Positions 1 through 38,793 of a stretch of 38,793 nucleotides of DNA are shown piece after piece. Origin of the DNA: Taibaiella sp. GTDB taxonomy: Bacteria; Bacteroidota; Bacteroidia; Chitinophagales; Chitinophagaceae. The stretch is taken from assembly GCA_021740995.1 (NCBI GenBank), contig JAIOYR010000035.1, forward strand, positions 1 to 38,793. Direction: 5' to 3'. Each line of letters starts with the position of its first letter. Within the stretch, counting starts at the first letter, position 1. Under the pieces are notes generated by a model. That model had not been told where the DNA came from, did not search any database, and was given only the letters and a program-made list of their open reading frames with translations. A program made the position numbers and the translations under genes.

Positions 1-1
1 G

Positions 2-1486
2 ATACGCACCGTCATACGCAGCTTTAAAGACAACCTGCCCAGTATGTTCCCCGACAGGTACAACGAAGATGGTACATTTGAAGTGCCAAAGACACTCATC
101 TTTGCCAAGACCGACAGCCATGCCGATGACATTATCAATATTGTACGGGAAGAGTTTGCCGAGGAAAACAGGTTTTGCAAAAAGATAACTTACAAGGCAG
201 AAGAAGACCCCAAGTCTGTCTTAGCTCAATTCAGGAACGACTATAGCCCCCGCATCGCGGTAACGGTAGATATGATAGCTACCGGCACCGATGTAAAGCC
301 GCTGGAATGCCTGTTGTTTATGCGAGATGTAAAGAGCCGCAATTACTTTGAGCAGATGAAAGGCAGGGGTACACGTACCATATCTATCGATGACCTTAAC
401 CGCGTGTCCAAAACCGCCAAATACACCAAAGACCATTTTGTAATAATAGATGCCGTAGGCGTCACCAAAAGCCTGAAAACCGATAGCCGACCACTAGAGA
501 AAAAGCCCGGTGTGGCACTGAAAGACCTGTTAGGTGCAGTGGCAGTAGGCGCAAGAGATGAAGACCTCTTCAGCTCGCTTGCCAATAGGCTGGCACGGCT
601 GAATAAGCAGCTAACGCCCAAGGAGCAGCAACAGTTTGCCGCCAAAGCCAATGGCAAAACACTACCGCAGGTGGTGGGCGAACTACTAAATGCCTACGAC
701 CCCGATACCATAGAGCAGATACGGCAGCACGCAGAAGCAACCATACCCGGCGCAAGCCCTGCCGACAAACAAGCAGCCTACCAAGCACAACACTCCGCTA
801 TCATAGAGCAGGCAGCAAGCACATTTACCGGCGAGCTCAATGCATATATAGAGCAGGTGCGCAAAAGCCACAACCAAATAATAGACCACATCAACCAGGA
901 CAGCATACTCAATGCCGGCTGGGACAAAGACAATAAAGAACAAGCCGAACTACAGGTGCAGGACTTCAGGCAGTGGATAGAAACGCACAAGGACGAGATA
1001 ACCGCCTTGCAGCTATTTTACAACCAGCCCTACCGCAGGCGAGAGCTTACCTACCAAATGATAAAGGAGGTGCTGGAGCTACTGAAAGCCGACAAGCCCC
1101 TGCTGGCACCCATGCATATATGGCGGGCTTACGAACTGACCGCCACTACCAGCGGCACCCCAAAAAACGAACTTATAGCACTGGTATCGCTCATACGGCA
1201 TGTATGCGGCATAGACGCTACCCTTACCAGCTACGACAAAACTGTAGACAACAACTTTAAACAATGGCTATTTAAAAAGCAGGCAGGCCCACTAAAGTTT
1301 ACAGAAGAGCAAATGCAGTGGCTACGCATGATAAAAGACCATGTAGCCAACAGCATACATATCGCTGCCGATGACTTAGATTACACTCCGTTCGATGCTG
1401 TAGGTGGCAGAGGCAGAATGTGGCAACTGTTTGGCGGTGGAATGGAAGATATTATTAACGAACTTAATGAAGAATTAGCAGCGTAA
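2..1486 (+). CDS. hsdR: Type I restriction endonuclease subunit R, C-terminal part (5' end outside window)
   Basis: This is the motor and nuclease subunit of a type I restriction-modification complex, which translocates DNA using ATP and cleaves it. The reading frame is open from base 2, so the gene begins upstream of the window and its nuclease domain and Walker A motif are not visible. The visible 494 residues hold the end of the second helicase lobe: motif V (MIATGTDVKPLE) and motif VI (QMKGRGTR) with its arginine finger. A long helical C-terminal region follows, of the EcoEI/EcoR124 type that docks to the methylase core. The stop codon overlaps the hsdS start by one base (TAATG), so the two are one operon. 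The family is certain; the subtype is not determined. Confidence 0.93.
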   Translation: MRTVIRSFKDNLPSMFPDRYNEDGTFEVPKTLIFAKTDSHADDIINIVREEFAEENRFCKKITYKAEEDPKSVLAQFRNDYSPRIAVTVDMIATGTDVKPLECLLFMRDVKSRNYFEQMKGRGTRTISIDDLNRVSKTAKYTKDHFVIIDAVGVTKSLKTDSRPLEKKPGVALKDLLGAVAVGARDEDLFSSLANRLARLNKQLTPKEQQQFAAKANGKTLPQVVGELLNAYDPDTIEQIRQHAEATIPGASPADKQAAYQAQHSAIIEQAASTFTGELNAYIEQVRKSHNQIIDHINQDSILNAGWDKDNKEQAELQVQDFRQWIETHKDEITALQLFYNQPYRRRELTYQMIKEVLELLKADKPLLAPMHIWRAYELTATTSGTPKNELIALVSLIRHVCGIDATLTSYDKTVDNNFKQWLFKKQAGPLKFTEEQMQWLRMIKDHVANSIHIAADDLDYTPFDAVGGRGRMWQLFGGGMEDIINELNEELAA

Positions 1487-2682
1487 TGAAAACCATTCTA
1501 ACAGAGCAATTAAAAAATATTTGCACACATTCTAAAGGTAAAAAACCCAAAAGGCTGAGTACAAGCGAATCTGAATTATATTCTATCCCTTACATAAACA
1601 TAAAAGCCTTTGAACGAGGTATTTATGACGAATATACTGACGGAAACAATTGCAACTTGTGTGAGGACGGCGATTTATTAATGGTATGGGACGGTGCGCG
1701 TGCAGGATTAACAGGGAAAGCAAAAAAAGGTGCAATTGGTTCAACTTTAATGAAAATTGAACCAAAAGAAAGTTTGAATAAGGAGTATCTTTTTTACTTC
1801 CTGAAAGGCATTTATCGTAAACTAAATACAAATCCTCGTGGTGTTGGTATTCCACATGTGGAGCCTACTTTATTATGGGATGCAGAGTTAAGCTTACCTC
1901 CTATCCCCCAACAACAAGCCATCGTCTCCAAACTCGAAGAACTTTTCAGCAAACTGGATAACGGAGTAGAAAGCCTTAAAACACTACAGCAGCAACTAAA
2001 AGTCTACCGGCAGGCGGTACTGAAGTGGGCTTTTGAGGGCAGGCTTACTAATGTAAATGTCAAGGACGGGGAGCTGCCGGAGGGGTGGATTCTAAAAAAA
2101 ATGAACGAAATTGGCTCTTGGCGAGGAGGTGGAACCCCTAGCAAATCAAGAAGTGACTTCTGGGAGCAAGGAACTATTTTATGGGTATCCCCTAAGGATA
2201 TGAAATATCAGAAGATAACGGACACTATTGATAAAATCACAATAGAGGCTGTAGAAAATTCTTCAACAAAGTTGATTCCAAGTGGATCCGTTTTGTTTGT
2301 CGTTAGGAGCGGAATACTAAGGAGAACATTGCCGGTTGCTTTAACTACTTGTGAAGTCACTGTAAATCAAGATATTCAGGGATTTACACCCGTAGACGTT
2401 ATGCCAGAATATGTTTATTTATATGTACTTGCTCAGAATGATGATATCAGAAAGAAATGCAGCAAGGACGGAACTACCGTCGAAAGTATTGAATCTAATT
2501 TGCTAAAAAACTACCCTATACCAGTTTGTTCACTTAAAGACCAACAACTAATAGTTCAAGAAACTGAATCCCGCCTAAGCGTATGTGACAAAATAGAAGA
2601 AACAATAACCAATGGCCTAAAAGAAGCGGAGGCACTGAGGCAGAGTATATTGAAGCAGGCATTTGAGGGGAAACTGGTGTAA
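1486..2682 (+). CDS. hsdS: Type I restriction-modification specificity subunit S
   Basis: HsdS reads the bipartite target DNA and bridges two HsdM copies with HsdR. The 398-aa protein has the usual two-half layout: TRD1 at about residues 1-130, a central helical conserved region at about 135-185 (it opens with LPPIPQQQAIVSKLEELF and closes with AVLKWAFEGRL), TRD2 at about 190-335, and a second helical region at about 340-398 ending in ILKQAFEGKLV. The two helical ends repeat each other, which is diagnostic. The ATG overlaps the hsdR stop by one base. TRD DNA is less GC-rich than the flanking conserved regions, as often seen where TRDs are exchanged. The target sequence cannot be predicted from the protein alone. 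Confidence 0.95.
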   Translation: MKTILTEQLKNICTHSKGKKPKRLSTSESELYSIPYINIKAFERGIYDEYTDGNNCNLCEDGDLLMVWDGARAGLTGKAKKGAIGSTLMKIEPKESLNKEYLFYFLKGIYRKLNTNPRGVGIPHVEPTLLWDAELSLPPIPQQQAIVSKLEELFSKLDNGVESLKTLQQQLKVYRQAVLKWAFEGRLTNVNVKDGELPEGWILKKMNEIGSWRGGGTPSKSRSDFWEQGTILWVSPKDMKYQKITDTIDKITIEAVENSSTKLIPSGSVLFVVRSGILRRTLPVALTTCEVTVNQDIQGFTPVDVMPEYVYLYVLAQNDDIRKKCSKDGTTVESIESNLLKNYPIPVCSLKDQQLIVQETESRLSVCDKIEETITNGLKEAEALRQSILKQAFEGKLV

Positions 2683-2713
2683 GCACTATCTTTGGCACGT
2701 AATAAGAAAAATC

Positions 2714-3826
2714 ATGGAAAAAATAAGCATTCGCAACTTAGGACCAATAACTGAAGCCGATATCACTTTTGGCGACCTTACTATTTTGGTTGGTCCGCAG
2801 GCGAGTGGCAAAAGTATTCTACTGCAAATGGCAACATTGGTAGAAGACAACAAATGGATTAACGACCAACTTTTTGTTCGTGGGTACGCATGGCATGATA
2901 TCAAAAGCCTGGTGGGAGTTTATTTTGGAGAAAGTACTCTGCAATTGTGGCAAGGCAATACTCAGGTGAGTGTTAATGGCGAGTTTTTCAATACAGATTA
3001 CCTTATAAAGTCTATTAATGAGGTTACAGAATCAGCAAGGAATACATTTTATGTACCGGCGCATAGAATCCTCACCATTCAGAATGGATGGCCCAAGCCA
3101 TTTGATGATTTCCGATTCGAACCCTTCATTTTAAGCTCTTACAGCGAAACAATTCGCCTGCTTATGGAAGGGTTACACCAGAAAATGTACGGTAATCATA
3201 CTATGCAGGATTTAGTGTACAATAGCATTTATGATAATGGCAAGGTAGAGGTAGAGGTATCTAATGGACGTAAAAAATTTGTGCTGAACCTGGGTGATAA
3301 TTATATACCTTTTCAGCAGTGGTCCACCGGACAAAAAGAATTTATGCCTTTATTGCTCGGTTTCAATTTGCTTACCAATGCACAATTTTCGGCTGGAATG
3401 GCAATAAAAACTGTAATTATCGAAGAGCCAGAAATGGGCTTGCACCCCGCTGCTATCAAGCAAGTAATAGTGTCGTTGCTAAAACTGGTACAAAAGGGTT
3501 ATAAAATTATTGTATCCACACACTCTCCTGTATTTCTCGAATTTGCTTGGGCATTTCAGTTTTTACAGGAGGGCAAGGTGAAGGACGAAGTTCTATATGA
3601 ACTCTTTAACATGCCCCATAATGAACAAACTGAAAACGTATTTAAAGGCATATTGCAAAAATCGGTGCGTACCTATTATTTCGATAAACAAGAAAAAGGA
3701 GTTTTTGTAAAGGACATATCCAGCCTTGATGCCTCCAGTGATGACCCTGCAATAGCTGAATGGGGTGGACTATCAACCTTTGGATCAAGAGCGGCAGAAA
3801 TAGTAGCAAAAAATATTCCCCTATGA
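2714..3826 (+). CDS. AAA15/OLD-like ATPase inside the hsd operon
   Basis: A 370-aa SMC/ABC-like ATPase without a long coiled-coil insertion. Visible motifs are Walker A GPQASGKS (about residues 27-34), an ABC-signature-like WSTGQKEF (about 202), Walker B with catalytic Glu in VIIEEPEMGLHP (about 234-245) and an H-loop IIVSTHSP (about 266). The frame is open further upstream into hsdS, but the ATG at 2714 gives a normal family N-terminus (MEKISIRNLGPI) and is preferred. It lies 31 bp after hsdS and its stop overlaps the next start (ATGA). ATPases of this type act in OLD nucleases, PARIS and other defence systems. Its place between hsdS and hsdM suggests a role in, or cargo within, this restriction locus. 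The function itself is unknown. Confidence 0.85.
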   Translation: MEKISIRNLGPITEADITFGDLTILVGPQASGKSILLQMATLVEDNKWINDQLFVRGYAWHDIKSLVGVYFGESTLQLWQGNTQVSVNGEFFNTDYLIKSINEVTESARNTFYVPAHRILTIQNGWPKPFDDFRFEPFILSSYSETIRLLMEGLHQKMYGNHTMQDLVYNSIYDNGKVEVEVSNGRKKFVLNLGDNYIPFQQWSTGQKEFMPLLLGFNLLTNAQFSAGMAIKTVIIEEPEMGLHPAAIKQVIVSLLKLVQKGYKIIVSTHSPVFLEFAWAFQFLQEGKVKDEVLYELFNMPHNEQTENVFKGILQKSVRTYYFDKQEKGVFVKDISSLDASSDDPAIAEWGGLSTFGSRAAEIVAKNIPL

Positions 3827-4251
3827 GTTTTCAGAAAGCAGTAAAAAGTGTGCCAGCTATAGCGCCCAGTCTTCGAAATGGTTTGCAGGCAATGGGTGCA
3901 AATAGTAGGCTGGTGCGCCCAACCGATCCCAGGGGCTGTGAGGGTAGTATAGATTTGGATGATTGCTATAGCAAGTTGCAACCTCAGGCTTCACGTTGGG
4001 ACTATGCAATAGGCTACAAAGGAAAATCTTATTTTGTAGAGGTACATCCTGCCAATGGCCAGGTCACAGAAATAATAGCCAAATGCACATGGTTGCGTAG
4101 CTGGCTCAATGCGGAAGGCGCACCATTGGCGCAAATTCATGGCGACGGAGCATTTCATTGGCTCTCAACTGCTGGGGTAAACATTTTTAGCAATGGCAAA
4201 GCACGGTTAGCACAAAATAAAATCATAGTAAATAGCCTGAAACTTTCATGA
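3823..4251 (+). CDS. Small nuclease-like protein paired with the ATPase
   Basis: A 142-aa protein of no family I can name. The start at 3823 overlaps the ATPase stop (ATGA) and its own stop overlaps the hsdM start in the same way, so it is tightly coupled to both. The middle contains GSIDLDDCY, then RWDYAIGY followed after a short strand by YFVEVHPA. A D-x(n)-E-x-H arrangement on adjacent predicted strands resembles the PD-(D/E)XK core with Lys replaced by His. That is an inference from pattern only, and the catalytic role is unproven. The open frame extends further upstream (to 3760), but the coupled ATG is the sensible start. It could be the effector, or a specificity partner, of the ATPase. 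Confidence 0.75.
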   Translation: MSFQKAVKSVPAIAPSLRNGLQAMGANSRLVRPTDPRGCEGSIDLDDCYSKLQPQASRWDYAIGYKGKSYFVEVHPANGQVTEIIAKCTWLRSWLNAEGAPLAQIHGDGAFHWLSTAGVNIFSNGKARLAQNKIIVNSLKLS

Positions 4252-5735
4252 GCACTACAACAACTAATAGTATAATATCCAAAGTCTGGTCATTCTGTAA
4301 TACCCTTCGTGATGATGGCGTAAGTTATGGCGACTACCTCGAGCAGCTTACTTATCTGCTGTTCCTTAAAATGGCAGACGAATATGCCAAGCCACCCTAC
4401 AACCGCAAGCTGCCTATTCCGGCACAATATAGCTGGGATAGCCTTACAGTGTTGAAGGGCGCTGAACTGGAAGTGCATTATGTAACGCTACTGCGCGAGC
4501 TGGGTAGCCAGAAGGGAATACTCGGCCAGATATTTACCAAAAGCCAGAATAAAATACAAGACCCCGCCAAGCTATACAAGTTGATTGATATGATCAATAA
4601 GGAGCAATGGACGGTAATGGGTGCCGATGTAAAAGGCGAAATATATGAAGGGCTGCTGGAAAAAAATGCCGAAGACACCAAGAGCGGTGCCGGGCAATAT
4701 TTTACCCCTCGTGCCCTTATAAAAACTATGGTAGCCTGCATACAGCCGCAACCTATGAAGACCATTGCAGACCCTGCCTGCGGTACAGGAGGCTTCTTTT
4801 TGGCTGCTTACGATTACATAGCTGCTCAAACCCTCGACAAAGAACAAAAGCAATTCCTGAAGTATAAAACCTTTTATGGCAACGAGATTGTAGCAGGTAC
4901 TCGTCGTATGGCACTCATGAACCTGTTCCTGCACAACATAGGCGATATAGACAGCGACAACTTCATATCTCCTGCCGATGCACTAATTGCAGATAACGGA
5001 GAGCGGTTTGATTATATATTGGCCAATCCACCCTTCGGCAAAAAGAGCAGCCAGACATTTACCAACGAAGAAGGCGAACAGGAGAAAGAAGACCTTACCT
5101 ACAACAGGCAAGACTTCTGGGCGAGTACCAGCAATAAGCAACTGAACTTCCTGCAACACATCCGCACCATGCTCAAAACTACAGGTATAGCGGCTGTAGT
5201 AATACCAGATAATGTACTATTTGAAGGTGGTGCTGGTGAAACAGTACGCAAAAAACTACTGGAAACTACAGAACTACACACCATACTCAGGCTACCCACA
5301 GGTATATTCTACGCCAACGGAGTAAAGGCAAATGTATTGTTCTTTGATGCTAAGCCAGCAGCAAAACAGGCATGGACAAAAGAGGTATGGATATTCGATT
5401 ATCGCACCAATGTACACCACACCCTTAAAAAGAACCCACTGAATACCAATGACCTGCAAGAGTTCATTGACTGCTACAATCCTAAGAATAGGCATAAGCG
5501 CAAGGAAACCTATAATGCAGAAACCAACCCCGAGGGGCGCTGGCGCAGGTATAGCTATGAAGAAATAATAGCCCGTGATAAAACCAGCCTGGATATAAGC
5601 TGGATAAAAGACAAGTCGCTGGCAGACCTCGACAACCTACCCGACCCTGATGTATTGGCAGAAGATATAGTAGAGAATTTAGAGGCAGCATTAGGTAGTT
5701 TTAGGGAAATCATTGCTTCACTGGCGAAAAAGTAG
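4248..5735 (+). CDS. hsdM: Type I restriction-modification DNA methyltransferase subunit M
   Basis: N6-adenine methyltransferase that protects host DNA and forms the core M2S1 enzyme with HsdS. The 495-aa protein has the helical HsdM N-domain (WSFCNTLRDDG to LLFLKMADE), SAM-binding motif I DPACGTGGFFLA at about residue 174 and catalytic motif IV NPPFG at about residue 260. This is the family's normal size and both motifs are intact. The ATG overlaps the preceding stop by four bases (ATGA). It is the last gene of the operon, whereas hsdM usually stands before hsdS, so the gene order here is unusual. Confidence 0.96.
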   Translation: MSTTTTNSIISKVWSFCNTLRDDGVSYGDYLEQLTYLLFLKMADEYAKPPYNRKLPIPAQYSWDSLTVLKGAELEVHYVTLLRELGSQKGILGQIFTKSQNKIQDPAKLYKLIDMINKEQWTVMGADVKGEIYEGLLEKNAEDTKSGAGQYFTPRALIKTMVACIQPQPMKTIADPACGTGGFFLAAYDYIAAQTLDKEQKQFLKYKTFYGNEIVAGTRRMALMNLFLHNIGDIDSDNFISPADALIADNGERFDYILANPPFGKKSSQTFTNEEGEQEKEDLTYNRQDFWASTSNKQLNFLQHIRTMLKTTGIAAVVIPDNVLFEGGAGETVRKKLLETTELHTILRLPTGIFYANGVKANVLFFDAKPAAKQAWTKEVWIFDYRTNVHHTLKKNPLNTNDLQEFIDCYNPKNRHKRKETYNAETNPEGRWRRYSYEEIIARDKTSLDISWIKDKSLADLDNLPDPDVLAEDIVENLEAALGSFREIIASLAKK

Positions 5736-5794
5736 ATATTGTATCTACACTGAAACCTCGAGCTAACAGCCTAGTTCTGAAAAAATAAGAGCTT

Positions 5795-7393
5795 TTAGTC
5801 AAGCTCTTCATCTACGCTATCGGCATCACCACTGTAGTACTTGTTTATAATTTTTGAAACATGCTTTAATCCATTGGCGTCTAGTAACTGCATTAATTTG
5901 TGACGATCATACCATATATCTAATTTGGTAGATTTTATTGCGCTGTTACTTAATGTTTCCATATATTCTATTGCATTGTCTCTGAAGCCGCCGGACGTAA
6001 TGAAGCAGCCTCTAATGGGAAGATTTCGTGATTCGGGAGTTAACATTTTTTTTGCAAAAGGGTAGGTATGGGCATAAAACCACTTTACGGTGTCTTTTTT
6101 TTGATAGTCACCCAGAGAGATTTCGCTTTGTGATTTCTTTCCCTTGAGCTCAATCACAATAATTTCACTTTGAGTCCGAATCAAATAATCATATTCTTGT
6201 TGCCGCTCCTTTCCATTATCGTATTCTTTCAAAATTCTGCCTTGTTCTTTCATTGAATTTGGAAAAATGCACTCCATAACCGGATACATCAAAAACTCAA
6301 ATAAGTCCCCGACAATGTTTTTCAGATTTATTTCCTGTCCTGAATTTTTTATTGATTCTAGAGTAGTTTCAATGATTGCTACCGAATTTTCACCTTGGCT
6401 ATCTTGTCCAAGATAGACAGATTGAAGCCTATTAATATTCTTAATTATACCCGATATGTTCTTCCCATAAATATCGTGAATAGAAAGAGTTAGAAAGCCC
6501 AGTTTGTGAATTTTGTTTAAAGCTAAACTTTCTATTTCTGAAAATATTATTATCGGAAGTAACTTTCTCACGCCACTTTTGGTGCTGCTTAAAACGGATT
6601 GTATTCTCTTAAAAAATCCTTGAAAATCATTATCCGTATAAACACGACTGATAATAATATCAAAAACTACAGTTGTCTTTTTCTCGTTTGTAGTGGCGTT
6701 AATTGCCTTTTCCGGATTAATCCCGGTTGTCTTCGTATGTGATATGGCATCCCATAAAAAATTATATTGCTTGATCGCCTTTGAAGGAACCGTTTTATTT
6801 CTATAATAGCTTGTCAGCGGATCAACTAAATTTATTTTCTCTAAATACTTAATTACGTCAGGAATAAACATTGCGTCTAACCGCATTTTAATAAAATGTT
6901 TGGACATCCTTATTTCGGCATCTGCGATACATTCGTTGCTGATTAGGTAGGTAATGTTTCTTGTGTCATTTATAAGAGAAACCACTTTCAACGTTTCCAA
7001 TTCTTTAATGAGCTTAGTTATATTATCAGATTTCGCATTTTTAATGTCCAATGGGCAACTTGCAATTTTCATCGCTTCGTACTTACTAATAATTCCATCA
7101 TTTAGATCCATCAATGAGAGAATTCTGAACATACCAGGACGAAACTCTTTTGCAACCTCTAACAACATTGCACGGTCAAATTTCTTATGCATTCTATAAT
7201 ATACAAACTGGCCATTCCCAAAGGAAACTGGCTTAGTTGACATTATTATCTTATCCTTTACCGCCCGCTGAATTATTTTGCGGGAATTTTCACTAGTAAT
7301 CGAAAAGTGTTCTTGGAGCTTTTCGTTTAGTTTTTTACCAACGATATAATTAGTTTCCTTTATCGTTTTTTGAATAAACTCGTTATAGCTCAT
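5795..7393 (-). CDS. Putative PD-(D/E)XK nuclease-domain protein of unknown family
   Basis: A 532-aa protein read from the ATG at 7393; a GTG at 7414 would add seven residues. I do not recognise the family. The N-terminal third is rich in short helices with Lys/Ile content suggestive of winged-helix domains. The middle has alternating hydrophobic strands. Near the C-terminus are all the elements of a PD-(D/E)XK core: an early Glu in VGDLFEFLM (about 366), Asp in QEYDYLI (about 402) and IELKGKK (Glu about 415, Lys about 417). It is convergent with hsdM, 59 bp away, and its DNA is clearly more AT-rich than hsd, suggesting separate acquisition. Likely a defence or restriction-type nuclease. Confidence is high that it is a gene, moderate on the nuclease call. 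Confidence 0.75.
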   Translation of the reverse strand: MSYNEFIQKTIKETNYIVGKKLNEKLQEHFSITSENSRKIIQRAVKDKIIMSTKPVSFGNGQFVYYRMHKKFDRAMLLEVAKEFRPGMFRILSLMDLNDGIISKYEAMKIASCPLDIKNAKSDNITKLIKELETLKVVSLINDTRNITYLISNECIADAEIRMSKHFIKMRLDAMFIPDVIKYLEKINLVDPLTSYYRNKTVPSKAIKQYNFLWDAISHTKTTGINPEKAINATTNEKKTTVVFDIIISRVYTDNDFQGFFKRIQSVLSSTKSGVRKLLPIIIFSEIESLALNKIHKLGFLTLSIHDIYGKNISGIIKNINRLQSVYLGQDSQGENSVAIIETTLESIKNSGQEINLKNIVGDLFEFLMYPVMECIFPNSMKEQGRILKEYDNGKERQQEYDYLIRTQSEIIVIELKGKKSQSEISLGDYQKKDTVKWFYAHTYPFAKKMLTPESRNLPIRGCFITSGGFRDNAIEYMETLSNSAIKSTKLDIWYDRHKLMQLLDANGLKHVSKIINKYYSGDADSVDEELD

Positions 7394-7762
7394 AATAATT
7401 ATAGATTTTGTCACACTGCCCTTAACTATAATAGCATTCCTGTTTAAGTCAGCGCGAGCAAAAAGCGAAGTAAGTGTTGAACTAATATATTATATTGTTA
7501 ATCAGTACTTTAGAAAGTAAAATTTCAATAATAGTTATTCATATAAACGATAAATGCGTTTTAATCTGTCCCACTAGTACCATTTTCCCGAATTTGGATG
7601 CCCTTAGCACTCACGCATTTTCAAATTTAAGCACATGGTTTTGGTTTCAAAATTCCATCCATCCGAATAGTATTGAAAATGTACAAAGGTAATTGTAATT
7701 TACTTATAGCAGTATCGCAAATGTTTGGCAACAAATAAGTGTGTTGCATAGCGAACGCGTTT

Positions 7763-7845
7763 GTGTCAACCATTTGCCGGACTAAGAAAATTGGGTGTCA
7801 ACCAATAGCCGGATTATCTTCAAAAGGGGTCAACTAAAACCAGGA
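7763..7845. repeat. Three 19-bp direct repeats at exact 32-bp spacing
   Basis: Repeat starts are at 7763, 7795 and 7827. The first two read GTGTCAACCA-(TTTG or ATAG)-CCGGA; the third is degenerate (GGGTCAACTAAAACCAGGA). Each is separated by 13 bases of unrelated sequence, so the sites fall on one face of the helix, three turns apart. Such arrays occur as multiple transposase-binding sites at ends of IS21-type elements, or as operators. No transposase gene is present here, so a relic transposon end is the best guess. Confidence 0.6.
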
Positions 7846-7933
7846 CGAGACAGGACGAGACAACCTATTTCAAAACCATTCGAGGGGGAATTTAGATTAA
7901 ACACATAATCCAACACCAAAATGAAGCGAAAAA

Positions 7934-7984
7934 ATTAGATTATTCATAGATTTGGTTTGAAAATATTTGCGGGCATTCAAATAC
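7934..7984. repeat. Direct repeat copy A, upstream of the 155-aa gene
   Basis: This stretch matches 8659-8710 in the same orientation. The core at 7952-7984 (TTGGTTTGAAAAT through TCAAATAC) differs from 8678-8710 at only three of 33 positions. Similarity continues leftward through an ATTAGATTA block. The two copies flank the 155-aa gene, so the unit gene-plus-repeat looks like an inserted or duplicated segment. Confidence 0.7.
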
Positions 7985-7995
7985 ACTTTACCGTC

Positions 7996-8463
7996 ATGGA
8001 GAAAAACAGTCAAAATCCATCGCCATTCCTGGCAATAAAGCTTGAAAGGCTAAAAAAGAAGCTTGCTGAGACGCAAAAAGAGCTTAGTGAAACAAAAGAT
8101 CTATTGCACAAACAGGAAAACGAGAACATAAAACTGCGGTTGCTACTGGAAAGCCATGTAAACCCGAAGGATGAATACAACAAAAGCAGGACATGGGTCA
8201 GTAAAATCGTTTTTATCATAGCCAAAGCGAATAAACCACTTCGTTCAGCGGAGATTATTGCGCTGCTATTGCGACGAGAGCCCGTGCTTCATGAAAAAGA
8301 AAGTAAGGAGAAGTTCCTGTCGCCATCGCTTACCTCAGCTACAAAATCGAAACGGCTATTCCCTTACAAATTGCCAGGTGTGCGTGGGAATTTCTACTGC
8401 CTGCCTGAATGGGTGAATGAGGATGGGGAGTTATTGCCGGAAATGCGGGGAAAGATTTATTGA
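7996..8463 (+). CDS. Small coiled-coil plus winged-helix-like protein
   Basis: A 155-aa protein I cannot assign to a named family. Residues about 12-55 form a charged heptad-rich helix (LERLKKKLAETQKELSETK), a likely coiled coil for dimerisation. The C-terminal half (VSKIVFIIAKANKPLRSAEI and on to YKLPGVRGNFYCLPEW) has the helix-helix-strand feel of a winged-helix DNA-binding domain. The frame is open upstream to a TTG at 7957, but that lies inside the direct repeat, so the ATG at 7996 is preferred. It stands alone between two direct repeats, with no operon partner. It may be a DNA-binding regulator; this is inference from sequence character only. Confidence 0.65.
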   Translation: MEKNSQNPSPFLAIKLERLKKKLAETQKELSETKDLLHKQENENIKLRLLLESHVNPKDEYNKSRTWVSKIVFIIAKANKPLRSAEIIALLLRREPVLHEKESKEKFLSPSLTSATKSKRLFPYKLPGVRGNFYCLPEWVNEDGELLPEMRGKIY

Positions 8464-8658
8464 CCTTGGAAAACCACATTTTTGATTTTGTAACGATTGG
8501 AAAATAATGATGTTCATCATTCAGTTACAATAATGTAACGGATAACTATAGAGAACGACAAATAGCGGCAGTTTAGTAACGGACTGTCCGATACTGGCTT
8601 TCCTGTACGCGAAAAATGTTGAACACCACTCTACCAATCACCTAACGGAAGCGGGGAA

Positions 8659-8710
8659 TTTAGATTAGAAATAGGACTTGGTTTGAAAATGTATGCGGGC
8701 AGTCAAATAC
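8659..8710. repeat. Direct repeat copy B, next to the abiEii stop
   Basis: Second copy of the repeat at 7934-7984, with three mismatches in the 33-bp core. It ends one base before the stop codon of the convergent abiEii gene (8712). A GGGGAATTTAGATTA block precedes both copies (7885-7899 and 8653-8667), but the gap to the core is 52 bp in copy A and 10 bp here. Confidence 0.7.
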
Positions 8711-8711
8711 G

Positions 8712-9617
8712 CTACCTTTTGTTTAGCTTTCCCTCAAGTACGGCATATAATTGCCGGTGCTTATCGGCATTAATTTCTTTGAGCCGCTGTATGTTTTGCA
8801 GCTTCCATATTATGGCTGGGAACTGTTCAAAATTGTACAGAGCCCAATTAGGAGTACCTTCCTTAAAATCAAGTATAAACTGCTTATCTTCTTCTGTCAA
8901 GTTTTTATGTACTTCATTTAACAGCAGATCTCTTACTCGTTCAAATTCCTCGTAGCTAAAATCTTCCTTACTCATTCCTGTAAACTGATTTTCCATCGCT
9001 GCCCGTTGATCCAATAAATTCGGGAAAAGCACTTCGTTAATGGGGCGTTCACCACTCAATAGCCGAAAATAAAATCCTTCTTTTACCTCTTTGGAGTAGC
9101 CTTCATTTTGCAGAAGGTATTTCACATCAAACAAATCTCTCGGATGCTGTCGGTCTAATGCAGCACAAATCTTTCCTCCATACAATTGTCCGGCTGGAAC
9201 GACATTGATAGCACAAAACGCTTCAAATTCTTCCTGCGCTTTGTTGCACAATATCATCCCTACGGGTGCGGTAAGTGTACCCCTACCCACCATACTCACC
9301 TCTAACTTTACATCAGTCCCATTTACAGAAATCAGTAATTTCCCTTCTTCTTTCCTATGCGTGATGCGAGCTTGGGTAAACACTTTTTCGATAGTAGCTT
9401 TTATTCTCAGCAGGGCATTTCCAATATTCGTGAAAGAAGTTGCCCGGTCTTGGATAGGAACATAGGTCAGGTCAATATCTACTGACAATCTGGGCATATC
9501 CCTCACAAATAAATTGATAGCTGTACCACCATGAAGGGCAAAGCAATCTTCTTTTGCTACCTCTGGCAAAACAGTAAGTAATAATTCAACCTGCTTTTTA
9601 TAAGGTGCTTTTGCCAT
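8712..9617 (-). CDS. abiEii: AbiEii/AbiGii-type nucleotidyltransferase toxin
   Basis: Toxin of a type IV-like toxin-antitoxin pair, a nucleotidyltransferase-fold enzyme that halts growth on phage infection. The 301-aa protein has the family motifs HGGT (residues 29-32) and RLSVDIDLTY with Ser45, Asp47 and Asp49, matching the GG-x(n)-S-x-D-x-D metal and nucleotide site. Length is normal for the family. The ATG at 9617 overlaps the end of the antitoxin gene by 20 bp, giving translational coupling. Transcription runs leftward from the promoter near 10433. Related members in other systems act by modifying tRNA 3' ends, but the substrate here cannot be read from sequence. Confidence 0.9.
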   Translation of the reverse strand: MAKAPYKKQVELLLTVLPEVAKEDCFALHGGTAINLFVRDMPRLSVDIDLTYVPIQDRATSFTNIGNALLRIKATIEKVFTQARITHRKEEGKLLISVNGTDVKLEVSMVGRGTLTAPVGMILCNKAQEEFEAFCAINVVPAGQLYGGKICAALDRQHPRDLFDVKYLLQNEGYSKEVKEGFYFRLLSGERPINEVLFPNLLDQRAAMENQFTGMSKEDFSYEEFERVRDLLLNEVHKNLTEEDKQFILDFKEGTPNWALYNFEQFPAIIWKLQNIQRLKEINADKHRQLYAVLEGKLNKR

Positions 9618-10380
9618 ATTCTTCTAGTTCTCTGGGGATAGTTATTTGATACTTAGCGTTGTACACTCCATTCTTTACGATACTACGCTTGCCTTTTCCT
9701 AGATCTATATTCTTCAAATCGATATAGGGAAACCAACTGTGCTCTGCCTTCTCTGCCATATACATAAACAAACGTTTCACTTTCACCGATTGACATTTTT
9801 CAAGCAGTTGCTGCACCTGAACAGGTCTAAGATTATTCAGACCTTCCATAAGCTCAAAACATTCCATAAGCTCCTGTTTCTCGGGAGCCAAATACAAACA
9901 TTCCATTATCGCCCGCACAGCACCTGATACCTTGATTGAAAAACTCTTCAGTTCAACTTCCACCAAACCTTCGTCAGGTGGCAAAAATGATGACTGATAA
10001 AATTCAACTTTTACTCCCCAATCATGCCGCTGAAACCATGTCGGCAATTGTTCGCCTTTCCCGCCAAATACGATAACCTTTTGTTTGCCTAATTCCAAAT
10101 AATGCGCTTTGCCCAGCATTGATAAAGCCGTTCTACCTGCCGGGTGTATGTTAGTGCCAGATTGAGTTTGTAGTGCATATATTGCACCTTCATAGCCAAC
10201 ATCATCCCCGGTGCGTATCATTGCGCCTGTACCTATAGATTGCAGCCATTGGCCTTTCCTGTAGCGTTTTTGCAGGTCGAGACTATAACCGCTATTTACC
10301 AGCCAAAAGGACTGCATCACGATCCCGTTTGGTAGAGAACTGAGCAATTGGTTTATTTTAGTTGGTTTTTCGGAACTCAT
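9598..10380 (-). CDS. abiEi: AbiEi-family antitoxin / autoregulator
   Basis: A 260-aa protein with the layout of AbiEi antitoxins: an N-terminal winged-helix DNA-binding segment (KINQLLSSLPNGIVMQSFWL) and a middle and C-terminal domain with the family pattern IHPAGRTALSMLGKAHYLEL. It neutralises the downstream toxin and, in characterised relatives, represses its own operon by binding inverted repeats upstream. Here a perfect 9-bp inverted repeat lies 20-43 bp upstream of the start, between start codon and -7 box, supporting autoregulation. The gene overlaps abiEii by 20 bp. The pair is divergent from the sigma-factor operon on the right. Confidence 0.85.
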   Translation of the reverse strand: MSSEKPTKINQLLSSLPNGIVMQSFWLVNSGYSLDLQKRYRKGQWLQSIGTGAMIRTGDDVGYEGAIYALQTQSGTNIHPAGRTALSMLGKAHYLELGKQKVIVFGGKGEQLPTWFQRHDWGVKVEFYQSSFLPPDEGLVEVELKSFSIKVSGAVRAIMECLYLAPEKQELMECFELMEGLNNLRPVQVQQLLEKCQSVKVKRLFMYMAEKAEHSWFPYIDLKNIDLGKGKRSIVKNGVYNAKYQITIPRELEEYGKSTL

Positions 10381-10399
10381 AGTACCTTTATCTTTAGCA

Positions 10400-10423
10400 A
10401 TTTAAACTTTGTATAGTTTAAAT
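10400..10423. promoter_or_regulatory. Palindromic operator upstream of abiEi
   Basis: Perfect inverted repeat ATTTAAACT - six bases - AGTTTAAAT. It sits just downstream of the -7 box on the minus strand, where a bound repressor would block transcription. A third half-site TTTAAACT occurs at 10466-10473. Binding by AbiEi is inferred from how this family works. Confidence 0.6.
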
Positions 10424-10432
10424 GGTTTTGTA

Positions 10433-10440
10433 CAAAGGTA
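10433..10440 (-). promoter_or_regulatory. -7 box of the abiE operon
   Basis: The minus strand reads TACCTTTG, an exact match to the Bacteroidota -7 consensus TAnnTTTG, about 53 bases before the abiEi ATG. No clear TTTG -33 box is seen at 19-21 bp upstream, so activity rests on the -7 element. Confidence 0.5.
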
Positions 10441-10588
10441 CTAAAAGTCCCTAAAATGCAGTTATTTTAAACTGTTGGTGTAAATTGCATGAATTAGGAG
10501 GCTGTATGAAGCAAGATAATATAGCCGCTGTGGCGGCTGTCGCTATCCTAATATATATTATGTAATTTGTGCCAATAATGAAACCACA

Positions 10589-11221
10589 ATGAATCTCACG
10601 GAATACAAAGAAAAATCACAATTACCGGATAGTGATTTGATTGACGGCTTGACGCTTCATGAAGATTACCTGGCAGTGATTTATAAAAAGCACAAAGACT
10701 ATTGCATAAAATTTATGCAAAAACAGTGTAATGGCAATGATTATGACGAATTAATAAACGACATATATCACGATGCTATCCTGGTTTTATACGAAAAGGC
10801 GAAAAATGGCGATTTCGTTCTTACTTCCTCCATACAGACCTACCTGAATTCAATATGCCGGTATCAGCTATTGAATAAATTCAAAGACACCGGAAAGTTT
10901 ATTATACTGCCGGATGCTACAAATTTTGACAATGAAGATGAGCCATATAAATACCGCCCCGGAATAAATGACTGGTTACCTGTGGATGAAAATGATATTA
11001 ATAGTGAACGGGTGCAGGCAATAGTGAGTAGTCTAGAATTAATGAGAGGGAAAGGTGACTGTTATGAGCTGCTGTCGATGTACTACTATCACAATAAAAC
11101 CATGAAACAAATTGCAGAACACTTTGACTATAAGGGTGAGCATATAGCCAAAAACAAGAACTATCTCTGCAAAGAAAAATTGAAAACACTAACTTTTGGA
11201 AAACTCAAGAAAATAAGATGA
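10589..11221 (+). CDS. ECF-type RNA polymerase sigma factor
   Basis: A 210-aa sigma-70-like protein of the extracytoplasmic-function type. The N-terminal part (about residues 25-95) has region 2 character: YKKHKDYCIKFMQKQ, then a helix with YDELINDIYHDAILVLYEKA. The C-terminal part (about 140-205) has region 4 with a helix-turn-helix (LLSMYYYHNKTMKQIAEHF). A longer-than-usual acidic linker separates them. It should direct RNA polymerase to a dedicated promoter set; the repeated GGTTACC-N14-CTATAAAT element farther right is the obvious candidate target. Its stop overlaps the start of the next gene (ATGA), a typical sigma/anti-sigma arrangement. No copy of that element precedes this gene itself. 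Confidence 0.85.
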   Translation: MNLTEYKEKSQLPDSDLIDGLTLHEDYLAVIYKKHKDYCIKFMQKQCNGNDYDELINDIYHDAILVLYEKAKNGDFVLTSSIQTYLNSICRYQLLNKFKDTGKFIILPDATNFDNEDEPYKYRPGINDWLPVDENDINSERVQAIVSSLELMRGKGDCYELLSMYYYHNKTMKQIAEHFDYKGEHIAKNKNYLCKEKLKTLTFGKLKKIR

Positions 11222-12432
11222 GGCGCGATATTGAACTGTTACAACAAATTATTGGACCCGAGTTGGCGCTGGCTGGGGGATCCCACATTCTGGGATATGA
11301 AACTTTTTGGGTCAAACTAAATGATCTCTTACTTTCCCCTAGGCTTCAGGCAAATGATTTGTTAACCTTGCTTCACGACTTTAAAGTAGATAGTGCCAAG
11401 CAATTATTTTCCGGTAAAATCAACGATTTTCGACATCAATATGTAGACGCACTTGCAAATGACTATTTATCAGGATTTGCCAGCCCAACACTTGAGCTGC
11501 TAATAAAGACACAGTATGCACCACTCCTGAATGAAATAGCTTTTAAAAGAGATTTAAAATCCGCTATAACGATAACAGAAAGAGCCAGGCTAACGAAAAA
11601 GCTATCTCTGACTGATGAAGAACTGCTTTTTGATTTATCCGATTCAGAAATGGCTTCTGCTTTTGGTAAAATAGACAAGAAAAAGGAGCAGGAAGATATA
11701 ATGAAAAAGATGCGGGAGTGGGACAAAGAAGAGACGCCTGCTTATGCCAACAATGAGCATATTTCCTATCAGGTTAATGAACCAGCGACCGAATATTCAG
11801 CCGCTAGCAAGAAAGAGACTAAGCGCATACCGCTATCTTTTATAAAATACGCTGCCGCAGCTTGCTTTATTGGTGCAATGGTGTGGATTGGTGTTAGTTT
11901 TTATGATACCGGTTCAGACAGAGACAATACAGAAGTTGCGAAGGTTGATGCCCCTGCTGTACCAGGTGCGAAAATAAAACCAGCATTTGCCGAAGTTGAG
12001 TTATCTGAAAATATTATACCGGTGCAAACAGAAACAGGAATGGGATTTGCTGATGTTGGAGCGGTAAAGAAATTGCCTATTGTAATTCAGAATGTAGTGC
12101 CGAGAATTCAATCAATAGAAGACTACCTGAATAAACCACAGGCAGATACAAGTGAAACAACATTAAGGGCTATAGCAAAAGAAGAATTGGAATCATTGCG
12201 AAGACTATCAACGTCTTATATTTTTGATGGCGAAAAATTGCAATTTTTTCAAACATTAGATGCCCATGTGCAGAATAGTGTAATTAAAACTGCCGATAAA
12301 AAATACTACTTCATGTCTGGCGATAATTTTTATCAGCTCACCATTTCCAAGCAACAACAGGACTTAAATAAAATTACCGACAGCCCGTTAATTGAAAAAC
12401 TGGAAAGGATTGCTTTTGACAATAAAAATTAG
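11218..12432 (+). CDS. Single-pass membrane protein, candidate anti-sigma factor
   Basis: A 404-aa protein of no family I recognise. It has a long N-terminal region without signal peptide, one hydrophobic segment at about residues 207-228 (FIKYAAAACFIGAMVWIGV), and a C-terminal half that would lie outside the cytoplasm. This is the topology of anti-sigma factors: a cytoplasmic sigma-binding half, one membrane span and a periplasmic sensor. It is not of the FecR type common in this phylum. It overlaps the sigma gene (ATGA), and the next gene follows after five bases. The anti-sigma role rests on position and topology, not on a recognised domain. Confidence 0.7.
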   Translation: MRRDIELLQQIIGPELALAGGSHILGYETFWVKLNDLLLSPRLQANDLLTLLHDFKVDSAKQLFSGKINDFRHQYVDALANDYLSGFASPTLELLIKTQYAPLLNEIAFKRDLKSAITITERARLTKKLSLTDEELLFDLSDSEMASAFGKIDKKKEQEDIMKKMREWDKEETPAYANNEHISYQVNEPATEYSAASKKETKRIPLSFIKYAAAACFIGAMVWIGVSFYDTGSDRDNTEVAKVDAPAVPGAKIKPAFAEVELSENIIPVQTETGMGFADVGAVKKLPIVIQNVVPRIQSIEDYLNKPQADTSETTLRAIAKEELESLRRLSTSYIFDGEKLQFFQTLDAHVQNSVIKTADKKYYFMSGDNFYQLTISKQQQDLNKITDSPLIEKLERIAFDNKN

Positions 12433-12437
12433 ACCAT

Positions 12438-13964
12438 TTGAAGAACTTAATACTCTTATTACTAGGTCTTCTTGCTTTCATAAATATGAAGGCACAGAAT
12501 ATTTCTGCGAAGAAAAATACGCTCAACAAAGTATTTGGTGATCTGGTGAATGCCTATGGTAATGCTAAATCAGCACCAGCTCATGAGCTAATTCCCAAAT
12601 CATCCGATGAAAAGTATATTGCTACTTATATATCTACACCATCCCCTATAATAAAGGTTGATGAACAGCTTTTTGACCTCTGTATGCAGATGGGGGCTGA
12701 TAGTTTGAATGCGCTCTCTATTATCCTAAGTCATGAGCTTGCACACTATTACAATGACCACCACTGGTGTACTGACTTTGCATTTGCACTAAGCAAAGAA
12801 GCGAAATCTAAAGCTGAGAAAGAGAAAAATTACTGGCATAGTAAAGAAGAGAAAACCATTCACGAGGGAGAAGCGGATAATTTTGGGTTGTATCACTCTT
12901 GCATTGCCGGATACAGCCCGTTTAATGTTTACAGCCGATTGCTGCACAAGATATACACCGCATATGGCTTACCAGAAAACATGATTGGATACCCTTCAAA
13001 GAATGAACGCAAGCTAATTTGTAAGGAGGCCGAAAATAAAATAGTAAAGCTATATCCTGTTTTTCAAGCGGGGATTATTATGCTTCATTTAAAATATTAT
13101 ACGGTTGCAGCAGATTGTTTTCAATATCTAAGTATGTACTTCCCTAGCAGAGAGGTGTACAATAATCTTGGCGTTTGCAAATTGTTTGAAGCACTTGATT
13201 ATAATGGGTATGATAGTTTGAATTTTATTTATCCAATCGAAGTTGATCCATTAAGCAGAATGTTTCAAAGTATAAATAGGGGTGTCGACAGAAATGGAAA
13301 GGAGATAATTCAGAGGCAATTTTTCCAAGAGGCTAAAACTGCATTTGAAAAGGCTCTTGCTTTAGATCCTCAATATGTGCCAGCCTTTATTAACCTTGCA
13401 TGTCTATATGATGCAAAGAAAAATTATCAATCTGCTTTGGGTACTATATCTGAAATTCCGGTATCTGTCAGCTATTCTAATGATATAAAATTAATTGAGG
13501 CTATAGCTTTGTATCATACTGGAGAGAAGAATAAATCTTCTGCAATATTTTCGGAGTTAGCAAAAACAAACAGCCCCCTCTTAGTTTACAATAGTGAATT
13601 AGCTCTACTAGCAGCCAAAGAAAAAAGTGCTTTCGAAATTGAAGGTTGGAAGGACGAGTGGATACAGCATCATATCACTCCGATCAATAGAACTTGTAAT
13701 TTTAGTTATAAATTGTCACTAGACTCCTCACATATTATATCAATTAACGAGGATTTAGTTTTAAAAAGTGCTACTTATTCTTTTTATGAGGTACTCACAA
13801 TCGTAAATAAAGAAAAGAAGATCACAATAGAGATTGAGAAATGCACCGAAGAATCTTCTCCTTTCACTCTCGCTAATTTTTTTGTGTTAAAAGAAAATCA
13901 GTGCTTCAAGATCACATCTAATAATATCTGCTGGTTAGTAAACTATAACATAAAGTATGATTAA
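12438..13964 (+). CDS. Secreted M48-like zinc metallopeptidase with TPR region
   Basis: A 508-aa predicted exported protein. The TTG start at 12438 is chosen because it restores a full signal peptide (MKNLILLLLGLLAFINMKAQ); the first in-frame ATG would cut it off. The zinc site HELAH is at residues 99-103 and the third ligand is probably Glu143 in HEGEADNFG, the M48 pattern. A C-terminal TPR-like stretch follows (FEKALALDPQYVPAFINLACLY, about residue 308 on). It lies five bases after the membrane protein gene, and its end overlaps the CHAT gene by eight bases. A periplasmic peptidase in a sigma operon suggests site-1-type cleavage of the anti-sigma candidate; that is inference. Confidence 0.8.
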   Translation: MKNLILLLLGLLAFINMKAQNISAKKNTLNKVFGDLVNAYGNAKSAPAHELIPKSSDEKYIATYISTPSPIIKVDEQLFDLCMQMGADSLNALSIILSHELAHYYNDHHWCTDFAFALSKEAKSKAEKEKNYWHSKEEKTIHEGEADNFGLYHSCIAGYSPFNVYSRLLHKIYTAYGLPENMIGYPSKNERKLICKEAENKIVKLYPVFQAGIIMLHLKYYTVAADCFQYLSMYFPSREVYNNLGVCKLFEALDYNGYDSLNFIYPIEVDPLSRMFQSINRGVDRNGKEIIQRQFFQEAKTAFEKALALDPQYVPAFINLACLYDAKKNYQSALGTISEIPVSVSYSNDIKLIEAIALYHTGEKNKSSAIFSELAKTNSPLLVYNSELALLAAKEKSAFEIEGWKDEWIQHHITPINRTCNFSYKLSLDSSHIISINEDLVLKSATYSFYEVLTIVNKEKKITIEIEKCTEESSPFTLANFFVLKENQCFKITSNNICWLVNYNIKYD

Positions 13965-16900
13965 TAGACAGGTTTTGAAAGTTTGTTTTTGTGTTTTTGT
14001 TACTTTTTGTGCTGCTTTAAGTTGTATGGCTCAGAATTTGAGACTTGACTTAAATAGAATTGATAAGGAGGGCGCAACAAAAAAAACAAATGGCGAGTAT
14101 TTAGACTATTTAGAAGTTGAGATTACTAAGGTTGCTGATTCTTTTGGAAAAGCTTCCAAAGAATATATTTTCTTGAAAGGCTTCTATTTAGATGAATATA
14201 ATAGAAGATTGCAACCATTAAGTACATTAAGCCCTATTTCTCTAGAAGTGATGAAGTCTGGTCGAAAAGAACTCGTTCAGTTAGTTATGAACGTGTATGG
14301 TGATACTACTTGGCAATATTATTCCGCGAGAAGTATATACTCGAATTATTGTACCTCTATCGGGAGTCAAAGTTTGAATGACGATAGCGAACTCACCATT
14401 TTGATAGGCTCTTTCTATAATTCTATTTCTAAAATAGCAAGTACTAATTCTCTTTCCGATACTGATCGGCACTTCTATATTTATGGATCTTATGTCAGCA
14501 TTGCTTCATTATATAGAAAAGTAGGTCTACTGGACTCTGCAATTCTCTATTTCGAAAAAGCATTGAGTTATCGGAAACAGCATGCTGCAATTTTATACGG
14601 CATTGATAACTTTATTCAGATTTTGAGAAATTACGCGCGTTTAGCAGCGCAAAAAGACGCAATACTTGGTTTTAATATCCTTATGGATAATGAAGAACTT
14701 GTTGAACAAAAATATGCAACTAATAAGCAATGGCATATCGATTATCTATACGACATCCTGGATTATTTTATAAACAATAACAATGTAAATAAGGATGCAA
14801 TTGCTTACCTAAAAAAAGTAGATGCCCTTGTCAAAAAAACATACGAGGAGCAGTCTGTGGATTATATGTCGTATATATTGAACCATAGATTGCAAGTAAT
14901 TAAAAAGGCTGGTTACAAGTCCGAAGTATTTCAACAGTTGTCTTCTGTAAATGAGATTTACAATAAAAATAAAAAATTGCAATCGAGCTATTTTTTTTTA
15001 AAGCTATGTGCAGAATGGTTTGATTATTATAATTCAATTGGTGATAAGAATAACTGTCTAAAACAACTAGTTTATGCGAGAAACTATCTTGATAGTATTG
15101 ACTACACAACACTTTTTAGCTCTAAAAACGGCTCCTATTTTGATCGAAAAGCTTTTCCGGAGGTAATTTATATTTATAGACAACTCGGCTATTATTATCA
15201 GTTTAGAGACCTTGATAGTTGTTTACTATATCATTTCAAAGTTCTGGACTTAGAAGAAAATGCAAAAAAAACATGGGGTGATTACACAGTGCATCAATAT
15301 CATGAAATTGCAAAATTGCTTGTGAGCACACATGATAGTGATTACTATGATAATGCACTAAAGTTCTGTTCTATGGCATTATCGGAATTCGAATATGCTT
15401 ATGGTAGAGAATCTGGGTATTATAAGGCTGCTTTATATACCCTGGGCGAAATAAAGTTCAAAAAAAGTAAAGGTCAAAATGGTTTGACAGAAATGGCTCC
15501 ATTTGTATACTTAAAGCTTTATGATACCACATTTGTGCCGACTTTCAATACAAGTCATTTTTTGTCTTATGGGGATTGTCTCAATTCGGCAGGCAAATTT
15601 GACTCCGCTGATTTCTTTTACCAGGAAATATACCAGAGAAATCAGAATGCTCGAATTTTTAGAATTCTAGGTTATTCTAATGATTTACAGATAAAAGCGT
15701 TAAACGACATCTATGTGCAAAGCAATTTGATTTTGACTCAGCATCTCTTGAGATATAATCAAAAGAATTACAATCACGTTTCGACAGATTTGGCGAAATG
15801 GCTTTTTGATAAGAATTTAATTTATCAAGTTGAATCCTACAGCAAGCAAGCTGAGAGATATGGTCGCAACCAAAAGAAAACAGAAACATACGAAAACTTG
15901 GTTAACAGCAAAAGGAAGTATGATTCGCTATTGAATTTTGCAGAATCACAAAATATAGAAGAACTGGACACTGCATACGCCCGATATGATTTTTATAAAA
16001 ACTTAATGATACAAGACTACATTCTTGATGCATTTGAAAAAAGAAATCGGCTTTCCAAAATTGATAGTGACTTTTCTTTCTCTGAAGTCCAAGAAAAGTT
16101 AGGTGAAGACGAATGCTTTATCGATGTTATTCGTTTTTTAAAAAGCGATCCTCAACGTGGCTTTTCTCCAGAACCCTATTATGCAATTACTATTCTTACT
16201 CATTCCGATCAAGAAAAATTGGAATATTTTTTCATTCAACATGGAGATAAATTCGAAAAGGAAGTCCAAAGTGATGACGTTGACTACAATGTACTTTCCT
16301 CTAGTTTAAGTCCGATGATTGCCAAGTTGAAGCCTTTCGGTAAAATATATTTTTGCCCTGATGGGATTTTTAATTTAATAAACTTGAATTCCTTAAAAGA
16401 TTCCGATGGGAATTATTTACTTAAAGCAAAAAATATCTCGTATGTCAATAGCACGAAAGATATTTTTCTAAAACCCGAACGTAGTACTAGCAAGAAATCT
16501 ATAATTTTTGTAGGCAATCCTAAATTTAATAACAGCCAATATATAAAATCACAAGTAAGAGGTGTAGTAAATAATGCTAGTTTTTCTAACTTTTCTGAAC
16601 TCCCTTATTCTAAAATTGAAATTGAAACAGTTGAAAAGATCCTTTTAGAAAAAAAATGGCAATGCAAAAAATACATCGGGCTTGATTGTTCTGAAAAGAG
16701 CCTTCAAATCGAACCATTAAAAGGTATTTTGCATATTGCTACTCATGGTTATTACATTCCAGACAATGATAGTCTAAACATTTCTAGTGCAATGCTCAGT
16801 AATCAATATCTAAGGGCTGGTCTAGTATTGGGCAGTTCTTCAGCGAATGCCGATAATATTTTGACATCATATGAAGTGATGAGCCTAGACTTGGAAAATG

Positions 16901-17193
16901 TCTCTTTAGTTGTTTTGAGCGCCTGTGAATCTGGAAAGGGTAAACTACTGCCCGGCCAAGGTGCGTATGGCTTGCAAAGAGCCTTCTCTATTGCTGGTGC
17001 GAAAAATGTATTAATCTCAGTAAGAAACGTTGATGATAAAGCAACGCAGATTTTGATGAAATACTTTTATTTGCAGATCGCCGATGGAAAAGAGTTTAAT
17101 CAGGCTCTTAAGCTCGCCCAGCTTCAAATGATAGAACATCCTATTTACAGTGATCCGAAATACTGGAGTGGGTTCATCTTAATTGAAAATTAG
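13957..17193 (+). CDS. Secreted TPR-CHAT caspase-like protein
   Basis: A 1078-aa protein with an N-terminal signal peptide ending near CMAQN, a long helical TPR-type middle (for example LDSAILYFEKALSYR and LLYHFKVLDLEE) and a C-terminal CHAT protease domain. The catalytic dyad is intact: His930 in HIATHG and Cys990 in LSACESGKG, followed by the conserved GAYGLQRAFSIAGAKNVL stretch. CHAT proteases are clan CD cysteine peptidases related to caspases and separase. The gene overlaps the metallopeptidase gene and closes the sigma operon. It is strikingly AT-rich in codon use. The export signal is unusual next to the cytoplasmic TPR-CHAT proteins of CRISPR and gasdermin systems. Its substrate is unknown. 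Confidence 0.88.
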   Translation: MINRQVLKVCFCVFVTFCAALSCMAQNLRLDLNRIDKEGATKKTNGEYLDYLEVEITKVADSFGKASKEYIFLKGFYLDEYNRRLQPLSTLSPISLEVMKSGRKELVQLVMNVYGDTTWQYYSARSIYSNYCTSIGSQSLNDDSELTILIGSFYNSISKIASTNSLSDTDRHFYIYGSYVSIASLYRKVGLLDSAILYFEKALSYRKQHAAILYGIDNFIQILRNYARLAAQKDAILGFNILMDNEELVEQKYATNKQWHIDYLYDILDYFINNNNVNKDAIAYLKKVDALVKKTYEEQSVDYMSYILNHRLQVIKKAGYKSEVFQQLSSVNEIYNKNKKLQSSYFFLKLCAEWFDYYNSIGDKNNCLKQLVYARNYLDSIDYTTLFSSKNGSYFDRKAFPEVIYIYRQLGYYYQFRDLDSCLLYHFKVLDLEENAKKTWGDYTVHQYHEIAKLLVSTHDSDYYDNALKFCSMALSEFEYAYGRESGYYKAALYTLGEIKFKKSKGQNGLTEMAPFVYLKLYDTTFVPTFNTSHFLSYGDCLNSAGKFDSADFFYQEIYQRNQNARIFRILGYSNDLQIKALNDIYVQSNLILTQHLLRYNQKNYNHVSTDLAKWLFDKNLIYQVESYSKQAERYGRNQKKTETYENLVNSKRKYDSLLNFAESQNIEELDTAYARYDFYKNLMIQDYILDAFEKRNRLSKIDSDFSFSEVQEKLGEDECFIDVIRFLKSDPQRGFSPEPYYAITILTHSDQEKLEYFFIQHGDKFEKEVQSDDVDYNVLSSSLSPMIAKLKPFGKIYFCPDGIFNLINLNSLKDSDGNYLLKAKNISYVNSTKDIFLKPERSTSKKSIIFVGNPKFNNSQYIKSQVRGVVNNASFSNFSELPYSKIEIETVEKILLEKKWQCKKYIGLDCSEKSLQIEPLKGILHIATHGYYIPDNDSLNISSAMLSNQYLRAGLVLGSSSANADNILTSYEVMSLDLENVSLVVLSACESGKGKLLPGQGAYGLQRAFSIAGAKNVLISVRNVDDKATQILMKYFYLQIADGKEFNQALKLAQLQMIEHPIYSDPKYWSGFILIEN

Positions 17194-17205
17194 TATATGC
17201 AAATA

Positions 17206-17224
17206 ACCGCCTTAACAAGGCGGT
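17206..17224. terminator. Hairpin between convergent operons
   Basis: An 8-bp perfect stem (ACCGCCTT / AAGGCGGT) with a three-base loop lies 12 bases after the CHAT gene stop and before the end of the convergent repeat-protein gene. There is no strong T-run, so it may end transcription weakly in either direction. Confidence 0.5.
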
Positions 17225-17250
17225 CAATAAGTAAGCAAAGATTCATTTTA

Positions 17251-17748
17251 CTATTGCGAGTAGGTTGTGGTGTAGTTCCCCCAATAATCAGTATTGCCAG
17301 TACTTGTACCAATAGTATTTCCGTAACTGTTAGAATAATTGGTGTTGTAGTTGCCCGAATAATCTGATGAACTGGTGCTGGTTCCTATTGTGTTCCCGTA
17401 GCCGTTGCTGTAAGTAGTGTTGTAGTTTCCCCAGTAGTCACTGTTGCTAGTGCTCGTTCCTATGGTGTTACCATAGCTATTAGTGTAGGTAGTGTTGTAA
17501 TTCCCCCAATAATCAGAGGAGCCTGTACTTGTAGCTATGGTATTACCATAGCTGCTGGTGTAGGTTGTATTCACATTGCCCCAGTAGTCTTTTGAAGTTT
17601 GGCTTGTACCTACCGTCTGGCCATACTGGTTTGCATAGGTTGTATTGATGTTGCCCCAGTAGTCTACAGAACTTTTGCTGGTTTGGGCATTGGCGCCGTT
17701 TGTTAGGCTTAATAGAGTTATTACGAGAACTATAATTGAGTATTTCAT
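17251..17748 (-). CDS. Secreted protein of six 25-residue DYWGN repeats
   Basis: A 165-aa predicted exported protein: the signal peptide ends around TNGANAQ, and six near-identical 25-residue units fill the rest. Each unit carries DYWGN, then NTTY and YGNTIG; the fifth has DYSGN and the last is cut short. The repeats are 75 bp at DNA level. The composition (Tyr, Asn, Thr, Ser, Gly) suggests a beta-rich, perhaps fibrous or surface protein. It is the last gene of a short leftward unit, 49 bp after the Tyr-rich gene, and has no sigma element of its own. No catalytic residues are evident, and no named family is recognised. Confidence 0.75.
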   Translation of the reverse strand: MKYSIIVLVITLLSLTNGANAQTSKSSVDYWGNINTTYANQYGQTVGTSQTSKDYWGNVNTTYTSSYGNTIATSTGSSDYWGNYNTTYTNSYGNTIGTSTSNSDYWGNYNTTYSNGYGNTIGTSTSSSDYSGNYNTNYSNSYGNTIGTSTGNTDYWGNYTTTYSQ

Positions 17749-17797
17749 TTTTGATAATTTTTTGAATTAATAATGTTGTTTGTATTAGTGGATAATA

Positions 17798-18181
17798 TTA
17801 CCTGCTATAGTAGCTATTAGAGTAGTTGGAGTAGCCAGAATATTGTGGTGTGTAAGATGAGTAGTTAGTGCTAGGGTATGAAGGGGTATATGTATTGTAA
17901 TTGGAGTAAGTGGTCGTTGGTGTACTGTAGCTTGAATTGTAGGAAGGGGTACTGTAGGAAGAGTTGTAGCCGCCTGGTTTAGTGCCTTCAGAGCCAGTGT
18001 ATGGGTTCACATTCCCGGCTGTACTCCAGTTATCATCCCTGGTGTAGTTAGCCGTTGTTCTGTAATGGCCTTCTACATAAGTACCGTTTGACCGGGTATA
18101 GCCATTTACATAGGTTTGTCCTTGTCCGAAAGAGGTAACATATACCAGGATTGCTGCGATAAAGAGAATTGCGTTTTTCAT
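17798..18181 (-). CDS. Small secreted Tyr/Ser-rich protein
   Basis: A 127-aa predicted exported protein: signal peptide to about SFGQGQ, then a conserved-looking block (TYVNGYTRSNGTYVEGH, then NWSTAGNVNPYTGSEGT), then a low-complexity Tyr/Ser/Thr/Asn tail. The NVNPYTG block recurs in many small exported proteins of Bacteroidota and Proteobacteria of unknown role. It is the first gene after one copy of the GGTTACC-N14-CTATAAAT element and is likely cotranscribed with the repeat protein downstream. Confidence 0.75.
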   Translation of the reverse strand: MKNAILFIAAILVYVTSFGQGQTYVNGYTRSNGTYVEGHYRTTANYTRDDNWSTAGNVNPYTGSEGTKPGGYNSSYSTPSYNSSYSTPTTTYSNYNTYTPSYPSTNYSSYTPQYSGYSNYSNSYYSR

Positions 18182-18222
18182 TTTGTTTGATTTTTGTGGT
18201 TAAAAATGTTGTTTGATTTACT

Positions 18223-18251
18223 ATTTATAGAAATAGCAGCATGAGGTAACC
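18223..18251 (-). promoter_or_regulatory. ECF-type promoter element, copy 1
   Basis: On the minus strand GGTTACC (18251-18245), 14 bases, then CTATAAAT (18230-18223). It lies 41 bases before the ATG of the Tyr-rich secreted protein. Spacing and both boxes are identical to the copies at 20312 and 20375. Upstream flank TTTCT is also shared with copy 2. Confidence 0.75.
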
Positions 18252-18282
18252 AGAAATAATGAAGAAATATTTCTGCAATGTA

Positions 18283-19074
18283 TTAGACAAGGTGATCGCT
18301 CTTTCTTTTTCTCCTAATGGCGAGCAATACAGACGTAAATGCCAGAATTGCAATAGAACCTAATCCGCCATACACCAAATAGGTATTTAGGGTTATTTTA
18401 TTGTCAGTAGCCGGTTCATTTACTGGCAATGGCGGATTTAGTGTTGTATTGAGGTTCACCTCATTGAGCATGGCAATTGATTGTAGAATAGAGTTGCTAT
18501 CTGCACCATAGTCTACCAGCTCATTGTAGCTCGCAGAATCTGTGTATGCCCAAACAGCATGTTGGGCGATCATGTTTTGGGCATAAGTTTTATCAATATG
18601 CCTTGCAAGTCTAACAAGCGAAGAGTCTGCATACTCCCCAACTGTATAATCAGCAAAAATAAATGGCGATCTCTTGTGCATTTGTGAGCACATGGCATAA
18701 AATCTTGTCCGGTATACCCTTCCCGGGAATAAAGGAAATAAAACCTCTTTTGTAACGAGCATTTTCTGAAAGGAGTCATCTGTGGGTATCAGTATCGTAC
18801 CTGATTCAAGTCTTACAATTACGGTGCTATCCAACTTGCTTTTCAAGATAGCCTCCATACACTTCCCAAAATGTACACCGTCTTTACCGGCAACTTCATA
18901 ATACTGACGGGGGTTGTAACTACCGCTGATTCTTATTTCAATCATCTTGCTCTCTATTGCCGTTTTTAATGGGATAACAATAGGTCTTGAATTATTCAGT
19001 GAATCATTTGCAGCATCTGCATGCAACGTTCTAAAAGCCGTAATAATTAGCACTAATAAAATTCGTGATCTCAT
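18283..19074 (-). CDS. Exported protein with C-terminal membrane anchor, unknown family
   Basis: A 263-aa protein read from the ATG at 19074 (MRSRILLVLIITAF), which starts a signal peptide ending near LHADA; an upstream start would bury it. One hydrophobic segment near the C-terminus (YGGLGSIAILAFTSVLLAI) followed by RRKRK predicts a type I membrane protein with a short cytoplasmic tail. The exported part is about 200 residues without recognisable motifs. It lies 35 bp downstream of the J-domain gene and is probably the last gene of the leftward four-gene unit that starts at the copy-2 sigma element. Confidence 0.7.
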   Translation of the reverse strand: MRSRILLVLIITAFRTLHADAANDSLNNSRPIVIPLKTAIESKMIEIRISGSYNPRQYYEVAGKDGVHFGKCMEAILKSKLDSTVIVRLESGTILIPTDDSFQKMLVTKEVLFPLFPGRVYRTRFYAMCSQMHKRSPFIFADYTVGEYADSSLVRLARHIDKTYAQNMIAQHAVWAYTDSASYNELVDYGADSNSILQSIAMLNEVNLNTTLNPPLPVNEPATDNKITLNTYLVYGGLGSIAILAFTSVLLAIRRKRKSDHLV

Positions 19075-19109
19075 ACTTTCAAATTTTAGAGTAAAGGCAA
19101 TTGATGCAA

Positions 19110-19601
19110 TCAACAACTCTTTACCAAGAGGAAAATTATATTTATTATGACAAAGTAACCCAATACTTGAATTATCCCAGATACAGCTCCCTTGCCAGCG
19201 GCTTTAACTATACCACTGGTATCTTTTACCGCCTGAGCAGTAATATCTCTGGCTTGCTTTTGGGCCTTTTCAATCCAGTCGCGGAGCAGATCACTTTGAA
19301 AATGGTAGTTCTTTCCTGTAGCCTGTTCTTCATTATTATCAGGAGGTGATTGTTTTGTTTGAGATTCGCCTCCCATTGTTTCATGGTATCGTATCCATTC
19401 AACATCATAAATTGTTTTTGCTTCCGGGTCTGACAATATCAGGTAAGCCTCATTAAGCAACTGCATTTTGGTAGTAGCATCACTACTATGGTTTATATCT
19501 GGATGATATTTTTTCACCAGCGATCTATACGCTATTTTCAGCTCATTTGTTGAAGCTGTATTGAGCACACCAAGCACTGAATAATAGTCTATGAACTGCA
19601 T
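19110..19601 (-). CDS. J-domain (DnaJ-like) membrane protein
   Basis: A 163-aa protein with an N-terminal J domain: DYYSVLGVLNTAS, helix II, and the HPD motif at residues 33-35, then LLNEAYLILSDPEAKTIYD. This domain stimulates Hsp70 ATPase activity. There is no Gly/Phe or zinc-finger region; instead a linker leads to a C-terminal hydrophobic segment (VLGYFVIINIIFLLV), giving a membrane-tethered co-chaperone with a cytoplasmic J domain. Its start overlaps the stop of the upstream 64-aa gene by one base. In this stress-like operon it may recruit DnaK to the inner membrane. Confidence 0.85.
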   Translation of the reverse strand: MQFIDYYSVLGVLNTASTNELKIAYRSLVKKYHPDINHSSDATTKMQLLNEAYLILSDPEAKTIYDVEWIRYHETMGGESQTKQSPPDNNEEQATGKNYHFQSDLLRDWIEKAQKQARDITAQAVKDTSGIVKAAGKGAVSGIIQVLGYFVIINIIFLLVKSC

Positions 19602-19795
19602 TACTTGTTTAGTTTAGGGTCATTATCATTTGTGTTATCTGGCTCGGGCTTATATTTCCATACCGCAGCAATGGCACCAAAGCCAAGGAGCATACTAATA
19701 AATGCAGGTACAGACCCTCTGGCTGCGGTCATTACGCCCAGGATAATCAAAGTGATAATTACTTTTATCACAGCACGTAGAATTGAGTTTGTCAT
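19601..19795 (-). CDS. Small two-TM membrane protein
   Basis: A 64-aa protein with two hydrophobic segments (about residues 8-25, VIKVIITLIILGVM, and about 30-46, AFISMLLGFGAIAAVW) and a short polar C-terminal tail. No family is recognised. Its stop overlaps the J-domain gene start by one base, and the YbjN-like gene ends 10 bp upstream, so it is firmly in the operon. It may be a partner of the membrane J protein. Confidence 0.65.
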   Translation of the reverse strand: MTNSILRAVIKVIITLIILGVMTAARGSVPAFISMLLGFGAIAAVWKYKPEPDNTNDNDPKLNK

Positions 19796-19805
19796 TTTTT
19801 TGATT

Positions 19806-20297
19806 TTATGAGTTATAAATTGAATTGAAAGCGACTATCGGTGCGACGTTTCCGAAATTAACGTTGGCAATAGAGGGAAAAATAGAATCTACAGAGTTGA
19901 TATTGGTATCGAGCAGTATGTCTAGTTCCTTCTTAGTAAAATGTTCCACATTTGCCAATTGAGTAGTGATATGACTTACTTCGCCATCTTCGTTGTCGAG
20001 ACACCACTTACCTAACAGTATGTGATAATTTACACGGTTGAGCAAGTCGGCTACTTTCAGCAGTTGGCTATCCCCAACACAAAGCGGCATCACCGACTGA
20101 ATTGTTATCAGTTTCCTGTGCTCGTCTATTCTGAGATAAATATTCCAGCTCAGGTTATTACCTCTAATGCCGGTTTTGATTACACCATCGGATAATACGG
20201 AATAAGTGAATTCTCTTGCGGTCAGGTGTTGCTCAACCAGACCAGTTAATGTTATCGCTGTTGCTACTTTTTGATTTGATTTTTTGGAGAAGAACAT
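19806..20297 (-). CDS. YbjN-like protein
   Basis: A 163-aa soluble protein with the alternating strand-helix pattern of YbjN / type III chaperone-like folds: WNIYLRIDEHRKLITIQSVMP, then LLKVADLLNRVNYHILLGKWCLDNEDGEV. YbjN-type proteins are stress-linked and of poorly known function, and the assignment is by general pattern. It is the first gene of the leftward unit; its ATG lies 14 bases after the -10 box of the copy-2 element, leaving a very short leader. Confidence 0.6.
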   Translation of the reverse strand: MFFSKKSNQKVATAITLTGLVEQHLTAREFTYSVLSDGVIKTGIRGNNLSWNIYLRIDEHRKLITIQSVMPLCVGDSQLLKVADLLNRVNYHILLGKWCLDNEDGEVSHITTQLANVEHFTKKELDILLDTNINSVDSIFPSIANVNFGNVAPIVAFNSIYNS

Positions 20298-20311
20298 TGG
20301 TTTGTTTTTCG

Positions 20312-20340
20312 ATTTATAGAAAATCTTAGAACAGGTAACC
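20312..20340 (-). promoter_or_regulatory. ECF-type promoter element, copy 2
   Basis: On the minus strand GGTTACC (20340-20334), 14 bases, CTATAAAT (20319-20312). It precedes the YbjN-like gene and so the operon to the J-domain and anchored proteins. It stands back to back with copy 3, the two GGTTACC boxes being 34 bp apart. About 48 bases (20313-20360) align well with 18224-18272. Confidence 0.75.
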
Positions 20341-20374
20341 AGAAACAGTGAAAAATATTTTTTTTAAAAAAGTT

Positions 20375-20403
20375 GGTTACCACAACCATGTTTTACTATA
20401 AAT
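20375..20403 (+). promoter_or_regulatory. ECF-type promoter element, copy 3
   Basis: GGTTACC (20375-20381), 14 bases, CTATAAAT (20396-20403) on the plus strand. Only the boxes and spacing match the other two copies; the 14-bp spacer is unrelated, which argues for function rather than simple duplication. The ATG at 20402 lies inside the -10 box, so the following gene must start downstream. Confidence 0.75.
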
Positions 20404-20419
20404 GAGAAATCGAACAAAA

Positions 20420-21667
20420 ATGGAAAACACTACAACAGCCAATACCGTTTTACAAAATGAAAGTAACGAGCAACAAAATGAAAGCTCTAATACATCTATC
20501 AGGAAAGTAAAAATACCCGACTATGCCTTCATTCAGGCAGGACTTCACAAGGGAGACTCTAAGTCGCTGACAGCCCACCTCGGCTGGATAAAGGAGGGGC
20601 ATATAGTTGATGAGGGCTTTAGTGAGCAGGAGCACCTGCTGGGCAAGAAAAAAGCTGAAATTAATATTCAGGATAAGGAATCAGAAAAGATAAAACTGGA
20701 AAACGAACAGCAAACCATTGATGAGGTAAAGATACCGGCTGCTAGAAAACAAGTCGAAGAGACAACTGAAGAAATAAAGCAAGTAAAACTAGACTGTGCA
20801 GAAAAACGTATAAAAAGTGACTTTCAACCGATACGTTATTACACCTATGCTACATTAGTATGTTTCTTGTCTGTTTACTTAGTTTTCTTTTACGCATCAG
20901 CAATTAACAGTGCATTTTTCAGAAATGCCCAGAGCCTCATAACCAATGCCGGTGCTGATGTGACAATGTTATTGGATTCCATTTTTGACCCTAAAGGTAT
21001 ATTCAAAGCCAGCACTTCACTAATATTCACGTACTTGGGTGCATTCCTATTCTTTGCAATTGGCTTATTGCCTCATGGTATTCTATCTGGCGATGGGAAA
21101 AACAAAAAACTATATGCATCTCTACTTATTGCTGGTGCGTTTCTTGCCGATGCTGCATTGGCTTATAAAATAGACAAAGGCATACATGACTTAAAATTGA
21201 TGGCTGGAATAGCAGATGCAGATTGGAAATTCTATCTGAGTATTAACTTCTATTTGGTACTGCTTTTTGGTTTTTGTGCATACTTGATATGGGGTCAGAT
21301 GTATGAGCTGATGTTAACAGAGAAAAACAAAAAGAATACAGATATTAAAGCTGAGATCATCATTACTGACCTTAAAATAAAACTTGCTGAGCGGAAGCAG
21401 GAACTACAACAGCTTGAAGTAAAAGTAAGGGAATTGCAATCCACTGTTTCAATAATTAAACAACAGTTGGAAAAACTAAAGAAGGACCTTGAGACGGCTA
21501 TGGTAAACCCGGATGAACTGGCAAGAAACCTTACCAGTTTTTACAAAGGGTGGCGGCAATATCTAGTCGGTTCGTCAGAGCTGGTAAATGAAAAAATAGC
21601 CTGTGAAGCAGCTTACTCCGAATTTATGAGTTCATTATTTATCAAAACAACACAATCTTTAAACTAA
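20420..21667 (+). CDS. Four-TM protein with two coiled coils, unknown family
   Basis: A 415-aa membrane protein. The ATG at 20420 is chosen because the upstream ATG at 20402 overlaps the -10 box of the sigma element. Order: polar N-terminus, first coiled coil (about 70-130), four hydrophobic segments (about 141-159, 197-220, 232-249, 274-294), then a second long coiled coil (about 300-360, KLAERKQELQQLEVKVRELQ) and a short soluble end. The topology puts both coiled coils on the same side, presumably cytoplasmic. No motif of a channel or transporter family is recognised. It is first in a rightward four-gene unit and may be a scaffold or tether in the envelope. Confidence 0.75.
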   Translation: MENTTTANTVLQNESNEQQNESSNTSIRKVKIPDYAFIQAGLHKGDSKSLTAHLGWIKEGHIVDEGFSEQEHLLGKKKAEINIQDKESEKIKLENEQQTIDEVKIPAARKQVEETTEEIKQVKLDCAEKRIKSDFQPIRYYTYATLVCFLSVYLVFFYASAINSAFFRNAQSLITNAGADVTMLLDSIFDPKGIFKASTSLIFTYLGAFLFFAIGLLPHGILSGDGKNKKLYASLLIAGAFLADAALAYKIDKGIHDLKLMAGIADADWKFYLSINFYLVLLFGFCAYLIWGQMYELMLTEKNKKNTDIKAEIIITDLKIKLAERKQELQQLEVKVRELQSTVSIIKQQLEKLKKDLETAMVNPDELARNLTSFYKGWRQYLVGSSELVNEKIACEAAYSEFMSSLFIKTTQSLN

Positions 21668-21684
21668 TACTAAAACAACTTAAA

Positions 21685-22551
21685 ATGCAATTTATGAAAG
21701 CACAATCACTACAATTAATCGCCTGTCTTATAATCCTAATACTGAGTTCATGTGGATGCAGACAAAATGAACAAACAATAATCACTAAAAAGCACAACTA
21801 CGTCATAATACTTGACTTAAGCGATAGGCTCCTAAACGATGGACAGGCAGAAAAGGACAGTTCTATAATTATGACTGCATTCACAGAATTTGAAAAGACT
21901 GCCAGAAGTCCGTTGATATTAACATCAAACGACAGATTTTCCGTAAGGATTATTCCACAGAAAGGTAGTTCACTGCACAAAGACTATTTTGAAAACAAAC
22001 TTAATATTGATCTGTCAATTATTGATGCTGCACACAAAAACAATGCATTTGTAGAAATGAAGAGTACAATTTCAGGCATAATATCTGAACTATACAAAGA
22101 AGCGCATCTTGGCAATAATTCAACTGAATATTCAGGTGTCGACATCTGGAAGTTTTTTAACGATGAAATAAACACTGAATTAAAAACTGATGCAGAGAAT
22201 AAAGTAGTAGTCCTTACAGATGGGTATTTCGATTTTAATGACAACGGTCACGTGCTTAAAACAGGCAATAAATATACCAGTACTTCATTTCTAACAGAAT
22301 TCAATCGTAAAGATTGTAATTGGAAAAACAAAGCACAACAGGATAGTATAGGACTAATGCCAGTGACTATTAAAACAAGCTCGAAATGGATCATAGCCGG
22401 GGTTCAGGGTAAGAATTTGAGCGATATACAGATGGAAGAAAAGCTGGAGTATTTTTGGAAAAAGTGGTTAAAAGAGTCTCTTTGTGGTGAGCCCAAAATA
22501 ATACTTAACAATTCAAGTACAGTGATGGTAAACCAATACACAAATAAATAA
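21685..22551 (+). CDS. vWA-like lipoprotein
   Basis: A 288-aa protein with a lipoprotein signal (LIILILSSC, Cys at about 23). An alternative ATG at 21694 would shorten it by three residues. After the lipobox comes YVIILDLSDRL (Asp at about 44) and later VVVLTDGYFDF, which together resemble the strand-1 and LTDG elements of a von Willebrand A fold with a degenerate DxSxS metal site. It lies 17 bp after the four-TM gene. Likely attached to a membrane facing the periplasm and acting in binding rather than catalysis. Confidence 0.7.
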   Translation: MQFMKAQSLQLIACLIILILSSCGCRQNEQTIITKKHNYVIILDLSDRLLNDGQAEKDSSIIMTAFTEFEKTARSPLILTSNDRFSVRIIPQKGSSLHKDYFENKLNIDLSIIDAAHKNNAFVEMKSTISGIISELYKEAHLGNNSTEYSGVDIWKFFNDEINTELKTDAENKVVVLTDGYFDFNDNGHVLKTGNKYTSTSFLTEFNRKDCNWKNKAQQDSIGLMPVTIKTSSKWIIAGVQGKNLSDIQMEEKLEYFWKKWLKESLCGEPKIILNNSSTVMVNQYTNK

Positions 22552-22572
22552 CATTAAACTTACACACGGAAC

Positions 22573-22971
22573 ATGACATTAAATTCAATGACAACTACCG
22601 AAGTAGTAGATGAAGACGTAAAGAAAGAACTGTTATCCAATATTGCTGAAGAAAAGCAGATTATAGTAAATTGTATAATAAACGGAGGTAACGACGGTAC
22701 TGCTGCACGAATATGGAAAAGTACCTATCTTGTAGACAACGTATCTAAGCAAAGAAGTGTTCTACTTCATACTATAGGTGTGTCGCATTATCCTAATTGG
22801 ACACACATTCCGCCCAAAAGTACTTTGAGGTTTTCTCTTATTTTCTCTCCCTTACCCCAGTCTACAAAAGTTTTTGATCTGGTAGAACAAATACCTGAAT
22901 CAGGTGGCTTCTATTTTAGTGGTCTTAGAAGAAATGATGCAGATGTTTACCAAGTTGACTTGACAGATTAA
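22573..22971 (+). CDS. Small soluble protein of unknown family
   Basis: A 132-aa protein without signal peptide or membrane segment. The ATG at 22588 is an alternative start. The centre has a strand-rich pattern (QIIVNCIINGGNDGTAARIW, then STYLVDN) ending in VDLTD. No family is recognised. It follows the lipoprotein gene by 21 bp and is followed by the NTF2-like gene, so it shares the copy-3 promoter. Confidence 0.6.
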   Translation: MTLNSMTTTEVVDEDVKKELLSNIAEEKQIIVNCIINGGNDGTAARIWKSTYLVDNVSKQRSVLLHTIGVSHYPNWTHIPPKSTLRFSLIFSPLPQSTKVFDLVEQIPESGGFYFSGLRRNDADVYQVDLTD

Positions 22972-23031
22972 TAGTCGTATTTGCTTTATATATTACACAG
23001 CACTATCGTATATGAATTTAACAAAAAAAGC

Positions 23032-23562
23032 ATGGTTCACATAGTTACTATTATCGACCCAAGGGAAATTACAAGACAGTTTGCAAAAGCTGTTCAGAAT
23101 AAAGATTTTACCATCATAGAAAATCTGCTAGCTGATGATGGAGAATTCAATACTCAGGATGCAGACCTAAATACTATTGAAAGTTGTAGTAAGTCTGCAT
23201 TTATGGTTTGGCTCAAGTTTGTTTTAAAGAAACAATCTGTTGCTTCTATAGAATACGACCAGTGCATAATGTGTAGAATGGGCAACCCTGTTGTATTATT
23301 TAATGATGGTTTCCTTATCAGACAAGAAGATTCTCGTGAACGAGCAAAAACTGGTTTTATGATAGATGTAGTAGACGGTGTGATTAAAGAAATTGCATTT
23401 TGCCACTATTTTGCAGATAGAGAAAATAAATCTCAACTTGAGTATGACAGCATTGAAATAAAAAAATTGCAAGCAACTGGTATTCCGCTATTGCAAGCAA
23501 TTGATATCGTATTAGCTAAAAGGGGTGTTGAAGATATTTGGATGGGTAATAAGCTGTTTTAG
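23032..23562 (+). CDS. NTF2/SnoaL-like protein
   Basis: A 176-aa soluble protein. The ATG at 23032 is preferred over a TTG at 22981. The start ITRQFAKAVQNKDFTIIENLLADDGEF has the helix-helix-turn of the NTF2-like cone fold; the strand-rich part IEYDQCIMCRMGNPVVLFN follows. No catalytic residues are evident, so a binding or accessory role is likely. It is the last gene of the rightward unit. Confidence 0.55.
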   Translation: MVHIVTIIDPREITRQFAKAVQNKDFTIIENLLADDGEFNTQDADLNTIESCSKSAFMVWLKFVLKKQSVASIEYDQCIMCRMGNPVVLFNDGFLIRQEDSRERAKTGFMIDVVDGVIKEIAFCHYFADRENKSQLEYDSIEIKKLQATGIPLLQAIDIVLAKRGVEDIWMGNKLF

Positions 23563-23884
23563 ATATTCTACACATGCAACGCATTGAATTGGGATTGTTA
23601 TAGAACAAGCAACAAATACAGCTAAGTTTTACGCCTTGGGATAAACGCGCTGATCATTTTCCTGCCACCAACGATTACCGTCAACTGTTTTATGGGAAGA
23701 GAAGATGCAAAACTTCTCTTCGGTTAAGAAATTGGCCAGAGAAATGGAGCGTATATTACTGTTCGGTACGTAAAATAATCTTTGACTGGCTTGACATACC
23801 TCATTATTACGAGGTTGTTTAACAATATCCTTGCCACTTTTTAGTGGCAAGGATATTAAACGATTCGGCATTTCACATTACGAA
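23563..23884. other. Gap between the sigma-linked region and the integrase
   Basis: A minus-strand open frame of 80 codons (23629-23871) is present, but it has no recognisable family, no good start signal and runs through the hairpin at 23824. It is more likely a relic or chance frame than a gene. The hairpin is the only clear feature. Confidence 0.5.
23824..23857 (-). terminator. Long perfect hairpin after the integrase gene
   Basis: A 15-bp perfect inverted repeat (AATATCCTTGCCACT and its complement) around a four-base loop, extended beyond a three-base bulge by GTTT/AAAC. It lies 27 bases past the integrase stop, so transcription termination is plausible, but there is no T-run. A recombination or regulatory site is the alternative. 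Confidence 0.45.
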
Positions 23885-25183
23885 TTATGCTGCTTTTTTA
23901 GCCTTCTTCTTCACCGGCTTTTCTTTCCTGTCCTCCCATATGCCCTGCAAAATCTTAGCGTGTTGATCGCGTGTTACCCGAATATACTTCATAAAAGCAG
24001 TTTCGGTTTTATGACCTGTTATTGCCATTATGGTCAGGGTGGGGGTACCAGCCAAATATTCATTGGTTGCAAAGCTGCGCCGTGCAGTATGCGTTGTTAG
24101 CAGTTTCCATTTGGGAACCGTTTTATTAAGGGCTTCTCCACCCTTTGTTCCGCTCACGGTAACAATTTTTTTCAGACATTCTGTTTTTTCTCCAATGTCT
24201 TTAAGGTGGTCGTTTGCTTTTTGGTTGCTGATCGCAGGAGGCAAACTTCCATCGTATTTGTTCATTATCTTTTGTACCTCTGGATGAACAGGAATGATAA
24301 CGGGCTTGCTTGTTTTGATTTGAGTTAGCGTTATCAACCCATTCTTAATTTGTGACGGCTGCAAGGTGGATAAGTCGGAAAAACGTAAACCGGTATAACA
24401 ACCCACCACAAACAAATCTCTAGCGCGCTCTAAGCCCGGTGTTCCCGACAAATCAGCGTCAGCCAGCTCCTTTAGCTCATCCTTATCCAAATAAATGGTA
24501 TCCGCTTCTTCTCTGATTGTAGTAAAGCCCTTCTTTTTAAATGCGTCATTCTTATTGTGGCCAAGTTCCGTTGCTTCATTAAGAACCGTCTTGATTGTTT
24601 TTATATGTTTGCCAATGTAGTTGGTTGATTGTTTTGCGTTCAGAGTAAGGTATTTCACAAAGTCGTTATAAAACGCCAGATCAATATTGTCGAAATCAAT
24701 TTTGCACTTTGCATGTTTCTGGTAATTTTCTAAACATACTTTCGTGGTGTAATAGTTTTTGATCGTCCCAGGCGTAACAGGTTTACCAATGCTGGTTAAT
24801 CGCGTGCCGTTCTTGCTTCTGTCAATGAATTCTTGGAAAAAATTCATAAAAGTCACGCGGTCTTTTATTCCTTTGTTCTTGATGGCAACATCCAAAAGCA
24901 ATTTCAAAACATCAGGCGTGGGTACCATGCTATTGTTTTCATTTGCATATTTTCTAATAATATTTTTAATGTCAATCGCAAGAGTATCAAGTCGCCGGTT
25001 GAACTCAGGAAATTCTGGAAATTTTTTTGTTTGCTTTGCCCGTTTTGTCTGCTTATCCCAGAACAATGGATGAATGCTCTCAGATATATAGTATTTTGCT
25101 TCGTAGCTGCCGTAATACATTCTGGCATATATAGCTGTGGGTGTCAAAGCATTTATTTGTTTGAGATGAAATGAGATAGTCAT
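23885..25183 (-). CDS. Tyrosine recombinase / island integrase
   Basis: A 432-aa integrase of the type carried by Bacteroidota genomic islands. The N-terminal arm-binding part (about 1-100) starts MTISFHLKQINALTPT; a SAM-like core-binding domain spans about 105-210; the catalytic domain has Arg267 in TGLRFSD, Lys290, His365 and Arg368 in HTARRS, His391 in GHKTE and nucleophile Tyr400. All key residues are present, so it is likely active. A lysine-rich tail closes it. A TATCTTTG box lies 26-33 bases upstream. It marks the right end of the island that carries the defence and sigma modules. Confidence 0.93.
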   Translation of the reverse strand: MTISFHLKQINALTPTAIYARMYYGSYEAKYYISESIHPLFWDKQTKRAKQTKKFPEFPEFNRRLDTLAIDIKNIIRKYANENNSMVPTPDVLKLLLDVAIKNKGIKDRVTFMNFFQEFIDRSKNGTRLTSIGKPVTPGTIKNYYTTKVCLENYQKHAKCKIDFDNIDLAFYNDFVKYLTLNAKQSTNYIGKHIKTIKTVLNEATELGHNKNDAFKKKGFTTIREEADTIYLDKDELKELADADLSGTPGLERARDLFVVGCYTGLRFSDLSTLQPSQIKNGLITLTQIKTSKPVIIPVHPEVQKIMNKYDGSLPPAISNQKANDHLKDIGEKTECLKKIVTVSGTKGGEALNKTVPKWKLLTTHTARRSFATNEYLAGTPTLTIMAITGHKTETAFMKYIRVTRDQHAKILQGIWEDRKEKPVKKKAKKAA

Positions 25184-25208
25184 AATGCAGCTTCGAATTT
25201 TGCAGCTC

Positions 25209-25216
25209 CAAAGATA
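25209..25216 (-). promoter_or_regulatory. -7 box of the integrase gene
   Basis: Minus strand TATCTTTG, an exact match to TAnnTTTG, 26 bases before the ATG. No clear -33 box. It directly adjoins the tRNA-like fragment, so integration may affect integrase expression. Confidence 0.5.
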
Positions 25217-25259
25217 CGGATTCGAACCTTAATTAGGGGACGGTAAAGGGGACGGTAAA
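25217..25259. other. Probable attachment-site region: tRNA T-arm-like core and two 12-bp arm repeats
   Basis: The minus strand contains GGTTCGAATCC (25229-25219), the sequence of a tRNA T-arm, but no D-arm or anticodon arm upstream, so it is a fragment only. Beside it GGGGACGGTAAA occurs twice in tandem (25236-25247 and 25248-25259). A tRNA 3' fragment plus short direct repeats next to an integrase start is the classic layout of an att core with arm-type sites. Confidence 0.5.
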
Positions 25260-25282
25260 TGTTAAATCATTCTTGTGTTCTC

Positions 25283-25313
25283 TTTATTTTTAGAAAAGCT
25301 GATTTTACATTTG
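25283..25313 (+). promoter_or_regulatory. Bacteroidota-type promoter without an obvious gene
   Basis: TTTA (25283-25286), 19 bases, then TACATTTG (25306-25313), close to TTTG-N19-21-TAnnTTTG. It points rightward to the terminator at 25426 with no sizeable gene between, suggesting a short noncoding transcript. Confidence 0.5.
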
Positions 25314-25319
25314 ATTGTC

Positions 25320-25457
25320 TGAAACGCTTTACTATCAAGCTTTTCAAGGTAAGAATGATAAAGAAAGGAAAAGTACGATAAAGCCTCCGCGTGTCCGCTT
25401 TCGACCTCAGAATAAAAAAGAAATGGGCTGTAAGTCAATCACTTACAGCCTATATTT
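25320..25457 (+). ncRNA. Candidate small RNA of about 140 nt
   Basis: Defined only by the promoter at 25283-25313 and the terminator at 25426-25460; the ends are estimates. The interval holds one tiny reading frame of eight codons (ATG at 25355, after AGGTAAG). No known RNA family is recognised. Confidence 0.3.
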
Positions 25458-25460
25458 TTT
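25426..25460 (+). terminator. Rho-independent terminator
   Basis: A 10-bp perfect stem (GGCTGTAAGT / ACTTACAGCC), a five-base loop and a TATATTTTTT tail. An A-rich run precedes the stem, so it could also work leftward. Confidence 0.75.
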
Positions 25461-25903
25461 GGTTGCGGTACAGTCTGACAACTTCTCTTCTAAATAAGTC
25501 CGCTTCAAGCTTACATTTGACCTCTTTCTATAATATGCTAAATATGCTCCGTTTTCTGGCGGAAAAACAGCAAGTAAGATCAAAAAGGTAATGCTTCATG
25601 TATAACTCATTGCAAATTTAGTGGTAGTATTTGTGAGACATGTCCCCCCACTATCGCCACATTTAGGGCAAATGCACTAAAATGGGCAAACCCTGTTTGT
25701 GACATTATTTCTAATTACCTAGAAGAATTATGGTAGCGATGAATTTAAATTTGGGAAAACCCTAAGGTCGGGACATTGTATGCACTCAAATGATATAATA
25801 CACCCCTACAGGGTTTGGTGTTTGTTAAGCGTGTATTTCTACAATATTGTCAACCCGTCGGGTCGGTGATTTCAGTTATTGTGGCAAAAGAAATTCTTAT
25901 CTG
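25461..25903. repeat. Intergenic stretch with an interspersed-repeat relic
   Basis: No gene is seen. Near the right end (about 25802-25867) two short palindromic units, CCCTACAGGG-like and ACCCGTCGGGT, flank a CTACAATATTGT palindrome. From memory this resembles an interspersed repeat common in Bacteroidota chromosomes; that has not been checked. The rest shows nothing recognisable. Confidence 0.4.
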
Positions 25904-27367
25904 TTATCGGCAGGCAGCACTAAATGGGAATGCCACCAGTTCCAGCTTTTTTCCGGGCACGAGTTTGAGTGAATTGAGCTCTATGAAGGTGACGTTTCCA
26001 TTCTTTTCACCACAACCCGACTTATGGTGCGATGCCGGTCCGCCTGAACTGATATTGGCATTTACCACCATTGCCAATTCTCTTTCTTCATCTATGGCAA
26101 TGCCGTAGGGTTGGTAGCCCGTGTTTATTTTTTTGATGATTTGGTTTGTATATGCGTCCATTACCAGTACTGCTCCCCTATTGCCGGGAAAGGTTGTCAT
26201 ATCATCGGGACATGAGACGAATAACTGCTGTGTGGGGGTGGAAAAAGCCATAACTGCAGCGCTCGACCCTAATGGTATGACAGCCAACAATGAGTCTTTT
26301 GCCATATCCAAAACCCGAAGTTCACCCGAAGCCACACAAATAATGTAACATTTACCACCGGCAGCAAGCAGCTCATCAGGGTTTATATCGGTTTGATGCG
26401 ATACAACAGCCGTAGTATCTATTGGCAGCTCGGAAATAATAGGGGATATTGGGTCGGTAATGTCTATTCTGTATATAAAATTGCCGTTAATTGTCCCTAC
26501 GTACAACTTATTGTGTACCTCGTCTAAGGCAATTCCTTTGGGGTATTTGAAGTTGCCATTGAAGCTGTATGTAGCTAAAATGGTATTGTTCTGTAAATTG
26601 GCATAAACAACTTTACCAACGCTGCTATTGTCTACAAACCACGCATGTTTTGAATCGGAAGCAATAGCGAAAGAAGTCCACATACCTAAGCCTAGATTTA
26701 TATCTGTTACCAACTTATCATCTGTAGCAGAAAATTTGTGAACAAAATCCGATTGAGTAAAAAACGAAACGTACCAATGTTTTTTATCGGGTGAAACCTT
26801 GATGCAATATGGGAATTTTCCTTTCCCATTATTACCCAAGTCTATAAACCTCATTTGTAGCAATGATTCAGCATCTATAACCGTAGCTACATCACATAGG
26901 CGATTGGCAACGTAAAACTTTTTCCTTGAGGGCTTATCGGCAAACTTGACTTGTCCATCCGCATTCGGTGCGCCTGCTTCTATCCAAGATTTTATGGTTT
27001 TATATTCTTCCCTAGACAGGGGAGTGCCATTGACGGGCATAGTAGGCTGGAGGATGATACCTGCATCTTCGTCCGTATTGGTATAATAGCACATTGTACT
27101 GAAATCCGGTCTGTACGGTATTACAACCGCACCTGTACTTCCACCCTTAAACATAGCCTCCCAGGTAGTGAGATTTAGTCCGCTGGCGTTTTGATAACTT
27201 AAATCATTGTGGCAACCGCTTATGGCACACTTATTAACTATGATTTTGGCAATTTCGTTGGGATAACCGCTAGTTTGTATATCACTAATTGTGCTTTTGT
27301 GGGTACAAGACCCCATCAGCAAAAGGAGAACCACTGACTGTATGCACTTAGTTTTGTGGCGCATCAT
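25904..27367 (-). CDS. Lipoprotein with CX4CH cytochrome-like domain and YVTN-type beta-propeller
   Basis: A 487-aa exported lipoprotein (lipobox LLMGSC, Cys21). The first domain carries a heme-binding-like motif C47-AISG-C52-H53, with a likely distal Met in PTMPVNG at about 110 and a TIKSWIEAGAPN close, the pattern of small c-type cytochrome domains. The rest is a repeating propeller (KFYVANRLCDVATVIDAES, PKGIALDEVHNKLYVG, PYGIAIDEERELAMVV), as in YVTN/SMP-30-like proteins. The spacing is CX4CH rather than CXXCH. It overlaps the upstream gene by 20 bp. An envelope redox or surface-binding role is likely; the substrate is unknown. Confidence 0.8.
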   Translation of the reverse strand: MMRHKTKCIQSVVLLLLMGSCTHKSTISDIQTSGYPNEIAKIIVNKCAISGCHNDLSYQNASGLNLTTWEAMFKGGSTGAVVIPYRPDFSTMCYYTNTDEDAGIILQPTMPVNGTPLSREEYKTIKSWIEAGAPNADGQVKFADKPSRKKFYVANRLCDVATVIDAESLLQMRFIDLGNNGKGKFPYCIKVSPDKKHWYVSFFTQSDFVHKFSATDDKLVTDINLGLGMWTSFAIASDSKHAWFVDNSSVGKVVYANLQNNTILATYSFNGNFKYPKGIALDEVHNKLYVGTINGNFIYRIDITDPISPIISELPIDTTAVVSHQTDINPDELLAAGGKCYIICVASGELRVLDMAKDSLLAVIPLGSSAAVMAFSTPTQQLFVSCPDDMTTFPGNRGAVLVMDAYTNQIIKKINTGYQPYGIAIDEERELAMVVNANISSGGPASHHKSGCGEKNGNVTFIELNSLKLVPGKKLELVAFPFSAACR

Positions 27368-27740
27368 TATCTAACCAACATTTTATGGTTTCCTTTTCCT
27401 CTGCGGTCAATGTATCTGCATTGGCAGGAGGCATGATTTTAAGCTCAAAAACATTCAGACGAATCCTGCCGTTATCTGCCCTGGCTTTTAATGCATTGTA
27501 ATTAGTAAAATCGCCAAAAGTAGCACCGCTATTATGACAGCCCGACAAAGAACATTTTTGCGCTACAATACTTGATACTGCGTGATAATCGCAGTCGCCA
27601 GTTGTAGTATGAGGGTCTCCGGGCGCTGCTTTTTTACAGGAATTGAGTATCACTATTATGCCGCTAATAATGTAGATGAAGCACAGTATACCCAATTTGA
27701 TACGTGGTGTCACCTTTCCTTGTTCGTCAAAAAATGACAT
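27348..27740 (-). CDS. Small membrane-anchored c-type cytochrome-like protein
   Basis: A 130-aa protein with an N-terminal hydrophobic segment (about 16-34) that ends in ILNSC, either a transmembrane anchor or a lipobox after a long leader. The exported part has C63-SLSG-C68-H69 and a distal-Met candidate in KIMPPAN (about 102), then ETIKCWLDNDAPQ. The CX4CH motif is the same as in the downstream protein, and the two overlap by 20 bp, so they are probably electron-transfer partners or arose by duplication. Confidence 0.78.
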   Translation of the reverse strand: MSFFDEQGKVTPRIKLGILCFIYIISGIIVILNSCKKAAPGDPHTTTGDCDYHAVSSIVAQKCSLSGCHNSGATFGDFTNYNALKARADNGRIRLNVFELKIMPPANADTLTAEEKETIKCWLDNDAPQN

Positions 27741-27846
27741 AGGCGTTTAAGTTAAAAGAGGTTTTAAGTCTATCCCTGCCCGCTTCAAACAGAAGTGGGC
27801 AGGGATAAGACCAAAATAGGCAGAACGCATGTATTGAAGGAATGCA

Positions 27847-28695
27847 CTAATTTGTTTTTATTAGCTTCTGATAAGAATTACCACTTACCGTAACAACTTT
27901 GACAAAATACACCCCTGCTGAAAGTGAGTAGTCGTTGAGATTAAAAGAATAAGTGGTTGTCGATTGCAGTTTCCTATCTAAAAGCACTGCTGCCTGTTTT
28001 CCCGTGATATCATACACGCTTATCGTGACAGGCTCGGAAGATACTTCATCAAATGTTATACCGACTTGCCCTGTAGTAGGATTCGGGAAAATGGTGGCTA
28101 TGGTTTGCACCGCTCCTATCTGCCTAATTGCTGTTGCCGGAGCAGATACAATTTTTACCATATAGTCTTCCATCTCACCATGATAGCCAATTGGGTCAAT
28201 GGTGGGACTATCGCATGGTGAAGGGATAATATGCCCTGCATCAGAGCTCATCTTTACTGTCGCTCTTAGCCTGAAAGTACCTCGCGTGGCAGTAGCGGGA
28301 ATGGTAAAACTATCAACGAAAGTTCCATAGGTGACATAATCGGCAGAGATAGTAGTCTCGCCTGCATCGTCAAATTTTTTGTTGTTGTTATAATCTATCC
28401 AAACACGAACATTGTTTCTTGAAGTAGGAAAAAATACAGAGTCCCTATTGTGTAATATACTTACAGTATAGGTATTGCCGGCTACCAAAGTGGTAGTATC
28501 GCCTGTTTCTACCACCACCTTTGACATGTCTTCCACGTTATCGGAAGAGCGATTGATAGTGTTGAGGGTGAAATTTTTAATGCCCGGTTGGAGTGCACTG
28601 TAAGGAGTACGACCCGGCAAAGTGCAATATTGGGCTTGTGCACTTGTTGCAAATAGCAGTACTGATAAGACTGATAGTTTTGTAGAGAATTTCAT
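27847..28695 (-). CDS. Secreted GEVED-domain protein with T9SS sorting signal
   Basis: A 282-aa protein: signal peptide to about TSAQAQ, then a GEVED-type domain (NNVRVWIDYNNNKKFDDAGE, ending YHGEMEDYMVKI), then a linker and a C-terminal T9SS type A sorting domain (IFPNPTTGQVGITF, SVYDITGKQ, LSAGVYFVKV). It should cross the outer membrane by type IX secretion and lose the tail on the cell surface. GEVED domains occur in surface adhesins and peptidases; here there is no catalytic domain. It stands alone. Confidence 0.9.
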   Translation of the reverse strand: MKFSTKLSVLSVLLFATSAQAQYCTLPGRTPYSALQPGIKNFTLNTINRSSDNVEDMSKVVVETGDTTTLVAGNTYTVSILHNRDSVFFPTSRNNVRVWIDYNNNKKFDDAGETTISADYVTYGTFVDSFTIPATATRGTFRLRATVKMSSDAGHIIPSPCDSPTIDPIGYHGEMEDYMVKIVSAPATAIRQIGAVQTIATIFPNPTTGQVGITFDEVSSEPVTISVYDITGKQAAVLLDRKLQSTTTYSFNLNDYSLSAGVYFVKVVTVSGNSYQKLIKTN

Positions 28696-29088
28696 AAACT
28701 TTGATTTAGAATGAAAAAAAATTGTCTATTCAAAGTTGGCAAAAGCAATCTGTAATTTATTCTTAACAATGCTAAAAAGATACTTAATGTGTCAATAATC
28801 AATTTTCTATTGCCCCTGTCAGTACACTGGCAGGGTGTTCTGTTTTCTGTATTTACCTTAAGGAGCTGTACACCACACCTGCCTTCTAAAAGCACTCAGA
28901 TTTGACAGCTTTTTTCAAAGTTGTCAAATCTCATTCACCTTCCTCAAACACCATCCGTGTAATACATTTCATCCCTGATTCAGAGACCTGTCGCAAATCA
29001 CCCCTTTATTGTCATATGTGTGCATTGTGAATATCGTTTTTGGGTTGCATCTTTGCATTATTAAGTAAAAACCTGAAGAAAAGAATTT
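28696..29088. other. Intergenic region with a 10-bp inverted repeat
   Basis: No gene is seen between the divergent GEVED and SRPBCC genes. It holds a perfect inverted repeat AGATTTGACA / TGTCAAATCT (28898-28907 and 28922-28931) with a 14-base loop, and a GC-containing hairpin around 28813-28834 followed by T-rich sequence. Either could be a terminator or an operator. Confidence 0.45.
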
Positions 29089-29511
29089 ATGGATAATAAT
29101 AAACAAGTTATTGTTGTAGAATGCATTGTCAATGCACCGTTAGCTCATGTTTGGGATGTATGGACATCACCCGCACACATCACACAGTGGAACAGCGCAT
29201 CGCCCGACTGGCACACCACACGTGCCGAAAATGACCTCAGAGCAGGCGGGCGATTTTTGGCCAGAATGGAAGCAAAAGATGGCAGTTTTGGTTTCGATTT
29301 CAGTGGCACCTATACCGATGTAAGAACCAATCAATTCATTGCCTACACCCTTGACGATGACAGAAAAGTAACGATCACATTTACTACCGAAGGCGATGCC
29401 ACCAGGGTAGTAGAAGCCTTTGAGGCCGAAAGTGAGAATTCCATAGCACTACAGAAAGGTGGCTGGCAGGCGATAATGGACAATTTCAAAAAGCATGCCG
29501 AAACAATTTAA
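29089..29511 (+). CDS. SRPBCC / AHSA1-like domain protein
   Basis: A 140-aa protein of the START-like SRPBCC fold. It begins VECIVNAPLAHVWDVWTSPAHITQWN, then the GGRFLARMEAKDG loop and FSGTYTDV, ending KGGWQAIMDNFKKHAE. All are typical of the AHSA1/CalC subgroup, which binds hydrophobic ligands. It is normal length for the family. It is followed by the DUF1801 gene, a frequent neighbour of this family in Bacteroidota. A start-proximal TTTG-containing box (about 29051) may be the promoter. Confidence 0.9.
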   Translation: MDNNKQVIVVECIVNAPLAHVWDVWTSPAHITQWNSASPDWHTTRAENDLRAGGRFLARMEAKDGSFGFDFSGTYTDVRTNQFIAYTLDDDRKVTITFTTEGDATRVVEAFEAESENSIALQKGGWQAIMDNFKKHAETI

Positions 29512-29604
29512 TCAAAAGATAAAACACTGCACTCAGTAAAGTAAGTACAATATCGCTTTCTTTATTCTCAATTGATTATTTATAAGCCCGGAGTATTTAA
29601 CGAT

Positions 29605-30012
29605 ATGGATAAGACAACTTACAAAGATGTAACAACATATTTTGATACACAGCCAGCTCCTGTCAACGAACTGCTGCAGCAAATAAGGGAAACCATCAAA
29701 CAAGCCGCACCCGAAGCCGAGGAAGTGATCAGCTATCTGATGCCGGCATTCAGGCAGCATGGTATACTGGTGTACTATGCAGGCTGGAACAGCCACATCG
29801 GTTTTTATCCGGCATCGTCGGGCGGCAGTGCTTCTCTGCAAAAGGAAATGGAAAAGTACAAAGTATCAAAGGGCACCTTGCATTTTCCGTCAAACCAGCC
29901 CATACCACTGAAGTTGATAACCAAAATTGTAAAAATGAGGCTGAAAGAGAATACCGAAAAAGCAAAGTTGAAAACAGCTACAAGAAAATCAGTAACTAAA
30001 ACAAAAAAGTAG
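29605..30012 (+). CDS. DUF1801 family protein
   Basis: A 135-aa protein of the YdhG-like DUF1801 fold (related to frataxin/CyaY in shape). Diagnostic stretches are LLQQIRETIKQAAPEAEEVI, SYLMPAFRQHG, IGFYPASSG and KGTLHFPSNQPIPLKLI. The ATG at 29605 is preferred to a TTG at 29572. A lysine-rich tail ends it. Function is not known biochemically. Confidence 0.88.
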   Translation: MDKTTYKDVTTYFDTQPAPVNELLQQIRETIKQAAPEAEEVISYLMPAFRQHGILVYYAGWNSHIGFYPASSGGSASLQKEMEKYKVSKGTLHFPSNQPIPLKLITKIVKMRLKENTEKAKLKTATRKSVTKTKK

Positions 30013-30026
30013 GACAGTTTCTTTTT

Positions 30027-30236
30027 ATGATAGAGGTTTTTAAAACAAATATTACCTGCGCCTATACTGCTGCTGCATTAACAGCAGACCTGCAACGCAT
30101 GTATCCATCTTCCAGTGTCAACTTTGACCTTGAAGATGGCGATAGGGTACTGCGCATAAAGGGCGACGATATTCATGCTCCGCTTATAGTAGCTCATCTG
30201 AGTACCAATGGGCATGAGTGTGAAGTGATGCTTTGA
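30027..30236 (+). CDS. Small conserved-looking protein
   Basis: A 69-aa protein with a beta-alpha-beta-like pattern (MIEVFKTNITC, helix AALTADLQRMYP, then VNFDLEDGDRVLRIKG), recalling ferredoxin-like heavy-metal-associated folds but without the CXXC metal site. It follows the DUF1801 gene by 14 bp and is probably cotranscribed. Confidence 0.6.
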   Translation: MIEVFKTNITCAYTAAALTADLQRMYPSSSVNFDLEDGDRVLRIKGDDIHAPLIVAHLSTNGHECEVML

Positions 30237-30261
30237 TTTTAATCTGCTAACTCGCTACATA

Positions 30262-30669
30262 TTATTTGGCTTTTTCCATAACTATCCTCAGACATAGAAT
30301 TGCAGAAACAAAAGTAAGCGGTGTAAACAGTATTGTTTCCAGGGTATATTTTGCCATCATATTACCTATGGTGTTCAGCGAGAATAGCACTATAAACACC
30401 CATAGTATAGCGTTCAGAACTTTCTGCGGAACAACAGCAGCAATGTAACTTCCCTTCATAGTTACAACCAGTAATAGTACCATATTTAGCAGAATGGATA
30501 TTGATTCGAACAACAGCATGTCACGGGTGCTTTGCAGCCTACCTGCCCATACTATGGTGTAGGGTATGATCCCCGATATTACTAACAGGTGAAAAACAAT
30601 CACCATTGATATTAGTAACGCCTGAGCATTTACCGCAAATCTGAATGATATTAGCTTAAACATAATCAT
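30262..30669 (-). CDS. Four-TM membrane protein
   Basis: A 135-aa integral membrane protein with four hydrophobic segments, roughly residues 15-35, 52-70, 85-103 and 112-130. An ATG at 30663 is an alternative start. No motif identifies the family; small four-helix proteins like this are common and mostly uncharacterised. It faces the MBL gene divergently. Confidence 0.7.
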   Translation of the reverse strand: MIMFKLISFRFAVNAQALLISMVIVFHLLVISGIIPYTIVWAGRLQSTRDMLLFESISILLNMVLLLVVTMKGSYIAAVVPQKVLNAILWVFIVLFSLNTIGNMMAKYTLETILFTPLTFVSAILCLRIVMEKAK

Positions 30670-30836
30670 GAACTTATTCAGTTGTAAAATTGATCAAACT
30701 TTCTTCAATATACAACTGCAGGTCAGGTTACAGTATTGTTTCTTTTATAGGTCTTTCATTTCCCGCAAACGCTACCCGCAGTGTTAATCGTGCAGTATTT
30801 TGTCTATATTCGTTCACACAATCATTATCTGCCATT

Positions 30837-32243
30837 ATGAAATTATCATTCCATGGTGCGGCTCGCACTGTTACCGGTTCCAAACATCTGCTACACGTCA
30901 ACCCTGACAAAAAAATCCTGCTCGACTGCGGTCTGTTTCAGGGTATGGGGCAGGATACCGTTTCGCTCAATAGTGAATGGGGTTTTGAACCTTCAGATAT
31001 TTCTCACGTCATTATTTCTCATGCACATATAGACCATGTAGGCCTGTTGCCAAAACTGGTTAAGGATGGCTACGATGGTAAAATATATTGTACGCCTGCC
31101 ACTGCCACCCTGGCCAAGATACTGCTGGTAGACTCTGCCCGTATACAGGAAGCAGATATCCGCTATGCCAACAAAAAGAGGCTTAAAGAAAACAGGGAAA
31201 TCATAGAGCCACTCTATACCGAGGATGATGCAATGAAAGTATTCCCGATGTTTGAGACAGTGCCCTACAACGAAGTCTGCAAGATGGATGAGGGAATAGA
31301 CCTGCTGTTTACCGATTGTGGGCATATACTGGGCAGTGCAGCTGTAAATCTTAAAGTAAAAGAAAAGGGTGTTGTTACACGGCTCACCTTCAGCGGCGAC
31401 GTGGGCAGATACAGAGATATGATTTTACGTTCGCCACAGGACTTCCCTCAGGCCGACTATATTATACTCGAATCTACCTATGGCGACAGGCTCCACGATC
31501 TGGTGTCTGTGGCCACCGACAAGTTGCTGGAGCATATAATCGACACCTGTACCAAACGAAAAGGCAAGCTGGTAATACCTGCCTTTAGCCTGGGCCGCAC
31601 TCAGGAGATACTCTATATGCTCAACCGCCTGGAGCTGGAAAATCGCCTCCCCGCACTCAACTATTATGTAGACAGCCCGCTGTCTGTAAAGATAACTGAG
31701 GCTGTAAAGCGATATCCCGGTTGCTTTAACACCGGTGTGCAACACTTGCTAAAGCGGGACGATGATGTGTTTTCGTTCCGTGGTCTCAAGCACATAGAAG
31801 ATGTGCAGGATTCTATAAAGCTGAATGATACTAATGAGCCCTGCGTTATCATATCTGCATCGGGTATGGCAGAGGCGGGTAGGGTAAAGCACCATATTGC
31901 CAACAATGTATCTGACTCGCGCAACACTATTTTGCTTACCGGATATTGTGAGCCACAATCGCTGGGTGGCAGGCTGAAAAGGCAACCTGCAGAGGTGAAA
32001 ATTTTCGGAAGGCCATTCCTTGTAAAAGCCGAAATAGCTGAAATCACCAGTCTTAGTGCCCATGGCGATTACGAAGACCTTAGCCAGTGGTTATCCTGTC
32101 AGGACAATCGCCAGGTGAAAAAGTTATTCCTCGTACACGGTGAATATGATGTACAGGTCAAATTCAGGGAGCGGCTCATTCGCAAAGGATTTGTGGACGT
32201 GGAAATCCCGGACCGCCATCAGGTCTTTGGGCTGAATGGTTAA
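30837..32243 (+). CDS. MBL-fold / beta-CASP RNA-processing nuclease-like protein
   Basis: A 468-aa metallo-beta-lactamase-fold hydrolase of the RNase/CPSF type. The N-terminus MKLSFHGAARTVTGSKHLL is family-typical and decides the start at 30837. The metal site HxHxDH is SHAHIDH (His62, His64, Asp66, His67). Later come the GHILGSA and FSGDVGR motifs, the beta-CASP region with PAFSLGRTQEIL and ISASGMAEAGR, and a C-terminal LSAHGDYEDL and FLVHGE. All motifs are intact. It likely acts as an endonuclease or 5' exonuclease on RNA; its role in Bacteroidota is not clear. Confidence 0.92.
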   Translation: MKLSFHGAARTVTGSKHLLHVNPDKKILLDCGLFQGMGQDTVSLNSEWGFEPSDISHVIISHAHIDHVGLLPKLVKDGYDGKIYCTPATATLAKILLVDSARIQEADIRYANKKRLKENREIIEPLYTEDDAMKVFPMFETVPYNEVCKMDEGIDLLFTDCGHILGSAAVNLKVKEKGVVTRLTFSGDVGRYRDMILRSPQDFPQADYIILESTYGDRLHDLVSVATDKLLEHIIDTCTKRKGKLVIPAFSLGRTQEILYMLNRLELENRLPALNYYVDSPLSVKITEAVKRYPGCFNTGVQHLLKRDDDVFSFRGLKHIEDVQDSIKLNDTNEPCVIISASGMAEAGRVKHHIANNVSDSRNTILLTGYCEPQSLGGRLKRQPAEVKIFGRPFLVKAEIAEITSLSAHGDYEDLSQWLSCQDNRQVKKLFLVHGEYDVQVKFRERLIRKGFVDVEIPDRHQVFGLNG

Positions 32244-32293
32244 TAAGTGAAATGATACATATCGGTAGTTGTTTGTCACTTTGCTGGTGTCAC

Positions 32294-32340
32294 ATACTGT
32301 CAGGCATAACAGACATTGCCTGACAGTATATTTTAGTTTT
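32294..32340 (+). terminator. Rho-independent terminator of the MBL gene
   Basis: A 13-bp perfect stem (ATACTGTCAGGCA and its complement) with a 10-base loop and a downstream TTTTAGTTTT stretch, 50 bases past the stop. Confidence 0.75.
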
Positions 32341-32419
32341 ACTAAAGCTTCAGTCCCTTTTTTAACTATTCTTTGTCATATCAGTATAACGTCTGCCTGT
32401 CAGTTATCAAGTATTCAGT

Positions 32420-32427
32420 TATCTTTG
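32420..32427 (+). promoter_or_regulatory. -7 box of the lipoprotein gene
   Basis: TATCTTTG, an exact TAnnTTTG match, 25 bases before the ATG at 32453. A -33 box is not clear. Confidence 0.5.
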
Positions 32428-32452
32428 TTTGCATTTTTAGCGTTATTTATAG

Positions 32453-33538
32453 ATGAAAAAATTACTCTTTAGCCTTATCGCAGGGTCTGTTTTTATTTTG
32501 AGCAGTTGTTCTGAGAAATTTGATGTTGCTGCTCCCTACAAGGACATTACTGTTGTCTATGGCTTTCTGGACATGGGAGATACTGCCCATTACATTCGTA
32601 TTCAAAAGGCCTTTTTGGATCAGGACAAAAGTGCGGTTACAATGGCACAGTCTGCCGATTCTAACTTTTATTCCAATATCAATGTTCGTATAGAGCGCTA
32701 CCGTGCATTTGGTGCAAATACATACTTCGACTCCATTCATCTCAACCGGGTCGATCTCACTGCCGAAGGGTATCCCAAGCAGTCCGGCACTTTTTTCAAT
32801 GCACCTAATTACGCTTATAAATTTACCAATGCACTCGACCCGCAGTACATCTATCGCCTCAAAATCACTAACCTTGTTACCGGCAATGTAGACTCTGCCG
32901 ATGCGCCAGTGATCAATAATAACACCCCCGGCTTTTTTGTGCCTATCATCGACGATGATGACATCAACCTCGATGGTATGAGTTTTTATTCAATATTGTC
33001 AAGAAGGGTATTTACTTTAGATGCCAATTATACGCCGCTATCCGGCTACAACTACAATGGTGCTACCAGCCCCGCCAAAATAGCTCAGGCAATTATTACG
33101 TTCCACTGGGACGACTCTGATATCCTTGCAAAAACAAGGGTATCCCGGTCTTACAATTATGATGCCGGGCATATATTGTTCAACAGTTCAAACTTCGAGT
33201 ATAAAATCGAGAACACCACCCTCTATGGCGCATTGGGTAGTGGAATGGGCAAGGCTCCTGATAATGTTATAAGGCTGCTCAACAGGTGCGATATAGCTGT
33301 ATACCTGAGCACCGCCGATTACAATAACTACCGTCAGGCAGTAATGGTGCAGGGAAATGGTCTTACCGGCAGCGAGATAGCCCCTGTATACACCAATATC
33401 AAAGGCGAAAACGTTCTTGGGCTCTTTACATCAAAAGCTAAGCGTATGGGTAAAGTAACTATTACCTCCAGAACAGTAGACTCTCTTATCGCCAGCCCAT
33501 TGCTTTCTCATACCAAGATCAAAGGAACGGTTTATTAA
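32453..33538 (+). CDS. Lipoprotein, possibly DUF4249-like
   Basis: A 361-aa exported lipoprotein (lipobox VFILSSC). The mature start DVAAPYKDITVVYGFLDMGDTAHYIRIQKAFLDQD and the later YRLKITNLVTGNVDSADAPVI resemble a Bacteroidota-specific lipoprotein group with DUF4249-like features, though I am unsure of the exact family. It probably sits in the outer membrane. It has its own promoter and no clear operon partner. Confidence 0.7.
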   Translation: MKKLLFSLIAGSVFILSSCSEKFDVAAPYKDITVVYGFLDMGDTAHYIRIQKAFLDQDKSAVTMAQSADSNFYSNINVRIERYRAFGANTYFDSIHLNRVDLTAEGYPKQSGTFFNAPNYAYKFTNALDPQYIYRLKITNLVTGNVDSADAPVINNNTPGFFVPIIDDDDINLDGMSFYSILSRRVFTLDANYTPLSGYNYNGATSPAKIAQAIITFHWDDSDILAKTRVSRSYNYDAGHILFNSSNFEYKIENTTLYGALGSGMGKAPDNVIRLLNRCDIAVYLSTADYNNYRQAVMVQGNGLTGSEIAPVYTNIKGENVLGLFTSKAKRMGKVTITSRTVDSLIASPLLSHTKIKGTVY

Positions 33539-33605
33539 TAAGTATACAATGCTGAATTGACAAGGCATTTTGCGTACTTTTTTCACAGAAAAACAGTGTA
33601 GTAAT

Positions 33606-34328
33606 ATGAAAAAAGCATTTCTCATTTCCCTTGTTTTTTTGCTGGCATTTTCTTTAGGTAGTTATTGTCAATCTGCTGCAGTTATAAACGGTCTGGCGCT
33701 GAAGTATATGGTGCATATGCCTGCTACAAAAACGCCCAAACCACCGGTGGTAATACTACTGCATGGATATGGCAGCAACGAGAAAGACCTTTTCGAGTTG
33801 CACAGTTTTTTTCCGGCAAACTATCTGGTGGTGTCTGCCAGAGCACCCTATAATGTAAACGGAGGTGGATACCAGTGGTTTGAAAAAGAAATAATAAACG
33901 GCAAGTATACTGGCGTACAACAGCATCTCGATAACAGCCGGAAAAGTATTCTGAAATTCATTAGCCAGATAGTAGCCAGATACAAGGCGGATGCTGCAAG
34001 TGTTTATGTAGCAGGTTTCAGTCAGGGCGCTATGATGTGTTATGAGGTGGGTCTTACATCGCCACATTCGGTAAAAGGTATAGCTGTGCTCAGCGGTCGT
34101 ATGCCGGAGTCGCTGCAGCCCGAGGTAAAACAAACACCTGCATTGTCTAAGCTACAGATATTTATAGCGCACGGTACTGCCGATACACGCCTTCCATTTG
34201 CCGATGGAAAGGCAGCCAATGATTTTTTGGTCAGCAAGGGGCTCAAGCCGGATTTTCACGCATATAAAGGCATGGAGCACAGCATATCTAATGAGGTTAT
34301 GACCGACCTTGTAAAATGGATGAAATAA
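33606..34328 (+). CDS. Secreted phospholipase/carboxylesterase-type alpha/beta hydrolase
   Basis: A 240-aa exported serine hydrolase of the carboxylesterase/phospholipase B type (DUF-free PF02230-like). The ATG at 33606 begins a signal peptide ([18 protein letters not shown]). The oxyanion-region motif [14 protein letters not shown] is at about 49-62, nucleophile Ser139 in GFSQG, Asp193 in GTADTRLP and His225 in GMEHSIS, a complete triad. Its end overlaps the VF530 gene by 13 bp. Substrate is likely a short-chain ester. Confidence 0.9.
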
Positions 34329-34585
34329 ATTCATTACTTACCAAGCATTTTTTACATTTGCTACAAATGCCTGCAGAACAAAAAAACAATCCCCTTCATG
34401 GGGTAACACTGGAAGCAATACTGAACCATCTGGTTGCACACTATGGCTGGGAGCAGATGAATGAGCGTATCCGTATTAATTGTTTCTACGAGAACCCAAG
34501 TATAAAGTCAAGTCTTAAATTTCTCCGCAAAACAGACTGGGCAAGGAAAAAAGTAGAAGCACTCTATCTCGAAAGTTTGTCGTAG
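34316..34585 (+). CDS. VF530 family DNA-binding protein
   Basis: An 89-aa protein of the VF530 (DUF2132) family, recognised by [41 protein letters not shown] and [12 protein letters not shown]. Normal length. VF530 members are small putative DNA-binding proteins. The start overlaps the end of the hydrolase gene by 13 bp, so the two are cotranscribed. Confidence 0.92.
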
Positions 34586-34937
34586 ACAAAGCTTATCCCA
34601 AATGGAGAATTAATAGACACCGAAATATAGGAAGGCAATGAATATCATACAGCCATATAGTAGTATTGTCGCGGTGAGTAAACAACCTGCCTGCCGCAGG
34701 CAGGTTTGCTGCGCACAAGAACTTTTGAAATGACGCTGGTAAAGGTCATGGGTAGGAAATGAGGGCGCTCCCCTCCTTTTTTAGGAGGGGATGCAGTAAA
34801 AAAGCGAAGGCTTTTTAACTGCCGGGGTGGTAAAATTATGGGTGTGTATTAATACTTATCAATGGCAGCCGCGCCGAACCGTGACAAGCTCAATTTATAT
34901 GCTTCCGCTAAATTGAAATACGTAAATAGTGATAGTT
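34586..34937. repeat. Intergenic region with hairpin repeats
   Basis: No gene. Two hairpins stand close together: AACCTGCCTG / CAGGCAGGTT around CCG (34684-34706), and CCCCTCCT / AGGAGGGG around five bases (34770-34790). They are followed by AAAAAGC-GAAG-GCTTTTT and CCGGGGTGG. Such palindromes recur between genes in Bacteroidota and look like interspersed repeats; the copy number cannot be seen here. Confidence 0.5.
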
Positions 34938-35360
34938 CTACCTGAATTTCCGGTCACTTTCTGAAATGGCTAGGTCATTGATACTCGCAAACCGCTTTTG
35001 CATCAATCCATTGGGTGCAAATTCCCACATTTCATTGCCGTAACTGCGATACCACTTACCCTCCGCATCGTGCCATTCATATTCAAAGCGTACACCTATC
35101 CGGTTATCCCCATAGCACCACAGTTCTTTTTTCAGTCTGTAGTCCAACTCCTTTTCCCACTTGCGTGTCAGGAACTGCTTTATCGCTTCGCGGCCGTTGA
35201 TAAACTCTGCACGATTTCTCCATTCAGAATCTATAGTATATGCCATACACACCCGCTCAGGATCCTTGGCATTCCATGCATCTTCTGCCATCTGCACCTT
35301 CTGCATTGCAGTCTCCAGCGTGAATGGAGGCAGCGGTAACTTCTTTTCCTCTTGTATCAT
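34938..35360 (-). CDS. DUF1348 / NTF2-like protein
   Basis: A 140-aa NTF2-like protein of the DUF1348 type. Typical stretches are [90 protein letters not shown] and ASINDLAI. Length is normal. It is a single gene divergent from the toxin-antitoxin pair. Enzyme activity is unknown. Confidence 0.9.
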
Positions 35361-35459
35361 TTTATGAAATTAGTGTTTTTCCAATTACCCGGAGCAGAAT
35401 GGTAAACCAAGTTGATGAACCGATATTTTATGTAAATTTACCTCACTAAATCACAAATA

Positions 35460-35711
35460 ATGACACTTGCCGCAGTTAAGGAAAAATTGCATAGTTACAT
35501 AGACCATGCCGATGATAAAAAGCTAAAAGCAATTTACACGCTACTGCAAAATGATATGGAAACAACTGACCTCATTGATGAAAAAATGATGAAAGAGCTG
35601 GACAAGCGGTGGGAGAATTATTCGACCGGAAAATCTAAGACATACACACTCGAGGAATCTATGAAGGAAATAAAGAAACATAGAAATGGTCGGAAGAGTA
35701 ATGCAGCATAA
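35460..35711 (+). CDS. Antitoxin of a RelBE/ParDE-type pair
   Basis: An 83-aa protein: helical N-terminus (AAVKEKLHSYIDHADDKKLKA), acidic middle and a basic, likely unstructured C-terminus (SMKEIKKHRNGRKSN). This is the pattern of addiction-module antitoxins that wrap a toxin with their C-terminus. It precedes and overlaps the RelE/ParE gene. A TAAATTTA box near 35431-35438 is a plausible promoter. Confidence 0.8.
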   Translation: MTLAAVKEKLHSYIDHADDKKLKAIYTLLQNDMETTDLIDEKMMKELDKRWENYSTGKSKTYTLEESMKEIKKHRNGRKSNAA

Positions 35712-36003
35712 AATTATACTAACTACAGAAGCCCAGCTGGATGCCATAAATGCTGTAGGCTATTATACAGCAATAAGTAATGACCTTGCCGACAGGTTTG
35801 AAAGCGAGCTCTATTTCACCTACACAAAAATTTCTGCTAATCCACAATACTTTAAGTACCTGACAAAAGGAAAGAAAAAGAAATTTAGATGTACAAAATT
35901 AAAGTCTTTTCCATTTCTTGTTATCTACCGTTTTGAAGAGCCATTTATTGTAATCATCGCTGTTTTCAATACACATCGTAAGCCGGATTATGGGCAGCCT
36001 TAG
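35701..36003 (+). CDS. RelE/ParE-family toxin
   Basis: A 100-aa toxin of the RelE/ParE fold: IILTTEAQLDAINAVGYY, then FESELYFTYTKISANPQYF, then CTKLKSFPFLVIYRF and VIIAVFNTHRKP, the usual strand pattern with conserved Arg/His near the end. ATG 35701 is preferred over 35686 because GGAAG lies five bases upstream. It overlaps the antitoxin by 11 bp. Whether it cleaves mRNA (RelE) or blocks gyrase (ParE) cannot be told. Confidence 0.85.
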   Translation: MQHKIILTTEAQLDAINAVGYYTAISNDLADRFESELYFTYTKISANPQYFKYLTKGKKKKFRCTKLKSFPFLVIYRFEEPFIVIIAVFNTHRKPDYGQP

Positions 36004-36368
36004 TTTTCATAAACTCCAAATTTCACACAAGCCGCCTGCCAAAGTATTAAAAGTTGCTCCTATAGTAGTGTGATGTTTCACTAAGAACACAGCGTTAATC
36101 GCATTTCTCAGGATGAAGTGAAAATTCAACCATTGAGATGAAATTCATAGCCATACCCTTGATGTCGGAGAGTTAATTGCAGAAAATGCTGGAAGACTCA
36201 TCGAATATGTATTTTGCTATATATATGGTATTCAATTTATGTAAATATAATTATTTGCAATTTGTGTAATAGTTGAGAATTCTGGTATTTGTTATTGTAA
36301 TAGTTTGTGATATAACATAATGATGATTTACATGTTGTGTAATAGTAGTACATTTGCAAATACTCATT
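36004..36368. other. AT-rich intergenic region
   Basis: No gene is supported. Apart from the promoter at 36349, no repeats or hairpins stand out. Confidence 0.5.
36349..36356 (+). promoter_or_regulatory. -7 box of the NHL-repeat gene
   Basis: TACATTTG, an exact TAnnTTTG match, 12 bases before the ATG at 36369. A TTTA at 36327-36330 is a possible -33 box. The implied leader is very short. Confidence 0.5.
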
Positions 36369-37748
36369 ATGAAAAAGATCCTCTTTTATACTGCCATAAT
36401 TTTTCCACTTGTTTCTTTTTCGCAAATAATAACTACAATTATTGGTAATGGTGTTCGCGGGTTTAGTGGCGATGGCGGACATGCAAAGTTCGCAAGTTTT
36501 GACGGACCTAATTCTATTGTAATTGACAAATTCGATTATTCCTCTCAAAGATTGTCATCAGAAGGCAATACTTCACAACTTACAGGTGGTGACACTGGTG
36601 GACATAGCATAGGTGTGACAATTTACGTTTCAGATTTCGCTAATCATGTAATCCGGAAAATTAGTAAATCTGGCATTGTAACTACCTATGCCGGCACTGG
36701 CACAATAGGTTATGATGGTGATGGAGGTCCCGCTACTGCTGCACAACTTGATTATCCGGGCAGTTTAGCCATTGATAAGAAAGGCAATCTTTATGTAGCA
36801 GATGTTCACAATCATCGAATCCGAAGAATTAGTTCTGATGGTATAATTTCTACCTATGCGGGAGGGTATACATCTGTATATAGCGGAGATGGAGTTCCTG
36901 CAACAAATGCAGGTCTTGATCGTATAAATTCAATTAAACTTGATGACATGGGGAATCTCTTCATGAGCGATCAAGAGGGATACATAAGAAAGGTTGACAC
37001 ATTTGGTATCATTACTACAGTTGCAGGTTGTGGGTTTTATGGAGCGATTGGAGATTCGATACCGGCTACCACAGCGCGCATATTGGCACCATATGGAATA
37101 GCTGTTGATAAAATAGGTAACATTTATTTGTGTTCTCAAACATACATAAGAAAAATCGACATTTATGGCATTATTAAAACAATAGCTGGAACTGGCTATA
37201 GTGGAGACAGCGGTGATGGAGGGCCGGCTACAGCTGCTAGTATTGGTAGCGTTTTTGGATTTTGCATAGATGACAAAGGAAACATCTTGTTTGCTGATTA
37301 TAGTAAATCTAGAATTAGAAAGATAGCACCATCAGGTATTATATCTACTGTTGCAGGTAATGGCATAGATGGGTATACAGGCGATGGTGGGCTTGCGACG
37401 GCAGCTCAGTTAAATTCTCCAAGGGAAATTGATATTGATTCAGATGGCAACCTGTACACAGCAGACAACCTGAATCACGTTGTACGAAAGATTACACCTG
37501 GCACTTCTTCTATCAACGAACCGGTTACAACTATATTTAAAGTATATCCGAACCCTTCATCTGATTTTTTAAAGATTGTTGGAGTAGAAAAATTAGACCG
37601 AATTAGAATTTATAACGTCTCTGGGCAAGAGGTATTTAACTTTAAGATAAATAAGTTTGAAAGTGAGATAAATATATCTGACTTACCTCCAGGGGGCTAT
37701 TTTATTAATGTTAATGAATTGAAGTCGACTACATTTGTGAAGAGATAG
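36369..37748 (+). CDS. NHL-repeat beta-propeller protein with T9SS sorting signal
   Basis: A 459-aa secreted protein. The ATG at 36369 starts a signal peptide (MKKILFYTAIIFPLVSFSQ). Six NHL-type repeats follow, each with GDGG-PA-AAQL or a variant, then GNLYVADVHNHRIRRIS-like strands and GIISTYAG; together they form a six-bladed propeller. The end is a T9SS type A domain (FKVYPNPSSDFLKI, RIYNVSGQEVF, LPPGGYFINV). In the first repeat about 30 residues interrupt the expected DKxGNIYVSD (after IVIDK; see findings). Likely on the cell surface, binding unknown. Confidence 0.92.
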   Translation: MKKILFYTAIIFPLVSFSQIITTIIGNGVRGFSGDGGHAKFASFDGPNSIVIDKFDYSSQRLSSEGNTSQLTGGDTGGHSIGVTIYVSDFANHVIRKISKSGIVTTYAGTGTIGYDGDGGPATAAQLDYPGSLAIDKKGNLYVADVHNHRIRRISSDGIISTYAGGYTSVYSGDGVPATNAGLDRINSIKLDDMGNLFMSDQEGYIRKVDTFGIITTVAGCGFYGAIGDSIPATTARILAPYGIAVDKIGNIYLCSQTYIRKIDIYGIIKTIAGTGYSGDSGDGGPATAASIGSVFGFCIDDKGNILFADYSKSRIRKIAPSGIISTVAGNGIDGYTGDGGLATAAQLNSPREIDIDSDGNLYTADNLNHVVRKITPGTSSINEPVTTIFKVYPNPSSDFLKIVGVEKLDRIRIYNVSGQEVFNFKINKFESEINISDLPPGGYFINVNELKSTTFVKR

Positions 37749-37844
37749 TTTGGTCATTACCACCTCGTCCTCGTTTGAAACGACGATGCAATGGTACAGC
37801 GTTTATAACGCTCATACAAACATACCTCACTCCATCCCGCTCCA

Positions 37845-38792
37845 CTAATGCATCGCACATGCTCCCTCAGCCTTTGTTACCTTATACAAAAACCGCTGCA
37901 TATCCCAGGCACTGGTAGGGCAGCGCTCAGCGCATAGGCCACAATGTAGGCATACATCCTCATCCTTTACCATTACACGGGTAGTGGCTAGCGGGGCAGA
38001 CACATAGAGGTCTTGTGTGGTGTTGGTAGCCAGTACCTTGGTGTGTTGGCGCAGCTCTGCCTCGTCCTCCATATTGGGTATGAAAGAGATACAGGCGGTG
38101 GGGCAAATGTCCATACAGGCATCGCACTCTATACACTTGCTTTCGGTGAATACTGTTTGCACATCGCAGTTCAGGCAGCGCTCTGCTTCCTTAAAGCCCG
38201 TGGGCAGGTCAAAGCCCAGCTCCACTTCCTTCTTGCGGTTGGTGAGGGTGAGGGCTTTGTCGGCATGAGGTACTGCATAGCGCAGGTCGGTTGTTACCTC
38301 GCTGTCGTAGCTCCACTCATGTATACCCATTTTCTGGCTCACCAAGTTCACGTAGGGCGATGGTCGGTTGGTCAGTTCCTCGCCGCAGCAATGCAGGTGA
38401 ATGGAGATAGCAGCCTGATGCCCATGAGCCACCGCTGTTATTACATTCTTGGGGCCAAAGGCAGCATCACCTCCAAAGAATACTTTGGGATTGGTAGATA
38501 CAAATGTCTGCTCATTCACCACGGGCATATCCCACTTGTCGAAGTCTATACCCATATCCCGCTCTATCCACGGAAAGCTGTTCTCCTGGCCTATAGCCAC
38601 CAGCACATCATCGGCAGGGTAGAAGACCTCCGGCTCGCCGGTGGGCACCAGTTTACGTTTGCCGTTCTCATATACTGCCTGCACTTTTTCAAATAGCATA
38701 CCCTTGAGCACGCCGTTTTCTACTACTACAGATTTCGGTACATGATTGTCTATTATCGGTATATCCTCATGCAGGGCATCTTCCTTCTCCCA
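37845..38792 (-). CDS. Glutamate synthase-like oxidoreductase with two 4Fe-4S motifs, C-terminal part (5' end outside window)
   Basis: The frame stays open to the window edge, so the gene begins to the right; 315 residues are visible. They contain the end of a pyridine nucleotide-disulfide type NAD(P)/FAD domain (DDVLVAIGQ, then VFFGGDAAFGPKNVITAVAHGHQAA, the FAD-binding GDA motif), then a cysteine patch CLNCDVQTVF and two ferredoxin motifs CIECDACMDICP and CLHCGLCAERCP. This is the layout of GltD-like electron-transfer subunits of 2-oxoacid:ferredoxin or related oxidoreductases. It probably passes electrons between NAD(P)H and a ferredoxin-linked partner encoded outside the window. Confidence 0.88.
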   Translation of the reverse strand, partial: WEKEDALHEDIPIIDNHVPKSVVVENGVLKGMLFEKVQAVYENGKRKLVPTGEPEVFYPADDVLVAIGQENSFPWIERDMGIDFDKWDMPVVNEQTFVSTNPKVFFGGDAAFGPKNVITAVAHGHQAAISIHLHCCGEELTNRPSPYVNLVSQKMGIHEWSYDSEVTTDLRYAVPHADKALTLTNRKKEVELGFDLPTGFKEAERCLNCDVQTVFTESKCIECDACMDICPTACISFIPNMEDEAELRQHTKVLATNTTQDLYVSAPLATTRVMVKDEDVCLHCGLCAERCPTSAWDMQRFLYKVTKAEGACAMH

Positions 38793-38793
38793 T

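Follow-up and report, generated by a model that had tools for sequence, protein, structure and literature searches.

What is the role of three short, identical elements that stand in front of three neighbouring gene units, and which protein would read them? The elements lie on contig JAIOYR010000035.1 of the Taibaiella sp. assembly GCA_021740995.1, within a stretch of 38,793 nt that was analysed as a whole and is called the window below (the genome itself is labelled G000). The first-pass annotation had described three identical copies of GGTTACC followed, after 14 bases, by a second box, and had taken them, from their shape, for ECF sigma promoters with a -35 and a -10 box. Their presence, spacing and positions were confirmed by pattern search: GGTTACC-N14-CTATAAAT matched three times in the window and never in 100 dinucleotide shuffles. 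When the spacer was left free (GGTTACC-N10..20-TATAAAT), the identical three matches were obtained, all with N14. The boxes are identical in the three elements and the spacers are different. From the -10 box to the start codon, the distances are 41, 14 and 16 bases for promoters 1, 2 and 3, respectively. Genomic coordinates of the elements and of the genes around them can be found in Table 1.

Table 1. Predicted promoters, cassette genes and predicted target genes, with their positions in the window.
Feature	Position	Strand	Remarks
Predicted promoter 1, GGTTACC-N14-CTATAAAT	18223..18251	-	Exact match; ahead of TyrB-TyrA unit
Predicted promoter 2	20312..20340	-	Exact match; ahead of operon YbjN-like / 64-aa membrane / J-domain / membrane protein
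Predicted promoter 3	20375..20403	+	Ahead of coiled-coil membrane protein operon; -10 box overlaps ATG at 20402
ECF-like sigma factor, 210 aa	10589..11221	+	Proposed reader of the three promoters; orthologs in G013, G267, G053
Putative anti-sigma, 404 aa	11218..12432	+	Gene overlaps sigma gene; helical N-terminal part, C-terminal part
M48-like HExxH protein with TPR repeats	12438..13964	+	TPR_2 1.8e-7; signal peptide by eye
TPR-CHAT caspase-like protease	13957..17193	+	CHAT 1.3e-51; signal peptide by eye
TyrA, small Tyr-rich repeat protein	17251..17748	-	Signal peptide by eye; predicted target via TyrB unit; own motif in L047, L139
TyrB, small Tyr/Ser-rich protein	17798..18181	-	Signal peptide by eye; predicted target; orthologs with motif in L047, L091, L056
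Membrane protein (by eye)	18283..19116	-	Predicted target; probable start ATG 19074, from ortholog start in L091
J-domain protein	19110..19601	-	DnaJ 1.3e-20; predicted target
64-aa membrane protein (by eye)	19601..19795	-	Predicted target
YbjN-like protein	19806..20297	-	PF10722 3.2e-8; first gene of predicted target operon
Coiled-coil membrane protein, 415 aa	20420..21667	+	Start moved from 20402; orthologs 75% and 70% identical
Lipoprotein, VWA-like by eye only	21685..22551	+	Predicted target; no Pfam match above cut-off; structure model too poor for use
Protein without assigned function	22573..22971	+	Predicted target, coiled-coil operon
Protein without assigned function	22981..23562	+	Predicted target, coiled-coil operon

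A genome-wide scan bore out the restriction of the motif to this locus as far as exact matches are concerned: in the 3,911,839 bases (151 contigs) of the own genome, the three window copies are the only ones. The relaxed pattern behaves much like its control. Up to two mismatches, 14 places were found, one of them with one mismatch and ten with two, versus 12 for the reversed pattern, and the exact copies alone exceed the control.

A sigma factor, a putative anti-sigma, an M48-like/TPR protein and a TPR-CHAT protease are encoded together in the window, which is an unusual setting for an ECF sigma. The sigma protein matches TIGR02937 over residues 29-199 (E 6.4e-10) with 38.9 bits, narrowly under the NCBIfam cut-off of 42.9, and Sigma70_r4 of Pfam with 16.4 bits, under the cut-off of 24.1. 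The protein encoded next (404 aa) has a predicted helix at residues 206-228, membrane-spanning by eye. Its structure model is of low confidence (mean pLDDT 54.8), a Pfam scan returned no match and fold comparison no clear one; we call it a putative anti-sigma from its position, its helical N-terminal part and its one probable membrane helix, not from a family match. In the M48-like protein, HELAH is present in the translation and Peptidase_M48 matches below cut-off (E 0.067); the TPR matches of the CHAT protein are weak and also below cut-off. Neither Cas7-11 (gRAMP) nor another Cas family scored above the Pfam cut-off among the 30 window proteins that were scanned, and PADLOC detected no Cas7-11 among the 10 window proteins given to it. 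A weak Cas5b match on the coiled-coil protein (E 0.0057) was taken as chance.

According to the ORF lists, the three units comprise 2, 4 and 4 genes, and gene spacing suggests that the genes of each unit are co-transcribed. These sizes, ten genes in total, fit the local regulon of at least ten genes that had been predicted, and the comparison across species described below supports it. The start of the coiled-coil gene had likewise been corrected to 20420. This correction is supported by the orthologs at loci L047 and L091, whose ORFs, taken from their first ATG, align with it from residue 1; at L047, the -10 box before the ortholog has no overlapping ATG. Type I restriction genes (within 44-5735) and an AbiE toxin-antitoxin pair (8712-10380) lie on one side of the cassette, a tyrosine recombinase gene (23885-25183) on the other. 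Rare in the family and bordered by such genes, the cassette may be a genomic island.

The elements recur outside of the window species. With the pattern GGTTACC-N14-YTATWRRT (W-type), 14 sites were counted in five species, the window species and four others, before orthologous units and once before the sigma gene. The sigma has orthologs in another genome of the genus (G013) and in one genome each of two further genera (G053 and G267). At the G013 locus (L047), the exact element occurs three times, preceding the coiled-coil gene, TyrB and TyrA. In G267 (L091), W-type sites precede TyrB, YbjN and the coiled-coil gene, on a contig that differs from that of the sigma. The G053 locus (L056) has its sites before the sigma, TyrB and a unit of the 64-aa membrane protein and the J-domain protein, three in the genome with two patterns. 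Finally, G697, whose sites are identical to those of G033 (the same genome), has them before YbjN (L122) and TyrA (L139); a candidate before its coiled-coil gene (L122), with a spacer that is one base longer by eye, was left out of the 14. Thirteen of the sites were also found with the first -10 base free, the G053 site at L056 8242 only with the pattern requiring C or T. Five further places matched by this last pattern are uncounted, inside ORFs in G699, G697, G698 and G377, and intergenic in G018. The G018 match (contig C90 24796-24824, L133) lies in a genome where a related sigma is present without the cassette, and may be due to chance or be a target of that sigma. In the genome collection, two peptide patterns detected relatives of the coiled-coil protein only at the loci of CANFHA01 (a Chitinophagaceae MAG, G013), CAIRZD01 (G697) and CAIWXG01 (G267). 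The leader between the promoter and the TyrB/TyrA start (about GTAAATCAAACAACATTTTTAAC; window 18181-18223, L047, L091 and L139) is strongly conserved across species.

Very similar elements stand ahead of corresponding genes in related bacteria, and the three of the window are very probably start signals for the window sigma or a close sister of it. The ECF promoter reading of the first-pass annotation gains from this recurrence, seen in four species besides the window's, and from a related sigma clade that adjoins sites of equal -35 box and spacing (see below); judged by these sequence comparisons, the identity of the elements as ECF-type promoters is very probable. The same recurrence already contradicts the idea of a chance repeat, or of recently copied intergenic DNA without function. 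Three copies within 2.2 kb, two of which (1 and 2) have by eye some A/T-rich upstream sequence in common, could have suggested such an origin. The boxes are identical while the spacers differ, however, and W-type boxes persist where the sigma is only 41-62% identical to that of the window, so that we give this idea almost no credit.

The motif is not private to the window sigma, a possibility that was ruled out because loci of a paralogous sigma, which is widespread in the family, bear the identical -35 box. In the own genome, the paralog on contig C10 has GGTTACT-N14-GTATTAA ahead of its start, and one hit with one mismatch and one with two, both on contig C27, lie before two small lipoprotein genes. 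These C27 genes (14123-14821; L015, L146) are in tandem and encode small Ala/Thr/Glu-rich lipoproteins, with promoters of the form GGTTACC-TTTTT-N9-GTATAAA. The elements had been assigned to the sigma next door on the argument that it had no other obvious target. As a unique pairing, this assignment is not supported, given the C10 and C27 sites, and GGTTACC alone is therefore no pointer to a neighbouring sigma.

The pattern GGTTA[CT][CT]-N14-NTAT[AT]AA was found at 16 of the 23 paralogous-sigma loci, versus 3 of 460 shuffles. These loci carry 24 sites, 11 directly before the sigma gene (7 flagged by script; L017, L032, L034 and L042 by eye) and 13 before a small lipoprotein gene (all by eye), and the first -10 base is G in 24 out of 24. 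Of all the evidence, these sites argue most strongly for GGTTAC-type promoters being read by this sigma clade. At L017, L026, L038 and L056, the -10 box overlaps the apparent sigma start or sits within about 13 bases of it, which suggests near-leaderless transcripts or misplaced starts. Related lipoproteins were matched in 33 of the 35 genomes of the genus (E up to 0.01). By manual count, 24 of 30 fetched lipoprotein loci have a promoter of the strict pattern. Some of the candidate lipoprotein starts are nested; of 52 in total, 35 matched that pattern. The lipoprotein genes lie within about 3 kb of the paralogous sigma in at least eight genomes (G003, G006, G008, G017, G023, G024, G025 and G027). 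Unlike the G053 sigma gene and the 11 paralog genes, the window sigma gene has no site in its upstream region, where positive autoregulation, a common though not obligatory trait of ECF factors, would place one. Look-alikes of the form GGTTACC-N14-NTATTAAT occur inside sigma genes (window 10974-11002; L047 16410-16438), where they encode WLP...IN; at the G053 and G267 loci, a pattern that covers part of the variants detected none. They are probably a coding coincidence, the alternative being an internal promoter.

We compared the W-type sites with 68 distinct sites of the paralog and lipoprotein kind (L-type). The -35 box and the 14-base spacing are common to both. Among the 14 W-type sites, the first -10 base is C in 8 and T in 6, and T precedes GGTTACC in 13. 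For the L-type, the first -10 base is G in 67 sites and C in one, the preceding base is G in 64, TTTTT follows the -35 box in 36, and 24 have the variant GGTTACT. A first -10 G is thus found in 0 of 14 versus 67 of 68 sites (Fisher p 7e-15, for sites from related species that are not independent). Region 4 of the sigma factors is similar by eye in both clades and region 2.4 divergent, within the boundaries that we take these regions to have. The -35 box therefore seems to have been kept and the -10 box to have changed.

This comparison also bears on a quite different reading of the box. Except for its central base, GGTTACC is palindromic (GGTNACC), and could by its shape be the operator of a dimeric regulator placed over ordinary promoters. 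A TATWAA-like box nevertheless stands at 14 bases in both classes (a distance that is built into the patterns), and the search with free spacer in the window yielded no other distance. The GGTTACT variant of the L-type breaks the palindrome. In addition, TAnnTTTG, the Bacteroidetes housekeeping -7 box (PMC7366714), is absent around all 14 W-type sites. We consider an operator very improbable, and retain the reading of the elements as ECF promoters.

We then asked whether sigma, cassette and sites are found together or apart. The pattern GGTTACC-N14-YTATARRT matched 28 places in 23 of 394 family genomes. This is no overall enrichment, as the reversed pattern matched about 60 places by hand count, and 16 of the 25 places outside of the window fall within ORFs. 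The M48-like/TPR gene was detected in 4 of the 394 genomes (G000, G053, G267 and G377) and distant matches to it in 62 of 396, counts that are possibly low because only the best three candidates per genome were scored. Intergenic sites are present in the first three of the four genomes. When 10 genomes were checked, the M48-like/TPR gene was present in four (G000, G013, G053 and G267), all with a window-type sigma, and a window-type sigma was found in four of the five genomes bearing W-type sites. G377 has the M48-like/TPR and CHAT genes without a window-type sigma; no site was found at its locus, and the sole match of the genome is within an ORF. In G033/G697, the target genes have sites, and neither a window-type sigma nor the M48-like/TPR gene was found; this bin consists of 510 contigs, so that the sigma could be missing through an assembly gap. 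Five genomes with a related sigma and without the M48-like/TPR gene (G027, G015, G007, G018 and G009) gave 0, 0, 0, 1 and 0 whole-genome matches, respectively, the G015 genome being 65% complete.

In identity to the window sigma, the five site-less sigmas (42-48%) are no more distant than the site-bearing ones of G053 (42%) and G267 (48%). In the sigma tree, for which 18 of the 23 outgroup loci had a usable ORF (many shortened at the first ATG) and from which the own C10 sigma was left out, the four site-bearing and the five site-less sigmas are split by a 100/100 branch. With midpoint rooting the five are nested among the four, and the status of the four as a clade is therefore unsupported. 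Similar identities and this nesting indicate that the presence of sites cannot be predicted from the relatedness of the sigmas alone. At the distant M48-like/TPR loci, two profiles detected a sigma nearby in 3 of 20, and GGTTA[CT][CT]-N14-NTATWAA was found at none of the 20. The promoter class thus tracks the sigma clade and not the M48-like protein. In these three loci (L211, L218 and L222), the sigma is of the ECF type and in two cases one gene separates it from the M48-like/TPR protein.

Since the -35 box is common to both classes, it is conceivable that the paralogous sigma (in the own genome, that of C10) does all or some of the reading at these elements, which would still be genuine ECF promoters, and that the three units belong to its regulon. 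The identical spacing, the lack of a site before the window sigma gene, and G033/G697, which has sites and the paralog, would all fit. Evidence against such cross-reading comes from the separation of the -10 classes (C or T in 14 of 14, versus G in 67 of 68), from the G class of every site at the paralog loci, and from the location of W-type sites on the contig of the window-type sigma in three of the four genomes that have it. On balance, we find it improbable.

The explanation that we favour instead, and consider likely as a whole, assigns the elements to the window sigma. The three elements would be promoters whose -35 and -10 boxes are recognised by an ECF sigma factor, and we infer that this factor is the one encoded in the window. 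The sigma would probably be held by the membrane protein encoded next, the putative anti-sigma. Once released, it would direct transcription of the three adjacent units and their ten genes, several of which encode envelope or secreted proteins. As looked for with an ECF factor, the sigma appears to have its own promoter class before nearby genes, with 14 sites in five species. This class, GGTTACC-N14-YTATWRRT, would be the sister of the GGTTACY-N14-GTATWAA class found beside the paralogous sigma, from which it differs at the start of the -10 box.

Promoters of ECF sigma factors have been little mapped in Bacteroidota. A 2020 paper states that none were known for B. thetaiotaomicron (PMC7366714), and another source gives only about 6% of Bacteroidetes ECFs as having a class I anti-sigma domain nearby (PMC7406223). 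The present analysis adds two sister promoter classes within one sigma clade. With their common -35 box and differing -10 box, they make a natural case for testing what keeps paralogous sigma factors separate, and the W-type class is tied to a gene cluster rich in proteases. A literature search, judged by the titles and abstracts of the papers listed, did not find this promoter class or gene cluster described, nor a published name for the family-wide ECF sigma with the small-lipoprotein target. With that family-wide system the window promoters share the -35 box, the 14-base spacer and a TATWAA core. That system differs from them in its G at the first -10 base, its frequent T-tract after the -35 box, its usual G before GGTTAC, and its targets.

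Known systems resemble the locus in part. As in the RpoE/RseA type (group IV ECF with a membrane anti-sigma), the sigma is small with partial similarity to sigma-70 ECF factors, the next gene encodes a probable single-span membrane protein, local promoters are present, and sites precede the sigmas' own genes, here in the paralog clade. In contrast to that type, no site precedes the window sigma gene, the putative anti-sigma shows no recognisable domain of a known anti-sigma family, and the boxes are GGTTACC and TATAAAT, where an older description of ECF promoters gives AAC and CGT (PMC8103513). A second parallel is Craspase of type III-E CRISPR, where the inhibitor Csx30 of CASP-sigma is cut by a TPR-CHAT protease, and three sigma sites lie in the system's own locus (PMC10028731). 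The window likewise combines a TPR-CHAT protease, an ECF sigma and a candidate inhibitor with three predicted sigma sites within the locus. By analogy with CASP-sigma, our guess is that the CHAT and M48-like proteins may cleave the 404-aa protein and would in this way take part in sigma release. In its fullest form, which we regard as speculative and rather doubtful, the secreted, caspase-like TPR-CHAT protease and the M48-like/TPR protein would cleave the anti-sigma in its outer part, freeing the sigma, as an envelope-facing counterpart of the Craspase switch, and the promoters of the sister sigmas would be split mainly at the first -10 base. The window is set apart from Craspase by the lack of a Cas family above its cut-off among the 30 proteins scanned with Pfam, by the CHAT protein, which appears by eye to be secreted, and by the added M48-like/TPR protein.
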